Assembly (NCBI RefSeq): GCF_035918155.1
Contig: NZ_CP109327.1
Coordinates: 4,898,001-4,962,000 of the forward strand
Source: Streptomyces sp. NBC_01591
GTDB lineage: Bacteria; Actinomycetota; Actinomycetes; Streptomycetales; Streptomycetaceae
Direction: 5' to 3'
DNA length: 64,000 bases
The notes beneath the pieces were generated by a model, which had not been told where the DNA came from, ran no database searches, and was given only the letters and a program-made list of their open reading frames with translations. Each line of letters opens with the position of its first letter. Position 1 is the first letter of the stretch. This document shows, in pieces, positions 1 to 64,000 of this stretch. A program made the translations under genes and the position numbers.

Positions 1-375
1 GGAGAAGAACGCGCTGCCCGGGATGGACCGGTAGGTCTTCTTGTACGGCTCCTGCTCGGCCTGCTGACCGTTGATGAACAGGGTCCAGCCGTTGTCCGCG
101 ACCTCGGGGTCGACGCCGAAGCGGACCTTGTCGTCCATCGCGACCTCGACGGACTTCTCCGCCTTCTTGTTGAGGCAGCTCTGGTACTCGGACTTCTTGA
201 GGGGCTCGCCGTCGTTGTAGCAGGCCGCCTCGGAGCTCACCGAGTTGCCGCCGACCGTTACGGTCGCGAGCGGCGTCGGCTTGTCGCAGGCGGAGAGGAC
301 AAGGAGTCCCGCGGACACGGCACCAAGAGCGACGCCGATTCGGCGGCCCTTACCGGAGAAGAACGCAACGGTCAT
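1..375 (-). CDS. DUF2771-type lipoprotein (partial, C-terminus beyond the edge)
   Basis: Only the first 125 codons are inside the window. The protein opens with a short basic N-terminus, a hydrophobic segment and a lipobox L-S-A-C ending at Cys30, so it should be lipidated and held on the outer face of the membrane. The mature part has further cysteines (in EAACYN and YQSCLN), which could form a disulfide outside the cell. The sequence and its position beside an MFS transporter and a DUF3027 gene fit the actinobacterial DUF2771 family, whose function is not known. The ATG at 375 is the only start that gives an intact signal peptide. Confidence 0.75.
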   Translation of the reverse strand, partial: MTVAFFSGKGRRIGVALGAVSAGLLVLSACDKPTPLATVTVGGNSVSSEAACYNDGEPLKKSEYQSCLNKKAEKSVEVAMDDKVRFGVDPEVADNGWTLFINGQQAEQEPYKKTYRSIPGSAFFS

Positions 376-402
376 GGGCCGAAGGCTATCGGTCGCTCCG
401 GC

Positions 403-1830
403 TCATGCCACGCGGGGGTGCGGCGAGCCGCGTCGCGCGGCGCCCAGCAGACCCCGTACGGACGTTGCGGCGCCGAGGGCGAGGATGCCCGCGGCGACCG
501 ACATGCCCAGTACGCCGTTGAGGGGGAGGACGATGCCGATGCCGCCGCCGACCACCCAGGCCATCTGGAGCACGGTCTCGGAGCGGGCGAACGCGGAGGT
601 GCGAACCTCTTCGGGTACGTCGCGCTGGATCATCGCGTCCAGCGAGAGCTTCGACAGGGCCAGCGTGAAACCCGCGGTGGCGCTGAGCGCGGCGACCATG
701 ACCGTGCTGAAGAAGAGCGCGGCGAGCACCGCGACCCCCAGGGCCAGGGCCAGCATCGAGACGACGATCACCTCGGGGCCGCGGGCCCGCAGCCAGGAGC
801 CGACCGCCGTACCGGACGCGTTGCCCACGCCGGCCGCGACGCCGGCGATGCCGAGCGAGACGGCGGCGCTCTGCCCGGCGAGCGGATGCTCGCGCAGCAG
901 GAACGCCAGGAAGAAGATCAGGAAGCCGGAGAGCGCACGGTGCGCGGCGTTGGCCTGGAGCCCGTTCAGCACGGACGGTCCCACGGACCGCAGACCGGGC
1001 CGCTTCTCGCCGTTCCGCTCCTTGCCCCGCCCGAACCGGGACCCCTTCTTCCCGTTCCCCTTCGTCCCGGGCGCGGGGGCCGCCACGCCGTGCGGCGGCA
1101 CCAGCTGGGCCTTCCGCTCACCCTTCGAGGAGTCGACCTTGTGCGGCAGCGTGAAGGCGAGGACGGTCCCGCCGATGAAGATCACGCACGCGCCGTACAG
1201 CGGCCAGCCGGGCCCGATGGTCTGCAGCCCCGCCCCGATCGGGGCGGCGATTCCGGTCGCCAGGAGCCCGGCGAGCGTGACCCGGGAGTTCGCCTTCACC
1301 AGGGAGAAACGCGGCGGCAGCAGACGCGGCACGACCGCGCTGCGCACGACTCCGTACGCCTTCGAGCAGACCAGGACGCCCAGCGCGGCCGGATACAGCT
1401 CCAGGCCACCAGTGGCGACCGCGCCCGACATGGTGAGTGCGAGCACCGCGCGGGCCAGCATCGCACCAGCCATCGCGGCACGCCGGCCGTGCGGCAGCCG
1501 GTCCAGGAGCGGGCCGATCACGGGTGCTAGGAGCGTGAAGGGCGCCATGGTGACGGCGAGGTAGAGGGCGACGCGGCCACGGGCCTCGTCCGTCGGCACG
1601 GAGAAGAACACCGTCGAGGCGAGCGCGATCGTGATCATCACGTCGCCCGCGCCGTTCACGGCATGCAGTTCGATCAGTTTGCCGAGCCCGGACTCCCCGG
1701 CGCCATGGGCGTGCGTCGCCTTCCGGATTCCCTTGGCGGTGCCGGTGAACGGCATGTGGAGGGCATGACCGATTGCCCGGCCCGTCCTCCGGAGCGGGCC
1801 GGATTCCTCGTGCGACCTGGCGGAAGTCAC
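403..1830 (-). CDS. MFS transporter
   Basis: A 475-residue multi-pass membrane protein of the major facilitator superfamily. Hydrophobic helices alternate with short charged loops, and a long basic Gly/Lys/Arg-rich cytoplasmic loop splits the protein into two halves, as expected for an MFS fold. The substrate cannot be read from sequence. The frame stays open upstream to 2202, but that extension is Pro/Arg-rich shadow sequence. I place the start at the GTG at 1830, giving an N-terminus V-T-S-A-R-S-H; no strong ribosome site precedes it, so the start is tentative. It lies 27 bp from the DUF2771 gene in the same direction, so the two are probably co-transcribed. Confidence 0.85.
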   Translation of the reverse strand: MTSARSHEESGPLRRTGRAIGHALHMPFTGTAKGIRKATHAHGAGESGLGKLIELHAVNGAGDVMITIALASTVFFSVPTDEARGRVALYLAVTMAPFTLLAPVIGPLLDRLPHGRRAAMAGAMLARAVLALTMSGAVATGGLELYPAALGVLVCSKAYGVVRSAVVPRLLPPRFSLVKANSRVTLAGLLATGIAAPIGAGLQTIGPGWPLYGACVIFIGGTVLAFTLPHKVDSSKGERKAQLVPPHGVAAPAPGTKGNGKKGSRFGRGKERNGEKRPGLRSVGPSVLNGLQANAAHRALSGFLIFFLAFLLREHPLAGQSAAVSLGIAGVAAGVGNASGTAVGSWLRARGPEVIVVSMLALALGVAVLAALFFSTVMVAALSATAGFTLALSKLSLDAMIQRDVPEEVRTSAFARSETVLQMAWVVGGGIGIVLPLNGVLGMSVAAGILALGAATSVRGLLGAARRGSPHPRVA

Positions 1831-2264
1831 CTCGTCATAGTGCCCCAGCCGCCGTGGCGGCGAACCAGCATCGGCGCGGGGCACAGCGCACTCCGCCCTG
1901 TCGGGCCAGTGGTTCACCGCTGTCGGGCGGGGCGGACCCGGCCCGGGGCCGTGGCCGAATGTGAGAGCCCGAGGGCGGTCTTTGCAGGGGACACGACACC
2001 GGATACGGCTTTGTTTGGGACGGGCAGGTGGGCGGGGGGCGGCGGAGAGGGTAGCGTGCGTAGCGCGCCACCGGCGGTTGTTCTCGGCCGCGCGCCTCTC
2101 GGCGATCCCGCAGAATGGGTTGCAGAAGGTGTGCCCGAGGCAGGCAGCAACGGGTGTGGACGTCGACGCGGCCCTCAGGTCCGCTCCGCCCGCATCCGTC
2201 ATGGCCGAAACCGATGGATGTGCTGGCGCGCTCGTGAGACTGGCGTAGGAGAGAAGCGAGACCT

Positions 2265-3200
2265 GTGAGTGCTGCGACGACGCGAAGCCGTACGGCCCGT
2301 ACCCCTGTTCCCGACCGTCTGTGCGCCGAGGCGGTAGACCTGGCCCGCGCGGCGGCCGAGGAGGCAGCCGCGCCGGGGATCGTCGGCGAGCATGTGGCCG
2401 TGGTCTCCGAGGGGGACCGGGTCGTCACGCACTTCTTCGAGTGCCAGGAGCCCGGCTACCGGGGCTGGCGCTGGGCGGTGACCGTCGCCCGCGCCTCCCG
2501 CGCGAAGTACGTCACCCTCGACGAGGCGGTGCTGCTGCCCGGCAGCGACGCGCTGCTCGCCCCGGAGTGGGTGCCGTGGAGCGAGCGGCTGCGCCCCGGT
2601 GACATGGGGCCCGGCGATCTGCTGCCCACCGAGGCGGACGACATCCGCCTGGAGCCCGGCTACACCGGCGAGGACGAGCCGCCGCCGAACTCCGCGGTCT
2701 CCGAGATGTCGCAGGAGATGGCCGACCTCGTCGATGCGGAGGACGCGGAGCTGACGACGCGCCCCGCGACGACCAGCCGGGGCTCGATCGCGGCGGTCGC
2801 GGACGAGCTCGGCATGCGGCGGGCGCGGGTGCTGTCCCGGTACGGGCTGCATGCGGCGGCCGACCGGTGGGACGAGGCGTTCGGCGCGAAGACGCCGATG
2901 GCCCAGGCGGCCCCGGCCTCGTGCGTCACCTGCGCCTTCCTGGTGCCACTGGCGGGTTCGCTGAGGCAGGCGTTCGGGGTGTGCGCGAACGAGTTCGGCC
3001 CGGCGGACGGGCATGTCGTGTCGCTGTCGTACGGGTGCGGTGGGCATTCGGAGGCGGCGGTGATGCCGAAGCCGCCGAAGCCGGCGCCGCATGCGCTGGA
3101 CACGGTGCAGGCGGACGAGTATCCGTTGCGGCCGGCCCGGGACTCCGGCTCGGTCCCGGCGGAGCCGGATGAGCCTACGGAGGACCTCGGCCACTCGTAG
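2265..3200 (+). CDS. DUF3027 domain protein
   Basis: A 311-residue soluble protein matching the actinobacterial DUF3027 family: the N-terminal half has the typical segment with GWRWAVTVARA and EWVPWSERLRPGD. The C-terminal third carries a Cys220-x2-Cys223 pair, then Cys240 and Cys258-G-G-His261, which looks like a possible zinc site. Function is unknown. The GTG start at 2265 follows the purine-rich site AGGAGAGAAG at 2247-2256. It is divergent from the MFS gene, with about 430 bp between the two starts. Confidence 0.85.
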   Translation: MSAATTRSRTARTPVPDRLCAEAVDLARAAAEEAAAPGIVGEHVAVVSEGDRVVTHFFECQEPGYRGWRWAVTVARASRAKYVTLDEAVLLPGSDALLAPEWVPWSERLRPGDMGPGDLLPTEADDIRLEPGYTGEDEPPPNSAVSEMSQEMADLVDAEDAELTTRPATTSRGSIAAVADELGMRRARVLSRYGLHAAADRWDEAFGAKTPMAQAAPASCVTCAFLVPLAGSLRQAFGVCANEFGPADGHVVSLSYGCGGHSEAAVMPKPPKPAPHALDTVQADEYPLRPARDSGSVPAEPDEPTEDLGHS

Positions 3201-3644
3201 GCGGTGGCCGGGGCGGTGTGGCTTCGCTCGGGGTGCGGGTTGCTCCGGTGGACCGGTTCCGTCTTCAAGCGCCGGACGGGCTTGAGCGGGATGCCGGGCG
3301 CCCCTGGCGAACCGCTTTGCCCTCAAGCGCCGGACGGGCTTGATTTTGCCGCCCGTCCGGGGATTTTCTGCGGGTTCGGGGACTTCCCGTCCGTCCGGGC
3401 AATCCGGGTCGGCCCGGCAACCCCAGCCCGTCCGGCGATTGAGGACGGAACCCTTGCTGCGGAGGGCGGTGCGGCAACCCTCCGGCCCAGAGGCGGGGCC
3501 AGGCGCGGAGCCGCGCGCGGAGCCAAGGGCTCGAACTGGCCGAAGCGCTGTTCGGCGGCCCCCGTCCGGCGCGAGGACCCGGTACCTTCGGGCGCACACT
3601 TGGCGGCACGGGCAGTGCGTAACCGGAAAGAGCGGAGTCAGAGC
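3201..3644. other. Intergenic region with Streptomyces small repeats
   Basis: This 444-bp gap between the DUF3027 gene and the sacsin-like gene holds no convincing gene. Frames stay open on both strands because of base composition, but the sequence is repetitive and lacks a protein-like signature. It contains three copies of a short repeat (listed separately). The promoter of the downstream gene should lie in its right part. The only clear site is the GGAG at 3634-3637 ahead of the GTG at 3645. Confidence 0.6.
3265..3442. repeat. Three copies of the Streptomyces CCGGACGGGCTTGA-type repeat
   Basis: TCAAGCGCCGGACGGGCTTG(A) occurs at 3265-3285 and 3323-3343. A third, inverted copy with one change (AGCCCGTCCGGCGATTGA) lies at 3425-3442. 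Each copy is itself partly self-complementary (TCAAGC...GCTTGA). The motif recurs in non-coding DNA of many streptomycetes. Paired copies in opposite orientation could fold into a long hairpin. Confidence 0.7.
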
Positions 3645-6600
3645 GTGAGCATGAATGCGACCGAGGGGGCCGATCCATTCGGGACCGCACGGCTGCGGCG
3701 CGGTGTGCTCGACGCCTGGGGCGCCGGCCCCGCCAGGTTCCGCGAGGACGCCAACGCCGAGGAGGACCTCGCGCTCGGCGGCTACCGCGACCGCCTCGTC
3801 GTCGAGCTGGCCCAGAACGCCGCCGACGCCGCCGCCCGCGCCCAGGTCCCCGGCCGCCTCCGCCTCACCCTGCACCCGGCGGCCCCGGACACCCCTGCGG
3901 TCCTCGCCGCCGCCAACACCGGCGCGCCCCTCGATGCCACCGGCGTGGAGTCGCTCTCCACCCTGCGCGCCTCCGCCAAGCGCGAGGGGCACGAAGGAGC
4001 CGTCGGCAGGTTCGGCGTCGGGTTCGCCGCCGTGCTCGCGGTGAGTGACGAGCCCGCCGTCGTCGGCCGGCACGGCGGCGTCCGCTGGTCCCTCGCCGAG
4101 GCCCGCGACCTCGCCGCGCGCACGGCCGTCGCCAGTCCCGGCCTCGGCGACGAACTGCGCCGCCGCGACGGCCACGTACCCCTGCTCCGGCTCCCGCTGC
4201 CCGCCGAGGGCACCGCACCCGACGGGTACGACACCGTCGTCGTCCTCCCGCTGCGCGACGGCGGCGCCGAGGACCTCGTGGCCCGGCTGCTCGACGCGGT
4301 CGACGACGCCCTGCTCCTCACCCTGCGCGGCCTCGACGAGATCGTGATCGAGACCCCGGACACCGTACGGACGCTGCGCCGCTCCGAGCACGGCCCGTAC
4401 ACCCACGTCGAGGACTCCGCGCACGGCACGAACCGCTGGCGCACCGTCACCCACCACGGCGCCGTCGAACCGGAGCTGCTCTCCGACCGGCCCCGCGAGG
4501 AGCGGCTGCGTCCGCACTGGTCGGTCACCTGGGCGGTCCCGGTGGACGCGGAGGGCGCCCCGGTGCGCCCCCGTACCCTCCCCGTCGTCCACGCGCCGAC
4601 CCCCACCGACGAACCCCTCGGCATCCCCGCGCTGCTCATCGCCTCGCTGCCGCTCGACACCGCCCGCCGCCACTTCGCGCCGGGACCGCTCACCGACTTC
4701 CTGGTGCAGCGCGCCGCCGACGCGTACGCCGAACTGCTCGCGGGCTGGCGGCCGGTGTCCGTCGACACCATCGACCTCGTACCGGGACCGCTCGGCAAGG
4801 GCGAACTGGACGGCGTGCTGCGCGGCGCGATCCTGGACCGGCTGCCGCGCGTCGCGTTCCTGGCCCCTGCGGCCCCCCGCGACACCACCGCCGAGGCGGA
4901 CCGGTGGGACACCTGGGACGTGCAGGCGGACGGCCTCCCCCAGGCGGCCACCACGGCGCTGCGGCCCATCGAGGCCGAGGTGCTGGAAGGCGTCGGCGCC
5001 GAGACGGTACGGGTGCTCGCCGAGGTCCTGCCGTGTCTGCTGCCCGCCGGACTGGAGCGCCGCAGCGAACTGCGTACGCTCCGGATCGCCCGGGTCCCGC
5101 TGACCGAGGCGATCGACCGGCTCGCCGGTCTGGAACGCGACCCCGGCTGGTGGCGGCGGCTGTACGACAGCCTGTCCGGCATCGACCCGGACCGCCTCTC
5201 CGGCCTGCCCGTACCGCTGGCCGGGACACCGGAGACCGCGGACTCCGCGACCGGGACCCCGGCCGCGCCCCGCACCACCATCGGCCCCCGCCAGGTCCTT
5301 CTCCCGCTCCCCGACGCAGCTGCCGGACCGGTGCTGGAACGCCTCGCCCGGCTCGGGCTGAAGGTCGCCCACCCGGACGCCGCCCATCCGCTGCTGGAGA
5401 AGCTGGGCGCCCTGCCCGCCACCCCGCGAGCCGTGCTCACGACCCCGCAGGTGCGGGCCGCCGTCGCAGGGTCGCTGGACGCGGGCGAGATCTGGGACGA
5501 GGACGCGCTGGACGGCGACGAGCTCGCCGAGACCGTCCTCACCCTCGTACGGGACGCCGAACTGGCACCCGGCGACGAGCCCTGGCTCGGTGCGCTCGCC
5601 CTCCCCGACGAGGACGGCGAACCGGCTCCCGCCGGTGAACTCGTGCTGCCCGCGAGCCCGTTCGCGGCCATCATGCGGGAGGGTGAACTGGCCCTCTGCG
5701 ACCAGGAGCTGGCCGACCGCTGGGGCGAGCAGCCGCTCACCGCCTGCGGAGTGCTCGCCACCTTCGCCCTCGTACGGACCACCGATGTCGTGCTGGACCC
5801 GGACGAACTGGAGCCGCGCGAGGGCGACTTCGCCGAGCCCGACGACGCCGGTCTGCTGGACGCCGTGGACGTGTGGTGCGAGGACATCCTCGACCAGCTG
5901 CCCGACACCCCCGTGCCGCCGGTCGCCACCGAGATCGTCGCCGTCCGCGATCTGGACCTGGTCGACGACGACGCCTGGCCGCAGGCGCTCGCCATGCTCG
6001 CCCGGCCGCCGCTGCGCGACGCGCTGACCCAGCCGGTGCGGGTGCTGCTGCCGGACGGCACCACGCAGTCGGTGCGCCCGTACACGGCCTGGTGGCTGCG
6101 CGACCACCCGGTGCTCGACGGCCGCCGCCCCGCCGGGCTGCGGGCCGCGGGCGGCGACCCCCGGCTGGCCGGGCTGTACGACTCCGCCGACGCGACCGGC
6201 TTCGACGACGCGCAGGTGCTGCGCGCCCTCGGCGTACGGACCTCCGTGGCCGCCCTGCTCGACGAGCCGGGCGGCGCCGCCGAACTCCTCGGCCGGCTCG
6301 CGGACGAGGACCGCCCGGTCGGCCCCGTACAACTGCACTCCCTGTACACGGCCCTGGCCGATCTCGACCCGGAACAGGTCACGCTGCCGGACGAACTGCG
6401 GGCCGTGGTCGACGGCGAGGTGCGGGTCGTCGACGCGGCGGACGCCGTGATCGCGGACGCCCCCGATCTGCTGCCGCTCACCGACGGGCTCCCGCTGCTC
6501 CCGGTCGCCCCGACGCGCGCGGCGGACCTGGCCGAGCTGTTCCAGGTGCGCCGGCTCGGCGAGAGCGTCGAGGCGAAGGTGTCGACGGAGGGCGAGGAGC

Positions 6601-6863
6601 ATCGAGTGCCGGACGCGGTACGGGTCCTGCTCGGCGCCGGAACTCCGGACGCGTACGTCGAGCACGGCGAACTGCGCGCGGGCGGCGTCGAACTGGACTG
6701 GCGCCGCACCCCCGACGGCACGGTCCACGCCGCCACGCTGGAGGGCGTCGCGGCGGGCCTGGCCTGGGCGGCGGGGCAGTGGCCGCGCCGCTTCGAGGTC
6801 GCGGCACTGCTGGAGGACCCGTCCCGCACGGAGGAACTGGCCCGGGACCGCTGGTTCGACTGA
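3645..6863 (+). CDS. Sacsin/Hsp90-like ATPase-domain protein
   Basis: A 1,072-residue protein whose N-terminal part looks like a GHKL (Hsp90-type) ATP-binding domain: E54-LAQN-A-D box at about 54-62, a TGAP segment near 95, and the glycine motif GRFGVGFAAV near 125. Similar proteins are annotated as sacsin N-terminal-like chaperones. The remaining 800 residues are acidic and alanine/leucine-rich with no domain I recognise. I chose the GTG at 3645 because GGAG at 3634-3637 is well spaced; the frame is open to 3204 but that region is repeat-bearing non-coding DNA. An ATG at 3651 is an alternative. It stands alone in its direction. Confidence 0.85.
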   Translation: MSMNATEGADPFGTARLRRGVLDAWGAGPARFREDANAEEDLALGGYRDRLVVELAQNAADAAARAQVPGRLRLTLHPAAPDTPAVLAAANTGAPLDATGVESLSTLRASAKREGHEGAVGRFGVGFAAVLAVSDEPAVVGRHGGVRWSLAEARDLAARTAVASPGLGDELRRRDGHVPLLRLPLPAEGTAPDGYDTVVVLPLRDGGAEDLVARLLDAVDDALLLTLRGLDEIVIETPDTVRTLRRSEHGPYTHVEDSAHGTNRWRTVTHHGAVEPELLSDRPREERLRPHWSVTWAVPVDAEGAPVRPRTLPVVHAPTPTDEPLGIPALLIASLPLDTARRHFAPGPLTDFLVQRAADAYAELLAGWRPVSVDTIDLVPGPLGKGELDGVLRGAILDRLPRVAFLAPAAPRDTTAEADRWDTWDVQADGLPQAATTALRPIEAEVLEGVGAETVRVLAEVLPCLLPAGLERRSELRTLRIARVPLTEAIDRLAGLERDPGWWRRLYDSLSGIDPDRLSGLPVPLAGTPETADSATGTPAAPRTTIGPRQVLLPLPDAAAGPVLERLARLGLKVAHPDAAHPLLEKLGALPATPRAVLTTPQVRAAVAGSLDAGEIWDEDALDGDELAETVLTLVRDAELAPGDEPWLGALALPDEDGEPAPAGELVLPASPFAAIMREGELALCDQELADRWGEQPLTACGVLATFALVRTTDVVLDPDELEPREGDFAEPDDAGLLDAVDVWCEDILDQLPDTPVPPVATEIVAVRDLDLVDDDAWPQALAMLARPPLRDALTQPVRVLLPDGTTQSVRPYTAWWLRDHPVLDGRRPAGLRAAGGDPRLAGLYDSADATGFDDAQVLRALGVRTSVAALLDEPGGAAELLGRLADEDRPVGPVQLHSLYTALADLDPEQVTLPDELRAVVDGEVRVVDAADAVIADAPDLLPLTDGLPLLPVAPTRAADLAELFQVRRLGESVEAKVSTEGEEHRVPDAVRVLLGAGTPDAYVEHGELRAGGVELDWRRTPDGTVHAATLEGVAAGLAWAAGQWPRRFEVAALLEDPSRTEELARDRWFD

Positions 6864-7053
6864 CGGGCGGTCACGGCGATCGCGGGCGGTCACGGGCACC
6901 GGCGGAGGGATCTTCGCAAGAAGTTCATCTCGGGGTACAACCCTTCACATGTGTTGCGGGTCTGGTTTCTCGAGTCAGCAGACTCACAGTCCGAACTAGC
7001 CCCGCCCGTGGCGCATCACGTGCCCGCGGGGCCTTTCTCCACTGGGGAAACAC

Positions 7054-7941
7054 ATGCGTATTCGTGCCACCGTGGCCGCCGTTTCCGGCGCCCTGGCCCT
7101 GTCTGCTCTGGCTGTCCCGGCCGCCCACGCGGGCGACCACTCCGTCCCGAACCTGAACAAGCCGACGTCGGGTGCCGAGGTCTTCGGCACCGCCGCCGCC
7201 CGGGGCGCCTCGAAGGCCGCCGCGGCCACCGCCGCCGACGCGTCGGAACCCGTCATCTCCAAGGTCGTCGTCAACGGCGGCAAGGACATCGTCCTGGGCA
7301 CCACCGCCTTGAAGACGATCTCCATCTCGGTCACCGCCTCGCACGCGTCCGGTGTCGTCGACGCCTACGCCGACCTGTGGCACGGCACCGACCCGTCGTC
7401 GGAGGACACCATCGACGGCGCGATCCTGCCGAACGAGGACGTGTCGACGTGCACCAAGGTCAGCGCGACGACCTCGACCTGCAAGCTGACGTTCACGATC
7501 GACCCGCGCTACGACCTGTACAAGAACTCCCTGGCCGGCACCTGGCACGTCTCCGCGGGCGCGCTCGCCGGTAACCAGACCGACATCGCCTACACCGACT
7601 TCTACAGCACCGCCCGGGTGCAGCGGCTGTCGAAGCTGACGGTCAACGCCTCGCCGGAGCCGGTCAAGAAGGGCGGGACGATCACGGTCACCGGGAAGCT
7701 GTCTCGGGCGAACTGGGAGGACCACGCGTACCACGGCTACGCGACGCAGTCGGTGAAGCTCCAGTTCCGCAAGAAGACCAGCTCCACGTACACCACGGTC
7801 AAGACGATCAAGACGAACAGCACCGGGAACCTGAAGACCACGGTCACGGCCTCGGTCGACGGCTACTGGCGCTACAGCTTCGCCGGTACGTCCACCACCC
7901 CGGCCGTCACCACCGCCGGTGACTTCGTCGACGTGCGCTAG
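7054..7941 (+). CDS. Secreted protein with C-terminal Ig-like domain (paralogue 1)
   Basis: A 295-residue exported protein. Residues 1-26 form a Sec signal peptide ending in A-H-A. A linker of about 30 Ala/Gly/Lys-rich residues follows, then two beta-rich domains; the N-terminal one has a Cys pair (CTKV...STCKL). The C-terminal domain, from about residue 193 onward, is identical to that of the next gene at both protein and DNA level. Function is unknown; a cell-surface or matrix role is only a guess. The start is fixed by the signal peptide. After the TAG stop the frame continues S-A-D-V-K-stop, echoing the end of the second paralogue. Confidence 0.8.
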   Translation: MRIRATVAAVSGALALSALAVPAAHAGDHSVPNLNKPTSGAEVFGTAAARGASKAAAATAADASEPVISKVVVNGGKDIVLGTTALKTISISVTASHASGVVDAYADLWHGTDPSSEDTIDGAILPNEDVSTCTKVSATTSTCKLTFTIDPRYDLYKNSLAGTWHVSAGALAGNQTDIAYTDFYSTARVQRLSKLTVNASPEPVKKGGTITVTGKLSRANWEDHAYHGYATQSVKLQFRKKTSSTYTTVKTIKTNSTGNLKTTVTASVDGYWRYSFAGTSTTPAVTTAGDFVDVR

Positions 7942-8863
7942 TCCGCCGACGTGAAGTAGTCCCACCCGGCCACACCTGTGGTCACCCGTGGCCACCCGTG
8001 AGCAGCGGGATCCCTCCGCGAGGGGTCCCGCTGCTCACGCATCCGTCCTGTGCATCCTCATCCGGCCCCCAAGGCCTTTCTCCACGGAGAGAACCATGCG
8101 CATACGTGCCACTGTCGCCGCAGCCTCCGGCGCCCTGGTCCTGTCCGCCCTCGCCGTTCCGGCGGCGCACGCGGCAACGGCCGACCCCGTCATCTCCAAG
8201 ATCACCATCAATGGCGGCAAGAACACCGTCCTGGGGACGACCGCGCCGAGGACCATCACCGTCTCGGTCACCGCCTCGCACGCCTCCGGCATCGAAACCG
8301 GCTGGCTGATCCTGTGGCACGGCAAGGACCAGGAAGAGGGCATGGACGGCGCCCTGCTGCCGAACGAGGACGAGGCCACCTGCAAGGCCGCCAGCGCGAC
8401 CACCAGCACCTGCTCCTTCACCATCACCGTCGACCCCAGGGTCGACCTGCCGAAGAACGTGCTGGCGGGCTCCTGGCACGTGCTCGCGGGCGCGGAGGCC
8501 AAGGACGGCTCCAGCTACTACTCCGACTTCGCCTCCACGGCGAAGGTCCAGCGCTACTCGAAGCTGACGGTCAACGCCTCGCCGGAGCCGGTCAAGAAGG
8601 GCGGGACGATCACGGTCACCGGGAAGCTGTCTCGGGCGAACTGGGAGGACCACGCGTACCACGGCTACGCGACGCAGTCGGTGAAGCTCCAGTTCCGCAA
8701 GAAGACCAGCTCCACGTACACCACGGTCAAGACGATCAAGACGAACAGCACCGGGAACCTGAAGACCACGGTCACGGCCTCGGTCGACGGCTACTGGCGC
8801 TACAGCTTCGCCGGTACGTCCACCACCCCGGCCGTCACCACCGCCGGTGACTTCGTCGACGTG
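7630..8863 (+). repeat. 306-bp direct repeat: identical 3' ends of the two secreted genes
   Basis: Bases 7630-7935 and 8558-8863 (offset 928 bp) read the same throughout, while the upstream halves of the two genes differ at many positions. The identity ends at the last codons, GACGTG followed by CGC in one and AAG in the other. Synonymous positions are also identical, which implies recent duplication or gene conversion. Confidence 0.85.
7998..8038 (+). terminator. Hairpin between the two secreted paralogues
   Basis: GTGAGCAGCGGGATCCC (7998-8014) pairs with GGGGTCCCGCTGCTCAC (8022-8038) through a 7-nt loop. All 17 positions pair if one G-T pair is allowed. It may terminate the first transcript or structure the leader of the second gene, which starts at 8096. 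Confidence 0.65.
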
Positions 8864-8869
8864 AAGTAA
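8096..8869 (+). CDS. Secreted protein with C-terminal Ig-like domain (paralogue 2)
   Basis: A 257-residue exported protein, paralogue of the preceding gene. Residues 1-26 are a Sec signal peptide ending in A-H-A, nearly the same as in paralogue 1, but the Ala/Lys-rich linker is missing. The N-terminal domain has diverged (Cys pair CKAA...STCSF retained), whereas the last 100 or so residues are identical to paralogue 1. The ATG at 8096 is preceded by GGAGAG. The frame is open upstream to 7988, but that part covers the hairpin and is not protein-like. Function is unknown. Confidence 0.8.
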   Translation: MRIRATVAAASGALVLSALAVPAAHAATADPVISKITINGGKNTVLGTTAPRTITVSVTASHASGIETGWLILWHGKDQEEGMDGALLPNEDEATCKAASATTSTCSFTITVDPRVDLPKNVLAGSWHVLAGAEAKDGSSYYSDFASTAKVQRYSKLTVNASPEPVKKGGTITVTGKLSRANWEDHAYHGYATQSVKLQFRKKTSSTYTTVKTIKTNSTGNLKTTVTASVDGYWRYSFAGTSTTPAVTTAGDFVDVK

Positions 8870-8875
8870 CGACGT

Positions 8876-8911
8876 CCGGTACGGGGGGCGGGGGACCGCC
8901 CCCCGTACCGG
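8876..8911. terminator. Bidirectional terminator hairpin
   Basis: CCGGTACGGGGGGCGG-type arms at 8876-8911 fold into a strong GC hairpin around a short loop. It sits between the end of the second secreted gene (plus) and the end of the P-type ATPase gene (minus), so it can serve both. The arm next to the ATPase gene overlaps a 20-bp tandem duplication (8907-8943). Confidence 0.75.
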
Positions 8912-8922
8912 GAAGCGTCGGC

Positions 8923-11421
<2,499 letters not shown>

Positions 11422-11520
11422 GGTTTCGACGGTACGGGTGGATGCTCCGGTTCACCCACTGAGGGGTCCGAAGATCAGACCGGGGGAGGAGGGGAACGTG
11501 AAGGGAATGGTCCTGAGGTG

Positions 11521-11799
11521 CTACGAGGACTCGGTGCCGGCCGACACCGCGGCCTCGGCGGCCGCCCGCTTGATCGCGGCGTCGCGCCCCCGCACGTACC
11601 AGATGCCGATCAGGCCGAGCCCCGCACCGGCCAGACAGGTCCACACCCACCACAGGTGCCCGTGGTCGTCGAACCAGCCGTAGAACGGGATCTGGACCAG
11701 GAAGAGGACGAACCAGAGGATCGTGCCGCCGGTGATGGTGGCGACGACGGGCCCCTCCAGGGGCTCGGGTGCCTCGTGCTTCGGTGTCCACTTCGCCAT
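11521..11799 (-). CDS. DUF2530 small membrane protein
   Basis: A 92-residue protein with two predicted membrane helices (around VATITGGTILWFVLFLVQIPF and the following tryptophan-rich stretch) and a charged, alanine-rich tail. It matches the actinobacterial DUF2530 family of unknown function, which often lies beside a purine permease gene, as here. The ATG at 11799 follows a close GAGG. An upstream extension to 11853 is possible in frame but lacks family similarity. Confidence 0.75.
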   Translation of the reverse strand: MAKWTPKHEAPEPLEGPVVATITGGTILWFVLFLVQIPFYGWFDDHGHLWWVWTCLAGAGLGLIGIWYVRGRDAAIKRAAAEAAVSAGTESS

Positions 11800-11890
11800 G
11801 ACCTCAGTGTATGGGGCCCCCTGCGCAGGGGCTCCTCGGTCCAGGCGGCCCAAGGGTCTACGCGCGGAGATAGCGATCTTCGCCTTATGT

Positions 11891-11903
11891 ATTCATACTG
11901 AAT
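11891..11903. promoter_or_regulatory. Inverted repeat upstream of the purine permease
   Basis: ATTCA-TAC-TGAAT is a perfect 5-bp inverted repeat in an AT-rich stretch, 86 bp before the permease start and 92 bp from the divergent DUF2530 start. It could be an operator for either gene. The match is short and may be chance. Confidence 0.3.
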
Positions 11904-11988
11904 CTGCTTACGGCTGGCTCGAATTATTCGTGTAAAAGTCCAAAGCTGACCACTTTCATTCCCCCTCTACGCACGACTGAGGTCATAC

Positions 11989-13443
11989 ATGTCCCCCTCG
12001 GCCACCGCTCCGGTCGATGCCAAGCAGCCCGCGGCTCCCCAGCCGCAAGGTGGCCTGGATCGTTTCTTCAAGATCTCCGAGCGGGGGTCGTCGGTCGCAC
12101 GCGAGATCCGCGGCGGATTCGCCACGTTCTTCGCGATGGCGTACATCATCGTGCTGAACCCGATCATTCTCGGCAGCGCCAAGGACATGTACGGCCATCA
12201 GCTCGACGGTGGCCAGCTGGTCACCGCCACCGTGCTGACCGCCGCGTTCTCCACGTTGCTGATGGGCGTCATCGGAAACGTGCCGATCGCGCTGGCCGCC
12301 GGTCTCGGCGTCAACACCGTGGTGGCCCTCCAGCTCGCTCCCCGGATGAGCTGGGCGGACGCGATGGGCATGGTCGTCCTCGCGGGCATCGTGGTGATGC
12401 TGCTGGTCGCGACCGGTCTGCGGGAACGCGTGATGAACGCCGTGCCGATGTCGCTCCGCAAGGGCATCGCGATCGGCATCGGCCTCTTCATCCTGCTGAT
12501 CGGCCTGGTCGACTCGGGCTTCGTCTCCCGCGTCCCGGACGCCGCGCACACCACCGTGCCGCTCCAGCTCGGCGGCGACGGCCACCTCAACGGCTGGCCG
12601 GTCCTGGTCTTCGTCATCGGCGCGCTGCTCACCCTCGCGCTGATCGTCCGCAAGGTGCCGGGCGCGATCCTGATCTCCATCGTCGCGATGACGGCCGTCG
12701 CGCTGATCATCGACGCCGTCGCCGATCTGCCGGCCGGGGCGTGGGGCCTGACCGTCCCGCAGTGGCCGGGCAATCCTGTCGCCACGCCCGACTTCGGGCT
12801 GGTCGGTCAGGTCAGTCTGTTCGGCGGCTTCAGCAAGGTGGGCGTGCTCACCGGCATCCTGTTCGTCTTCACCGTGCTGCTGTCCTGCTTCTTCGACGCG
12901 ATGGGCACCATCCTCGGCGTCGGCGACGAGGCGAAGCTGACGGACAAGGACGGCAACTTCCCCGGCATCAACAAGGTGCTGTTCGTGGACGGCATCGCGG
13001 TCGCCGCGGGCGGTGCGAGCTCCGCCTCCGCGGGCACCTGCTTCGTGGAGTCCACTGCGGGTGTCGGCGAGGGCGCCCGCACCGGCTTCGCGAGCATCGT
13101 GACGGGTCTGCTGTTCACGGTGGCGCTGTTCCTGACACCGCTGGCGACCATGGTCCCCTCGCAGGCGGCCACCCCCGCGCTGCTGGCGGTGGGCTTCCTG
13201 ATCATCTCGGGCTCGGTGCGGGACATCGACTGGAGCGACTACACGCTCGCCATCCCGGCCTTCCTCGCCATGGTGATGATGCCGTTCACGTACTCGATCA
13301 CCAACGGCATCGGAATCGGCTTCATCGCCTTCTCCGTGCTGCGGGTGGCGGCCGGGCGCTGGCGCGAGGTGCCAGCGGCCATGTACGTGGTGTCGTTGGT
13401 CTTCGTCTTCTACTACGCGATGCCGGCCCTCGGCCTCACGTGA
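11989..13443 (+). CDS. NCS2-family purine permease (guanine/hypoxanthine type)
   Basis: A 484-residue permease of the AzgA-like branch of the nucleobase transporter family, expected to take up adenine, guanine or hypoxanthine with protons. Typical features are the N-terminal GGFATFFAMAYIIVLNP motif, the N-V-P-I-A-L-A-A-G-L-G-V-N segment, the F-D-A-M-G-T motif and a late S-A-S-A-G-T-C-F-V-E-S-T-A-G-V segment that forms part of the substrate site in this family. About 12-14 membrane segments are visible. The ATG at 11989 is preceded by GAGGT. The gene ends in an 8-bp overlap with a convergent small gene. Confidence 0.9.
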   Translation: MSPSATAPVDAKQPAAPQPQGGLDRFFKISERGSSVAREIRGGFATFFAMAYIIVLNPIILGSAKDMYGHQLDGGQLVTATVLTAAFSTLLMGVIGNVPIALAAGLGVNTVVALQLAPRMSWADAMGMVVLAGIVVMLLVATGLRERVMNAVPMSLRKGIAIGIGLFILLIGLVDSGFVSRVPDAAHTTVPLQLGGDGHLNGWPVLVFVIGALLTLALIVRKVPGAILISIVAMTAVALIIDAVADLPAGAWGLTVPQWPGNPVATPDFGLVGQVSLFGGFSKVGVLTGILFVFTVLLSCFFDAMGTILGVGDEAKLTDKDGNFPGINKVLFVDGIAVAAGGASSASAGTCFVESTAGVGEGARTGFASIVTGLLFTVALFLTPLATMVPSQAATPALLAVGFLIISGSVRDIDWSDYTLAIPAFLAMVMMPFTYSITNGIGIGFIAFSVLRVAAGRWREVPAAMYVVSLVFVFYYAMPALGLT

Positions 13444-13651
13444 CCTCTTCGGCCCTGATCCCCGCGGTCCCTTCCGGGCCGTAGAACCTCTCCGTCTCGT
13501 CGACGGCCGCCTTGAAGCGCTCGTCGAAGTCATCGCGAATGAGCGTCCGGACCACATAGTCCTGGACGCTCATTCCGCGTTTGGCGGCATGCTGCCGGAG
13601 CCGGTCGAGCAGCTCACCGTCTATCCGCAGGCTGAGCACAGTCGATCCCAT
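13436..13651 (-). CDS. Ribbon-helix-helix protein (CopG/antitoxin-like)
   Basis: A 71-residue protein with a beta-strand followed by two helices at the N-terminus (STVLSLRIDGELLDRL... RGMSVQDYVVRTLI), the pattern of ribbon-helix-helix DNA-binding domains found in CopG regulators and many antitoxins. The rest is an acidic tail. No toxin-like gene is next to it: its neighbours are the permease, whose last 8 bp it overlaps tail to tail, and a divergent MarR gene. It may be a stand-alone regulator or an orphan antitoxin. Confidence 0.75.
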   Translation of the reverse strand: MGSTVLSLRIDGELLDRLRQHAAKRGMSVQDYVVRTLIRDDFDERFKAAVDETERFYGPEGTAGIRAEEVT

Positions 13652-13765
13652 GGCAAGCAGGGTTACGGTCCAGTGCGTCGTTTCGTGTCACTTTCCGGAG
13701 CCGACTCACTCGTTCGGGTGACCGATTGGGTGAAGTGCCTCTCGCGCGTGTAACACGAATGGTCT

Positions 13766-13778
13766 TTAGGGCGACTAA
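13766..13778 (+). promoter_or_regulatory. Candidate MarR operator at a possibly leaderless start
   Basis: TTAG-GGCGA-CTAA is a perfect 4-bp inverted repeat 18 bp before the marR ATG. No Shine-Dalgarno sequence precedes that ATG, and a TACGCT hexamer at 13784-13789 could be the -10 box of a leaderless transcript. A MarR protein bound here would block its own promoter. Confidence 0.4.
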
Positions 13779-13796
13779 TGAGTTACGCTAATAAAC

Positions 13797-14237
13797 ATGC
13801 CTGACCTGATCCACGACGGCGACAGTGCGGCCGCCGTGAGCTCCCTTCGCTCCGCCGTGATGCTGCTCAGCCGGCGCCTCAAGCACCAGCGTGTCGACGA
13901 GTCGCTGAGCCCCACCGAGATGTCGGTGCTCGGCACGCTCGCCAGGTGCGGCTCGGCCACGCCGGGCGAGCTGGCCCGCAAGGAGCATGTGCAGCCTCCG
14001 TCGATGACCCGCATCGTCGCGCTGCTGGAAGCGAAGGGGCTGGTCAGACTGGAACCGCACCCCGATGACCGTCGCCAGAAGGTGGTCAGCCAGACCGAGC
14101 AGGCGGAAGCCATGCTCGAAGAGAGCCGCTCCAAGCGGAACGCCTGGCTGACCGCCCTCGCCGAGGGCCTGGACGAGGACGAGTGGGAGACGCTCCGCAA
14201 GGCGGCGCCCGTGCTGGAGAAGCTCGCCCACCTGTAG
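13797..14237 (+). CDS. MarR family transcriptional regulator
   Basis: A 146-residue winged-helix regulator. The helix-turn-helix lies around residues 42-75 (TPGELARKEHVQPPSMTRIV), followed by the wing with the family signature D-D-R-R-Q-K. MarR proteins bind DNA as dimers and release it on binding a ligand, usually a small aromatic compound. The MFS transporter gene follows 95 bp downstream in the same direction, so the likely role is control of that exporter. There is no ribosome site before the ATG, which suggests a leaderless message. Confidence 0.85.
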   Translation: MPDLIHDGDSAAAVSSLRSAVMLLSRRLKHQRVDESLSPTEMSVLGTLARCGSATPGELARKEHVQPPSMTRIVALLEAKGLVRLEPHPDDRRQKVVSQTEQAEAMLEESRSKRNAWLTALAEGLDEDEWETLRKAAPVLEKLAHL

Positions 14238-14332
14238 CGGGGCAGGCCGCGCCGGACCACAGCCGGCGCACCGCCCGTACCGCCGCACCCCGTCGGTCAG
14301 CGAAACGTATACGCCCGAGGAGGCGAACCCTT

Positions 14333-15700
14333 TTGAGTACGGGATCCGGAGCAGACTCCGCCCCCGCACCGACTTCCACCCACGAGAGCAAGCCCGGCGG
14401 GACCTTCTCGTCGCTGAAGATCCGTAACTACCGCCTGTTCGCCACGGGCGCCGTGATCTCCAACACCGGTACCTGGATGTCCCGCATCACGCAGGACTGG
14501 CTCGTCCTGAGCCTCACCGGGTCCGCCGCCGCCGTCGGCATCACCACGGCCCTCCAGTTCCTCCCCATGCTTCTGTTCGGCCTCTACGGCGGTGTCATCG
14601 CGGACCGCCTCCCGAAGCGGAAGCTCCTTCTCTTCAGCCAGGCGGCGCTCGGCCTGTGCGGGATCGCCCTCGCGGTGCTCACGCTCTCCGGTGTCGTGCA
14701 GGTGTGGCACGTCTACCTCATCGCGTTCCTGCTCGGCATGGTGACGGTGGTCGACAACCCGGCCCGCCAGTCGTTCGTGTCCGAGATGGTCGGACCCGCC
14801 CAGCTGCGCAACGCGGTCAGCCTCAACTCGGCGAACTTCCAGTCCGCCCGGCTCATCGGCCCGGCCGTCGCCGGTGTCCTGATCACCACGGTCGGCAGCG
14901 GCTGGGCCTTCATGTTCAACGGCCTGTCGTTCCTCGCCCCGCTCGTCGGCCTGCTGATGATGCGTACGAGCGAACTGCACAAGGCCGTCGTCGTACCGCG
15001 CGCCAAGGGACAGCTGAGGGAGGGCCTGCGCTACGTCTCCGGCCACCCCGAGCTGATCTGGCCGATCGTCCTGGTCGGCTTCGTCGGCACGTTCGGGTTC
15101 AACTTCCCGATCTGGCTCACGGCCTTCGCGGACGAGATCTTCCACGGCGGCGCCGGGATGTACTCGTTCTTCAACATCCTCATGGCGGCCGGCTCCCTCG
15201 CCGGTGCCCTGCTCGCCGCCCGCCGCCGCTCCTCCCGGCTGCGGATGCTGGTGGCCGCGGGCACGGCGTTCGGTCTGCTGGAGATCATCGCGTCCCTGTC
15301 GCCGTCCGTCTGGCTCTTCTCGATCCTGCTGGTCCCGATCGGCATGATCGGCCTGACGACCAACATCAGCGCGAACACGAGCGTCCAGATGGCCGCCGAC
15401 CCGGCCATGCGCGGCCGGGTCATGAGCCTCTACATGATGGTCTTCGCCGGTGGTACGCCGGTGGGCGCCCCGATCGTCGGCTGGATCAGCGACGCCTACG
15501 GGGTCCGTACGGGCATGGCCGTCGGCGGCGCGTTCTCGCTGGTGGCCGCGCTCGGCGTCGGCCTGATGCTGGCCCGCGTCGGCGGCCTGCGCCTCCGCGT
15601 CGACCTGCGACCGGGCCGCCCGCACGTCCGGTTCGTCCCACGGGAGGAGCTGGCCACGGCGGCCGAGACGCGCCGGTACGGTGCGACACTCGGCGCATGA
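14333..15700 (+). CDS. MFS transporter (DUF894/efflux type)
   Basis: A 455-residue major facilitator protein with about 12 membrane segments, the loop motif G-x-x-A-D-R-L-P-K-R after the second helix and an N-terminal SLKIRNYRLFATGAVISNTGTWM segment typical of the enterobactin-exporter-like (EntS/DUF894) branch. It likely exports a small molecule. The start is the TTG at 14333, because GAGGAGG at 14317-14323 is correctly spaced; the track frame is open further up through the end of marR. Its stop overlaps the next gene (ATGA), so MarR, MFS and ThpR form one operon. Confidence 0.85.
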   Translation: MSTGSGADSAPAPTSTHESKPGGTFSSLKIRNYRLFATGAVISNTGTWMSRITQDWLVLSLTGSAAAVGITTALQFLPMLLFGLYGGVIADRLPKRKLLLFSQAALGLCGIALAVLTLSGVVQVWHVYLIAFLLGMVTVVDNPARQSFVSEMVGPAQLRNAVSLNSANFQSARLIGPAVAGVLITTVGSGWAFMFNGLSFLAPLVGLLMMRTSELHKAVVVPRAKGQLREGLRYVSGHPELIWPIVLVGFVGTFGFNFPIWLTAFADEIFHGGAGMYSFFNILMAAGSLAGALLAARRRSSRLRMLVAAGTAFGLLEIIASLSPSVWLFSILLVPIGMIGLTTNISANTSVQMAADPAMRGRVMSLYMMVFAGGTPVGAPIVGWISDAYGVRTGMAVGGAFSLVAALGVGLMLARVGGLRLRVDLRPGRPHVRFVPREELATAAETRRYGATLGA

Positions 15701-16272
15701 GCCGTCTCAGACTCTTCGTTGCCGTGCTGCCGCCCGCCCCCGCCGTCGAGGAACTGCGCCGCGCCGTCGCCCCACTGCACGCGCTTCCCGAGGCCGAGGG
15801 TCTTCGCTGGACCGGTGTGCCCGGCTGGCACTTCACGCTCGCCTTCCTCGGGCCCGTGGACGAGGAACTGCTGCCCGAACTGGAGGAGCGCCTCGCGCGG
15901 GCCGCCCGCCGCACCGACCCCTTCCCGCTGCGCATCCACGGCGTCGGCCGGTTCGGCGGGCGGGCGCTCTGGGTCGGGGCCGCGGGCGCGATCGACACGC
16001 TGCGGCTCCTCGCCGAGCGCGCCGACGCCGCCGCCCGCCGCACCGGCATCCCGATGGACGAGCACCGCCGCTACCACCCGCACCTCACCCTCGCCCGCAG
16101 CCGCCGCGCCGAGGTCGACCTGCGGCCCTGCGTCGAGGCGCTCGGGAGCTTCGAGGGAACCGGCTGGGAGGTGGGCGAGATGGCCCTCGTACGCAGCAAT
16201 CTGCCGGACTCGGGGGTGCCGGGCGAGCAGCCCAGGTACGAGGTGGTCGCATCCTGGTCGCTGGGGCACTGA
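15697..16272 (+). CDS. thpR: RNA 2',3'-cyclic phosphodiesterase (ThpR/LigT family)
   Basis: A 191-residue 2H phosphoesterase. The two catalytic H-x-T motifs are at H45-F-T and H129-L-T, at the usual spacing. The family opens 2',3'-cyclic phosphates on RNA ends. It starts at an ATG overlapping the MFS stop (ATGA at 15697-15700), so it is translationally coupled to the transporter, although no functional link is evident. The final residues are intact and the length is normal for the family. Confidence 0.9.
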   Translation: MSRLRLFVAVLPPAPAVEELRRAVAPLHALPEAEGLRWTGVPGWHFTLAFLGPVDEELLPELEERLARAARRTDPFPLRIHGVGRFGGRALWVGAAGAIDTLRLLAERADAAARRTGIPMDEHRRYHPHLTLARSRRAEVDLRPCVEALGSFEGTGWEVGEMALVRSNLPDSGVPGEQPRYEVVASWSLGH

Positions 16273-16294
16273 GGGCGGCGGTTACTCTCGGAGG

Positions 16295-16384
16295 GTGGAT
16301 CCGAAGACCAGAAACCGCATCATGGCGGCCGTGCTCGTGCTGATGTTCGTCGTCGTCGCCGTGGCGGCCGCCGCCGGGGCGTGA
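16295..16384 (+). CDS. 29-residue single-span membrane peptide
   Basis: A very short ORF with a basic start (V-D-P-K-T-R-N-R) followed by one hydrophobic helix (MAAVLVLMFVVVAVAAAAGA). The GTG at 16295 comes right after GGAGG, too close for ideal spacing, and the ATG at 16322 is an alternative start. Short membrane peptides of this form occur as conserved unknowns in Streptomyces. It lies 22 bp after thpR, so it may be the last gene of that operon. The call rests on the peptide's shape only. Confidence 0.45.
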   Translation: MDPKTRNRIMAAVLVLMFVVVAVAAAAGA

Positions 16385-16399
16385 TCCGGCCGACCTCCG

Positions 16400-16738
16400 T
16401 CAGCGTCCGTGCCGCAGTCGGCGGATCCGGCGACGAAGGCCCCGCAGCGGCCGGCGCGCGGTCTCCCGCCGACGGCGTACGCCCTCCCCGGCAGGCGGCA
16501 CCGGCCGCCATGCGCCATCCGGCGACAGGACCGGGACCTGGCGTTCCGCCTGTGCCCTGATCTCGTGGTACGCCTGGTGGGCGGTGCCCTGGTAGGCCTC
16601 GTTGTAGGAGGCCAGGGCCGCGCTCAGGGCCGAGCCCGCGACGCCGCGACGCCGGGCGACGATCGCCAGCCAGGTGAAGAAGCCCATCACGGCGGCCGGC
16701 GCGGTGACGATCACGAGCGGCGGAACGAGTTCACCCAT
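16400..16738 (-). CDS. Small membrane-anchored protein of unknown function
   Basis: A 112-residue protein with one N-terminal membrane helix (VIVTAPAAVMGFFTWLAIVA), a short basic turn (RRR), a helical Ala/Tyr/Gln-rich middle and a very arginine-rich C-terminus. I do not recognise the family. The ATG at 16738 puts the helix at the N-terminus; the frame is open to 16774. The gene is 43 bp downstream of the alpha/beta hydrolase in the same direction and may share its transcript. Confidence 0.6.
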   Translation of the reverse strand: MGELVPPLVIVTAPAAVMGFFTWLAIVARRRGVAGSALSAALASYNEAYQGTAHQAYHEIRAQAERQVPVLSPDGAWRPVPPAGEGVRRRRETARRPLRGLRRRIRRLRHGR

Positions 16739-16781
16739 GGCATGAGGGCAAGAGCGCCCGCCCCGGCCGCGCACCCCCTCC

Positions 16782-17561
16782 TCATCGGACGGCGAGGGCC
16801 CGCGCGGTCTCCCCGGCGAACGCCTCCGGGTTGTCCAGCATGATGTTGTGCCCGCACTCCGGGACCGCCACGACCCGTACCCCGTGTTCGACGAGCGTCT
16901 CCTCGCCGGGCAGCGGCCCGTCGCCCTGCGGCCGCAAGAAGGTGCGCGGAATCTTCAGCTCCAGCAGCAGTTCGCGCATCGTCGGCGTCGTCCCCCGGGC
17001 GAGCTGCACCGCGCTGCGGTGCAGCGCCTCGCGGCCCGCCAGGCGCATGGTCGCCCACCAGTGCGGCCCCACCCGGTCGCGCACCTCTGACCAGCCGTGC
17101 GACAGGAACTCCTCCTCCGAGTACGCCGCGATGCCGCTGCTGCCCGGCCGGGCGGGGTCGGGGGCGATCGGGTCCAGATTGGCGTCGACCAGCACCAGCC
17201 GGGCCACCAGGCGCGGATGGCGCGCCGCGAGCACGATGGCCACCGCGCCGCCCATGCTGTGCGCGATCACGTCCGTGTCGTACGCGCCGGCCGCCTCCAG
17301 CGCCGCCGCCACCGCGTCGGCGTGCTCCTCCAGCGTGTAGCCGAGCTCCGTGGGGCGGTCACTGATCCCGAAGCCGAGCAGGTCCATGAGCAGCGACCGG
17401 TTGCCGGCCAGCAGGGGATGGACGGCGCTCGTGGTGAAGTACGGGCCGGACGAGGCCCCGAGCCCGTGCAGATAGACCCGGGTACGGGTACTGCCGGGCC
17501 GGCCGGGAAGCTCCACCCACCTGATGCGCGCGCCGTCGGCGGTCACCTGTGCGTTGTGCAT
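16782..17561 (-). CDS. Alpha/beta hydrolase
   Basis: A 259-residue alpha/beta-hydrolase-fold enzyme. The oxyanion segment is YLHGLGAS, the nucleophile elbow is H-S-M-G-G, a D-A-N-L-D segment may provide the acid, and the catalytic histidine is in P-E-C-G-H-N. The substrate is an ester, epoxide or similar that cannot be named from sequence. The ATG at 17561 follows GAGGAGG with good spacing. It is divergent from the padR gene, with a 22-bp palindrome in between, so PadR probably controls it. Confidence 0.85.
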   Translation of the reverse strand: MHNAQVTADGARIRWVELPGRPGSTRTRVYLHGLGASSGPYFTTSAVHPLLAGNRSLLMDLLGFGISDRPTELGYTLEEHADAVAAALEAAGAYDTDVIAHSMGGAVAIVLAARHPRLVARLVLVDANLDPIAPDPARPGSSGIAAYSEEEFLSHGWSEVRDRVGPHWWATMRLAGREALHRSAVQLARGTTPTMRELLLELKIPRTFLRPQGDGPLPGEETLVEHGVRVVAVPECGHNIMLDNPEAFAGETARALAVR

Positions 17562-17609
17562 GTCGTCCTCCTCGCCATCGCCCTGGCCATCGCCAAGCAT
17601 CGGGACGAC

Positions 17610-17631
17610 TATACATCGGCGTCGATGTATA
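17610..17631. promoter_or_regulatory. PadR-type operator between hydrolase and padR
   Basis: TATACATCG-N4-CGATGTATA is a perfect 9-bp inverted repeat in the 104-bp divergent promoter region. ATGT/ACAT half-sites with this spacing are typical for PadR family operators. It lies 35 bp before the padR ATG and 49 bp from the hydrolase start, where it could control both genes. Confidence 0.75.
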
Positions 17632-17665
17632 AGGTCGTCGGAGAGGAGTCGGGGAGGATACGCAC

Positions 17666-18193
17666 ATGCTGGAACTGGCCATCCTTGGATTTCTGTACGA
17701 GCAACCGCTGCACGGCTACGAGCTGAAGCGCCGGGTCGCCCACCTCACCGGACACGTCCGCCCCATCGCGGACGGCACGCTGTACCCGGCGATCAAGCGC
17801 CTGGAGCGCGCCGGATGGCTGGAGCGCCGCACCGAACCCGGCAGCAGGGCCGCCCCCCGCCACACCCTCACCCTGACCGGCCCGGGACGCGAGGAGTTGC
17901 GGCGACGCCTGCGGGAGGCCGACGAGGTGGACATCAGCGACGAGAACCGCTGGTTCACCGTCCTCGCCTTCCTGCGCCATCTGCCGTCCCCGGCCGAGCA
18001 GGCGGACGTGCTGCGGCGGCGGCTCGCGTTCCTGGAGGAGCCGAGCAGCTTCTTCTACGAGGGGGAGCGGCCGCTCGGCGCCGAGTCGTTCGACGACCCG
18101 TTCCGGCGGGGGCTGCTGAGGATCGCCCGCGCGACCAGCGAGGCGGAGCTGAGCTGGCTCGGCCAGATGCTGAAGGAACTGGACGCGCCCTGA
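17666..18193 (+). CDS. PadR family transcriptional regulator
   Basis: A 175-residue regulator starting directly with the PadR winged helix (LAILGFLYEQPLHGYELKRR and DGTLYPAIKRLERAGWL), followed by a helical dimerisation domain as in the Vir-type C-terminal family. It should repress the divergent hydrolase and itself through the palindrome at 17610-17631. The ATG at 17666 has GGAGAGGAG about 15 bp upstream, a slightly long spacing. The inducing ligand is unknown. Confidence 0.9.
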   Translation: MLELAILGFLYEQPLHGYELKRRVAHLTGHVRPIADGTLYPAIKRLERAGWLERRTEPGSRAAPRHTLTLTGPGREELRRRLREADEVDISDENRWFTVLAFLRHLPSPAEQADVLRRRLAFLEEPSSFFYEGERPLGAESFDDPFRRGLLRIARATSEAELSWLGQMLKELDAP

Positions 18194-18295
18194 AACGGGT
18201 ACGGAAACGGGCCGCCGCCGCCCTCGCCCCCGACGGGGACGAGGCAGCGACGGCCCGGCGGTCCGGCGGTCCGGCGGTCCGTCAGACGGTCGGCC

Positions 18296-19291
18296 TCACC
18301 AGGCGAACGCCTCCGGCGAAGGCCCCGGACCCGGGAAGATCTCGTCCAGCGACGCCAGCAGCTCCGCGGAGAGATCGAGCTCCAGCGCCCGCAGCGCCGA
18401 GTCCAGCTGCTCCTGATTGCGCGGTCCGACGATCGGCCCCGTCACCCCCGGCCGGGTGAGCAGCCAGGCCAGGCCGACCTCGCCCGGCTCCAGGCCGTGC
18501 TCGTCGAGCAGGTCCTCGTACGCCTGGATCTTCTCGCGCTGTGCCGCGTCCTTCAGCGCGTCCGCGCTGCGGCCGGAGGCCGAGCGCCCGGCCGTGCCCG
18601 CGCGCTCCTTCTTCAGCACACCGCCCAGCAGCCCGCCGTGCAGCGGGGACCACGGGATGACGCCGAGGCCGTAGTCCTGCGCGGCCGGGATGACCTCCAT
18701 CTCGGCGCGGCGCTCCATCAGGTTGTAGATGCACTGCTCGCTGACCAGGCCCAGCGAGCCCCGCCGCGTGGCCAGTTCATTGGCCTGGGCGATCTTGTAA
18801 CCGGCGAAGTTCGACGAGCCCGCGTAGAGGATCTTGCCCTGCTGCACCAGGACGTCGATCGCCTGCCAGATCTCCTCGAAGGGGGTGTTCCGGTCGACGT
18901 GGTGGAACTGGTAGAGGTCGATGTAGTCCGTCTGGAGCCGCTTCAGCGAGGCGTCGACGGAGCGCCGGATGTTCACGGCGGAGAGCTTGTCGTGGTTGGG
19001 CCAGGCCTCGCCGTCGGTGCCCATGTTCCCGTACATCTTGGTGGCCAGGACCACCTTGTCGCGCCGTTCGCCGCCCTTGGCGAACCAGGTGCCGATGATC
19101 TCCTCGGTGCGGCCCTTGTTCTCGGCCCAGCCGTACACATTCGCGGTGTCGAAGAAGTTCAGACCCGTGTCCAGCGCCGCGTCCATGATGGCGTGGCTGT
19201 CCACCTCGTTGGTCTGCGGGCCGAAGTTCATGGTGCCGAGGACGAGGCGGCTGACCTTGAGTCCGGTGCGTCCGAGCTGCGTGTACTCCAT
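18296..19291 (-). CDS. Aldo/keto reductase
   Basis: A 331-residue NADPH-dependent reductase of the aldo/keto reductase superfamily. The catalytic tetrad is visible: D48, Y53 (N-V-Y-G), K85 (A-T-K) and the histidine at 130/131 (FHHVD). The cofactor site appears as the late I-V-G-P-R-N-x-x-Q-L segment. The protein resembles the group of general stress or sugar-aldehyde reductases with a (beta/alpha)8 barrel. It is transcribed alone. Confidence 0.9.
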   Translation of the reverse strand: MEYTQLGRTGLKVSRLVLGTMNFGPQTNEVDSHAIMDAALDTGLNFFDTANVYGWAENKGRTEEIIGTWFAKGGERRDKVVLATKMYGNMGTDGEAWPNHDKLSAVNIRRSVDASLKRLQTDYIDLYQFHHVDRNTPFEEIWQAIDVLVQQGKILYAGSSNFAGYKIAQANELATRRGSLGLVSEQCIYNLMERRAEMEVIPAAQDYGLGVIPWSPLHGGLLGGVLKKERAGTAGRSASGRSADALKDAAQREKIQAYEDLLDEHGLEPGEVGLAWLLTRPGVTGPIVGPRNQEQLDSALRALELDLSAELLASLDEIFPGPGPSPEAFAW

Positions 19292-19345
19292 GGCGCCAAG
19301 CCAACGCCTTCGAGTCCGCTCGAAGCAAGGGTGACGGGAACGCGG

Positions 19346-19380
19346 CTGCCCCCGGCGGAGTAGCGGAGTGCCGGGGGCAG
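19346..19380 (-). terminator. Terminator hairpin after the amidase gene
   Basis: CTGCCCCCGGC (19346-19356) pairs perfectly with GCCGGGGGCAG (19370-19380) around a 13-nt loop. It lies 39 bp beyond the amidase stop, between that gene and the start of the aldo/keto reductase, and should insulate the two. Confidence 0.7.
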
Positions 19381-19418
19381 TGCGTCATGCGAATGCGGAT
19401 GAGGATGCGGAACGGCGG

Positions 19419-21749
19419 TTACTTCAGGTACACGATGCCGTCGGTGGTGACCGTCGGCCGGCCCGATGTGGCGACGACGACGATCTTGACGGTGTGCTTG
19501 GCACTGGACGACCAGCTCTTCGTCCACAGCGCGTCGCGGTACTTGGTGGTGCTGGACTTCAGGTCCACCGTGGACACCTTCACCCCGTCCACGTAGACGT
19601 ACATCTGGCCGGAGGTGGTGGCCCGGGAGGCCACCAGGGCGACCGAGCGGCCGGTGAACGTCCAGCTCAGACTGGCACCCTTCGACGAGCTGGAGTACGA
19701 CTTGCCGCCGAGGTAGCTGGACGAGGACCGCGTCGTCCAGGTGCCGCTCTTCGTCGCCGAGCTCTCCTGCACGATGACCGGCGTTCCGGCGACCGACGCG
19801 GTGGCGGTGTTGCCCGCCTGGTCGTACGCCTTCATGGACCAGGTGGTCGCCACGCCGGACTTGGCGGTGTGCGAGGCGCTGGTGGTCGTCGGGCCGTAGG
19901 TCTTGGCGACCGGTGCGGTGAGCCGGACCTCCTTCAGCGAAGCGGAGTCGGTGGCCTTCCACTTCAGGGTGACCGGGACGGCCGTGGTGTTCACCGTGCC
20001 GGTGCGCAGGGCCAGGTTCGGCTTGGTGGAGAACGTGGGCGCCGTCTGCTCGGCGACCACGGTGGCCGCCGCGGACGTGGTGACCTTGCCCGACTGGTGG
20101 GTGGCGCGGACCTGGACCTGGTGGGAGCCGATGGCGAGGGTGGCCGGCGCGGAGGTGGCGGTGCCCGCGGTGGTGGCGACGGACTTGCCGTCGACCAGCA
20201 GCTCGTACTTGGAGACGAACGCGCTCGGCGTGCTCGCCGACCAGCCCACGGTGACCGCGGACTTCGTGTAGTACGTCGTGCCCGAGCGCCCGGCGCCGGT
20301 CACCGACTTGACGGTCAGCCCGGTGACGGGGCCCGCGGCGAGGTCGCGGATCGACTTCAGCTGCCCGTACAGCATGTTGCCGGGGCACTGGGTGTTGAAG
20401 CCGTCACGGTGCCCGGAGATCTGGCTGAAGGAGTACTTCGTACCGGAGGTGAACGCCTTTCCGAAGTAGTTGCTGCCGGTGGCGCCCGCGGTGAGCAGGG
20501 TGCTGCCCGCCGGGTCGCCCTCGTACTGGCCGAGCTTCCACGCGGCGATCCGGGCCACCGACGTGGTCACCGCACCGGGCGCGGTCGAGTCCGTGTACGT
20601 GCCGATGACCGCGATACCGGTCGACTCCCGGTTGAAGCCGTAGGTGTGCGCGCCGAACACCGGCCGGTCCACACCGCCCTTGCGGCCCTCGAAGATCGTC
20701 CCGCACTTGTCGACCAGGAAGTTGTAGCCGATGTCCTTCCACTGCTGGCTCTTGACGTGGTACGCGTACAGGCTGCGTACGACCGCCGCGGAGTCGGCGC
20801 ACGAGTAGGTGTTGCTCCCGGCGGTGTGGTGGACGAAGACGGCCTTGATGCCGTCCAGGTACTCCGGCGCCTCCGGGCTGATCGACTCGTCGGCGCCCCA
20901 GCCGGCCCGCGAGGTGATCGGCGGCTTCGGCACGGTCGACGGCGGCGCGGGCGGCAGGGTCTCGGCCGGGGAGGAGCTCGGCGAGGCCGAGGGGCTCGGG
21001 CTCGCCGGGGGAGTGGGCTCCTCGGTGGCCGGCTCGGACGGGGCCGGTGACGCCGGTTCGGACGGCGTGGGCTCGACGGGCGGTTCCGTGCCGTCGCCCG
21101 GCGTGGCCGCAGGTTCGGACGGGGTCGGGTCCGCCGGGTCGGTGGTGGGCGTGGCCGACGGGTCCTCAGCGGGCAGATCGGCCGCGAAGGCGGCCGGTTC
21201 CGCGGCGGGCGTGCTGCCCCGGCCCGGGTCCACGGTGTCCAGCCGCAGCCCCGCGGGCAGCTTCGTGGAGACCTTGCCGCCCGCGTTGATCCGTACCTCC
21301 ACACCGTTGGAGGGGCCCACCCAGCGGGGCTCGGTGCTTCCCCGTACGCCGGACCGGCCGGCCTCCGTACGCCCGTCCGCGTCGGTTTCGAGCGGCACCC
21401 AGGACGTCCAGTTCCCGCTGGTGGCGGACTTGGTCCGTACCTCGACGGCGCCGGTGACCTTGGCCGCCGGGTCGGTCCAGGTGATGCCCAGCATGCTGAA
21501 CGGTGCGGTGTCCCGCTTGCCGAGAACGGCGGACGTGCCGTCACCGCCGACCTTCAGCGAGGTGGCGCGCACATCGGCCTTCGTGGGGCCGGACTTGGCG
21601 TCGGTGTTCACCGAGGAGTTGCCCGTCACCCCCTCGAAGACCAGGACACCGGTCACGGCCGACGTAGCCACGGCGGCCGTGATCCAGATTCTTCGTTTCG
21701 AGATGGTGTGCTTCGTGATTCTGCGCTTCGATCTCAAGTCGTACCCCAA
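19419..21749 (-). CDS. Secreted N-acetylmuramoyl-L-alanine amidase (PGRP type)
   Basis: A 776-residue exported cell-wall enzyme. A basic N-terminus and one hydrophobic segment (about 21-41) act as signal or anchor. Residues 190-275 are a Pro/Ser/Glu-rich linker, followed by a PGRP/amidase_2 domain (about 275-470). The zinc ligands are visible: a histidine in F-V-H307-H308-T-A-G, H447 in S-G-H-R-D and C455 in Q-C-P-G, so it should cleave the amide bond between muramic acid and the stem peptide. Three or more beta-rich Ig-like repeats fill the C-terminus. The TTG at 21749 is a poor start without a clear ribosome site; a TTG four codons on is an alternative. Confidence 0.85.
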   Translation of the reverse strand: MGYDLRSKRRITKHTISKRRIWITAAVATSAVTGVLVFEGVTGNSSVNTDAKSGPTKADVRATSLKVGGDGTSAVLGKRDTAPFSMLGITWTDPAAKVTGAVEVRTKSATSGNWTSWVPLETDADGRTEAGRSGVRGSTEPRWVGPSNGVEVRINAGGKVSTKLPAGLRLDTVDPGRGSTPAAEPAAFAADLPAEDPSATPTTDPADPTPSEPAATPGDGTEPPVEPTPSEPASPAPSEPATEEPTPPASPSPSASPSSSPAETLPPAPPSTVPKPPITSRAGWGADESISPEAPEYLDGIKAVFVHHTAGSNTYSCADSAAVVRSLYAYHVKSQQWKDIGYNFLVDKCGTIFEGRKGGVDRPVFGAHTYGFNRESTGIAVIGTYTDSTAPGAVTTSVARIAAWKLGQYEGDPAGSTLLTAGATGSNYFGKAFTSGTKYSFSQISGHRDGFNTQCPGNMLYGQLKSIRDLAAGPVTGLTVKSVTGAGRSGTTYYTKSAVTVGWSASTPSAFVSKYELLVDGKSVATTAGTATSAPATLAIGSHQVQVRATHQSGKVTTSAAATVVAEQTAPTFSTKPNLALRTGTVNTTAVPVTLKWKATDSASLKEVRLTAPVAKTYGPTTTSASHTAKSGVATTWSMKAYDQAGNTATASVAGTPVIVQESSATKSGTWTTRSSSSYLGGKSYSSSSKGASLSWTFTGRSVALVASRATTSGQMYVYVDGVKVSTVDLKSSTTKYRDALWTKSWSSSAKHTVKIVVVATSGRPTVTTDGIVYLK

Positions 21750-21918
21750 GGATCGTCTTCGATGTTCGTTTCATGAACCGCTGCGACAGGCGAAAGCACA
21801 GGTCACACGTGACCGGTGGGGGGTACGAGTGCTACCGCGCGCATACAGCGGACGCACAGCTTCCCATGCCCGTGTGACGGCCCGGCACCGCCCCCTGCCG
21901 ACGCGTAGCCTGGGTTCC

Positions 21919-22422
21919 GTGAATTCCGTACCGCGTGTTCTGGCCGTACTCGACGAGCTGCTCCGCGACGCGACCCGTGACGAACGCGGGGCGCTGTGGC
22001 AACTGGCGGAGCAGGGCCGGGAGTTGGATGCCAACCTGGTACGCCTGCCGCCCGGTGGCGAGGTCGGTGCGCACCAGGAGGACGTACTGGACGTCCTCCT
22101 GGTCGTCGTCGCGGGCAACGGCCGGATCGACGCGGGGGACGGTTCGCTGGAGTTGACCCCCACCACCGTCGCCTGGCTTCCCCGCACCTCCCGCCGCGCC
22201 CTCGCCGCCGGCCCGGACGGCCTCACCTACCTGACCGTCCACCGCCGCCGCCCCGGCCTGACCATCAAGTCCGCGGCCGCCCCGGCCGCCCCCGCCCTGT
22301 CGTACGAGGGTGGCGAGACCCCCTGCATGCTGGACCGGGTCTGCCCGGAGTGCGGCCGGCTCTCGCAGGACCCGGAGCCGGTGTTCTGCAGCCGGTGCGG
22401 GGAGCGGTTCGACGGAGGGTGA
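21919..22422 (+). CDS. Cupin-like protein with C-terminal zinc ribbon
   Basis: A 167-residue protein. The first 115 residues form a cupin-like beta barrel (GGEVGAHQEDVLDVLLVVVAG...), but the usual metal-binding histidines are only partly kept. The last 35 residues hold two C-x2-C pairs (CPEC...CSRC) of a zinc ribbon. The substrate or partner is not evident. The GTG at 21919 was chosen because the cupin begins directly after it; the frame is open far upstream, antisense to the amidase. It is divergent from the amidase gene. Confidence 0.75.
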   Translation: MNSVPRVLAVLDELLRDATRDERGALWQLAEQGRELDANLVRLPPGGEVGAHQEDVLDVLLVVVAGNGRIDAGDGSLELTPTTVAWLPRTSRRALAAGPDGLTYLTVHRRRPGLTIKSAAAPAAPALSYEGGETPCMLDRVCPECGRLSQDPEPVFCSRCGERFDGG

Positions 22423-22646
22423 GCGCGGGCGGCCGAGGGGGTCTACGCGCCGCCGCCCGTTCCATCAGCGCGTTGCGGGCGGCGCTGCAGGGTGCGGTAA
22501 CCGAGCTCGGCCTGACGGGCGACGGCCTCGTCCGGCAGCGGTCCGGAAGACGCTCTCGAAGTGACCGAATCGCAAGTGCCTGTGGGCCACTTCGCATATG
22601 ACCGAGCGTCTAGTCTGTTGCCTCCATGTAGTCCACAGGGGGTCGC

Positions 22647-24758
22647 ATGCACAGCGAGGGTACGGCCGGTCGCGATTCGGACCACGGACAGGGCGATGGC
22701 TCCCCCCGCGGGGCCGACGGCGGTTTGGCGGGCGACTTCCTCCGGAGCGACTCGACCGAGCACGCACAGTCGTGGCCGGAGACGCAGCCGACGCAGGAGT
22801 CGTCGGACCCGTCGGACCAGGCCGCGGCCCCCGCACCGCACCACGTGATTGACGGCCGGTACGAGCTCCTGCACAGCCTCGGGCGCGGTGGCATGGGCGA
22901 GGTCTGGAAGGCCCTGGACACCCGTCTCGACCGGCACGTCGCGGTGAAGGGCCTGCTCGGCCGGGACGCCATCGGGGCGGCCACGCAGGAGCAGATGATG
23001 CAGCGGGCCCGGCGGGAGGCCGCGGCCATCGCCAAGATCAGGCACCAGAACGTGGTGGCGGTGCACGACCGGGTCGAGTCCGGCAACCAGGTCTGGATCG
23101 TGATGGACCTGCTCAACGCGCGTTCGCTGGCGGACCTGATGCGCGAGGAGCAGCGGCTCTCGGTGCGGCGGACGGCCGCGATCGGCCTTCAGGTGCTGGG
23201 CGGGCTGCGGGCGGTGCACGAGGCGCGGGTGGTCCACCGCGATGTGAAGCCGGCCAACATTCTTTTCGCCAAGGACGACTTCGCGATCCTGGCGGACTTC
23301 GGGATCGCCACCTTCGACGGCGCCGCCCCGCTCACCAGGGCCGGTGAGCTCATCGGTACCTACAAGTACCTGGCGCCCGAGCTGCTCGGCCAGACGTCGC
23401 AGGAGAGCGCCGCGACACCCGCGTCCGACCTGTGGTCGCTGGGCGTCACGCTGTACGAGATGGTCGAGGGCAGGCACCCCTTCGACCGGCCGAGCGAATA
23501 CGAGGTCCTGGTCGCCGCCTGCCAGTCCGACCCCCTTCCGATGGAACACGGCGGGGGCCTGGCCGGGGTCGTGGGCCGGCTGATGCACAAGGACCCGCGC
23601 CGGCGCCTGAGCGCGGCGAGCGCGGAGGACATGCTTCGGGAGGTCCTCCGCAATTCCGCCGCGAAGCCGGACCCCGTACCCGTACAGGAAGAGGTCCGGA
23701 AAGAGGCAGAGGCGGGGGAGGAGGCGGAGGCAGAGCCGGCGGAGGCGCCCGCCGCCGCGCAACCCCGATCGTCGCCCGAGCCCCCGCCCCTGCCACCCCA
23801 GAAGCCTCAGGGTCCGCAGGAGCCGAAGCAGCGCATCCGGGCATGGCAGAAAGCCTCGGCGGCCGTGGTGTGCGCGGCATTGGTGGCCGGTCTCGGATGG
23901 TTCGCCGTGGACCGGATGAATGGGGACGGCGAGCCGGACGCGGGCGGCCGGTCGGGCCAGGGGCCCGAGCCGGAGCCGTACATCAAGACGCACCCGATTC
24001 TGAAGGTGGGCGTCAAGGCCGATCAGCCCGGACTGAGCGAGAAGACCAAGGACGGCAAGTACCGCGGGTACGAGATCGAAGTGGCCCATGCCATCGCGCG
24101 CGACATGGGCTACAGCCGTGATCAGGTCGCCTTCGAGCCCGTGAGCAGCGAGAACCGGAGCACGATACTGCAGAAGGGCGATGTGGATCTGGTCATCGCC
24201 ACCTACAGCATCACGGAGGAGCGCAAGCACGCGAAGGCGCCCGACTACAGCGTCGCGTTCGCCGGCCCGTACTACGTGGCCAGCCGGAGCTTCATGGTCC
24301 GCAAGAAGGCGAAGACGGTGTCGATCGACGACTCCAGGATGCTGCGGAAGGAGCAGTTCGAGGTGTGTACCGCGAGGAGTTCGACGTACGAGACATGGCT
24401 GCCCAAGGCGGGCTACAACATGACGGGGTCGCTGCCGAACGGCTACGACAGGTGCGTGCGCGACCTGCTGGACCCGAGGTCGTCGGTCTACGCGGTGAGC
24501 ACGGACGACGTCATCCTCGCCGGGTTCGTCAAGAACAACCCCACCGAGCTCAAGCGGCTGGACAGCGGTCCGGGGGCCGAGGGTTACGGCGTCGCCATGA
24601 ATCCGGACGAGAAGGGGCTGAAGGGGGAGGTGTGTTCGTCGCTGAAGAAGATCATGACCGACGGCGTCTGGGAGCAGCTGTACGCCCGCCACCTCGCCCC
24701 GCTGCTGAACAGGACGAACCCGCCGAACAAGCCGAAGCTGGCGGAATGCCCGTCCTGA
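22647..24758 (+). CDS. Ser/Thr protein kinase fused to a GluB-like extracellular solute-binding domain
   Basis: A 703-residue receptor-type kinase. Residues 1-65 are polar and disordered. The kinase domain (about 70-335) has G-R-G-G-M-G-E-V, K101, the catalytic H197-R-D199 loop with K-P-A-N and D217-F-G, so it should be active. A Glu/Pro-rich linker (340-395) leads to one membrane helix (about 403-421). Residues 450-703 form a family 3 periplasmic binding domain like the glutamate-binding GluB (VGVKADQPG, YRGYEIEVA, DLVIATYSIT, AGPYYVA). The likely role is to sense an amino acid outside and phosphorylate proteins inside. It stands alone; partners are unknown. Confidence 0.9.
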   Translation: MHSEGTAGRDSDHGQGDGSPRGADGGLAGDFLRSDSTEHAQSWPETQPTQESSDPSDQAAAPAPHHVIDGRYELLHSLGRGGMGEVWKALDTRLDRHVAVKGLLGRDAIGAATQEQMMQRARREAAAIAKIRHQNVVAVHDRVESGNQVWIVMDLLNARSLADLMREEQRLSVRRTAAIGLQVLGGLRAVHEARVVHRDVKPANILFAKDDFAILADFGIATFDGAAPLTRAGELIGTYKYLAPELLGQTSQESAATPASDLWSLGVTLYEMVEGRHPFDRPSEYEVLVAACQSDPLPMEHGGGLAGVVGRLMHKDPRRRLSAASAEDMLREVLRNSAAKPDPVPVQEEVRKEAEAGEEAEAEPAEAPAAAQPRSSPEPPPLPPQKPQGPQEPKQRIRAWQKASAAVVCAALVAGLGWFAVDRMNGDGEPDAGGRSGQGPEPEPYIKTHPILKVGVKADQPGLSEKTKDGKYRGYEIEVAHAIARDMGYSRDQVAFEPVSSENRSTILQKGDVDLVIATYSITEERKHAKAPDYSVAFAGPYYVASRSFMVRKKAKTVSIDDSRMLRKEQFEVCTARSSTYETWLPKAGYNMTGSLPNGYDRCVRDLLDPRSSVYAVSTDDVILAGFVKNNPTELKRLDSGPGAEGYGVAMNPDEKGLKGEVCSSLKKIMTDGVWEQLYARHLAPLLNRTNPPNKPKLAECPS

Positions 24759-24796
24759 CGCCCTGATTCGCGGACCGGTCCTCTCCGCCGGTCGAC

Positions 24797-25071
24797 TCAG
24801 CGGTCGACCACCCACGCCGCGTCGGCCGGGGGCCGGCCGGTGGCGAGGATGTGGAGGACGATCCGGAGGGCTTCGTCGAGCGGCACGGTGTCCGCGTCGG
24901 GGTACTCGTCGGCCTGCCCGTTCGAGAGGACGAAGCCGTCGCTCCACTCCTCCGCCCCGGGGTCCGCGGCGTGCTCGCCCGGAGCGCTTCCGCCGCCGCA
25001 TCGGCGGACACGGCGATGCGGTCATCGACAAAGACCCACGACTCCGCCGCCGACTCCACCGGTTCCACCAT
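24797..25071 (-). pseudogene. Frameshifted Imm1-like immunity gene
   Basis: Two adjacent minus-strand frames each give half of a protein. From the ATG at 25071 one frame reads MVEPVESAAESWVFVDDRIA. Near 24975 the protein-like signal moves to another frame that reads G-E-H-A-A-D-P-G-A-E-E-W-S-D-G-F and ends I-L-A-T-G-R-P-P-A-D-A-A-W-V-V-D-R before a TGA at 24797. The D-E-A-L-R-I-V-L-H-I-L-A-T-G-R-P pattern resembles the end of Imm1 family immunity proteins. One frameshift (or a sequencing error) separates the halves. No toxin gene is nearby. Confidence 0.45.
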
Positions 25072-25223
25072 GCGCAGGACGATCTCACACCGCGGACCGG
25101 GGAAGCGATGCCGCGGTGTCCCCCGAGGCCGGGCAGCAGACCACCATGGGCGCGAACGCGTCGCAGCACTCGCGGCGGAACCGGACGGGGCGGCGACCTG
25201 ACCGTACTCGGTAGCCTCACACC

Positions 25224-25841
25224 ATGGGGCTCGACATCACGGTGATGATCACCGACTGGTCATGGCTGGGCGAAGTGCCCGAGCGTGACCGGCTGTTGCG
25301 GTTGAGGGACGCCTGGTACGCCGACGAGAGCGGGCTGTGGGACTACGACGCCCCGGTGGTCAAAGGCGACTGGGAGTGGCCGACGGGGCCGAACGGTGCC
25401 CACTTCGCCGTCTACGAGTTCCTGCACACCCTCGGTTCGTACAAGCCGCACTTCTGGGCCACGCATTACTGGGAGCGCGTCCGCGACCACGCCGATCCGC
25501 TGTTGCGGACCGGGCTGGACACCTTCCTGCTCGGGCTGATCTGGGGTGGCATGGACGGCGAGTCGGGGGAAACGGATCGCGACTTCTTCTCCGAAGACCC
25601 GGAAGTCTCGTACGGCCTGCTGGTCGCACGGTCACCGGCCGGCGTCCGGGAACTGGCCGCGACATGGGAGGGCGTACGGCCACAGCTCGGCGGGTTGCGC
25701 GAGGCCTTCACCGTGTATTCCGCGGTCCCCGACGGCCGGGGCGGCGACTTCGACGAGTTCGCCCTCCTGCTGGCGGAATGGGGCCGCATCCTCACCGAAG
25801 CGGCCCGGCGGGGCTGGGGTGTCGTGGGGCTGAGCGAATAG
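25224..25841 (+). CDS. Conserved hypothetical protein
   Basis: A 205-residue soluble, acidic, tryptophan-rich protein that I do not recognise. It begins MGLDITVMITDW and has no signal peptide, membrane segment or known catalytic motif. The codon usage and length are those of a real gene, and no other frame competes. It starts 152 bp from the decayed Imm1-like gene on the other strand. A link to immunity or polymorphic-toxin loci is possible only by position. Confidence 0.65.
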   Translation: MGLDITVMITDWSWLGEVPERDRLLRLRDAWYADESGLWDYDAPVVKGDWEWPTGPNGAHFAVYEFLHTLGSYKPHFWATHYWERVRDHADPLLRTGLDTFLLGLIWGGMDGESGETDRDFFSEDPEVSYGLLVARSPAGVRELAATWEGVRPQLGGLREAFTVYSAVPDGRGGDFDEFALLLAEWGRILTEAARRGWGVVGLSE

Positions 25842-26152
25842 GGCGGGGCGGCTGATCTCCTCTGCCCGAGCGGCGCGTGGCCTGCTCGGACAAAGAAATC
25901 CTCCGCGTCCAGGAGAGCCGCCCCGTTCAAGAATCGAGAAAATGCGTCCGACTCGTTCTCCCCCATGCAATACCCGCCGGTGTGACGGAGTCGGAAGAAG
26001 CGTCCTCTTCCATCGACGAGGAGAATCCCGTCTTCGAGGGCCTCGCTGCCGACTTCGAGGGTGCACGGGTACGCCCTCCGGGCCGGGGCGGGGAGCCAGG
26101 GGCGGTTCGAAATCCTGTGGAGGGGGCCGGGGACGGCGGCCATGATGGCCGC
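25842..26152. other. Gap of 311 bp without an assigned gene
   Basis: The plus strand is open here in frame with the cysteine hydrolase and the minus strand is open as well. A minus-strand reading (G-Y-C-M-G-E-N-E-S-D-A-F-S-R-F-L) looks mildly protein-like. Neither reading has a good ribosome site or a family I know. The hydrolase promoter must lie here, and GTTCGAAATCCTG at 26105 only superficially resembles a tRNA T-arm. Confidence 0.4.
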
Positions 26153-26737
26153 ATGACCGAGCGCGCACTTCCCGTAGAGGCACTGATCGTTGTGGACGTC
26201 CAGGCGGACGCGGTCGGCGGTGACCGGGCGGTGCCCGAGGCGGCCCGGCTGCTGGACCGGACGGCGGATCTGATCGCGAGGGCGCGCAGGGGCGGGGCGC
26301 TCGTCGTCCACGTGCAGAACGACGGGCAGCCCGGGGCGGGGGACGAGCCGGGTACGCCCGGATGGGAGCTCCACCACTTCGTCGAGGCCTCGCCCACGGA
26401 GGTCGTGATCCGCAAGGTCAGGGACGACGGGTTCCACGGGACGGCCCTGAAGAGCCTGCTGACCGATTCGGGGGTGCGGGCGCTCGCCATCTGCGGCGTG
26501 ATGTCCGAGATGTGCGTACAGGCGACGGCTCGTACGGCGCTGGCGCTGGGGTACCGGGTCGTCATGCCGCACGACGCCCACGCGACGCACGACATCCCGG
26601 CCGCGCCCGGGATCAGCGACGGGGTCCCGGCCGCCGCGGTCTCACGGGTCGCCGAATGGGCCCTCGGCAGTGAGCTGGAGGTCGTGGCGCACGCCGCGGA
26701 CGTCGCGTTCGCCGCCCTGCCCTCGCGGACCGGCTGA
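26153..26737 (+). CDS. Isochorismatase-family cysteine hydrolase
   Basis: A 194-residue enzyme of the isochorismatase-like superfamily. The catalytic triad is visible: D15 (V-V-D-V-Q), K88 (I-R-K-V-R) and C121 (S-E-M-C-V-Q), with the usual cis-peptide region G-V-M before the cysteine. Such enzymes are amidases for nicotinamide and related amides or isochorismate hydrolases; the presence of cysteine favours an amidase. The ATG at 26153 begins the conserved fold; the upstream open frame is not family-like. Confidence 0.9.
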   Translation: MTERALPVEALIVVDVQADAVGGDRAVPEAARLLDRTADLIARARRGGALVVHVQNDGQPGAGDEPGTPGWELHHFVEASPTEVVIRKVRDDGFHGTALKSLLTDSGVRALAICGVMSEMCVQATARTALALGYRVVMPHDAHATHDIPAAPGISDGVPAAAVSRVAEWALGSELEVVAHAADVAFAALPSRTG

Positions 26738-26857
26738 ATCGGCCGGAGCGGGAACCGCGGTGCCCGTTCCTGTCGTCATCACGCGCGCGCCACCATGCGG
26801 GGGCCCACGCCGAGTAGTCGCGCGGGCCGCGCCACACACACGGACACAAGGAGCAGC

Positions 26858-27508
26858 ATGAGAGTCAACGGCAGCACGCGACCCCACAGCGGCAGCCGCA
26901 GCAGCACCGTTTCCTCACCGCGACGCAGCTCTCGTGCGGCTCTTCTGAACGGTTCGAAGGCAGTGCTGGCCGTCGCGCTCGTCCTGGGGGCAGCCACTGC
27001 CTGCAACAAGTCGTCGAGTGACGGGACCCACGCGGCCAAGGAATGGAAGGTCGGCGACTGTGCAGGGCCCGACAGCAGCGCCAAGGACGCCTACCAGCCC
27101 CTGGACTGCGGCGACTCCAAGGCGACGATCAAGGCCCTGGAGATCAAGGACGGCGCCATCTTCTCCGATTCCATCCAGTGCCCGGCCGGCACGGACGCGA
27201 TCATCTCCGTGAAGGTCTCCATCGGTTCCGGCGACGCCAAGTCCGGCATCCCCAGCAAGACCATCTGCAGCCGCAACCTGACCGGCGACCACCCCGGTGA
27301 CGCCGGTGCGGGCGGCGGTCAGCTGGTGAAGGGCGACTGCGTGGACGACAAGGCCAAGGAGGTCGCCTGCGGCAGCGGGGGAAGCGGTGTGAGCAAGGTG
27401 CTCGACCTGACGAAGACCGCCGAGCAGTGCCCGACCGGAAGCAAGCCGTTGGAGCTGTTCCCGAGCCCGGGCCGGCCGTACGACGCGATCTGCACCGGCA
27501 AGGCCTGA
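26858..27508 (+). CDS. Lipoprotein with two Cys-containing repeats
   Basis: A 216-residue lipoprotein. A long basic N-terminal region (to about 33) precedes the hydrophobic segment and lipobox, ending at Cys49 (G-A-A-T-A-C). The mature part contains two homologous units of about 80 residues, each starting V-G-D-C or K-G-D-C, then a second Cys about 15 residues on, then C-P-A-G-T or C-P-T-G-S and a final Cys (TICSR, AICTG). This resembles the LppU/SCO3897-like extracytoplasmic proteins of unknown function. The ATG has AAGGAG at 26848-26853. Confidence 0.8.
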   Translation: MRVNGSTRPHSGSRSSTVSSPRRSSRAALLNGSKAVLAVALVLGAATACNKSSSDGTHAAKEWKVGDCAGPDSSAKDAYQPLDCGDSKATIKALEIKDGAIFSDSIQCPAGTDAIISVKVSIGSGDAKSGIPSKTICSRNLTGDHPGDAGAGGGQLVKGDCVDDKAKEVACGSGGSGVSKVLDLTKTAEQCPTGSKPLELFPSPGRPYDAICTGKA

Positions 27509-27552
27509 CCGGCAAGGACTGACTGGTCGGCGCCGGTAGGTGCCGTGCCCAC

Positions 27553-27600
27553 GACGCAGCACGGCCGGTGAAGCGCACGCTTCACCGGCCGTGCTGCGTC
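27553..27600. terminator. Perfect 23-bp bidirectional terminator
   Basis: GACGCAGCACGGCCGG...AAGCG (27553-27575) is perfectly complementary to 27578-27600, with 2 nt between the arms (the loop will open to about 4-6 nt). It lies between the convergent lipoprotein and SDR genes and should stop both transcripts. Confidence 0.9.
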
Positions 27601-27617
27601 CCGGAACCGATGGCCTC

Positions 27618-28553
27618 CTAGACCGACGCCGGGAACGTGAACCGTACGTCGGTCAGCCGTTCCGACAGCTCCCACAGACGGCGGCCGGTCTCGGCATCCG
27701 CTGCCGCGGACGACAGCCGTACCCGGGTCGGCTTGCCGCGCAGCTCGGCCAGGCCGTCCGGCCCGATGAACTCGCCGCCCCGCACGTCCGGGTGGGCCGC
27801 CGCGTACAGCTGCGGCAGTGCGCCGCGCGCCGGGGTCTGGGCGAGCGGGGCGAGGACGCGGCCGTACAGCAGCTTCACCAGGCCGACCGGCGCGCTCGTC
27901 TGCAGGTTGGTGGCGGTGTAACCGGGGTGGGCGAGCAGGCTGAGCACCGGGCTGCCGGCCGCGGTCAGCCGCAGATGGAGTGCGTGCCCGAAGGCGGCGT
28001 TGGCGAACTTCGACTGGTTGTAGAACCCCATCGGCGAGTACTTCCGCTCACCGGACAGGTCGTCGAAGAAGAGGCGCCCCTGCCGGTGATTGGGCGAACT
28101 CACCGTGACCACGCGGGGGTCGCGCCCGACGGACAGCAGGTCGAGCAGCAGCCCGGTGAGCGCGAAGTGGCCCAAGTGGTTGCAGGCGAACTGGAGTTCA
28201 TGGCCCTGCGCGCTCAGTGACCGGGGCGGTGCCATCAGCCCGGCGTTGTTGACGAGCACGTCCAGTCGCGGATGGTCGGCGTGCAGCCGGCCGGCGAAGG
28301 CCCGGACGGAGTCGAGGTCCGCCAGGTCGAGACGGCGCACCTCCAGGCCGGCGTCCGGCTGCTCGGCGGTGATCTCCGCGGCGGCCCGGCGGCCCTTCTC
28401 CTCGTCGCGTACGGCGAGGATCACGTGTCCGCCCCGGAGGGCGAGCGCCCGGGTGGTCGCCAGGCCCAGGCCGCTGTTGGCTCCGGTGACGACGAACACC
28501 CGGCCGGTCTGGTCCGGGATCTGCTCGGTGGCCCACTGCTGTTGCCGTGTCAT
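27618..28553 (-). CDS. Short-chain dehydrogenase/reductase (retinol dehydrogenase-like)
   Basis: A 311-residue NAD(P)-dependent oxidoreductase. The Rossmann motif T-G-A-N-S-G-L-G, the N-N-A-G motif, the catalytic serine in V-S-S-P-N and the Y-N-Q-S-K active site are all present. Length and motifs fit the WWOX/retinol-dehydrogenase-like SDR group often annotated as light-dependent protochlorophyllide reductase-like. The start at 28553 is divergent from a TetR gene with a candidate operator between them, so it is probably the target of that regulator. Confidence 0.9.
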   Translation of the reverse strand: MTRQQQWATEQIPDQTGRVFVVTGANSGLGLATTRALALRGGHVILAVRDEEKGRRAAAEITAEQPDAGLEVRRLDLADLDSVRAFAGRLHADHPRLDVLVNNAGLMAPPRSLSAQGHELQFACNHLGHFALTGLLLDLLSVGRDPRVVTVSSPNHRQGRLFFDDLSGERKYSPMGFYNQSKFANAAFGHALHLRLTAAGSPVLSLLAHPGYTATNLQTSAPVGLVKLLYGRVLAPLAQTPARGALPQLYAAAHPDVRGGEFIGPDGLAELRGKPTRVRLSSAAADAETGRRLWELSERLTDVRFTFPASV

Positions 28554-28573
28554 GTGACACACGTTGCCCCTAG

Positions 28574-28588
28574 TGGCACTCGGTGTCA
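28574..28588. promoter_or_regulatory. Candidate TetR operator between SDR and tetR
   Basis: TGGCAC-TCG-GTGTCA is a near-perfect inverted repeat (one mismatch) in the 81-bp divergent region. Further GTGTC/GACAC half-sites flank it, at 28549-28558 and near 28594 and 28603. It is a plausible binding site for the adjacent TetR protein. Confidence 0.55.
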
Positions 28589-28634
28589 AGAAAGTGTCTT
28601 GGTGTCGTGAAGGGCATGGGGTTACCATTGGGGG

Positions 28635-29279
28635 GTGAGTTCCCGCCCTGAAGTGACAGTGACCATGGCCCAGCGCAAGCGTCGTCTCGTCTCGGGCGAG
28701 CTGACCGAAGCGGCGCTGCAACTGCTGGCGTCGAAGGGGTTCGACGCGGTCACCATCGACGAGATCGTGACCGCCGCCGGTGTGTCCAAGCGGACGTTCT
28801 TCCGGTACTTCGCGTCCAAGGAGGACGTGGTCGTCCAGTTCCTGGCCGACATGGGCGCCGGTATGCGCGAAGAGCTGGCGGCCCGCCCGGTCGAGGAGCA
28901 GCCCTCGGTGTCGCTGCTGCGGGCCGTCTCGGTCTCCCTCGCCGCCTGCGCCCACCCCGACCACTCCGAGCGGGCGCTGCGCGTGGTCCAGCTGATCCTG
29001 CGTACGCCCGCCCTGCGGGCACGCTTCATGGAGCGTCAGGCGCAGTGGCGCGACGATCTGACGGCGGAGCTGGCGCGCCGGACGGGGCTCGGACCCGACA
29101 CCGATCTGTACCCGCAGCTGGCCGCCGGGATGGCGCTGACCGCCTTCGACGCCGTGCTGCAGCGATGGAGTGTCAGCGACGGCACCGAGGATCCCGTCGC
29201 GTTGCTGGACCGGGCCTTCGCCGTGATCGCCCCGGCGCTGGACGGCGGAGAGGGCCGGAGCGGCGCCGCGGCTTCCTGA
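28635..29279 (+). CDS. TetR family transcriptional regulator
   Basis: A 214-residue repressor with an N-terminal TetR helix-turn-helix (LTEAALQLLASKGFDAVTIDEIVTAAGVSKRTFFRYF is the region, residues about 20-60) and a helical ligand-binding domain. It is divergent from the SDR gene and likely controls it. The GTG at 28635 follows a G-run; the ATG at 28665 nearer to the DNA-binding domain is an alternative start. Confidence 0.9.
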   Translation: MSSRPEVTVTMAQRKRRLVSGELTEAALQLLASKGFDAVTIDEIVTAAGVSKRTFFRYFASKEDVVVQFLADMGAGMREELAARPVEEQPSVSLLRAVSVSLAACAHPDHSERALRVVQLILRTPALRARFMERQAQWRDDLTAELARRTGLGPDTDLYPQLAAGMALTAFDAVLQRWSVSDGTEDPVALLDRAFAVIAPALDGGEGRSGAAAS

Positions 29280-29310
29280 ACGGCGGCTCCTGCCGCCCGC
29301 GTTCAGGCGG

Positions 29311-30060
29311 TCAGGCGTCCTTCTCGGCGTTCCGGCTGAACAGGGCCGTCCAGAGGAAGGGTTCACCGAAGAGCGGGGAGTCGGACGGTTCGTCGTGCAT
29401 TCGGCGGAGCTCGATTTCGGTCAGGTCCGAGAAGATCCGGCGCAACGACTCCGGTGTGTAGGCGAGGCCGCCCTGCAGCCCGCCCCGGTCGTAGAAGGCC
29501 GCGTCGGGGAGTTCGGAGCCCATGCCGCCCTCGCCGGAGGCGAAGCAGGTGAGGGCGAAGCTGCCGCCGGGGGCGAGGACGCCGTCGAGCAGGGCGAGGT
29601 AGCTGACGCGGCGGTGCGGCGGCAGGTGGTGGAAGCAGCCGGAGTCGTAGACGAGGTCGTACGGGCCGGACAGCTCCGCCGTCGTGAGGGCGAAGATGTC
29701 GCCGTGGTGGAACCGGATGTCGGCCCCGGCCTCGCGGGCGCGGTCCTCGGCCCAGGCGAGGGCCGACGGGGACAGGTCCACCGCGTCGACCTCGAAGCCC
29801 AGGGAGGCCAGATGGATGGCGTTGCGGCCCGGCCCGCAGCCGAGCTCCAGGGCGCGGCCCGGGGCGATCAGGCCACGGTCGGCGTACGAGGCCAGGTTCT
29901 CGTCCGGCTTCGCCACGAAGAACGGCACGGGCTTCTCCCGGTCCGCGTAGAAGCCGTCCCACCAGGAACCCGCGTCGGCCGTCCACCGGTCGGCATCCCG
30001 TGCGAACAGGCTGTCCATGAGCCTCAGTACGTCGTCGACCGTGCGTATGTTCCGGTCCAC
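29311..30060 (-). CDS. Class I SAM-dependent methyltransferase
   Basis: A 249-residue methyltransferase with the SAM-binding motif ALELGCGPGRN near residue 70, an acidic residue at the end of strand 2 (V-D-A-V-D-L-S) and a post-motif Y-D-L-V-Y-D-S-G-C-F-H-H-L. The overall pattern resembles thiopurine- or tellurite-resistance-type methyltransferases. The GTG at 30060 has AAGGGGG upstream. It is divergent from a TetR gene across 454 bp that contain two palindromes. Confidence 0.85.
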   Translation of the reverse strand: MDRNIRTVDDVLRLMDSLFARDADRWTADAGSWWDGFYADREKPVPFFVAKPDENLASYADRGLIAPGRALELGCGPGRNAIHLASLGFEVDAVDLSPSALAWAEDRAREAGADIRFHHGDIFALTTAELSGPYDLVYDSGCFHHLPPHRRVSYLALLDGVLAPGGSFALTCFASGEGGMGSELPDAAFYDRGGLQGGLAYTPESLRRIFSDLTEIELRRMHDEPSDSPLFGEPFLWTALFSRNAEKDA

Positions 30061-30514
30061 GTGGACCCCCTTCCGCCAGGGGAAATCGTAGATCCGCGGG
30101 GCCCCGGGGCCCAGTTGGGAAGGCGCCGGCGAAACCTGCCGGCGGCAGCGTGACGGGCGGGAGGAGGCGCGGCCGAAACCCCTGTTGTGCGCGCCTGGTT
30201 CGGGTGCGGGGGCGCCCGCGCAGGGGCGTGGAAGGGCAGGTTTCGCGCCCCCCCGACGGCTGTTTCTTCGGGAGTTCCGGAGGTGAGGGTGGCTGTCGAC
30301 GTGACACATGGGGTGCGAGGTGTCACGTTGCCGTGGGGTACCCACGTGGGCGGACGCGGGGCCGCGAAGGGCCTCATACCAGCAACGGTTCGATGGGTAA
30401 TCGGACTTGGCCGAGGTACCACCCTGCGCGGGCCGGAGTGCGTGGCGGAGCCACCACCGGCGGGGCGGAGCGGGGAGAGTGGGGGGCAGCGGTACGGACG
30501 ACGAAGGAGGACCG
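30061..30514. other. Divergent intergenic region of 454 bp
   Basis: No gene is convincing here; open frames on the plus strand are Arg/Gly-rich shadow. The region separates the methyltransferase from a TetR gene and contains two inverted repeats (listed separately) and the ribosome site AAGGAGG at 30504-30510 for the TetR gene. Confidence 0.6.
30299..30346. promoter_or_regulatory. Two palindromes, probable TetR-family operators
   Basis: ACGTGACAC (30299-30307) and GTGTCACGT (30320-30328) form a perfect 9-bp inverted repeat with a 12-bp spacer. Four bp further, CGTGGG-GTA-CCCACG (30332-30346) is a perfect 6-bp inverted repeat. Both lie in the divergent region upstream of the TetR gene and of the methyltransferase. 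Confidence 0.6.
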
Positions 30515-31153
30515 ATGACGGGTGTCGTGGCGAGCCGGCGGAGCGGGGCGGTCGGGCAGCCCATGGAGCTCCTGGGAGCACGGGACCGACTCCTGCGGGC
30601 AGGGCGCGAGTTGTTCGGCGCCTACGGGTACGCGCACACGGGTGTCGAGGAGCTGTGCGCCCGGGCGAAGGTGCCCACCCACGTTTTCCAGCAGGAGTTC
30701 CTCTCCCGGGAGGTGCTGTTGATGGCGCTGTACGACGAGGTGGCGACCCACGGGCTGCGCGCGGCCGAGAACGCCCTGATGGCGGAGGGCATGGAGGACT
30801 GCTCGACGACGGAGCGGGTCCGGCTGCTCTTCGAGGCCTATGTGCAGGCGGTCACCGAGGACAAGTGCGCGGCCCGGGTGGCCTTCGTCGAGGTGCTCGG
30901 GGTGAGCCGGGAGGTGGACAACCACCTCGCGACCTGGCGGGCGATGTGGATCGAGTTCCTGACGTCCGAGGCCGAGCGCGCCGTGCGCCGGGGCGAGGCG
31001 GTGGCGAGGGACCACACGGTGACCGTCACGGTGCTGAATCACGCGGTGGACGAACTCATGGCCCACCACGGCCGCCGGCCCCGCCAGGTCGACGCGGAGT
31101 GGCTGACCGACGAGCTGACCCGGCTCTCGCTTTCCATGATCCTGTCGTCCTGA
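30515..31153 (+). CDS. TetR family transcriptional regulator
   Basis: A 212-residue TetR regulator. The helix-turn-helix spans about residues 22-65 (RAGRELFGAYGYAHTGVEELCARAKVP is the region), and the C-terminal half is a helical effector domain. The ATG at 30515 has the best ribosome site in this part of the window, AAGGAGG. The palindromes upstream fit autoregulation and control of the divergent methyltransferase. An XRE-cupin regulator follows 46 bp downstream. Confidence 0.85.
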   Translation: MTGVVASRRSGAVGQPMELLGARDRLLRAGRELFGAYGYAHTGVEELCARAKVPTHVFQQEFLSREVLLMALYDEVATHGLRAAENALMAEGMEDCSTTERVRLLFEAYVQAVTEDKCAARVAFVEVLGVSREVDNHLATWRAMWIEFLTSEAERAVRRGEAVARDHTVTVTVLNHAVDELMAHHGRRPRQVDAEWLTDELTRLSLSMILSS

Positions 31154-31199
31154 CGCGCCCGGTTGCCGGGACGGCAAATAGTGGGGACATGATGGGGAC

Positions 31200-31820
31200 A
31201 TGGAAGACGGCGCGGAGCACGCGGAACGACCGGACGACGAGATCACGACCGTTCTGACAGGCGTCGGCCCGCGCCTGCGGGCCCTGCGCCAGGAACGCGG
31301 CACGACCCTGGCGCAGCTCAGCGAGACGACCGGGATCTCCCTCAGCACGCTGTCGCGCCTGGAGTCGGGCGGTCGTAAGCCCACGCTCGAACTGCTGCTG
31401 CCGCTGGCCAAGGCGTACGGGGTCCAGCTGGACGAACTGGTCGGCGCCCCGGCCACCGGCGACCCGCGCATCCACTTCCGCCCCTTCACCCGCGACGGCA
31501 TGACGTTCGTACCGCTCACCCGGCATCTCGGCGGGCTGCATGCGTACAAGCAGATCCTGCCCGGCGGCCGCGGGTCCACGGGGCCGCTGGAGCAGCGGGT
31601 GCACGAGGGATACGAGTGGCTGTACGTGCTGGCGGGGCGGTTGCGGCTGCTGCTGGGGGAACACGATCTGGTGCTCACGGCCGGTGAGGTCGCCGAGTTC
31701 GACACGCGTACGCCGCACGCGTGGGCCAGTGCCGGGCCCGATCCGGTCGAATTCCTCAGCCTGTTCGGGCAGCAGGGCGAGCGGATGCATGTGAGGGCCC
31801 GGCCTTCTTCGGAGCGGTGA
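31200..31820 (+). CDS. XRE family regulator with C-terminal cupin domain
   Basis: A 206-residue regulator. Residues 20-80 form a lambda-repressor-type helix-turn-helix (TLAQLSETTGISLSTLSRLE), and residues 105-195 a cupin barrel (EQRVHEGYEWLYVLAGRL; TPHAWASAG) that binds a small effector. This architecture is common in repressors of metabolic genes such as amino-acid or polyamine use. The target is unknown; it directly follows the TetR gene and converges on the phosphatase gene 12 bp away. Confidence 0.9.
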   Translation: MEDGAEHAERPDDEITTVLTGVGPRLRALRQERGTTLAQLSETTGISLSTLSRLESGGRKPTLELLLPLAKAYGVQLDELVGAPATGDPRIHFRPFTRDGMTFVPLTRHLGGLHAYKQILPGGRGSTGPLEQRVHEGYEWLYVLAGRLRLLLGEHDLVLTAGEVAEFDTRTPHAWASAGPDPVEFLSLFGQQGERMHVRARPSSER

Positions 31821-31832
31821 GCCGCCCCGGGC

Positions 31833-32465
31833 TCAGAGCCGGAGGTCGGGCGGGAAACCCGTCCAGCACAGTTCGTCGGGCAGATGCCGCATGTCGTTGG
31901 AGACCAGGATCGACGCCGGGCGGTCCGGGCCGTAGCGGATCACCGTCAGCGCGGCATTGCCGTGGTTGAGGCCGAGCCAGCGCCACTCCGGTGCGGCCAT
32001 GGCGTCCCGCACCAGCCACGACACCAGGAAGCTGTGCGTGACGACCAGTTCATGGACGTCCTCGTCGCCCGCAGGCGGACCGGTGAACTCCTTCAGAGCG
32101 CGACGCGCCAACTCCGGTCCCCGCACCCGCTCTTCGGCGGTACACGGTTCGAGGAACCGCAGATAGCGGTCGGCGCCGGCGGCCGGCAGATCGGCCCGGT
32201 CCGGGAAGTGCGGAACGTAGTCGTCGGCGGTCTCCGTGACCACGACGGGGACGTCACCGAGCTGTTCGCCGATCAGCTGCGCGGTCTGGGCGGCGCGGGG
32301 CAGCGGGCCGTGGCGCACCACCGAGATCGGGTGCTCGCGGAGCCGCCTGCCGAGCAGCTGCGCCTGGCGGCGGCCGGCCTCCGTCAGCGTGCCGTCGTCG
32401 TCGTCCTCCGGCGCCGCCTCACCGTGCCGGACGAGATAGAGGTGCCGGGTGGCCGTCCCTGTCAT
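31833..32465 (-). CDS. Histidine phosphatase family protein
   Basis: A 210-residue member of the phosphoglycerate mutase-like histidine phosphatase family. The catalytic motif L-V-R-H-G-E is at residues 11-16, and the second conserved histidine is in V-V-T-H-S-F. The substrate is unknown. It lies 21 bp downstream of the SGNH hydrolase on the same strand, so both are likely in one operon. Confidence 0.9.
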   Translation of the reverse strand: MTGTATRHLYLVRHGEAAPEDDDDGTLTEAGRRQAQLLGRRLREHPISVVRHGPLPRAAQTAQLIGEQLGDVPVVVTETADDYVPHFPDRADLPAAGADRYLRFLEPCTAEERVRGPELARRALKEFTGPPAGDEDVHELVVTHSFLVSWLVRDAMAAPEWRWLGLNHGNAALTVIRYGPDRPASILVSNDMRHLPDELCWTGFPPDLRL

Positions 32466-32486
32466 GTCAGTCCCTTTCGCGTCCGC

Positions 32487-33173
32487 TCACGGCCGGGGTG
32501 TGTACGGGCCGCCCAGCCCCCACGCCTGATGCATCGCGTCGGCGAACGCGCCCGCCAGCGCGTGCTCGCCGGTGGGCCCGGGGTGCGTTCCGTCGTACGT
32601 GTCCTCGTGGATGTCGTACCCCGGAGGGCGGGAGGCCAGCAGGACCGGGGACATCGGGTCGTCGAGGTCGGCGACGGCCTTCGCCAGCAGCTCGTTGAAG
32701 CGGTCGCACTCGGCGGCGAACGGGGCGTCCGACTCGGCCCGGATGTTCGGTATCACGGGCATGAGGACCATCTTGACGTGCGGGTTCGCGGTGCGCGCCG
32801 CCGCGATGAACGCCCTTGCGTTCAGGGCGGTCTGACCGCTGTCCGTGTAGAACCCGAGGTCTATCAGGCCGAGCGAGACGAGCAGCACGTCCGTGCGGTG
32901 TCCGGCCACCGTGTCGGCGATCACCGGGGCCATGTGCAGCCAGCCCTCGCCCCAGCCGGCCAGGTGGGCGCGGGCCTCGGCGGGGAAGTCCGGCGCGCCG
33001 TACTCGTGACCGACCGGGGCACCCGCCGCCGTGTCGTACAGCTCGCTGCGCGGCCCGACGATCGCGAACGGAGTGCCGAGGGTGGAGGTGAGGTGCTGCC
33101 ACATCCGGTAGCGCCAGGTGAAGTCGCCGGCGCAGCCGATGGTCATGGAATCGCCGACAAACGTGAACCGCAT
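32487..33173 (-). CDS. SGNH/GDSL-family hydrolase
   Basis: A 228-residue esterase-like enzyme without signal peptide. Block I is F-V-G-D-S-M-T, with the serine as nucleophile; the late D-G-T-H-P-G-P-T-G segment supplies the catalytic Asp and His. Members hydrolyse esters of varied substrates. The ATG at 33173 places the GDS motif at residue 7, as usual for cytoplasmic forms; longer frames upstream overlap the start of the divergent secreted-protein gene. Confidence 0.85.
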   Translation of the reverse strand: MRFTFVGDSMTIGCAGDFTWRYRMWQHLTSTLGTPFAIVGPRSELYDTAAGAPVGHEYGAPDFPAEARAHLAGWGEGWLHMAPVIADTVAGHRTDVLLVSLGLIDLGFYTDSGQTALNARAFIAAARTANPHVKMVLMPVIPNIRAESDAPFAAECDRFNELLAKAVADLDDPMSPVLLASRPPGYDIHEDTYDGTHPGPTGEHALAGAFADAMHQAWGLGGPYTPRP

Positions 33174-33231
33174 GGCGTCATCATCGCGGATCACTCCTGC
33201 CACCTGCGACGTGACGATGGACACTTGTGCC

Positions 33232-34224
33232 ATGCGTTCGTACCTGACTGTGTCCGGAGCCGCCGCGCTGCTCCTCCTCACCGGGGCGGCTCCGGCCGTG
33301 GCCGACGACGGAGCCGACCGTGGCTTCACGATCGAGGACCCCCGGATCACCGAGTCCAGCGGCCTCGCCGCCAGCCGCGCCCACCCCGGCATCTACTGGA
33401 CGCACAACGACAGCGACGACGGGCCGTACGTCTACGCCGTCGACTCCCGGACCGGGAAGACCGTCGCGACCATCACCATGAAGGGGGTGGGCGAACCCCG
33501 CGACGTGGAGGCCATCTCGCTGGGACCCGACGGCAATCTGTACGTCGGTGACATCGGCGACAACCTGAACGGCAGCTGGGACCACGTCTGGATCTACCGC
33601 TTCCCGGAGCCGAAGCAGCTGAAGGACGCGACGGTCGACGCCACCCAGTTCAACGTGAAGTACGCGGACGGCCCGCGCAACGCCGAGGCGCTGATGGTCC
33701 ACCCCACGACCGGGCGTGTCTACATCGCGTCGAAGAACGAGGACGGCGGCGGGCTGTACGAGGGCCCGGCGAAGCTGACCACCGGCGCCGCCAATGTCTT
33801 CCGGCGGGTGGGCGAGGTGCCGTGGGTGACGGACGGGGCGTTCTCACCCGACGGCAAGGAACTGGTGCTGCGCTCGTACTTCAGCGCCCGCGGCTACGTC
33901 TTCGAGAACGGCAGGCTCGGCGCCGACCACGCGGTCCGGGCACCGATCCAGCGGCAGGCGGAGTCCGTGACGTACACGGCGGACGGCTCGGCGCTGATGT
34001 TCGGCTCGGAGGGGGAGCAGAGCGACGTGGAGCGGGTGGACGTGGACGGCGGCGAGGGCGGCGGCGGGCAGTCGCCGTCCCGGGGCGGCGACTCGTCGGC
34101 CTCGTCCGCCGGAGCGGGGAGCGGGGGCGCCGGGGACGTGAAGGGGACTACCCTGACCGGGGTGCTCGTCCTCGCCGGGATCGGTTTCCTCGTGCTCATG
34201 GGGCGACGCCGGAAGGGGAACTGA
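33232..34224 (+). CDS. Secreted, C-terminally anchored beta-propeller-like protein
   Basis: A 330-residue exported protein. Residues 1-24 are a signal peptide ending A-V-A. The body has repeated propeller-like blades (GPDGNLYVGDIGDN, HPTTGRVYIASKNED, SPDGKELVLRSYF). A Gly/Ser-rich stalk follows and then a membrane helix (LTGVLVLAGIGFLVLMG) with a basic end (RRRKGN), giving a cell-surface display arrangement. No catalytic residues are evident. The ATG has no clear ribosome site. A GNAT gene starts 4 bp after the stop. Confidence 0.75.
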   Translation: MRSYLTVSGAAALLLLTGAAPAVADDGADRGFTIEDPRITESSGLAASRAHPGIYWTHNDSDDGPYVYAVDSRTGKTVATITMKGVGEPRDVEAISLGPDGNLYVGDIGDNLNGSWDHVWIYRFPEPKQLKDATVDATQFNVKYADGPRNAEALMVHPTTGRVYIASKNEDGGGLYEGPAKLTTGAANVFRRVGEVPWVTDGAFSPDGKELVLRSYFSARGYVFENGRLGADHAVRAPIQRQAESVTYTADGSALMFGSEGEQSDVERVDVDGGEGGGGQSPSRGGDSSASSAGAGSGGAGDVKGTTLTGVLVLAGIGFLVLMGRRRKGN

Positions 34225-34228
34225 GGGA

Positions 34229-35206
34229 ATGATCCTCGATCCAGAGCCGTTCGGCACCGCGCGGCTGGACGCGCTGCCGCTGAGGGTCGCGCACGCGGAC
34301 GAGATGGTGGCGGTGCTCGGCGACCCGGTCCTGCACACGTACACCGGAGGCGCCCCGGAGACCGCCGACGGGCTGCGGGCCCGCTACCGACGCCAGACTG
34401 CCGGTTCGCCGGACCCCGGGGTGCGGTGGTGGAACTGGGTGCTGCGGGTACGCGACGATGGCCGCCTGGCCGGATACGTCCAGGCGACGGTGGACGTGCC
34501 GGGCGCGGAGGCGGAGATCGCCTGGGTGGTCGGGACGCGGTGGCAGGGGCGCGGGTACGCGAAGGAGGCCGCGGCGGGGCTGGTGGCGCACCTGCTGGCG
34601 TCGGGGCCGGGGGCGGTGCGTACCGTCCTCGCCCACATCCATCCGGACCACGACGCCTCCGCCGCGGTGGCCGGCGCGGCGGGACTGGTGCCGACGGAGG
34701 AGTGGTGCGACGGCGAACGGCGCTGGCAGCGCACGGCCGTTGTCAGTGGTGGATGCGAGAGTGGCCCACGTACGGACAGCACTTGTGGAGGGAACCTCAT
34801 GGGTACGTGGGACACCGGCCATTTCGACAACGACACCGCTGCGGACTTCTCCGGGAAGATCGACGACACGCCGGAGGCCGGGCGGGAAGCGGTGATTCGC
34901 AAGGCCCTGGAGGCGGCGATCGCCCCCACGGATTACCTGGACAGCGACGAAGCCGTGATCGCCGTCGCGTCGGCCGCGCTGGTCGCCTCTCAGTGTCCGG
35001 GTGGCGAGCCGGTGACCACCGCGTACGGCCCCGACAAGCCGCTGCCCGTCCTCGCGACGGACCTGCGCCCCCTCGCGGTGAAGGCCCTCGACGCGGTGCT
35101 GGGCGAGAACTCGGAGCTGCGCGAGCTGTGGGACGAGGCGGGGGACAAGGAGTGGGCCCCGGGCATAGCCCGCCTCCGGGAGGTGCTGGTGGCGGCGGGC
35201 GGGTGA
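34229..35206 (+). CDS. GNAT acetyltransferase in continuous frame with a DUF4259 domain
   Basis: A 325-codon ORF without an internal stop. Residues 1-172 form a GNAT acetyltransferase with the acetyl-CoA loop around WQGRGYAKEA. Residues 191-325 match a complete DUF4259 protein beginning M-G-T-W-D-T-G-H-F-D-N-D. The joining 18 residues (C-E-S-G-P-R-T-D...) look like former intergenic DNA, and a strong ribosome site (GGAGGGA) sits in front of Met191. So either the GNAT stop codon was lost and a fusion is made, or both a fusion and a free DUF4259 protein are produced. It is coupled to the upstream surface-protein gene. Confidence 0.7.
   Translation: MILDPEPFGTARLDALPLRVAHADEMVAVLGDPVLHTYTGGAPETADGLRARYRRQTAGSPDPGVRWWNWVLRVRDDGRLAGYVQATVDVPGAEAEIAWVVGTRWQGRGYAKEAAAGLVAHLLASGPGAVRTVLAHIHPDHDASAAVAGAAGLVPTEEWCDGERRWQRTAVVSGGCESGPRTDSTCGGNLMGTWDTGHFDNDTAADFSGKIDDTPEAGREAVIRKALEAAIAPTDYLDSDEAVIAVASAALVASQCPGGEPVTTAYGPDKPLPVLATDLRPLAVKALDAVLGENSELRELWDEAGDKEWAPGIARLREVLVAAGG
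34799..35206 (+). CDS. DUF4259 protein (possible separate product of an internal start)
   Basis: The ATG at 34799 is preceded by GTGGAGGGAACCTC, an excellent Shine-Dalgarno with correct spacing. The 135-residue product has the full DUF4259 sequence (FDNDTAADF near the start, DEAVIAVASAALVA in the middle), and stand-alone DUF4259 proteins in actinobacteria begin the same way. It would be a nested product inside the GNAT reading frame. Its stop TGA at 35204-35206 abuts the convergent Uma2 stop. Confidence 0.6.
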   Translation: MGTWDTGHFDNDTAADFSGKIDDTPEAGREAVIRKALEAAIAPTDYLDSDEAVIAVASAALVASQCPGGEPVTTAYGPDKPLPVLATDLRPLAVKALDAVLGENSELRELWDEAGDKEWAPGIARLREVLVAAGG

Positions 35207-35818
35207 TCAGGCGCGGGGGCGGCCGGCCTGGACGAGCTTGTCGACGTCGAGGGTCACCGGGGCGCCGATCGACTCGGGGAGGGTGACGGTCTGCCCGGGG
35301 GCGTAGACCTGGTGGCTGTCGTAACCGCCGCCCATGGGCTCGGTCAGGACATGCACCCGGCCGTGCCTGCGGTCGATGATCACGTACACCGGGATCTTGG
35401 CCTCGGAGTAGGCAGCGACCTTGTTGCGCAGGTCGTTGTTGTAGTTGCTGGAGGTGACCTCCAGGACGAGGCGGAAGACGGCGGGGTCGTAGCAGTTGTT
35501 CTCGACCAGATGCTCGTCGAGATCGGCGTCGACGACCGCCAGGTCGGGGATGGCGTAGTCGGCCGGGCCGCCGGGGAGCCACACGCCGATCCCTTGAAGG
35601 ACCTCTGCCTCGCCGTCATCGAGACCGGCTGCGATGAACGGGCGCATGACCTTGGTCAACACTCGGGCGTGCGGGGCGTCCGGGGATGGGGCCACTGTGA
35701 TGACGCCTCCGATGATCTCGACGCGGTAACCCGGGTGCTGCTCCATGAGGCTGTTGGCCGTGTCGAGCAGCGATTCCGGCTCACCGTCACAGGGGTGCTC
35801 GACTGCTGCTGCAGACAT
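35207..35818 (-). CDS. Uma2 family putative restriction endonuclease-like protein
   Basis: A 203-residue member of the Uma2 (DUF820) family, which has a PD-(D/E)XK nuclease fold. The typical elements are G-V-I-T-V-A-P-S-P in the first third, I-P-D-L-A-V-V-D with the acidic residue, L-V-L-E-V-T-S-S-N and a Y-x-x-A-x-I-P-V-Y-V-I-I-D segment. The biological role of this expanded family is unclear. Its stop codon directly abuts that of the convergent DUF4259 ORF (TGATCA at 35204-35209). Confidence 0.9.
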   Translation of the reverse strand: MSAAAVEHPCDGEPESLLDTANSLMEQHPGYRVEIIGGVITVAPSPDAPHARVLTKVMRPFIAAGLDDGEAEVLQGIGVWLPGGPADYAIPDLAVVDADLDEHLVENNCYDPAVFRLVLEVTSSNYNNDLRNKVAAYSEAKIPVYVIIDRRHGRVHVLTEPMGGGYDSHQVYAPGQTVTLPESIGAPVTLDVDKLVQAGRPRA

Positions 35819-35912
35819 TGCGGGCCTCCTGAAGGGGTGATGTCGAGGTCATCATCGTAGGCCGATCCGGCCACCAGCGCCCGAAAGCCGTTCCGCCACC
35901 CGACCGAGTGAA

Positions 35913-35952
35913 CGAGGAAGGGCCCCGCGCACCGGCGCGGGGCCCTTCCTCG
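35913..35952 (-). terminator. Terminator hairpin downstream of serC
   Basis: CGAGGAAGGGCCCCGCGC (35913-35930) pairs perfectly over 18 bp with 35935-35952 around an ACCG loop. It lies 17 bp beyond the serC stop and upstream of the Uma2 gene. Confidence 0.9.
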
Positions 35953-35968
35953 TACGGGTACTACGCCG

Positions 35969-37105
<1,137 letters not shown>

Positions 37106-37183
37106 TCACGGACACGGTCGAGCACCGTGTCCGTCGGATGAGACGCCCGCTCCGGTCCGTGGACGGCGTACGGGGAGTGCCGG

Positions 37184-38392
37184 TCAGCCCAGATCCACCG
37201 GCAGGTCGTGCAGGTCGTTCTGGGTGACGATCGGCTTGTTCCGCAGCTCGGACGCGGGTACGGCGAGTTCCAGCTCCGGGAACCGCTCGTACAGCGCGGG
37301 CAGTGCCACGCCCGCCTCCAGCCGGGAGAGCGCCGCACCCGGGCAGATGTGCGGGCCGTGGCCGAACGCGATGTGGCGGTTGGGGGAGCGGGTGATGTCG
37401 AAGTCACCGGCCGTCGGACCGTGCTGCGCCTCGTCGCGGCCGAGCGCGCCGAAGGAGATGATCAGCCCTTCGCCCTTGGGCAGGACCTTGTCGCCGACCT
37501 CGACGTCCTCGGTGGCGAACCGGATCAGGACGTGCGACGTGGGGGTGTTCCAGCGCAGGGTCTCCTCGATCACGTTCTCCCACGGCACCTCGCCGTTCAG
37601 CACCTGCTTGCGCTGCTCGGGGTGCGTCTGGAGCGCGACGACCGCGTTCACGATCAGGCTGATCGTGGTCTCGTGACCGGCCGCGATGATCAGCTGGAGG
37701 GTGTTGACGATCTCCTCGTCGGTGAGCTGGTCACCGTTCTCGGAGGCCGCGATCAGGGCACTGGTGAGGTCGTCGCCCGGGTTCTCCCGCTTGCCGTCGA
37801 CGATCTTCGTGAAGAGCTCGCCGAGGTCCGCCATCATCTGCGGGACCTCCTCCGGCGGCGTCTGCGTCGAGAAGAACTTCTCGAACAGCTCCTTCAGCCG
37901 CGGGTGGTCCGCGCTGTCCACACCCATCAGCTCGCTGATCACGTTCATCGGCAGCGGGTAGGCGAACTCCGTCTTCAGGTCGACCCGCTCGTCCTTCGGC
38001 AGCGCGGCCAGCCGGTCCAGGCTCGCCGTGGTCAGCGCCTCGATGCCGGCCCGCAGCCGCTCCACCCGCTTCACGGTCAGCGCCTGGGCGACCAGGGTGC
38101 GCAGCCGGCGGTGGTCCGCGCCGTCGACCGTGAGCATGGAGCGGCCCGGGTTGGCGAGGCCGATCAGCGGCCAGTCCATCGGTATCTCGCCGCGCTGCCA
38201 GGCGTTCCAGACGTTGATGTCCTTCACGATCCGGCTGTCGGTGAGCAGCTGCCGCGCCTCGGCGTGGTGGGTGACCGCGTAGCAGTGCACCCCGCCCGGC
38301 AGTTCCACCTCGGCGAGCGGGCCCGCGGCACGCAGCCGGGCGCTCTCGCCGTCGAGGTCGGTGACGAAGGGGTCGAGGACGATCCGGGTCAT
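37184..38392 (-). CDS. Cytochrome P450, CYP154-like
   Basis: A 402-residue soluble bacterial P450, the last gene of the conservon operon. The oxygen-activation motif A-G-H-E-T-T, the K-helix E-E-T-L-R (ExxR) and the haem loop F-G-H-G-P-H-I-C350-P-G are complete, so it should be a working monooxygenase needing ferredoxin partners. Sequence style and position match the CYP154 enzymes that accompany conservons in S. coelicolor. The ATG at 38392 overlaps the stop of the preceding P450 (ATGA), with GGAGG upstream. The substrate is unknown. Confidence 0.9.
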   Translation of the reverse strand: MTRIVLDPFVTDLDGESARLRAAGPLAEVELPGGVHCYAVTHHAEARQLLTDSRIVKDINVWNAWQRGEIPMDWPLIGLANPGRSMLTVDGADHRRLRTLVAQALTVKRVERLRAGIEALTTASLDRLAALPKDERVDLKTEFAYPLPMNVISELMGVDSADHPRLKELFEKFFSTQTPPEEVPQMMADLGELFTKIVDGKRENPGDDLTSALIAASENGDQLTDEEIVNTLQLIIAAGHETTISLIVNAVVALQTHPEQRKQVLNGEVPWENVIEETLRWNTPTSHVLIRFATEDVEVGDKVLPKGEGLIISFGALGRDEAQHGPTAGDFDITRSPNRHIAFGHGPHICPGAALSRLEAGVALPALYERFPELELAVPASELRNKPIVTQNDLHDLPVDLG

Positions 38393-39669
38393 CTCTGGCC
38401 TCCGGTGTCGGTTTCCGTGGCGGGTCCCAGTGCGAGGGTGGGCGTGAAGGTCAACGGCAGGCCGGTCAGGCCCCGCAGCCACGGGGACGGGCGCCGGGTG
38501 AGCTGTTCGGCGGGGACGGCGAGGTCGATGTCCGGGAGCCGGTCGAGCAGTACCTCGATGCCGGTACGGGCGATGACCTCGGCGGTCTCCTGGGCCGTGA
38601 ACGGGCAGCGGTGCTCGCCGTGGCCGAAGGAGAGGAAGGCGTTGTTGCCGCCGGTCATCGCGGAGCCGTCGGTGCGGACCTGCGGGTCCGCGTTGGCGGC
38701 GGCGATGCCCAGCACCAGCAGGTCGCCCGCCTGGATGTGGCGGCCGCCGAGGCGGGTGTCGCGCGAGGCCCAGCGTCCCGCGATGTTCTGCGACGGCGTG
38801 TCCTCCCACAGGACCTCGTTCATGGCCTCGGCGACGCTGTGCCGGCCGCCCGAGAGGGAGGCGGCGAACCGGTCGTCGGTGAGCATCAACCGCAGCGAGT
38901 TGCCGATCCAGTCGGCGGTCGGCTGGTGGCCCGCGGCCATCATGACCATCAGGTCCTGCGCGACCTCCTCGTCGGTGAAGTGGCCGCGGTCGGCGAGCAT
39001 CCGCGAGGTGACGTCGTCGCCGGGCGCGGCGTGCTTGTCGGCCAGCAGCTGGAACATGGACGAGGCGAGGTGCTGCTGGCCGGTCAGCGCCCGCTCCCGG
39101 CCGTCGATCATGTCGTTGAGCGAGCCGACGAGCGCGTGGCCGATGGTGTCGCTGAAGCCGTAGATCTTCGCCAGGACGAGGGCGGGCAGCAGCATCGTGT
39201 ACTCGGCGATGATCTCGGTGCTTCCGGTGGCGCAGAACCGGTCGATGAGACCGTCGGCGAACTCCTCCGCGTACCGCTTCAGCGTGAACGGGTCGACGGC
39301 CTCCAGCGCGTTGCTGATCATCGCGGCGCGCTCGGTGTGCCGGGGGCCGACCGTGTACAGGATCGACGGCTGCTTGCGGCCGATCATCGGCAGCAGCGGC
39401 CAGTCGTCGGGGATGCGGTCCCACTGGTTCCACAGGTCGGAGTCGCGGCTGAACAGCACCGGGTCGCCGGTGACCTGGTGCAGTTCGCGGTAGCCGATCA
39501 CGAGCCAGGCGGGGACGTCGCCGTCGAGCACGACCGGTGCCACGGCCCCGTGGTCGCGGCGCATGTCCCGGTAGAGCCCGGTCGGATCGGTCTGGAACCG
39601 GGGGCCGGAGAGCGGCACGCGGCCCTGGGAGACGGGGCAGCCGGAGGGCGGCGCCGGGGGCTGGGTCAC
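38389..39669 (-). CDS. Cytochrome P450, CYP157-like, lacking the ExxR motif
   Basis: A 426-residue P450. The haem loop is F-G-H-G-E-H-R-C355-P-F: the cysteine is kept but the usual following glycine is Phe. The K-helix motif reads E-V-L-W instead of ExxR, and the I-helix reads A-G-H-Q-P-T instead of AGxET/D-T. Loss of ExxR is a published peculiarity of the CYP157 family, which sits in conservons. It may still bind haem, but its catalysis could be unusual. The GTG at 39669 overlaps the cvnD stop (GTGA); translation is coupled on both sides. Confidence 0.88.
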   Translation of the reverse strand: MTQPPAPPSGCPVSQGRVPLSGPRFQTDPTGLYRDMRRDHGAVAPVVLDGDVPAWLVIGYRELHQVTGDPVLFSRDSDLWNQWDRIPDDWPLLPMIGRKQPSILYTVGPRHTERAAMISNALEAVDPFTLKRYAEEFADGLIDRFCATGSTEIIAEYTMLLPALVLAKIYGFSDTIGHALVGSLNDMIDGRERALTGQQHLASSMFQLLADKHAAPGDDVTSRMLADRGHFTDEEVAQDLMVMMAAGHQPTADWIGNSLRLMLTDDRFAASLSGGRHSVAEAMNEVLWEDTPSQNIAGRWASRDTRLGGRHIQAGDLLVLGIAAANADPQVRTDGSAMTGGNNAFLSFGHGEHRCPFTAQETAEVIARTGIEVLLDRLPDIDLAVPAEQLTRRPSPWLRGLTGLPLTFTPTLALGPATETDTGGQR

Positions 39670-40319
39670 GGGGTGGGCTCCGGGGTCTTCTCCGGCGCGG
39701 GCTCCGGACGGGCGGCGTCGGACGGGGCGGCGGCCCCGCCCTGCGAGAGGGTGTGGAGGTATTCGACCAGCGTGATCAGTACGTACTTGCTGGACGAACG
39801 GTCCCGGGCGTCGCACTCCACCAGGGGCACGTCGTCCGAGAGGGCGAGCGCCTCGCGTATCTGCTGCTCGGTGTGGAGCGGGCCGCCGAAGTCGTTGCAC
39901 GCCACGATGAACGGCGTGCCGTGGTGCTCCAGCCGGTCGATCGCGTACCAGGAGTCGGCGAGCCTGCGGGTGTCGACGAGCACGACGGCCCCGAGCGTTC
40001 CGGAGAACAGCCGGTCCCACAGGAACCAGAAGCGTTCCTGGCCGGGGGCGCCGAAGAGGTACAGCACGGAGCGCTCGTCGAGCGAGATCCGGCCGAAGTC
40101 GAAGGCGACGGTCGTGGACGTCTTCGAATGCACACCGTCGAGGTGGTCGACGGCCTCACCCGCGCGGGTCATGGTCTCTTCCGTGTTCAGCGGACGGATC
40201 TCGCTGACGGAGCGGACCATGGTGGTCTTGCCGACCCCGAAGCCGCCGACGACGACGATCTTCAGTCCGTTGTCGGCCGTCGCCTGCAGGGCGGCACGGT
40301 CAGAGGTTGCGGAGTCCAA
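39666..40319 (-). CDS. cvnD: Conservon GTP-binding protein CvnD
   Basis: A 217-residue small GTPase-like protein with the P-loop G25-G-F-G-V-G-K-T-T33, the D-F-G-R switch segment, and a later G-A-P-G-Q-E-R-F switch II motif. An N-D-F-G at the position of NKxD is altered. The C-terminus is Pro/Ala/Glu-rich. In S. coelicolor, CvnD proteins bind GTP and form a membrane complex with CvnA-C. The TTG at 40319 overlaps the cvnC end by 20 bp; an ATG at 40367 would add 16 residues encoded within cvnC. Start uncertain. Confidence 0.88.
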   Translation of the reverse strand: MDSATSDRAALQATADNGLKIVVVGGFGVGKTTMVRSVSEIRPLNTEETMTRAGEAVDHLDGVHSKTSTTVAFDFGRISLDERSVLYLFGAPGQERFWFLWDRLFSGTLGAVVLVDTRRLADSWYAIDRLEHHGTPFIVACNDFGGPLHTEQQIREALALSDDVPLVECDARDRSSSKYVLITLVEYLHTLSQGGAAAPSDAARPEPAPEKTPEPTP

Positions 40320-40665
40320 CGAGCACCTGTTCCAGGATCTCGGGGTCGGGGAGCCGGTCCGCGACACGGGCAGTACGGGGGTGACGGGCGCTGATCCGTC
40401 CGGTGTCCAGCAGATCGGACAGCATGATCCGCACGATGCTGACGGGCAGCCCGAGGGCCGCCGCGATCTCCACGACTGCGGTGGGCCGTTGGCACATCCG
40501 CAGGATCGTGGCGTGCTCCGACTGCATGCCGGGGCTCGGCTCGCACTCGGAGACCACCAGCGTCACCAGGTCGAACGCGTCCGAGTCGGACCGGCTGCGG
40601 CCCCCGGTGAGGGTGTACAGCCGGTCCGGATCGTCGTCCCGGCCGGGGCGGCGGGGGCGGGTCAT
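40300..40665 (-). CDS. cvnC: Conservon protein CvnC (DUF742)
   Basis: A 121-residue DUF742 protein with the family pattern: an N-terminal basic region, the segment R-L-Y-T-L-T-G-G-R, and a winged-helix-like part (RPTAVVEIAAALGLPVSIVRIMLSDLL is the region). It is thought to be the adaptor of the conservon complex. The ATG at 40665 overlaps the cvnB stop (ATGA), so it is coupled to cvnB. Confidence 0.92.
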   Translation of the reverse strand: MTRPRRPGRDDDPDRLYTLTGGRSRSDSDAFDLVTLVVSECEPSPGMQSEHATILRMCQRPTAVVEIAAALGLPVSIVRIMLSDLLDTGRISARHPRTARVADRLPDPEILEQVLVGLRNL

Positions 40666-41105
40666 ACGGCCGCGTTCACGTCGTCGGCGGTGACCTCGGA
40701 GGCCGCCGGGGAGCGCGGCGGGGCGCTGAGGTGCTCGCCGAGCTGCTCGACGAGTTCGCTCATGTTGTGGCCGATGAGGCCGACGTCGGAGTCCTCGGAG
40801 GCGACGACCGCGAGATGGGCGCCCGCGCCCGCCTCGACGATGAACAGCACGCCGCCGTAGAACTCGGCCATTGCGGACCGTACGCCGCCGGTGCCGTCAC
40901 CGAACTCGACGGACGCGCCGTGCGACAGGCTCTGGATACCGGCCGAGATCGCGGCCAGCTGGTCTGCCTGGTCGACGGAGAGCTCGGGGGTGCGGCACAG
41001 CTTGAGGCCGTCCCTGGACAGGACGAGGGCATGACGAGTGCCGGGGGTGCGCTCCAGGAGCCCCTCCAGCAGCCAGTTGAGCTTCTCGTCGGTGGTGGCG
41101 GTCAT
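40662..41105 (-). CDS. cvnB: Conservon protein CvnB (roadblock/LC7 domain)
   Basis: A 147-residue roadblock/LC7 domain protein (LNWLLEGLLERTPGTRHALVLS, then SRDGL and a strand-helix-strand pattern). Such proteins act as regulators of the partner GTPase, comparable to MglB for MglA. The ATG at 41105 overlaps the cvnA stop (ATGA). A polar Ser/Ala/Val tail follows the domain. Confidence 0.92.
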   Translation of the reverse strand: MTATTDEKLNWLLEGLLERTPGTRHALVLSRDGLKLCRTPELSVDQADQLAAISAGIQSLSHGASVEFGDGTGGVRSAMAEFYGGVLFIVEAGAGAHLAVVASEDSDVGLIGHNMSELVEQLGEHLSAPPRSPAASEVTADDVNAAV

Positions 41106-42640
41106 CGGGTGTTGCCTTCTTCCGGGTGCGGGGAGTTGGCCCGAACAGCCTGTCGGAAGCTGCTGAAGCGGGCTGCTTGTTCCTTGGGGTCGGAGGTGCG
41201 GGGCCGGGGGGCCGCGGCGCCGTCGGTGTTGGCGCGGGCCTCGGCGGCGGCGAGGGTACGGCCGCGGGCGCGCTTGGGCAGCCCGCTCTCGCCGAACCGG
41301 GGGAGGTTGCCGGTGGTCTCGGACGCGGGGGAGTCCACGGAGAGGTCCGCCGGGAAGTCCGCCGGCTCGGTGGCGGCCGGTGCGTGCTGCGGGTGCTGCG
41401 CGTCGGCCAAGGCCGTGGCCGACGCTGTGGCCGTCGCCGTCGTGCCCGCCGGTGCGGTGCCGTGCGTGGGCTCCGGCTCGGGCACCGGCCGGGACAGCGG
41501 TTCCGGGGCCGTTACGGGGGTCCGGGTGAGGAGCTCCTGCGGGAGCATCATCAGGGCGCCCGTGCCACCGCGCGCGGAGGGCCGGAACGAGACGGTCAGG
41601 CCGTGCTTGCGGGCCAGCCGGCCGACGACGGCGAGGCCGAGGCGGGTGCCGGAGAGACCCGTCAGGTCCTGGTGGGTGGCCGACACCGCGCGCTCGGCGC
41701 GGCGCAACTGCACATCGCTCATGACCAGGCCGCTGTCCTCGACGGTCAGGACGATGCCGGCCGGCACCTCCTCGACGTACACATGGACCTCCGCCGTGGG
41801 CGGCGAGAAGTTGGCGGCGTTGTCGAGGAGCTCGGCGAGCGCGTGCATGACGCCCTCGGCGGCGTGGCCGGCGACCGCGACATCGCTGGTCGAGTGGAGC
41901 CGCACCCGCTGGTAGCCGCTGATCCGGCCCATGGCGCCGCGCAGGATCGACTCCATCACGATCGGCTTCGCCCAGCGCCGCCCGGAGCGGGCACCGGTCA
42001 GCACGGCGATGGAGTCGGCGAGCCGGCCCGCCTGGGCGGTGCGGTGGTCCAGGTGGAGCAGATCGCCGAGCACCTCCTCGGCGGCGTGCCGGTGCTCCAT
42101 CTCGCGCAGGTCGGCGAGCATGCTGGTGGCCAGGGCCTGCATCCGGCCCGCGGCGTTGGCGCAGGCGGCGACCGCGGCGGAGCGCTCGGTCTCGCTGCGG
42201 GTCGCGCGGGCGGTGAGCCGCTCGGTCTCGGCGGTGAGCCGTTCGGTCTCGGCGACGGCCTGCGCGGTGATCCGCGAGGTCTCGGCCTCGGCCGCGGACC
42301 TGAGCCGCGCCGTCTCGGCCGCCGCGGCGGCCTTGATCCGGGCGGTCTCGGCGGTGAACCGCTGACCCTCGGCCGCGGAGTTGGACACGAGGCGGCTGAT
42401 CTCGCCGGTGAACCGCTGGGTCTCCGAGGCGAGCCGGGCGCGCAGACGGTTCGCGTTGGCACGGGCCTGGACGGCGACGGCCACGGCGGCGGACAGCAGC
42501 ACGGCGGCGGCACCCGCCCCCCAGGCCAGCGTGGTCCGTACCGAGTCGGGGGCGGCGACGACCGCCCACAGACACAGGGATCCGGTGACGGCCAGCGATA
42601 TCAGCAGGGCCACTGCGGTCGGCCGGGATGAGGGGCTCAA
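41102..42640 (-). CDS. cvnA: Conservon sensor-kinase-like protein CvnA
   Basis: A 512-residue membrane protein. Two N-terminal membrane helices (about 8-28 and 36-57) have almost no extracellular loop, so it lacks the large sensor domain of some CvnA proteins. A long coiled coil with repeated A-E-T-x-R-x-x-A units (about 65-170) leads to a histidine-kinase-like part with the N-box L-L-D-N-A-A-N-F-S and a G-T-R-L-G-L-A-V-V glycine box. A Pro/Ala/Thr-rich tail of 140 residues ends the protein. The TTG at 42640 fits best, with AAGGA upstream; the frame is open to 42790. It heads the cvnABCD-P450-P450 operon. Confidence 0.9.
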   Translation of the reverse strand: MSPSSRPTAVALLISLAVTGSLCLWAVVAAPDSVRTTLAWGAGAAAVLLSAAVAVAVQARANANRLRARLASETQRFTGEISRLVSNSAAEGQRFTAETARIKAAAAAETARLRSAAEAETSRITAQAVAETERLTAETERLTARATRSETERSAAVAACANAAGRMQALATSMLADLREMEHRHAAEEVLGDLLHLDHRTAQAGRLADSIAVLTGARSGRRWAKPIVMESILRGAMGRISGYQRVRLHSTSDVAVAGHAAEGVMHALAELLDNAANFSPPTAEVHVYVEEVPAGIVLTVEDSGLVMSDVQLRRAERAVSATHQDLTGLSGTRLGLAVVGRLARKHGLTVSFRPSARGGTGALMMLPQELLTRTPVTAPEPLSRPVPEPEPTHGTAPAGTTATATASATALADAQHPQHAPAATEPADFPADLSVDSPASETTGNLPRFGESGLPKRARGRTLAAAEARANTDGAAAPRPRTSDPKEQAARFSSFRQAVRANSPHPEEGNTR

Positions 42641-42860
42641 TGGGAGTCCTTGGGGCGGACGGGTGCGGACGGACGGAACGGACAGGTGGGACAGGTCGGG
42701 CGGGTCGAACGGTTCAGATCGGGACAGTTCGGAACTGCCGGGCTGAATGCGGCAACTGGAGCTGACCATTCCAAGGTAAGTCTCGGTCACTATATGAGAA
42801 TTGACGCTCTCTTTGGGAAGATCTTGTGGCGTTCTCTGTTACGTATGTGACTACGCGTCC

Positions 42861-42886
42861 GACGTATTCCGACGTATTGACGTATT
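42861..42886. repeat. Triple GACGTATT direct repeat in the cvnA/oxidase divergent region
   Basis: GACGTATT occurs at 42861-42868, 42871-42878 and 42879-42886, just after an AT-rich patch. The 306-bp gap separates the divergent conservon and FAD-dehydrogenase genes, whose promoters must lie here. Tightly spaced direct repeats are typical of activator binding sites. Confidence 0.5.
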
Positions 42887-42946
42887 CAGGGGAAACGGGC
42901 GGCGCCGGAGGGGCCGAGTGGCCCGATCAACGGCATCCTGGGCCCC

Positions 42947-45778
42947 ATGGCCGCACGACAGAATCCGACGGAACGCGCCGAACTCGCACGGGCCCTGCGC
43001 ACCGCGGTCCGCGGAGAGGCCGACTTCGGTGCCACCGCACGGGCGTTGACGACGATGGACGCCTCCAACTACCGCCGCGTACCGCTCGGCGTCGTCCTCC
43101 CGCGCGACGCCGACGACGTGGCCGCCGCACTCGCGGTCTGCCGCGCGCACGAGGTGCCCGTGGTGCCGCGCGGCGGCGGCACCTCCATCGCGGGGCAGGC
43201 CACCGGCACCGGCGTTGTGCTCGATCTCACCCGCCACCTGAACAGGATCGTCGAACTGGACCCCGGCTCCCGTACCGCGGTCGTCCAGCCGGGCGTGATC
43301 CTGGACGACCTGCGCGCCGCCGCCGCCCCGCACGGCCTCACCTTCGGCCCCGACCCGTCCACGCACAGCCGCTGCACGCTGGGCGGCATGATCGGCAACA
43401 ACTCCTGCGGTGCGCACTCGGTCGCCTGGGGCACCACGGCCGACAACACGCACGCCCTGACCGTGACCCGCTACGGCGGCGACACCCTGCGACTGGGCCG
43501 GGGAACGGTCCCGGATTCCCTGACCGGGCTCCCCGAACTCATCCGCACGAACCTCGCCCTGCTGCGCACCGGATTCCCCGAACTCCCGCGCCGCATCTCC
43601 GGATACGCGCTGGACGCCCTCCTGCCCGAGCGTGGGACCGACCTCGCCCGCGCCTTCTGCGGCAGCGAGGGCACGCTCGGTGTGGTGACGGAGGCGACCG
43701 TACGACTGGTCGAGGCACCGGCCGCCCGCGCGCTGGCCGTACTCGGCTACGCCGATGAGGCCGCGGCCGCCGAGGCCGCCCCCGGCCTCCTCCCGCACCA
43801 CCCGCTCACCGTCGAGGGCATGGCCGCCGATCTCGTACGGGAACCGGCCGGGCTGCCGCGCGGCGGCGCCTGGCTCTTCGTCGAGACGGGCGGCACCACC
43901 CCGGCCGAGGCGCGGGCGCACGCCGAGCGCGTCCTCCGGGCGGCCGACGCCCTGGACGGCGCGGTCGTCACCGACCCGGCGGCACAACGCGCCCTGTGGC
44001 GCATCCGCGAGGACGCGGCGGGCACCGCCACCCGGATGCCGGACGGCACCGAGGCCTGGCCCGGCTGGGAGGACTGCGCCGTACCGCCCGCCCGCCTCGG
44101 CCCGTACCTCCGCGACTTCCGCGCCCTGCTCACCGCACACGGGCTGCGCGGCACTCCGTACGGCCACTTCGGCGACGGCTGCATCCACGTCCGGATCGAC
44201 TTCGACCTGCTCAGCACGGAGGGTGTGGCCCGCTTCCGCCGCTTCTCCGAGGAGCTCGCGGACCTGGTCGTCGCACACGGCGGATCACTGAGCGGCGAAC
44301 ACGGCGACGGCCAGGCCCGCGCCGAACTGCTCCCGCGCATGTACGGGGACGAACTGGTCGCACTCTTCTCCCGCTTCAAGGACATCTGGGACCCGTACGG
44401 CGGCATGAACCCCGGCATCCTCGCCCGCCCCGCCCGGCTCGACGAGAACCTCCGCTTCGAGGTGCTGCCGAAACGCCCGGTGGACGTCGCTTTCGGCTAT
44501 CCGCACGACGGCGGCGACTTCTCGGCCGCGGTACGCCGATGCGTGGGCGTCGCCAAATGCCGTACGGCACAGCCGGCGGGCTCGGGCGTGATGTGCCCGT
44601 CGTTCCGGGCGACCGGCGAGGAGGCCCACTCCACCCGCGGCCGGGCCCGGCTGCTGCACGAGATGCTCGCGGGCGAGGTGATCACGGACGGCTGGCGGTC
44701 CGAGGAGGTGCGCGACGCACTCGACCTCTGCCTGTCCTGCAAGGGCTGCCGCAGCGACTGCCCGGTGGGCGTCGACATGGCCACGTACAAGGCGGAGTTC
44801 CTGCACCACCACTACAGGCGGCGGCTGCGCCCGGCCTCCCACTACACGATGGGCCGGCTGCCGGTGTGGCTGCGCCTCGCGTCCCCCTTCGCGGGCCCGC
44901 TGAACGCGCTGGCCCGGGTGCGCTTCCTCGCCGCCCTCGCCAAGCGGCTGGCGGGCGTCGCACCGGAGCGTGGCATTCCGGTCCTGGCGCGGGAGACGTT
45001 CACCCGGTGGCTCAACCGGCGCTGGGGCAAGGGCACGTTCATCTTCTCGAACGACGAGGTGGCCATGGTCTGGCCCGACACCTTCACCGAACATCTCTCG
45101 CCCGAGGTGGGCCGGGCGGCGGTACGGGTCCTGGAGGCGGCGGGCCGCCACGCGATCCCCGCCGGCCGAGGGCTGTGCTGCGGCCTCACCTACGTATCGA
45201 CGGGCCAGCTGGACAAGGCCCGCAAGGTCATGCGCCGCACCCTGGACCGGCTGGGCGGCACACTCGGCGCCCCCCTGGTCGTCCTCGAACCGAGCTGCGC
45301 CGCCACCCTCCGCACGGACCTGCCCGAACTCCTCCACGACGACCCGAGGTCCGCCGAACTGGCCGCGTCGGTAAGAACACTGGCCCAGTACCTGGAGGAG
45401 TACGCCCCCGATTGGCGGCCACCCCGCCTGGACCGCCCGGTCACCGGCCAGACGCACTGCCACCAGCACGCGGTCCTGGGCGACGCGGCGGACCGCCGAC
45501 TGCGCGACCGGGCCGGACTGACCGGCGAGTTGAGCGGCGGCTGCTGCGGCCTGGCCGGAAACTTCGGCTTCGAACGCGGCCACTGGGACGTATCGGCGGC
45601 CTGCGCGGAGGAGAGCCTGCTGCCCGCGGTGCGGGCGTCGGAACCGGGGACGGCCTTCCTGGCGGACGGCTTCTCCTGCCGGACCCAGCTGGAACAACTG
45701 GCCGGCGTACGGGCACGGCATCTGGCGGAACTGTTGGCGGAGGGCCTGCCGCCGGAATCGGGTACTTCCTGCGGCTGA
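42947..45778 (+). CDS. FAD-linked oxidase and iron-sulfur dehydrogenase (D-lactate/2-hydroxyacid type)
   Basis: A 943-residue fusion of a GlcD-like flavoprotein and a GlpC/CCG-type iron-sulfur protein. The N-terminal FAD domain has V-P-R-G-G-G-T-S-I-A-G-Q and the later G-x-S-G-E-H-G-D-G motif. One 4Fe-4S cluster motif is C595-x2-C598-x2-C601-x3-C605-P. Two CCG-type segments follow (G-L-C-C-G-L and G-G-C-C-G-L). Such proteins (YdiJ-like) oxidise D-2-hydroxyacids such as D-lactate or D-2-hydroxyglutarate. It is monocistronic and divergent from cvnA. Confidence 0.88.
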   Translation: MAARQNPTERAELARALRTAVRGEADFGATARALTTMDASNYRRVPLGVVLPRDADDVAAALAVCRAHEVPVVPRGGGTSIAGQATGTGVVLDLTRHLNRIVELDPGSRTAVVQPGVILDDLRAAAAPHGLTFGPDPSTHSRCTLGGMIGNNSCGAHSVAWGTTADNTHALTVTRYGGDTLRLGRGTVPDSLTGLPELIRTNLALLRTGFPELPRRISGYALDALLPERGTDLARAFCGSEGTLGVVTEATVRLVEAPAARALAVLGYADEAAAAEAAPGLLPHHPLTVEGMAADLVREPAGLPRGGAWLFVETGGTTPAEARAHAERVLRAADALDGAVVTDPAAQRALWRIREDAAGTATRMPDGTEAWPGWEDCAVPPARLGPYLRDFRALLTAHGLRGTPYGHFGDGCIHVRIDFDLLSTEGVARFRRFSEELADLVVAHGGSLSGEHGDGQARAELLPRMYGDELVALFSRFKDIWDPYGGMNPGILARPARLDENLRFEVLPKRPVDVAFGYPHDGGDFSAAVRRCVGVAKCRTAQPAGSGVMCPSFRATGEEAHSTRGRARLLHEMLAGEVITDGWRSEEVRDALDLCLSCKGCRSDCPVGVDMATYKAEFLHHHYRRRLRPASHYTMGRLPVWLRLASPFAGPLNALARVRFLAALAKRLAGVAPERGIPVLARETFTRWLNRRWGKGTFIFSNDEVAMVWPDTFTEHLSPEVGRAAVRVLEAAGRHAIPAGRGLCCGLTYVSTGQLDKARKVMRRTLDRLGGTLGAPLVVLEPSCAATLRTDLPELLHDDPRSAELAASVRTLAQYLEEYAPDWRPPRLDRPVTGQTHCHQHAVLGDAADRRLRDRAGLTGELSGGCCGLAGNFGFERGHWDVSAACAEESLLPAVRASEPGTAFLADGFSCRTQLEQLAGVRARHLAELLAEGLPPESGTSCG

Positions 45779-46016
45779 GGCGCGGGGCGGCCGGAGCCCG
45801 AGCTTCGGGAGCCGGGTTCCGAGCTTCGGGGAGGGCTTGTTCACTCTTTCGTGGGTACGAGGAGAGGCCCGGGTCCGGGTCTTGAGCTTCGGGCTTCGGG
45901 GGCCGGGATCCAGACGTCGGGATTCGAGCGATGTCGTACAACCGGTAGGTAAATGAAGGGGGTTGGGAAAACCTCCCCACCCTCCCCGACCCGTCACGGC
46001 CAGCAAGTATGACTGG
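45779..46016. other. Intergenic DNA with GAGCTTCGGG repeats
   Basis: No gene is visible. GAGCTTCGGG occurs at 45800-45809, 45821-45830 and 45884-45893, the last followed directly by another CTTCGGG. The DNA ends at the left border of the putative IS5-type element. The transcript of the upstream dehydrogenase probably ends here. Confidence 0.5.
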
Positions 46017-46043
46017 GGCGTGTCTGTCAATTCGGTCGTCTGG

Positions 46044-46973
46044 TCAGCGGTCTACCCAGTCCGGCGCCCACACGTCGTGCAGGGTTCGCGGGCCTGCAGT
46101 GCGCAGATGGTCGCGTAGCGCGGTCAGCACGGGGTGTTGGTCTCCGCTGCGGAACAGCAGCACGTGCGGGTAGACCGGGGTCGGGTCGTGCAACGGGATG
46201 CGCCGTAGGTCGTGGGTCTGGAGCCACAGGTACCGGTCCCCGCTGCCGACGAGGGTGGCCAGCGAGGCCGAGTCGGACAGCGCGTCCATCAGGGCCTCGT
46301 CACCGAAGTTGGGGCCGAGCGCGTCGATGCTCAGGCCGAAGGCCTTGGACAGCGCCTGGTAGAACGCCGCCCACTCCGTGCCCGGCCTGATCCCGGGGAT
46401 CCAGATGCGGTGGCCAGTCAGGTCCGCAGGGCTGACCCAGGGCGCGTCAGCCAGCGGGTGGCCGGGTCCGACCAGGAGCTCCAGGGGTGCGTCCAGGAGT
46501 CGTTCGGCGCTGATCCCGGCCGGGACCTGGTCTGCCGGCAGGGCACGGAAAGACGCGTCGACGGTCCCTTCGAGCACCGCCTGGGCGGCCTGGGCGGCGT
46601 TCTCCTTGCTCAGCGTGACCGCGTCCAGGTCCGTCTCGGGGTGGGAGCGGTAGAACCGGTAGACGGCCTGGGCCGGGGAGATGCGCCGATTGAGGACATC
46701 GACGCGCAAGGGACGGCTGCCGGGGCGCACGGCCTGCTCGGCCTGCTCGATGGCCGCCAGGACCTTCTTGGCGTGCGGCAGGAAGACCTGCCCGTCCAGG
46801 CTCAGCCGGGAGCCTCGGGAGGTCCGCACCAGGAGCGTGACCTCGATGTGCCTCTCCAGGGCCGCGATCCGCTTGGAGACCGCCTGCTGGCTGATCCCCA
46901 GCTTGTCGGCAGCAGCCTGGAACTGGCCGGTCTCGGCGACGGCCACGAACGTCCGCAGCGCTTCAACATCCAC
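46044..46973 (-). CDS. LysR family transcriptional regulator (passenger gene)
   Basis: A 309-residue LysR regulator. The N-terminal winged helix (A-A-D-K-L-G-I-S-Q-Q-A-V-S-K-R) is followed by a complete two-lobed substrate-binding domain. It is divergent from an acetyltransferase gene with a 17-bp palindrome between them, so it likely controls that gene. Its stop is only 27 bp from the left end of the putative transposable element, which suggests that the pair is mobile cargo. Confidence 0.9.
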   Translation of the reverse strand: MDVEALRTFVAVAETGQFQAAADKLGISQQAVSKRIAALERHIEVTLLVRTSRGSRLSLDGQVFLPHAKKVLAAIEQAEQAVRPGSRPLRVDVLNRRISPAQAVYRFYRSHPETDLDAVTLSKENAAQAAQAVLEGTVDASFRALPADQVPAGISAERLLDAPLELLVGPGHPLADAPWVSPADLTGHRIWIPGIRPGTEWAAFYQALSKAFGLSIDALGPNFGDEALMDALSDSASLATLVGSGDRYLWLQTHDLRRIPLHDPTPVYPHVLLFRSGDQHPVLTALRDHLRTAGPRTLHDVWAPDWVDR

Positions 46974-46989
46974 GCTTCCACCCTACTTT

Positions 46990-47006
46990 CACAACCATTG
47001 GTTGTG
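46990..47006. promoter_or_regulatory. LysR-type palindrome between lysR and the acetyltransferase
   Basis: CACAACC-ATT-GGTTGTG is a perfect 7-bp inverted repeat, 17 bp from the lysR start and 58 bp from the acetyltransferase start. The position and the interrupted dyad are as expected for a LysR recognition site. Confidence 0.7.
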
Positions 47007-47063
47007 TCTGGTGTGGTGCAGGGTTGTTTGATCGAGTGTTCTGCGCGGTGGTGGGATAAGCGC

Positions 47064-47615
47064 ATGTCTACCCGCACAGAGCAGGTCATGTATGTCCAGA
47101 CGCCTGAGTTCGCGCGTCATGCGGAGCGGATCGTGGAGGTGACCGATGCGACGTCTCGACTGAACGTGCTTCCGTTCAGCGACAGCGAAGGTCGCGCGGA
47201 ACTACTTTCTGTTGTGTTCGGTGGCCCGCTGCCGGAGTCGGTGATGATCTACCCGCCGTTCTTTACCGAGTACGGGCTCAACACGACGTTCGGGGAGAAC
47301 GTCTTCGTCAACCAGGGATGCACCTTCATGGACAAGGGAGGCATCCGTATCGGCAACGGCGTCATGATCGCCCCAAAGGTTAGCCTCATCACCGGAGGCC
47401 ATCCGCTGCCCCTGGCCGAGCGCCGCGAGTACCTCTCCTTCGCCCCGATCGTCATCGAGGACGACGTCTGGATCGGGACGGCTGCCGTGATCACGCAGGG
47501 GGTGACCATCGGTGCCGGTGCGGTGGTCGCTGCCGGTGCGGTGGTCACTCGTGATGTTCCTGCCGGCACCGTGGTCGCGGGAGTGCCCGCCCGGGTGATC
47601 AAGACGATCGACTGA
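47064..47615 (+). CDS. Sugar O-acetyltransferase (NodL/LacA/Maa type, left-handed beta helix)
   Basis: A 183-residue hexapeptide-repeat acetyltransferase. The N-terminal helical part is followed by imperfect hexapeptides (IRIGNGVMIAPKVSLI, VIEDDVWIGTAAVITQ, VTIGAGAVVAAGAVV) and the usual end G-V-P-A-R-V-I-K. The likely catalytic histidine is in L-I-T-G-G-H. It acetylates a sugar or similar hydroxyl acceptor using acetyl-CoA. The ATG at 47064 has no strong ribosome site (GGGATAAG). It is divergent from lysR and followed by the transposase gene. Confidence 0.88.
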   Translation: MSTRTEQVMYVQTPEFARHAERIVEVTDATSRLNVLPFSDSEGRAELLSVVFGGPLPESVMIYPPFFTEYGLNTTFGENVFVNQGCTFMDKGGIRIGNGVMIAPKVSLITGGHPLPLAERREYLSFAPIVIEDDVWIGTAAVITQGVTIGAGAVVAAGAVVTRDVPAGTVVAGVPARVIKTID

Positions 47616-47666
47616 GCCCGGCCGGGCTGCCGGCCGCGTGCGCAGCACCTCTGCGGTCTGATCCTG

Positions 47667-48557
47667 ATGCCTCGTCACGCCCGGCTGACCGACCGGCAGT
47701 GGGACCGCATCCGACCTCTGCTGCCCTCCAGTACCGGTCGTCGTGGCAGGCCGTGGGCCGATCACCGCCGCATTGTGGAGGCGATCGTCTACCGGTACCG
47801 CACCGGTATTCCTTGGCGAGACCTCCCAGCCAGGTTCGGATCCTGGAAGACCGTGTGGGCCCGCCACCGCCGCTGGGCCGCCGACGGGACCTGGGACCGC
47901 GTGCTCGGCGTCCTGCTCGCCCGCGCGGACGACGATGGGCTGATCGACTGGCGGGTGGCGGTGGACTCCACCGTCACCCGGGCCCACCAGCACGCCACCA
48001 ACACCCGCCGCCCCGAGAAGTGCCGGGCCGCAGCCCGAGGGCAGGGCCTCGACGCCCACCGAGAGCCCGCCGGGCACGCGATCGGCCGTTCCCGCGGCGG
48101 GCTGACCACGAAGATCCACCACGCCGTGGACGGTCAGGGCCGACCGCTGGCCGTCGTCGTGACGCCCGGGCAGGCGCACGACGGCCAGTCCCTGCCGTTG
48201 CTGGGCGACCTGCGAGTCCGCAGGACCGGAGCAGGCCGCCCGCGCACGACCCCGACCATGCTGCTCGGGGACAAGGCCTACTCCTCCCGCGCGATCCGAG
48301 CGGCGCTCAAGGCCCGCGGGATCACCACGGTCATCCCTGAACGGCGTGACCAGCAGGAGCACCGTCGCCGCCGCGGTTCAGCAGGCGGGCGTCCGTCGAA
48401 GTTCGATCCGGTGGCCTACAAGAACCGCAACGTGGTCGAGCGGTCCTTCGCCCTGCTCAAGCAGTGGCGGGGCCTGGCCACGAGGTTCGGCAAGCTCGCG
48501 ATCGTCTACCGCTCAGCCGCAGTCCTCGCCGCAGTGCTGGTCTGGGCTCGCATTTAA
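47667..48557 (+). CDS. IS5-family transposase (uninterrupted)
   Basis: A 296-residue DDE transposase. The N-terminal DUF4096-like part (DRQWDRIRPLLP, YRYRTGIPWRDLP) leads to the catalytic core: D in V-A-V-D-S-T, D in L-L-G-D-K-A-Y, and the C-terminal E in N-V-V-E-R-S-F with the K/R-rich Y(2)R(3)E(6)K pattern. Many Streptomyces IS5 elements split the gene by a programmed frameshift; this one is a single frame and appears intact. It closes the right end of the element. Confidence 0.93.
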   Translation: MPRHARLTDRQWDRIRPLLPSSTGRRGRPWADHRRIVEAIVYRYRTGIPWRDLPARFGSWKTVWARHRRWAADGTWDRVLGVLLARADDDGLIDWRVAVDSTVTRAHQHATNTRRPEKCRAAARGQGLDAHREPAGHAIGRSRGGLTTKIHHAVDGQGRPLAVVVTPGQAHDGQSLPLLGDLRVRRTGAGRPRTTPTMLLGDKAYSSRAIRAALKARGITTVIPERRDQQEHRRRRGSAGGRPSKFDPVAYKNRNVVERSFALLKQWRGLATRFGKLAIVYRSAAVLAAVLVWARI

Positions 48558-48579
48558 CGGACACGCCTTACTGATCGTT

Positions 48580-48690
48580 TCAGAATGAAGTTCTGAGTCG
48601 TCTCAAGCAGATGATGCTGCATGCGAGTTGGAGCAAGGCGAGGTGTAGGCCCAGGCGCACGGACGGTACGGGGCCGGTGATCGCGCCACG
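48580..48690 (-). pseudogene. 3' remnant of another transposase gene
   Basis: Just outside the right end of the element, the minus strand reads G-L-H-L-A-L-L-Q-L-A-C-S-I-I-C-L-R-R-L before a TGA at 48580. This resembles the C-terminus of IS5/IS4-type transposases (a helical ALLxLAC...RRL tail). The upstream part does not continue as transposase. It is probably a decayed older insertion next to which the newer element landed. Confidence 0.4.
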
Positions 48691-48905
48691 CGGTCGGCGA
48701 GGCTCGCCGTGCCCGCTCACGCGCCCTCGGCTGAGTTCGGCACCAGGATGCGGCCGCGCTCCGCGAGCTGATAAGGATGGCGCTCCCACTTGCTCCGGCA
48801 GGGTCGACCGGGACCTCGACGACCCATGGTGCGCCGGACGGCGCGATCGGTCCGCGCTCGGCAAGCGGTTCGAGCGCGTCCGCATTCTCGACGAGCCACC
48901 CCGCC
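48691..48905. other. Scarred DNA between the transposase remnant and lysR
   Basis: No intact gene is seen. A minus-strand frame reads G-W-L-V-E-N-A-D-A-L-E-P-L-A-E-R-G, followed by A-P-W-V-V-E-V-P-V-D-P-A-G, which is protein-like but has no start in context and runs into the remnant. It may be a gene fragment left by earlier insertions or deletions. Confidence 0.35.
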
Positions 48906-49808
48906 TCAGCTGCCGCCGCCGTCCCGCCCCACCACCTCGCGCGCCAGCGCGACCAGCTTCGGCAGTGCCGGATGCCCCGGGACATCCCGCCGGGCGAGGA
49001 GTACGGGTACGGACGGGGCGTTGACGAGCGGCCGGTAGGCGACGCCGGAGTGCGGATGCATGTCGGCGGTGGACGCGGCGGAGACTCCGACGCCGCGCCC
49101 CGCCGCGATGGCGGTCAGCCAGTCGTCGGTGTTGGCGACAGTGAGGATCGCGGCGGGCCGCCCGCCCGGCGGCCACAGATCGACGGTGGTGGTGCCCGAG
49201 ACGGTGTTGAGGACGACGGTCTCGCCCGCCAGATCGGCGAGGCGGAGCGTGGCACGGCCCGCGAGCGCCCCGTCCGCCGCCACCGCCGCCACCCGGTCCT
49301 CCTCGAACAGCACCTCGGTGACGAGGCCGGGTGCCTCCACGGGCCCCCGCAGCAGCGCTGCGTCGACCTCGCCGCGGGTGAGCCCGGCGGTGCGGTCGTC
49401 GATCCGCAGCAGTTCGAGCGGGGTCTGCGGGTACAGCTCCTGCCAGCGGCGCAGCAGCGGTGTGGTGTACGGGCCGAACGCCGACCAGGCGTGCCCGAGC
49501 CGCAGCGGCCGGCGGCGCCGCCCGCCGGGGTCGAGCGCCTCGTCGAAGGCGGCGACCGCGGCGGCGGCCTTGTCCCGGAAGGCGACGCCTTCGGGGGTGA
49601 GGACGAGATGGTGGGTGGACCGGTCGACGAGCCGGATGCCGAGGTACTGCTCCAGGGCGGCGAGGGTGCGGGAGACCGCGGGCTGGGTGAGGCGGAGCCG
49701 GGCGGCGGCGCGGGTGACGTTGCCCTCGTCGGCCACGGCGAGGAAGGCGCGCAGATGCCGCACTTCGATGCCGCGACCAGCGCTTTGTCCGGAAGGCCCC
49801 ATGCTCAT
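48906..49808 (-). CDS. LysR family transcriptional regulator
   Basis: A 300-residue LysR regulator with the helix-turn-helix A-A-A-R-L-R-L-T-Q-P-A-V-S-R-T-L and a full effector-binding domain. It is divergent from an EamA exporter gene, with a perfect palindrome near the exporter start, so it probably controls that exporter in response to an amino acid or metabolite. The ATG at 49808 is one of several possible starts (49802, or a GTG at the conserved V-R-H-L-R-A-F). Confidence 0.88.
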   Translation of the reverse strand: MSMGPSGQSAGRGIEVRHLRAFLAVADEGNVTRAAARLRLTQPAVSRTLAALEQYLGIRLVDRSTHHLVLTPEGVAFRDKAAAAVAAFDEALDPGGRRRRPLRLGHAWSAFGPYTTPLLRRWQELYPQTPLELLRIDDRTAGLTRGEVDAALLRGPVEAPGLVTEVLFEEDRVAAVAADGALAGRATLRLADLAGETVVLNTVSGTTTVDLWPPGGRPAAILTVANTDDWLTAIAAGRGVGVSAASTADMHPHSGVAYRPLVNAPSVPVLLARRDVPGHPALPKLVALAREVVGRDGGGS

Positions 49809-49915
49809 GCGCGGGGAGCATAACCGGGGCCCGATCGACATTTCACGTGCCACGCGGAGGTACCTACCGTAAGAGGACGTACCGCATGAGTGGAGTGCAG
49901 TATGTTCAATCGAAT

Positions 49916-49933
49916 AGTGCAATGAATTGCACT
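49916..49933. promoter_or_regulatory. LysR-type operator upstream of the EamA exporter
   Basis: AGTGCAAT-GA-ATTGCACT is a perfect 8-bp inverted repeat, 26 bp before the exporter GTG. It contains TGCAAT-N2-ATTGCA, a T-N11-A type core typical of LysR sites. The separate half-site AGTGCAG lies at 49894-49900. Confidence 0.7.
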
Positions 49934-49958
49934 TTCGGATCCGGGAGGAACACCGCAG

Positions 49959-50936
49959 GTGAACGACCAGCGCAGTGCAGCAGGGGCGGCGGCCGTGGAG
50001 CAGGCCGCGGCCGTCGTCGTACCCGAGGCGGCTCCCGCCCTGGGCGAAGCGGCAGGCCCCGCACGCCCCAGGGGTCGGGGTGCGGCGCTCGCCCCGATCG
50101 CGCTGGTGGTCGCGGGCGGCCTCTCCGTCCAGTTCGGCTCCGCCGTCGCGGTCCTGCTGATGCCGCGGGCCGGTGCGCTCGGCGTCGTCACCCTGCGCCT
50201 GGCCGTGGCCGCGATCGTGATGCTGGTCGTCTGCCGCCCGACGCTGCGCGGCTACAAGCGCGCCGACTGGGGCACGGTCCTCGCCTTCGGGCTGGCCATG
50301 GGCGGCATGAACATGCTCTTCTACCAGGCGGCCGACCGCATCCCGCTGGGTGCGGCCGTCACCCTGGAGGTGCTGGGCCCGCTCGCCCTCTCGGTGTTCG
50401 TGTCCCGCCGCCTGATCAACGTGGTCTGGGCCGGGCTCGCGCTCGCCGGCGTCGTGCTGCTGAGCGGGGGCGGCTTCGACCGCCTCGATCCGGTCGGCGC
50501 CGCCTACGCGCTCGGCGCGGGTGCCATGTGGGCGGCGTACATAGTCTTCAGCGCCCGCACCGGCCGCCGCTTCCCCCAGGCGGACGGCCTGGCCATGGCC
50601 CTGGTCGTCGCCGCGCTCCTCTCCCTGCCGCTCGGCGTCATGGAGTCGGGCTCGAAACTGCTGGTCCCGTCCACGCTGGGGATGGGCGCGGCGGTGGCGC
50701 TGCTGAGCTCGGTGCTTCCGTACACCCTCGAACTCATGGCGCTGCGCCGCCTGCCCGCGCCCACCTTCGCGATCCTGATGAGCCTGGAACCGGCGATCGC
50801 GGCCACGGCCGGCTTCCTGATCCTCGATCAGGCCCTGACGACCACCGACGCGCTGGCGATCGCCCTCGTCATCGGGGCGAGCATGGGCGCGGTACGCAGC
50901 CAGACCCGGCGCGCGAGGCCCCGGGAACGCGCCTGA
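49959..50936 (+). CDS. EamA-family exporter (RhtA-like)
   Basis: A 325-residue drug/metabolite transporter with ten membrane helices in two EamA repeats. A 40-residue Ala/Pro-rich cytoplasmic N-terminus precedes them. The closest known type is the threonine/homoserine exporter RhtA (SVQFGSAVAVLLMPRAGALGVVTLR segment). It likely exports an amino acid. The GTG at 49959 follows GGGAGGAAC. It is divergent from the LysR gene that probably regulates it. Confidence 0.88.
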   Translation: MNDQRSAAGAAAVEQAAAVVVPEAAPALGEAAGPARPRGRGAALAPIALVVAGGLSVQFGSAVAVLLMPRAGALGVVTLRLAVAAIVMLVVCRPTLRGYKRADWGTVLAFGLAMGGMNMLFYQAADRIPLGAAVTLEVLGPLALSVFVSRRLINVVWAGLALAGVVLLSGGGFDRLDPVGAAYALGAGAMWAAYIVFSARTGRRFPQADGLAMALVVAALLSLPLGVMESGSKLLVPSTLGMGAAVALLSSVLPYTLELMALRRLPAPTFAILMSLEPAIAATAGFLILDQALTTTDALAIALVIGASMGAVRSQTRRARPRERA

Positions 50937-51018
50937 CGCCCGGGGCGGGCCCTTGTCGGCCCGCCCCCGCGCACGGGATCATGGCGGCCCGTTACGCGAG
51001 ATCCTGCCGGGGGAGCCC

Positions 51019-51447
51019 ATGGTCATCGCCGCCGTCTATTTCGTCATCGCCGTGGGTGCGGCCGTGGTGTCCGGGAGGAACCTGGACCGTCACCTCCAGG
51101 GCCCCCGGCTCCGGGCCGCCTGGGCCGAGGGCCTCACGGCCGAGGCCCGATGTACTGCCGTGCGCACCGAGGAGGCCCAGGACGCCGAGGGCGGCTTCGT
51201 CCTGCACGCCCACCCCACCCTGGAGTTCCGTACCGGCGACGGGCGCACCGTCAGCTTCGAGGAGCGCCAGTCGCGCCTGACCCCGGCCGAGGGCGACTTC
51301 GTCACCGTCTACTACGGCGCCGCGAACCCGCAGGACGCGACCACCCGGGCCCCGTCCTTCGGCATGCGCCACGCCAGGACCGTGATCACCGCGGCGGGCT
51401 GCTTCTTCGCGCTGATATCGGCGGTCGTCATCGCCGTGGTCGCCTGA
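51019..51447 (+). CDS. DUF3592 membrane protein
   Basis: A 142-residue protein with one membrane helix at each end (VIAAVYFVIAVGAAVVSG and VITAAGCFFALISAVVIAVVA) and an extracytoplasmic beta domain between them (FRTGDGRTVSFEERQSRL, GDFVTVYYGAANPQDA). This is the DUF3592 pattern. Function is unknown. The ATG at 51019 has GGGGGAG upstream. Confidence 0.82.
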   Translation: MVIAAVYFVIAVGAAVVSGRNLDRHLQGPRLRAAWAEGLTAEARCTAVRTEEAQDAEGGFVLHAHPTLEFRTGDGRTVSFEERQSRLTPAEGDFVTVYYGAANPQDATTRAPSFGMRHARTVITAAGCFFALISAVVIAVVA

Positions 51448-51475
51448 TCTGCCGGACCCTCGACCGCGTTCGCCC

Positions 51476-51601
51476 TCAGTCCGGGTTGACGGTGTCGAAG
51501 TACAGGCCGTCCGCCGTCGCGCCGAGGAAGAACCGCCCCATGGGCAGGCCGTCCGCCGGGCCGGGGCCCGGGAGCAGCGCGTCGTAGGAGGCGCCGGCCA
51601 T
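51476..51601 (-). pseudogene. Short ORF fragment next to the tandem repeat
   Basis: From the ATG at 51601 the minus strand encodes 41 residues (A-S-Y-D-A-L-L-P-G-P-G...F-F-L-G-A-T-A-D-G-L-Y-F-D-T). They look like the end of a real protein, but the frame runs straight back into the 29-bp repeat array, which encodes Arg/Gly-rich repeats in every frame. It may be a gene truncated by repeat expansion, or a small protein. Confidence 0.35.
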
Positions 51602-51674
51602 CCACCGCGCGTGCGCGGGCGGGAACCCGGCCGGCACACGCGCGTCTGCGCGCCGCCTTCCCGCGTCCTTTCCC

Positions 51675-52106
51675 GGTACGCCCTGCCTTCCCGCGCCTCC
51701 CTCGGTACGCCCTGCCTTCCCGCGCCTCCCTCGGTACGCCCTGCCTTCCCGCGCCTCCCTCGGTACGCCCTGCCTTCCCGCGCCTCCCTCGGTACGCCCT
51801 GCCTTCCCGCGCCTCCCTCGGTACGCCCTGCCTTCCCGCGCCTCCCTCGGTACGCCCTGCCTTCCCGCGCCTCCCTCGGTACGCCCTGCCTTCCCGCGCC
51901 TCCCTCGGTACGCCCTGCCTTCCCGCGCCTCCCTCGGTACGCCCTGCCTTCCCGCGCCTCCCTCGGTACGCCCTGCCTTCCCGCGCCTCCCTCGGTACGC
52001 CCTGCCTTCCCGCGCCTCCCTCGGTACGCCCTGCCTTCCCGCGCCTCCCTCGGTACGCCCTGCCTTCCCGCGCCTCCCTCGGTACGCCCTGCCTTCCCGC
52101 GCCTCC
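51675..52106. repeat. Tandem array of about 15 copies of a 29-bp unit
   Basis: The unit begins GGTACGCCCTGCCTTCCCGC and repeats every 29 bp, with starts at 51675, 51704, 51733 and so on to 52081 (15 starts). Inner copies appear identical; the flanks degenerate. The minus strand of each unit carries several G-runs (GGGAGGCGCGGGAAGG). As 29 is not a multiple of 3, three units code 29 residues in all frames, so the array is not selected as a reading frame. It has no unique spacers, so it is not a CRISPR array. Confidence 0.95.
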
Positions 52107-52262
52107 TCCGAACACCTCCTCCGGAACGCCCCGTCCCCGCCCAAGTGGGGTGTCACCGGGCGGGGTTCGAAAGTCGCGGCGGGTCCGCAGCGGCGATCGC
52201 CGGCGTATGCGTCGCGTGTGCGCACTGAGCCGCCCGCGCGGTATTCCGGCTGCATGAGGGCC
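52107..52262. other. Region upstream of the lanthipeptide precursors
   Basis: No gene is visible between the tandem repeat and the leader hairpin. The promoter for the precursor transcript should lie here, but I see no clear -10/-35 pair. GTGGGGTGTCACCGGGCGGGG at 52145-52165 is the only striking G-rich patch. Confidence 0.4.
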
Positions 52263-52315
52263 GCTGAGGATGGCACTCGGAACCCGGCCTCCCAGGCTCG
52301 GTTCTCATCCTCAGC
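52263..52315 (+). promoter_or_regulatory. Hairpin in the 5' leader of the lanthipeptide precursors
   Basis: GCTGAGGATG (52263-52272) pairs perfectly with CATCCTCAGC (52306-52315). An inner GAACC/GGTTC stem (52280-52284 with 52300-52304) extends it. The base of the hairpin is one nucleotide from the strong ribosome site AAAGGAGGTG, so folding could affect translation or message stability. Confidence 0.6.
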
Positions 52316-52334
52316 GAAAGGAGGTGACAGACAA

Positions 52335-52556
52335 ATGAACCTTGTTCGCGCATGGAAGGACCCCGAGTACCGGGCCACCCTCAGCGAGGCTCCCGCCAAC
52401 CCGGCCGGCCTCGTCGAGCTGGCCGACGATCAGCTCGACGGCGTCGCGGGCGGGACCACGTGGGCGTGCGCCACGATCACTCTGACCGTGACGGTGTGCT
52501 CCCCGACCGGGACCCTCTGCGGCAGCTGCAGCATGGGCACGCGTGGCTGTTGCTGA
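52335..52556 (+). CDS. lanA1: Class II lanthipeptide precursor, beta-type
   Basis: A 73-residue precursor. The leader starts M-N-L-V-R-A-W-K-D-P-E-Y-R, typical of class II leaders, and ends V-A-G-G at residues 37-40, the cleavage site for a C39-peptidase transporter. The 33-residue core has 12 Ser/Thr and 6 Cys (positions 5, 15, 22, 25, 32 and 33 of the core), ending G-C-C, enough for six thioether rings. Composition fits the beta component of two-peptide lantibiotics, in particular what I recall of roseocin from S. roseosporus. AAAGGAGGTG precedes the ATG. Confidence 0.88.
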   Translation: MNLVRAWKDPEYRATLSEAPANPAGLVELADDQLDGVAGGTTWACATITLTVTVCSPTGTLCGSCSMGTRGCC

Positions 52557-52586
52557 GCCTACAGATTCCTACAAGGAGTGATGTTC

Positions 52587-52823
52587 GTGGACATAGTCCG
52601 GTCCTGGAAGGACGCCGACTACCGGCTGTCCCTCGGGAGTGAGGCCCCCGCCCATCCGTCGGGCGAAGGCCTCACCGCAATCACCGACGAGGAGCTGACC
52701 GAGATCAACGGAGCCGGCTCCGGAGTTCTCGGCACTCTCGGGTGCTGCTCGTGCCTGCCGTGGTATTCGGGCTGGACCGTATGTGGTCTCGCCTGCAACC
52801 CCGGTAAGCCCTGCAAGAACTAG
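52587..52823 (+). CDS. lanA2: Class II lanthipeptide precursor, alpha-type
   Basis: A 78-residue precursor sharing the leader signature D-I-V-R-S-W-K-D-A-D-Y-R with the first peptide. The leader ends near E-I-N-G-A-G. The core of about 33 residues has 6 Cys but only 4 Ser/Thr (T-L-G-C-C-S-C; Y-S-G-W-T-V-C; C-N-P-G-K-P-C-K-N), so at most four rings can form and two Cys are left for a disulfide. That matches the alpha component described for roseocin, as I recall it. I prefer the GTG at 52587 (8 nt after AAGGAG) to the ATG at 52581. Confidence 0.88.
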   Translation: MDIVRSWKDADYRLSLGSEAPAHPSGEGLTAITDEELTEINGAGSGVLGTLGCCSCLPWYSGWTVCGLACNPGKPCKN

Positions 52824-52842
52824 CAGCGTACCGAAGAAACGG

Positions 52843-52886
52843 CGTGACCGGCAGGGGCGGGCGACTGTGCGCCCCCGCCGGTCACG
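52843..52886 (+). terminator. Hairpin between precursors and lanM (attenuator)
   Basis: CGTGACCGGC-A-GGGGCG (52843-52859) pairs with CGCCCC-C-GCCGGTCACG (52870-52886), with one internal mismatch and a 10-nt loop. It stands 19 bp after lanA2 and 25 bp before lanM. Such partial terminators let precursor mRNA exceed enzyme mRNA in RiPP operons. Confidence 0.7.
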
Positions 52887-52911
52887 TTCATGCCCCAGGA
52901 GGAAGAGCGGA

Positions 52912-55900
52912 ATGCCTGACGTCGCAAGCGAGCACCCCACCAGCGGGTCGGCCGGGGCCCACCTCCCCTGGCACCGGGCCGCCACCCTGAGCGAAAGACT
53001 CGGCGGGACTCCGTCGCAGTCCGACCCGGTGCGAGGCGAGAAGCGCCTGGCCATGTGGAGGGAGCTGGCGCCGCTGACCGGTGAGCGCGCCACGCTGGAC
53101 GCACGGCTCGCACCGCTTGGCGTCGGCGCCGACGAACTGGCCGCTCTGCTCGGCGAGAGCGACGCGTCCCTCGCCGCCCGCCTGACGGACGAACCCGACT
53201 GGCACCAGGTCTTCAGGCGCTGGTGGGCCGAGGGCATGGCCACCACGGACACCACCCGCCGCCTCGACCCCGACATGGGCCTCCTGGAAGTGATCCGCCC
53301 CCTCGTGGAGGGTGCCGTCCACGAACTCGACGCACTCGTCGAGGAACGCGTGCGGACCAGCGACGACCCCGTCATGGCCGACCCGGGCCACATCCTCGAC
53401 GTCGTCCGCGCGACCGCCCCGGCTGCCGACCTGCTCGGCCATGTGCAGCGGACCCTCGTACTCGAACTCAACATCGCCCGCGTCGAGGACCGCCTCGGCG
53501 GCGAGACCCCCGAGGAGCGCTTCTCCTCGTACGTCGAACTGCTCCGCTCGGAGGGCAACGCCCTCGCGCTCTGGGACGAATACCCGGTCCTGGCACGGCT
53601 GATCGTGGGCCAGCTCCGCTTCTGGATCGACACGCGGGTCGAGCTGATCGAGGCGCTCGTCGCCGACCTCCCCGCACTGCGCGAGAGCCTGCTCGCCGCC
53701 CCAGGGCCCCGGCGGCTCGAACGCCTGGAGTTCGGTGCCGGCGACAAGCACCGGCGGGGCCGCTCCGTCGCCATGGTCGAATTCGACACTGCCACCCTGG
53801 TCTTCAAGCCCCGCCCGCTGGCCATGGACACCGCCTTCGACGGGCTCCTGGACTGGGTCAACCGGCAGGGAGCCCCGCATGACCTGGCCCGGATCGGTAT
53901 CGTGGACCGTGGCAGCCACGGGTGGGTCGAACAGGTCGACACCACCGCGACCACCGACGCCGAAGGCGGCGACCGTTACGCCTGGCGGCTCGGTGCCCTG
54001 ACGTCACTCCTCTACCTGCTGCACGCCACGGACTTCCACTTCGAGAATGTGCTGGCCGCGGGCGAGTACCCGGTTCTCGTCGACCTGGAGGCGCTGCTGC
54101 ACAACGACAAGACCGCGGCCGTCGTCAAGATCGACGGTGAGACGGACATCGCCGCGGTCACCCTCGCCGACTCCGTCCAGTCCGTGGGCATCCTCCCCAA
54201 CCACCTGCTGGTGCGCGGCGAGGACGGCACCTTCGGCCTGGACGTCAGCGGACTGGCGGGCCACGGCGGGCAGTTGACCCCCATGCCGGTGCCCACCTGG
54301 GAGGGCAGCGGAACCGACCGGATGCGGCTGGTCAAGCGCCGGATGGAGATGGACGCCGAGCGCAACCACCCGATGACCGCCGACGGCGAACCGATCGACC
54401 TGGTCGGCCGGGTCGACGCGTTCGTCGAGGGGTTCACCCACGTCTACCGGCTGCTGGAAGCGGGCCGTGACGAACTGCTCGCCGCCCAGGGGCCGCTGGC
54501 CCCCTTCGGCCTCGTCCGGACCCGGCTCATCGCCAGGCCGACCCACATCTACGGCCGGCTGCTGCTGGAGAGCACCCACCCGGACTTCATGCGCGACGGC
54601 CTCGACCACTCCCGCTCGCTCGCCCGGCTGGCGGGCGGACATGTCGAGATGCCGGAGTCCCGCAACGCGATGATCCTGGACGAGGTCGCCGAGCTCACAC
54701 TCGGAGACATACCCATGTTCACCGTCGACGCGGAGTCCGGGACCCTGCGCGGCGGACTGGACGGCCGGCCGATCGGTACCCGCTACCCGCCGCTGACCGC
54801 CGTACGCGAACGCCTCGTCGCCCTCGGCGACGCCGACCTCGCCTTCCAGGCGCGGGTCATCCGCTCGTGCGTCGCCGCCACCGCCATGGGCGAGAGCGAC
54901 GCCCGCTGGCCCAACTGGCACCGCCCCCGGCTGGACGGCGCGGCCGACCCCGGCGACTTCGCCGAGGAGGCCCTGCGGCTGGCGCACCGGCTGTCGGACC
55001 TGTGCATCCGCGACGAACACGGGCTGGGCTGGATCGGGCTGGACCTGGTCGACGAGAAGTACTGGCAGTACGCGCCCGCACCGATCGGCCTCTACACCGG
55101 GACCGCCGGCATCGCGCATGCCCTGGACGCCGTCGCGGCCGTGACCGGCGACGAGCGGACCGGCGAGCTGGCCCAGGCCGCCTTCGACCAGGTGGCGAAG
55201 CGGTCGGTGCTCATCGCCGAGACGCTGGCGAGCCTGGCGAAGAAGCCGGGAGCCGCAGAGTTCGGCATCGGCGCGTTCGGCCCGTTCGGCGGTGCCGTCT
55301 ACGCCCTGGCCCACGCCGCCGTACGCCACGACCGGCCCGAGTACGCCGAAGCCGCCGCCGCCCTGCTGCCCGCCATCGACGAACTCGTCGAGGAGGACCC
55401 CCTCCTGGACATCGTCTCCGGCTCGGCGGGCGCGATCCTCGCCCTCCTCTCGCTGGAGACCGCCCGGCCGGGCACCGGAGCGGCCCGGATCGCGGCGCGC
55501 TGCGCCGACCGCCTGCTGGCCACCCGGCAGGAACGCGGCGAGGGATGGGGCTGGGCCACCCCCATCAACCCCGAGGAGCCGCTCGCCGGCTTCTCGCACG
55601 GCGCCTCCGGCATCGCGTACGCGTTCGCCCGGCTCGACCGGGCCGCTCCCCGCCCGGAGTACAAGGAGGCCGTCCGGCACGCGCTCACGTACGAACGGAC
55701 CGCCTTCGACCCGGAGCTGCGCACCTGGCGCGACCTGCGGCCGGCCAACCTCGGTGGGCGTACGGTCATGAACGCCTGGTGCCACGGCGCCCCGGGCATC
55801 GCGATGGCCCGCAACGCCTTCCAGGAGCTGCGCACCGTCCCGGACCTGGCCGACCTGATCGAGAGCGACCGGCACATGGCGGTCCTCGCCGCCATATCGA

Positions 55901-56226
55901 CGGGCCTCGACCTCGACCCGGTGTCCGGTCTCGGCAACCACAGCCTGTGCCACGGGGACATCGGCAATCTGCTCATCATCGACGAGAGCAGCAGAGCCGA
56001 CCAGGAGCCGGAGGTCGCCGGCCTGCTGCCCCGGGTGTGGAACACGCTGCTGCACGAGGGCCGGGAGAACGGCTGGCTGTGCGGCGTCCCGAAGGGCGTG
56101 GAGACACCCGGTCTCATGACCGGTCTGGCCGGCATCGCCTGGGGACTGGCGCGCAAGGCCGCACCCGAGCGGGTGCCGGACCTGCTGACGCTCGCCGCCC
56201 CGGACACCCGGGGGAAGACGTGCTGA
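52912..56226 (+). CDS. lanM: Class II lanthipeptide synthetase LanM
   Basis: A 1,104-residue bifunctional enzyme. The N-terminal two-thirds is the DUF4135 dehydratase domain, which phosphorylates and eliminates Ser/Thr (R-G-R-S-V-A-M-V-E-F, L-L-H-A-T-D-F-H-F-E-N with the catalytic Asp/His/Asn, Y-P-V-L-V-D-L-E). The C-terminal 400 residues are a LanC-like cyclase with zinc ligands Cys957 (N-A-W-C-H-G) and Cys1013-His1014 (S-L-C-H-G-D). One LanM for two precursors implies that it modifies both. AGGAGG at 52898-52903 precedes the ATG; it overlaps the next gene by 7 bp. Confidence 0.95.
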   Translation: MPDVASEHPTSGSAGAHLPWHRAATLSERLGGTPSQSDPVRGEKRLAMWRELAPLTGERATLDARLAPLGVGADELAALLGESDASLAARLTDEPDWHQVFRRWWAEGMATTDTTRRLDPDMGLLEVIRPLVEGAVHELDALVEERVRTSDDPVMADPGHILDVVRATAPAADLLGHVQRTLVLELNIARVEDRLGGETPEERFSSYVELLRSEGNALALWDEYPVLARLIVGQLRFWIDTRVELIEALVADLPALRESLLAAPGPRRLERLEFGAGDKHRRGRSVAMVEFDTATLVFKPRPLAMDTAFDGLLDWVNRQGAPHDLARIGIVDRGSHGWVEQVDTTATTDAEGGDRYAWRLGALTSLLYLLHATDFHFENVLAAGEYPVLVDLEALLHNDKTAAVVKIDGETDIAAVTLADSVQSVGILPNHLLVRGEDGTFGLDVSGLAGHGGQLTPMPVPTWEGSGTDRMRLVKRRMEMDAERNHPMTADGEPIDLVGRVDAFVEGFTHVYRLLEAGRDELLAAQGPLAPFGLVRTRLIARPTHIYGRLLLESTHPDFMRDGLDHSRSLARLAGGHVEMPESRNAMILDEVAELTLGDIPMFTVDAESGTLRGGLDGRPIGTRYPPLTAVRERLVALGDADLAFQARVIRSCVAATAMGESDARWPNWHRPRLDGAADPGDFAEEALRLAHRLSDLCIRDEHGLGWIGLDLVDEKYWQYAPAPIGLYTGTAGIAHALDAVAAVTGDERTGELAQAAFDQVAKRSVLIAETLASLAKKPGAAEFGIGAFGPFGGAVYALAHAAVRHDRPEYAEAAAALLPAIDELVEEDPLLDIVSGSAGAILALLSLETARPGTGAARIAARCADRLLATRQERGEGWGWATPINPEEPLAGFSHGASGIAYAFARLDRAAPRPEYKEAVRHALTYERTAFDPELRTWRDLRPANLGGRTVMNAWCHGAPGIAMARNAFQELRTVPDLADLIESDRHMAVLAAISTGLDLDPVSGLGNHSLCHGDIGNLLIIDESSRADQEPEVAGLLPRVWNTLLHEGRENGWLCGVPKGVETPGLMTGLAGIAWGLARKAAPERVPDLLTLAAPDTRGKTC

Positions 56227-56732
56227 ACGGCGGGTCCGCACCGGCGGCCCCACCGGACGGCGCCCTCTCCGACGGCGTCTACAGGCCGAGCATGGTGGCG
56301 GCCTACCGCGCCAACCCGCGTGGCGCCGCCCGTACCGGCTTCCACCCCGAACGGATGCGGCCGCGGTGGCGATGGGCCCTGGCCGGGGCCCTGCTGCTCG
56401 CCGCCACGGTGGTGGCCGGCCTCATGGTGCGGGTGCCCGTCGGGCCGACCGGCACCCTGGCCGGCGTCAACGGACGCCAGGGCGTGCTCGCCTTCCCGGG
56501 CTTCGGCCCGCCGGCGAAGGGCAGTGACGTCCTGCTGCGCGTGGACGGCCGGCGTGTGGAGGGCCGGGTGAAGGACTTCCAGACCGGTCAGGGCGGGTCC
56601 CAGGTCACCATGGTGCTCGTCGAACTTCCCGGTGGCGTCGCCGGCGGACTGAAGGAGGGCGCGTCCGTGGTCCTCGACCAGGGCACCCGCCCGCTGCTCA
56701 TGGACATCTGGGACGGAAGGGGCGACCAGTGA
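56220..56732 (+). CDS. Small membrane-anchored adaptor-like protein of the lanthipeptide operon
   Basis: A 170-residue protein with a 50-residue cytoplasmic N-terminus, one membrane helix (about 52-71, ALAGALLLAATVVAGLMVRV) and an external beta-rich domain of 100 residues (G-F-G-P-P-A-K-G-S-D-V-L-L-R-V-D-G). The last part resembles the barrel/lipoyl-like half of HlyD-type adaptors, but there is no coiled-coil hairpin. It overlaps lanM (GTG at 56220) and lanT (GTGA at 56729), so it is coupled to both and probably assists export. Confidence 0.7.
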   Translation: MLNGGSAPAAPPDGALSDGVYRPSMVAAYRANPRGAARTGFHPERMRPRWRWALAGALLLAATVVAGLMVRVPVGPTGTLAGVNGRQGVLAFPGFGPPAKGSDVLLRVDGRRVEGRVKDFQTGQGGSQVTMVLVELPGGVAGGLKEGASVVLDQGTRPLLMDIWDGRGDQ

Positions 56733-58876
56733 CCATCATCCGCCGCAGGGTGCCCGTGCGGCTGCAGTCCACCTCGGTCGAGTGCGGCGTCGCCGCCCTC
56801 GCCATGGTGCTCGGCTACCATGGCCGCTCCACCACCGTCGCGGAGCTGCGTGACCGGATGGTGCTTTCGCGCGACGGGGCGAGCGCCGCCTCCATCGCCC
56901 GGCAGGCACGCGAACTGGGCCTGAAGGTACGGGCCTTCCGCGCGGAACCGGAGGCGCTGCGGGGGCTCGTCCTGCCGCTGATCGCGCACTGGGGCATGAA
57001 CCACTTCGTCGTCATCGAGCGCTTCACCCGCCGCGGGGTCGACATCGTCGACCCGGCGTCCGGACGGCGGCACATCACCTACGCGGAACTGGACGCGTCC
57101 TTCACCGGGGTGGCGCTGGAGCTGGAGCCGACCGAGGACCTCGAACGCCGCGAGGGCGCCGAGGCGGGACTGTGGTCCTTCGTCCGGCCCTTCCTGCCGC
57201 GTTCCGTGCCCGTCGTCTCCGGGGTCATCGGCGCCTCCGCCGCGCTCACGCTCCTCGGACTGCTCCCGGCCTTCCTGACGGCGTACATCGTCGACCGCGT
57301 CCTGCCCGGGCGCGGCGAGGACACCCTGCTCGTCCTGGCGGCCGGTCTCGTCGCGTACACCGTGAGTCACGGTCTGATGACGCTGGCCCGGGCCGAGCTG
57401 TTGCTGTGGCTGCAGACCCGGATGGACTGGTCGATGATGGGCACGTTCCTCAGACACCTGATGTCCCTGCCGTACAAGTTCTTCCAGCTGCGCACCGGGG
57501 GCGACCTGCTCGTACGGGTGTCGAGCATGACGTACGTGCGTGACGCCGTCTCCAGCCAGCTCCTGGCGGTCCTCCTGGACGTGGCCCTGCTCGGCGTCTA
57601 CCTCGTGGCGATCGGCTTCAAGTCCCTGCTGTTCGTCGCCGCGATCCTCGCCGTCGCCACCGTCCAGCTCGTGATCATGTTCGCCTCCGCCCGGACCGCC
57701 CAGCGGCTGACCGAACGCGAACTCCAGGCACTCGGAGAGGCGCAGAGCACGCTCCTGGAAGCGGTGACCGGCGCCGAGACGGTCAAGTCCTCCGGCGCCG
57801 AACACGTCGTGGTGCGCCGGTGGTCGCAGAAGTTCTCCGAGCAGCTGGAGTCCTCCGTACGCCGGAGCAGACTGGACAACGCGATCGACGGCGTCCTCGG
57901 CATGCTGGGCACCGCGTCTCCGCTGCTCATGCTCGTACTCGGCGCCTACCTCGTCTTCAGCGACAACCTGTCGCTGGGAACGATGCTCGCGCTCATCGCC
58001 CTGGCCGGCTCCGCACTCGCCCCGGTGGCCCAACTGGGCCGCAGCATCAAGACGTTCCAGACCATCCGGGTCCACCTCGACCGGCTGCGCGACGTGCTGA
58101 ACGAACCCCCGGAGTCCTTGGGGCAGGGGTCCGGGAAGGCGGACCTGAGCGAGCCGATCACCCTGACCGACGTCAGCTTCCGCTACTCCGGGGACGGACC
58201 GGAGGCCCTGTCGGGCATCTCCCTCACCGTCCGGCCGGGCGAGAAGATCGCCATCGTCGGCAGCAGCGGTTCGGGGAAGTCCACCCTGGCCCGTCTCATC
58301 CTCGGGCTCTACGACCCGACGGACGGGGAGATCACCTATGGCTCCACCCCGCTGACCGAGCTGGACCTCGGACACCTGCGCCGCCAGTGCGGCGTCGTCA
58401 CCCAGGACGCGGACATCTTCAGCGGCTCGGTGCTGACCAACATCGCGCTGGTCATGCCCGATGCCACCCTGGACGATGTCGTCGAGGCGGCCCGCCTCGC
58501 GGCGGTCCACGAGGACATCACGCACATGCCGATGGGGTACGAGACGATCCTCGGCGAGGGCGGCAACGGCCTGTCCGGCGGGCAGCGGCAGCGGGTCGCC
58601 CTGGCCCGCGCCGTCGTGCACCGGCCGAGGGTTCTGCTGCTGGACGAGGCCACCAGCCACCTGGACGCGACCACCGAGGCGGTCGTGCACGAGAACCTCT
58701 CGGAACTCGACTGCACCCGCATCGTCATCGCGCACCGGCTGAGCACCGTGCGCGACGCGGACCGCATCCTCGTCATCGACCGCGGCCGGATCGTCGAGGA
58801 CGGTGACCACGAGGAACTGGTCGCACGAGGGGGTGCGTACGCGGCCCTCGTCGGCCAGCAACTGGTCCATGACTGA
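56729..58876 (+). CDS. lanT: Peptidase-containing ABC transporter LanT
   Basis: A 715-residue bifunctional exporter. Residues 1-125 are a C39 cysteine protease (Q13, C19 in V-E-C-G, H92, D108) that removes the leader after the GG/GA-type site. Six membrane helices follow (about 155-430), then an ATPase domain with Walker A at 511-518 (G-S-S-G-S-G-K-S-T), signature L-S-G-G-Q and Walker B V-L-L-L-D-E-A-T. It exports the modified peptides as they are cut. The GTG at 56729 overlaps the adaptor stop. Confidence 0.95.
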   Translation: MTIIRRRVPVRLQSTSVECGVAALAMVLGYHGRSTTVAELRDRMVLSRDGASAASIARQARELGLKVRAFRAEPEALRGLVLPLIAHWGMNHFVVIERFTRRGVDIVDPASGRRHITYAELDASFTGVALELEPTEDLERREGAEAGLWSFVRPFLPRSVPVVSGVIGASAALTLLGLLPAFLTAYIVDRVLPGRGEDTLLVLAAGLVAYTVSHGLMTLARAELLLWLQTRMDWSMMGTFLRHLMSLPYKFFQLRTGGDLLVRVSSMTYVRDAVSSQLLAVLLDVALLGVYLVAIGFKSLLFVAAILAVATVQLVIMFASARTAQRLTERELQALGEAQSTLLEAVTGAETVKSSGAEHVVVRRWSQKFSEQLESSVRRSRLDNAIDGVLGMLGTASPLLMLVLGAYLVFSDNLSLGTMLALIALAGSALAPVAQLGRSIKTFQTIRVHLDRLRDVLNEPPESLGQGSGKADLSEPITLTDVSFRYSGDGPEALSGISLTVRPGEKIAIVGSSGSGKSTLARLILGLYDPTDGEITYGSTPLTELDLGHLRRQCGVVTQDADIFSGSVLTNIALVMPDATLDDVVEAARLAAVHEDITHMPMGYETILGEGGNGLSGGQRQRVALARAVVHRPRVLLLDEATSHLDATTEAVVHENLSELDCTRIVIAHRLSTVRDADRILVIDRGRIVEDGDHEELVARGGAYAALVGQQLVHD

Positions 58877-58928
58877 CCGTTCCCCGCTCACGTACCCCCG
58901 GCCCGGCGCGGCACGCGATGCTGGGAGC

Positions 58929-59444
58929 ATGACCCCTGCGACACGCTCCCGGCCGGCGCTTCTGAGGCGGCTGCGCACGCTGACCCTCCTGGAAGCGGCG
59001 AACATCGCGCTGATCGGCTGGGCGGTGTTCGCGGCCCTCGGCGCACCCTTCAGTACCGCGAACGCGGTGGGCTTCGCCCTGGTGGCCGGGCTCTTGCTCA
59101 TCGGGTCCGGGTACTGGGCCCTGAAGGCGCGTCAACTGCGCACCGGAGCACGGCAACCGCCCGCGATCGGGGTGTTCCGTCCGCTCCGTCCGCTGTGCGC
59201 CCTGGCCCTGGCGGCCGGCCTCGCGGTCATGGTTTCGGCCCTCCCGGGACGGCCGCCGTCCGACTGGGCCCCCGGCCTCGTGCTGTACGGCCTGGGCCTG
59301 GCGGAGTACGTCAACTACTTCCATCGGCAGCTGATGCACGACACCGCGGCGGACTGGCGCAGGCTGCTGCGCACTCGCCGTCTGCGCAGATCGCACCTGG
59401 CGGAGGACCTGCGCGCTCACCGCGACCGACACGTACGGACCTGA
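58929..59444 (+). CDS. Membrane protein of unknown function in the lanthipeptide operon
   Basis: A 171-residue protein with about four membrane helices (two around 20-65, two around 85-125) and a basic C-terminal tail (RRLRRSHLAEDLRAHRDRH). I do not recognise the family. Position between lanT and the exporter genes suggests a role in immunity or export. The ATG at 58929 has GGGAG close upstream; the ATG at 58869, overlapping the lanT stop, would add 20 residues and is a real alternative. Confidence 0.65.
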   Translation: MTPATRSRPALLRRLRTLTLLEAANIALIGWAVFAALGAPFSTANAVGFALVAGLLLIGSGYWALKARQLRTGARQPPAIGVFRPLRPLCALALAAGLAVMVSALPGRPPSDWAPGLVLYGLGLAEYVNYFHRQLMHDTAADWRRLLRTRRLRRSHLAEDLRAHRDRHVRT

Positions 59445-59531
59445 CGGCCTCCACGCACGACTCCAGCGGCCCCGACGCCCGTGCCCGTGACGCCCGGCAC
59501 GGCAGCCGCGCGAACGTAAGGAACAGAGTTC

Positions 59532-60485
59532 ATGACCCCACCGGAAGTGAAGGACGCGCAGGCCCCGGCCGACGGCCGGCCGATCGAGTTCCGCGGCCTG
59601 TCGAAGCGGTACCGCGACAGATGGGCCGTGGAGGACCTGTCCTTCACGGTCGCGCCCGGACGCGTCACGGGCTTCCTCGGCCCGAACGGGGCGGGCAAGA
59701 CGACGACGCTCCGGATGCTCCTCGGCCTGACGGCCCCGACGTCCGGCACCGCGACCGTCGGCGGACGGCCGTACCGGGACCTGGCACAGCCGCTCAGAAC
59801 CGTCGGCGCGATGCTCGACGAGTCCGGCACACATCGCAGGCGGACCGGCCGTGACCATCTGCGCGTGCAGTGCGCGGCGACGGGCCTGCCGGCCCGCCGG
59901 GCCGACGAGGTGCTCGACCACGTCGGACTGGCCCAGGCAGGCGGGCGGCGTTACGGGGAGTACTCGCTCGGCATGCGGCAACGCCTCAACCTCGCCCAGG
60001 CGCTGCTCGGCGATCCACCCGTCCTGATCCTCGACGAACCCTCCAACGGGCTCGACCCCGAAGGGATCGCCTGGATGCGCGCCCTGCTGCGGACGCTGGC
60101 CGCCGAAGGCCGTACGGTGCTCGTTTCCAGCCACCTGATATCCGAGGTCGAGCAGACCGCCGACGACCTCGTGATCATCAGTCAGGGGCGGCTGGTGGCC
60201 GAGGGGTCGAGCCGCGAGATCGCCGCGCGGGTGCGGGGCGAGGCCCGTGTGCGGGTCCGCGCCTCACGGCCCGCGGAACTGGCGGCGGCGCTCACCTCGG
60301 CGGGAGCGGTCGTGACGTGTCCGCCCGCCGGGGACGGACTCCTGATCGTGAGCGGCCTCGGGGCGGGCGAGGTGGCCGCGGCGGCGGCCACCCACGGCGG
60401 GGAACTGTACGAACTGGCCGAGGACGCGCCCGATCTGGAACAGGCGTTCCTGCGGCTCACGCAAGGACAGGCGGAGATCCGATGA
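59532..60485 (+). CDS. lanF: ABC transporter ATP-binding protein (LanF-like, probable immunity)
   Basis: A 317-residue ATPase with Walker A G-P-N-G-A-G-K-T-T, Q-loop region, signature Y-S-L-G-M-R-Q-R and Walker B V-L-I-L-D-E-P. The type is the drug/lantibiotic-efflux ATPase family (DrrA/LanF) with a short C-terminal extra domain. It pairs with the permease that follows (ATGA overlap). In lanthipeptide clusters, such pairs expel the peptide from the producer membrane. AAGGAAC precedes the ATG. Confidence 0.9.
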   Translation: MTPPEVKDAQAPADGRPIEFRGLSKRYRDRWAVEDLSFTVAPGRVTGFLGPNGAGKTTTLRMLLGLTAPTSGTATVGGRPYRDLAQPLRTVGAMLDESGTHRRRTGRDHLRVQCAATGLPARRADEVLDHVGLAQAGGRRYGEYSLGMRQRLNLAQALLGDPPVLILDEPSNGLDPEGIAWMRALLRTLAAEGRTVLVSSHLISEVEQTADDLVIISQGRLVAEGSSREIAARVRGEARVRVRASRPAELAAALTSAGAVVTCPPAGDGLLIVSGLGAGEVAAAAATHGGELYELAEDAPDLEQAFLRLTQGQAEIR

Positions 60486-61363
60486 GGGGGCTGATCGGCA
60501 GCGAGCTGCTCAAGCTCCGTACGCTGCCCACCTGGTGGATCGCCGGCGCGGCGATGGCCGCGGTGGCGGTGCTGCTGGCGCTGTGGAACAGCTGGCAGGC
60601 CCACACCTTCATGCAGCCGTTCGAGGACTATCTGGCAGGGGCGATCCTGACCCCCCGCGAGGACATGTCCGCCGAGCAGGTCAGCACGATGCGCGACCTC
60701 TGGGAGACCCAGTCGGCCCCCGGCCGCATCGCCGCGACCCTCTACACCTCCGGGCAGACCCTCGGCCTGCTGCTGGCGGGCGTGCTGGCCATCCTGCTGG
60801 TGACCAACGAGTACCAGTACCGGACCCTGACGGCCACGTTCCTCGCAGCGCCCCGCCGGGGCCGCGTCGTCACGGCCAAGCTCGTCGTCGTTCTCATCTC
60901 CTCGGCCGGGCTGTGGCTGGCGGCGACGCTGGGAAGCCTCGTGGTCGGCGGGATCTTCCTGACTTCTCAGGGCACCGGTCTCGGGCTCGGGAGCGGGGAC
61001 GTGCTCGGTGCGGTTCTGCTGAACCTGGCCGCCTACTTGGTGTGGGGCGTGTTTGGCTTCGGCCTCGGGGTGCTCATCCGCAGCCAGACCGCCGCCACCG
61101 TCACCGCGGCGGTGCTGTACTTCCTGTCCTCGGTCGTCGTCGCGTTCGCCTTCCAGGTCGTGCACGACCTGGTTCTGGAGGAGAACTGGGTGCTCCAGGC
61201 CCAGGTGCTGCTGCCCGGAGTGGCGTCCCAGATCATGACCACGCCCGGTGAGCTCTTCGCCGGGGCCCCCGCTCCCTGGACGGGCGCCGCGGTGCTCGTC
61301 GCCTACAGCCTGGTCGGCGGCCTCACGGGAACGCTGCTGCTGCTCCGGCGGGACGTGACCTGA
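60482..61363 (+). CDS. lanE: ABC transporter permease (LanE-like, probable immunity)
   Basis: A 293-residue ABC-2 type permease with six membrane helices and a large external loop between helices 1 and 2 (about 45-90). It starts M-R-G-L-I-G-S-E-L-L-K-L-R-T-L, the usual beginning of this family, at an ATG overlapping the ATPase stop. Together with that ATPase it would form the self-protection exporter of the cluster. Confidence 0.9.
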   Translation: MRGLIGSELLKLRTLPTWWIAGAAMAAVAVLLALWNSWQAHTFMQPFEDYLAGAILTPREDMSAEQVSTMRDLWETQSAPGRIAATLYTSGQTLGLLLAGVLAILLVTNEYQYRTLTATFLAAPRRGRVVTAKLVVVLISSAGLWLAATLGSLVVGGIFLTSQGTGLGLGSGDVLGAVLLNLAAYLVWGVFGFGLGVLIRSQTAATVTAAVLYFLSSVVVAFAFQVVHDLVLEENWVLQAQVLLPGVASQIMTTPGELFAGAPAPWTGAAVLVAYSLVGGLTGTLLLLRRDVT

Positions 61364-61432
61364 GTCCGGTGGCCGGACGGCCACCGGACTCAGGTGCGAG
61401 GCCTCCGCGTCAGGAAGAAGGACGCGGAGGTC
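61359..61432. terminator. Double hairpin between lanE and the SARP gene
   Basis: CCTGAGTCCGGTGGCC (61359-61374) pairs perfectly with 61379-61394 around GGAC. A second stem, GCCTCCGCGTC (61401-61411) with GACGCGGAGGTC (61421-61432), follows and overlaps the end of the SARP gene. The convergent genes are thus separated by a strong bidirectional terminator. Confidence 0.9.
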
Positions 61433-62384
61433 TTCGGCACTGGCACCGCTCCGCGGAGTCCTGGGTCCGGGACGCGACGAGCCGCATGGCCTCCTCACGG
61501 TCCCAGTTGAGCGCCGCCGTCCGCATGGCCTCGATACCGGGGGGCAGGTCGAGCCCCAGATCCTCCGCGAACAGCTTCTGGCAGCGGTTGACCACCGACA
61601 GCGTGCTGACGGTGTCGCCGTGCAGGCAGTGCACCGCCGCGAGCAGCTCCCACAGGTGCTGGCGGTAAGGGGCCTCGGCGATCACGCTCTCGATGCGGTA
61701 GGCCAGCATGATGGTGCGGCCGGCGAGGACGGACGCGGTGAAGAGGTCCTGATAGGCGTCCAGCCGGGCGTTGTTGAGCCCCGCTATGTGGGCGTTGAAC
61801 CACCGAGTGGGCGGGAGGTCCTGTCCGAAGGGACCGTTCCAGAGGCCGACGGCCTGTTCCAGGGCGTCGACCGCCGACTTGTGGGAGCCGCGTGACAGCC
61901 AGTTCCGGCCACGCTGGACCGCGGCGGTGAACCGGGGCAGGTCGAACTCGTCGGGCGCGATCTCCAGTCCGTATCCGCACTGGGCGCCCCGGTAGGTCCG
62001 CATCCGGTCGCCGAGCCCGGGCTCGACCTCGTCGAGGTCCCGGCGCAGTCCCGTCACGTGGCTCCGGAGGTTCGCCGTGGCCGAAACCGGCGGGTCGTCC
62101 CAAAGGATCTCGCTGAACTCCGCGATGCCGATGGGCCGCCCGTACCGGAGCAGGCAAGCGGTGAGGACCGCGCGCCGGACGGGTGAGGTGACAGACATGG
62201 TCCTGCCGTGGAACGAGAGCTGCCCGAGGACGCCGAAGCGCGGATCGGGGCGTTCGCCGTGGGCGCCGGGCGGTGTCGCCGGGGTGGAGCGGCCGGCCGG
62301 GGCTGGTTCGTTCCCGATGGTGTGGGGAGCGGATCCGTCGGGAGGATCGGTCTGTGGGGAGCGGATCAACAGGAGTCCTCTCAC
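61410..62384 (-). CDS. SARP family regulator (AfsR/DnrI type)
   Basis: A 324-residue regulator. A winged-helix OmpR-like DNA-binding domain (about 48-145; F-G-V-L-G-Q-L-S-F, the L-R-S-H-V-T-G-L-R-R-D-L recognition helix) is followed by the bacterial transcriptional activation domain (about 155-300). SARPs switch on secondary-metabolite clusters, so this is the likely pathway-specific activator of the lanthipeptide operon, which it faces convergently. The GTG at 62384 lacks a ribosome site, and the first 45 residues are Pro-rich, so the start may be further downstream. Confidence 0.85.
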   Translation of the reverse strand: MRGLLLIRSPQTDPPDGSAPHTIGNEPAPAGRSTPATPPGAHGERPDPRFGVLGQLSFHGRTMSVTSPVRRAVLTACLLRYGRPIGIAEFSEILWDDPPVSATANLRSHVTGLRRDLDEVEPGLGDRMRTYRGAQCGYGLEIAPDEFDLPRFTAAVQRGRNWLSRGSHKSAVDALEQAVGLWNGPFGQDLPPTRWFNAHIAGLNNARLDAYQDLFTASVLAGRTIMLAYRIESVIAEAPYRQHLWELLAAVHCLHGDTVSTLSVVNRCQKLFAEDLGLDLPPGIEAMRTAALNWDREEAMRLVASRTQDSAERCQCRRPPRPSS

Positions 62385-62835
62385 AGGTACGCAGTGAGGG
62401 GCGTGCCGGTGGTGAGCCGCGGAACCTCTTTTGTCCGATTCTCGCCGCCGAACCGGGCAGGGAGGAGGACCCTTCGTTCGATGTCTGGCGAGATCCGGCT
62501 CAAGTGCGTCATATCGTCTCCTGCTTGGTCAGGGCAGGGGGAACGCGCACAGGCGTCAGTCTTTTGTTCCCCCGTTGGAACTGCGTTCACGCTTTCAGAG
62601 GGAATGAGATCCGGCTAGTAGCAGCGCGTAATTGACTTGAATCCTGCGGTTGGAAATCTTCCGATCGGGGCTACTCGGAGGTAGGATCCTCCGCTTCCGT
62701 TCATGGAGGCCCGGCCGATCGGTTCCCGCCAAATCGAGGCAGCTTGCGGGCAGAAAATCATGCAAGCATGCTTGATTGTTTATTGGTCCGCTGCCATGCT
62801 CCTGGGCACACCGCCACGCCCCGAGGGAGTGCACC
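62385..62835. other. Divergent intergenic region of 451 bp
   Basis: No gene is convincing here. The region separates the SARP gene from the TIGR03084 operon and is less GC-rich than its surroundings. TTGACT at 62632-62637 and TAGGAT at 62682-62687 are promoter-like hexamers, though not spaced to one another. The right part has the CAAGCATGCTTG palindrome and the ribosome site GAGGGAG at 62823-62829. Confidence 0.5.
62763..62774. promoter_or_regulatory. CAAGCATGCTTG palindrome upstream of the TIGR03084-atuA operon
   Basis: A perfect 12-bp palindrome, with partial extension on both sides (AATCATG-CAAGCATGCTTG-ATTGT), 62 bp before the GTG of the TIGR03084 gene. TetR-type regulators of acyl-CoA-degradation operons recognise palindromes of this kind. 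No regulator gene is inside the window on this side. Confidence 0.65.
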
Positions 62836-63645
62836 GTGTCCGATGCATCGGCCGTGACCGTCGCCGTACTCGACGACCTGCGTCAGGAGAGCGAGGAACT
62901 CGACCGGTTGGTCGCCGGGGTGGACGCGGCCCACTGGGCGAGGCCGACCCCGGCCGAGGGGTGGACCGTCGCCCATCAGATCGCGCACCTGAACTGGACC
63001 GACGAGGTCGCCCTGATCGCCGTCACCGAACCGGACGCCTTCGCCGCCGAGGTCGAGAAGGCGCTCGCGCACCCCGAGACGTTCGTCGACGAGGCCGCCG
63101 GGGAGCTCGTCGCGCTGCTGTCGGCCGAGGGACTGCTCGTCCGGTGGCGCGAGGGCCGGGCCCGGCTGCACGAGGCCCTGGGTGCGGCCCCGCCGGGCGT
63201 GAAGTTCCCCTGGTACGGGCCGCCGATGAGCGTCGCGTCCATGGCGACCGCCCGGATCATGGAGACCTGGGCCCACGGCCAGGACATCGCCGACGCCCTC
63301 GGGGTCACCAGGACCCCCACCGCCCGGCTGCGGCACGTCGCCCGTATCGGGGTGCGGGCCCGCGACTACGCCTATCTGGTACGGGGGATCAAGGCGCCCG
63401 AGGAGGAGTTCCGGGTCGAACTCCGCGCCCCCGACGGTGAGTCGATCACCTTCGGGGCGCCGGACGCACCGCAGCGCGTCACCGGACCGCTCGTCGACTT
63501 CTGCCTCCTCGTCACCCAGCGCGCCCACCGCGACGACCTCGCCGTCCGGGCGGTCGGCCCCGACGCCGACCAGTGGCTCGGCATCGCCCAGGCCTTCGCC
63601 GGGCCCGCCGGACCGGGCCGCGCACCCCGTGGCGGCGCCGAGTGA
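62836..63645 (+). CDS. TIGR03084-family metal-binding protein (DinB/MDMPI fold)
   Basis: A 269-residue protein with the N-terminal four-helix DinB-like domain of mycothiol-dependent maleylpyruvate isomerase relatives. The metal-binding residues are likely in V-A-H-Q-I-A-H-L and [11 protein letters not shown]-terminal domain follows from about 180. The TIGR03084 type is usually found next to AtuA and acyl-CoA genes, as here. The GTG at 62836 follows GAGGGAG; the stop overlaps the next start (GTGA). Confidence 0.88.
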
Positions 63646-64000
63646 CCGGGCCGGCCGCACCGCTGCGCATCGGCAACGCCTCCGGGTTCTACGGCGACCG
63701 CTTCGACGCCGTGCGCGAGATGCTCACCGACGGGCCCCTCGACGTCCTCACCGGGGACTACCTGGCCGAGCTGACCATGCTCATCCTCGGCCGGAGCAGA
63801 CTCAAGGACCCCGCGCGCGGCTACGCCACCACCTTCCTGCGCCAGCTCGAAGAGGGCCTCGGGCTCGCCCACGAGCGCGGGGTGAAGATCGTCGCCAACG
63901 CGGGCGGACTCAACCCGGCCGGACTGGCGGACGCCGTACGGGAGTTGGCCAGCAAGGTCGGCGTCCCCGTGCGCGTCGCCCATGTGGAGGGCGACAGCCT
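63642..64000 (+). CDS. Acyclic terpene utilisation AtuA-like protein (partial)
   Basis: Only the first 119 codons are in the window. The segments [27 protein letters not shown] and [12 protein letters not shown] are characteristic of the AtuA (DUF1446) family, which takes part in the breakdown of citronellol/geraniol-type or related acyl-CoA compounds. The GTG at 63642 overlaps the preceding stop, so the two genes are translationally coupled. The next genes, expected to be acyl-CoA enzymes, lie outside. Confidence 0.88.

Follow-up and report, generated by a model that had tools for sequence, protein, structure and literature searches.

What do two small precursor genes lying directly ahead of a lanthipeptide synthetase gene in Streptomyces sp. 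NBC_01591 produce: a lantibiotic already described, a natural variant of it or something new? They belong to the window, by which we mean the whole 64,000-nucleotide stretch of DNA that was analysed. An earlier note had likened them to roseocin, a published antibiotic of two cooperating ring-rich peptides, both reported to be necessary in the portions of the literature available (PMC10027976, PMC13060208). According to the parts consulted of PMC3951391 and PMC10027976, the roseocin cluster of S. roseosporus NRRL 11379 comprises two precursor genes, one LanM, a hypothetical protein, LanT and putative immunity genes. The features of the window that bear on this comparison are listed below with their strand.

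52204..52221, + strand: sequence block ahead of lanA1, conserved in all 6 aligned loci
52335..52556, + strand: lanA1, beta precursor, 73 aa; leader ending in VAGG, core TTWACATITLTVTVCSPTGTLCGSCSMGTRGCC; TIGR03898, beta motif
52587..52823, + strand: lanA2, alpha precursor, 78 aa; leader ending in INGA, core GSGVLGTLGCCSCLPWYSGWTVCGLACNPGKPCKN; TIGR03898, agreement with Ros-alpha
52841..52888, + strand: stem-loop between lanA2 and lanM, from folding and conservation
52912..56226, + strand: lanM, class II lanthipeptide synthetase of the CHG type, 1104 aa; DUF4135 and LANC_like, TIGR03897
56220..56732, + strand: small accessory membrane protein, one hydrophobic helix and a beta-barrel-like part; start overlapping the lanM stop codon
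56729..58876, + strand: lanT, C39 peptidase-ABC transporter, 715 aa; PF03412, PF00664 and PF00005
about 58929..59444, + strand: four-helix membrane protein, with the helices and the start assigned visually; conserved in five other Streptomyces loci (L003 to L007)
59532..60485, + strand: lanF-like ABC ATPase; PF00005, with TIGR03740 as best NCBIfam model
60482..61363, + strand: lanE-like ABC-2 permease; PF12679 at 46.6 bits (cut-off 27.2)
61410..62384, - strand: BTAD-type (SARP-like) transcriptional regulator, divergent; PF03704 at 84.4 bits

The small membrane protein, the four-helix protein and the regulator on the minus strand did not figure in the gene list of the earlier note.

The two precursors carry the same mersacidin/NHLP-type leader followed by cysteine-rich cores that are unlike each other. 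Both match the NCBIfam model TIGR03898 of the mersacidin/lichenicidin family (cut-off 23.5), lanA1 with an E-value of 9.2e-18 and 63.9 bits and lanA2, queried from position 52584, with 8.9e-16 and 57.6 bits. The GTG start of lanA2 at 52587 was picked by eye from the spacing of the ribosome-binding site, an ATG at 52581 being the alternative. The beta core contains 12 Ser/Thr and 6 Cys, exactly as previously counted, and the alpha core five Ser/Thr rather than the four announced. The Ser/Thr and Cys residues needed for four alpha rings with a disulfide and for six beta rings are present in the cores; ring formation, disulfide and synergy are themselves known from published work on roseocin and not from the analysis of the window. 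Each core bears the motif of its type: S/TxxxxTxGCC appears as SGVLGTLGCC at positions 2-11 of the alpha core, and GS/TxxxxS/TxGCC as GSCSMGTRGCC in the final 11 residues of the beta core. Alignment of the alpha core with the Ros-alpha positions printed in the part of PMC10027976 available (2-SGVLGTLGCC-11, S12, C13, 18-SGWTVCGLAC-27 and C33, V22 included) gave no disagreement, 23 of the 23 being the same out of 35 core positions.

A single gene encoding a LANC_like domain is found in the cluster, the sole other one in the genome lying 1.75 Mb away (L039); no precursor for this second LanM was recognised by a filter for Cys-rich open reading frames or by eye. The cluster LanM matches TIGR03897 with 744 bits (cut-off 304) and aligns over residues 179-1097 with LicM2 (6st5), the WCHG and SLCHG motifs being kept, and we infer that this one enzyme modifies both precursors. 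Its identity of 91% with the LanM of Streptomyces rubiginosohelvolus JCM 4415 (L003) designates the two as orthologs and not as copies. In the LanM tree, the window is one of five Streptomyces entries, S. rubiginosohelvolus among them, that group together with full support (100/100); because of a very long outgroup branch (3.16), the deep rooting was not used. In LanT, the Peptidase_C39, ABC_membrane and ABC_tran domains all score above their cut-offs, and ComA and a bacteriocin ABC transporter are matched over nearly the full length. Putative immunity genes follow this transporter downstream of lanM, as in type 2 roseocin clusters.

The order A1-A2-M-HP-T-HP-F-E-regulator, which fits the type 2 roseocin plan, is common to the five other Streptomyces loci, and this recurrence excludes chance as the origin of the arrangement. 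Alpha- and beta-type precursors adjoin in all seven intact loci (L003 to L008 and, by tblastn, L010 from Glycomyces, whose alpha-type precursor at 58% had been missed by a regular-expression search). The BTAD regulator adjoins the cluster in L003 to L007, two of which, L005 and L007, have no match in the more distant flanks. As it belongs to the same conserved block, the cluster extends beyond 61,363, its earlier right edge, and locus comparison places the limits at about 52.2 and 62.4 kb.

Taken with the printed Ros-alpha positions and the two family motifs, this plan bears out the likeness to roseocin claimed before, and we assign positions 52,335-61,363 with the linked regulator to a type 2 cluster of the roseocin family with a probability of roughly 0.93. 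The window shares with the S. roseosporus system (RosA1-beta/RosA2-alpha/RosM), as far as the accessible descriptions go, the conserved leaders, one LanM of the CHG type, the hypothetical protein, the C39 LanT, the putative immunity genes and both motifs. It differs in that its host is another genome (10.25 Mb assembly), and the likeness is drawn from the alpha core, the motifs and the plan rather than from the letters of RosM or Ros-beta. A literature search with the core strings of the window itself returned Ros-alpha only, a procedure that would miss a differing beta, and neither S. roseosporus nor S. filamentosus is represented among the 8 loci compared. Both cores are nevertheless likely to be letter-identical to those of S. 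roseosporus, and the product is most likely roseocin itself: the analysis gives a good annotation, in Streptomyces sp. NBC_01591, of a system already known and not of a new lantibiotic. The likely product can thus be named from sequence alone; an orthologous roseocin cluster with conserved precursors is present in another Streptomyces genome, and knowledge of lantibiotics is unchanged by it.

Within the family, the cluster might instead encode a natural congener, a distinct product with the same action whose cores depart from those of S. roseosporus at one or a few residues. The five Streptomyces relatives do show core variation: beta differs at position 8 (Ile/Val) and position 26 (Ser/Gln/Asn), alpha at 2, 12, 28, 31 and the C-terminal end. 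We consider a congener rather unlikely, since the alpha core agrees with Ros-alpha wherever the latter is printed, the consulted part of PMC10027976 reports an identical precursor in 18 of 22 Streptomyces matches, and the alpha and beta cores of S. rubiginosohelvolus are both letter-identical to those of the window. This last strain also shares the gene order and similar flanks, with identities of 83% for the small membrane protein, 76% for the four-helix protein and 80% for the regulator. Leaving out the initial few codons of each precursor, the changes between these two genomes are exclusively synonymous (four in the beta leader, five in the beta core, one in the alpha leader and three in the alpha core, with 0 nonsynonymous). 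Compared with L004 and L006, the precursors show 1 to 2 nonsynonymous changes in total; the figure is 5.7 for L005 and 12 for L007, and synonymous changes number 9 to 33. This mostly synonymous pattern, together with nine open reading frames, makes it improbable that the cluster is decaying or silent, with an intact sequence and lost expression or function. Two observations speak for such a fate: strain ADI95-17, a natural near-empty counterpart, holds only cluster fragments at the same place (flanks 91-95% and pieces 96-99% identical to the window), and directly upstream of lanA1 a 29-bp unit is repeated in 15.6 copies. The hairpin retained in the window argues against decay, but it is retained in the decayed ADI95-17 copy as well. 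Finally, the alpha and beta cores bear no evident mutual likeness by eye, as would befit two independent single-peptide lantibiotics served by one LanM and devoid of synergy; the adjacency of the precursors in seven intact loci and the reported need for both roseocin peptides render this highly improbable.

The production of roseocin would then proceed as follows. Guided by the shared leader, the single LanM, equivalent to RosM, would dehydrate Ser/Thr and close the thioether rings in both precursors; LanT would cleave behind the GG of the beta leader and the GA of the alpha leader and export the cores, and the two mature peptides would act jointly against Gram-positive bacteria. Protection of the producer would fall to the ABC-2 pair, possibly aided by the four-helix protein, and the BTAD regulator would control expression of the cluster; the hairpin and the small adaptor-like protein may also take part. 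The two precursors, LanM, C39 LanT and ABC pair of the earlier gene list are all confirmed, in the order given and with their reading frames open; what requires amendment is the role of the pair, which is probably LanFE-like immunity rather than peptide export. The ATPase scores 195.6 bits against TIGR03740, the lantibiotic protection ATPase, under the cut-off of 309.75, and the permease has no NCBIfam match.

The product of 56220..56732 probably corresponds to the HP in the roseocin papers. It has no Pfam match, NCBIfam matches are weak and below cut-off, Foldseek gave none at E 0.001 or better, and no exporter membrane-fusion protein is among the matches listed (50 in each of two lists). A match to the F1-ATPase barrel was taken as a common barrel shape and not as kinship. 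The four-helix protein, a possible immunity factor, matches no Pfam or NCBIfam family above cut-off, and tblastn at E 1e-4 found no counterpart in L008 or L010; its relation to Metal_resist (2 of 6 members) or the DisA linker (1 of 6 members) was discarded, these matches being below cut-off.

Among other two-peptide systems, the lacticin 3147 type also relies on two synergistic class II peptides. It uses two LanMs, and most of its alpha peptides carry the CTxTxD/EC motif, according to the part of PMC10027976 available. The window cluster, in contrast, has one LanM instead of two dedicated ones and lacks this lipid II motif, its alpha core containing neither Asp nor Glu. Birimositide from Streptomyces rimosus, as described in the accessible part of PMC7268733, is likewise an actinobacterial two-peptide class II lantibiotic, but with a lacticin-type alpha peptide and a luciferase-like LanJC reductase, a domain absent from the eight window cluster proteins scanned. 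The view that two-component lantibiotics are rare outside Firmicutes is accordingly only partly right: the sections of PMC10027976 consulted have 13 representative actinobacterial members, to which birimositide is to be added.

With respect to origin, plasmid kinship was rejected (189 plasmid records matched LanM, all under 60% identity, and the window lies on an 8.8 Mb contig), as was a recent foreign island by composition, GC per 1-kb step between 48 and 64 kb ranging from 0.67 to 0.75 with no clear shift.

Turning to non-coding elements, Rfam at its gathering threshold gave 0 matches in 51,500-62,500. The block at 52204..52221 is a candidate promoter or regulator site; it is not put forward as a proven regulator site, the pattern occurring once in the genome and its backward-read control once too. 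The stem-loop between lanA2 and lanM folds at -41.8 kcal/mol (z -5.96, with 0 of 200 shuffles as stable), and its outer stem of 12 pairs forms in all 7 aligned loci, two pairs showing a two-sided change in one sequence. It is probably a partial terminator or an mRNA 3' end. It is conceivable, though less likely than not, that the cluster harbours working parts so far undescribed: a conserved hairpin keeping precursor mRNA above that of lanM, a BTAD switch dedicated to the cluster, and a minimal one-helix-plus-barrel adaptor associated with the C39 exporter in a Gram-positive host. The small membrane protein, like the hairpin and the regulator, offers a testable lead on the dosing and export of a two-peptide lantibiotic.

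The roseocin system has already been published, and the window's cluster most likely makes roseocin itself; we read it as a type 2 roseocin-family cluster with a probability of about 0.93. The earlier note had placed two precursors, a LanM, a LanT and an ABC pair at 52,335–61,363, and these coordinates are good. With Pfam and NCBIfam scans of the eight cluster proteins, the gene set is as follows.

52,335–52,556 (beta, lanA1) and 52,587–52,823 (alpha, lanA2), +: two short precursor genes, leaders matching TIGR03898 (NCBIfam)
52,912–56,226 (end of stop codon), +: lanM, TIGR03897 (744 bits)
56,220–56,732, +: small gene 3' of lanM, its GTG start overlapping the lanM stop codon; no family above cut-off in Pfam or NCBIfam
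56,729–58,876, +: lanT, 3' of the small gene; C39 peptidase, ABC membrane and ATPase domains
58,929–59,444, +: membrane-protein gene 3' of lanT; no family above cut-off in either collection
59,532–60,485 and 60,482–61,363, +: ABC ATPase and ABC-2 permease pair 3' of the membrane-protein gene, identified by the Pfam/NCBIfam scans

LanM residues 179–1097 align with the solved LicM2. Its cyclase part retains WCHG and SLCHG, which we take to be the zinc sites, and in its dehydratase part DFHxEN and VDLE/IDLE, presumably dehydratase sites, align as well.

The earlier description of the cluster as roseocin-like is well founded. Both family motifs are present: SGVLGTLGCC in the alpha core and GSCSMGTRGCC in the beta core. 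The comparison draws on excerpts of PMC10027976, PMC3951391, PMC7268733, PMC13060208, PMC12328550 and PMC10676316. Those of PMC10027976 print Ros-alpha as 2-SGVLGTLGCC-11 and 18-SGWTVCGLAC-27 and name S12, C13 and C33; the window alpha core agrees at 23 of these 23 positions. They also describe four rings and an indispensable disulfide in Ros-alpha, six rings in Ros-beta and synergy between the two peptides. An excerpt of PMC13060208 cites two 2026 ring-structure papers. In a full-text literature search with the window core strings, PMC10027976 was matched by the alpha string only, and the letters of Ros-beta were not recovered; two further papers came up through a chance match of a short string to DNA text.

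By analogy with the excerpted roseocin papers, one LanM would modify both peptides, which would acquire rings and a disulfide and act synergistically. LanT would remove the leaders at VAGG and INGA, and the BTAD protein would serve as regulator. The ABC-2 pair probably protects the producer; the best NCBIfam model of its ATPase is a lantibiotic protection ATPase, below cut-off.

One LanM scan of the named genome collection returned eight loci, none of them named S. roseosporus or S. filamentosus.

L003: Streptomyces rubiginosohelvolus
L004: Streptomyces globisporus
L005: Streptomyces spinoverrucosus
L006: Streptomyces ADI96-02
L007: Streptomyces gelaticus
L008, L010: Glycomyces
L009: Streptomyces ADI95-17

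L003–L007 contain the complete set of eight cluster genes plus the BTAD regulator, in unchanged order. For the alpha core, L003, L004 and L005 match the window exactly, while L006 differs by one change and L007 by several. For the beta core, L003 matches exactly; L004, L006 and L007 each differ by one change, L005 by two. Nei–Gojobori counts against these five loci, taken separately for the leader and core of each precursor with the first few codons left out, gave 1 to 12 synonymous changes per segment and at most 4.0 nonsynonymous changes in any segment (zero in all four against L003). Amino-acid changes total 5.7 in L005 and 12 in L007. The counts suggest purifying selection on leaders and cores, in direction only since the segments are short.

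The alpha precursor matched six of 392 sampled genus genomes, three strongly (the window's own included) and with both precursors present; of 394 class genomes four matched, two strongly, namely the window's own and G709, probably the same strain as the globisporus record. Searching for proteins with each precursor gave six alpha hits, all of which contain the alpha motif and also CLPWYSGWTVCG, and 22 beta hits, of which 16 contain the beta motif and the six weakest lack it. A LanM match of some kind occurs in 22 of 61 relatives, those listed outside the window's own cluster all being ≤39% identical. Among 7,997 candidates scored from a large database at a cut-off of E 1e-200, the closest LanM, 98% identical, is that of Streptomyces sp. 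Wh19. In the tree the window LanM groups with this protein and with NPDC057966 (100/99); the next outer group adds NPDC002431 and rubiginosohelvolus (100/100). Beside the Streptomyces rows, together with two further rows, lies a LanM from Kribbella (P0039, 77% identical), a position that may reflect transfer between orders. The window's own genome holds a second LanM-like gene (G000:C1:3197847-3200435; 5221-8442 of its locus, L039), 37% identical, beside which no precursor was recognised.

With window 40,001–64,000 as BLAST query and pieces >150 bases printed, similarity runs from 52,318 to 62,188 against L005 and from 52,300 to 62,242 against L007. Because it ends there though both loci extend further, the shared unit spans about 52.2–62.4 kb, the minus-strand BTAD gene included. 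Flanks on both sides are common to the window and L003, L004 and L006. A mycothiol maleylpyruvate isomerase-like gene adjoins the regulator (62776-63645); being found in L003, L004, L006 and L009 only, it probably belongs to the flank.

In L009, whose flanks are 91–95% identical to the window, a three-fragment remnant (9917-10759) occupies the same place as the cluster. The pieces left correspond to window 52,828-53,011, 55,029-55,427 and 59,721-59,987, both precursors are missing, and similarity resumes at 61,730, within the BTAD gene, which is truncated. Unless the draft scaffold is misassembled, a close relative seems to have lost the cluster through several deletions.

The lanA2–lanM gap contains a stem-loop of -41.8 kcal/mol (z -5.96; 0/200 shuffles as stable). 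Its 12-pair outer stem forms in 7/7 aligned loci, the decayed L009 among them; in L005 and L007 several of the inner pairs do not form. Three of the 29 pairs in the consensus fold have both partners changed in a single sequence, and two of the three belong to the outer stem. Covariation contributes a slightly unfavourable term (+0.68), and the case therefore rests on stability and conservation. The element probably serves as a partial terminator or as the 3' end of an mRNA, which would favour precursor over enzyme.

No BLAST piece >150 bases was printed from any related locus for a 29-bp tandem repeat (51655-52106; 15.6 copies, 99% match) ending about 230 bp before lanA1. A short block upstream of lanA1, TATGCG..GC.TGTGC, is kept in 6/6 aligned loci and occurs once in the genome, as does its backward control pattern.
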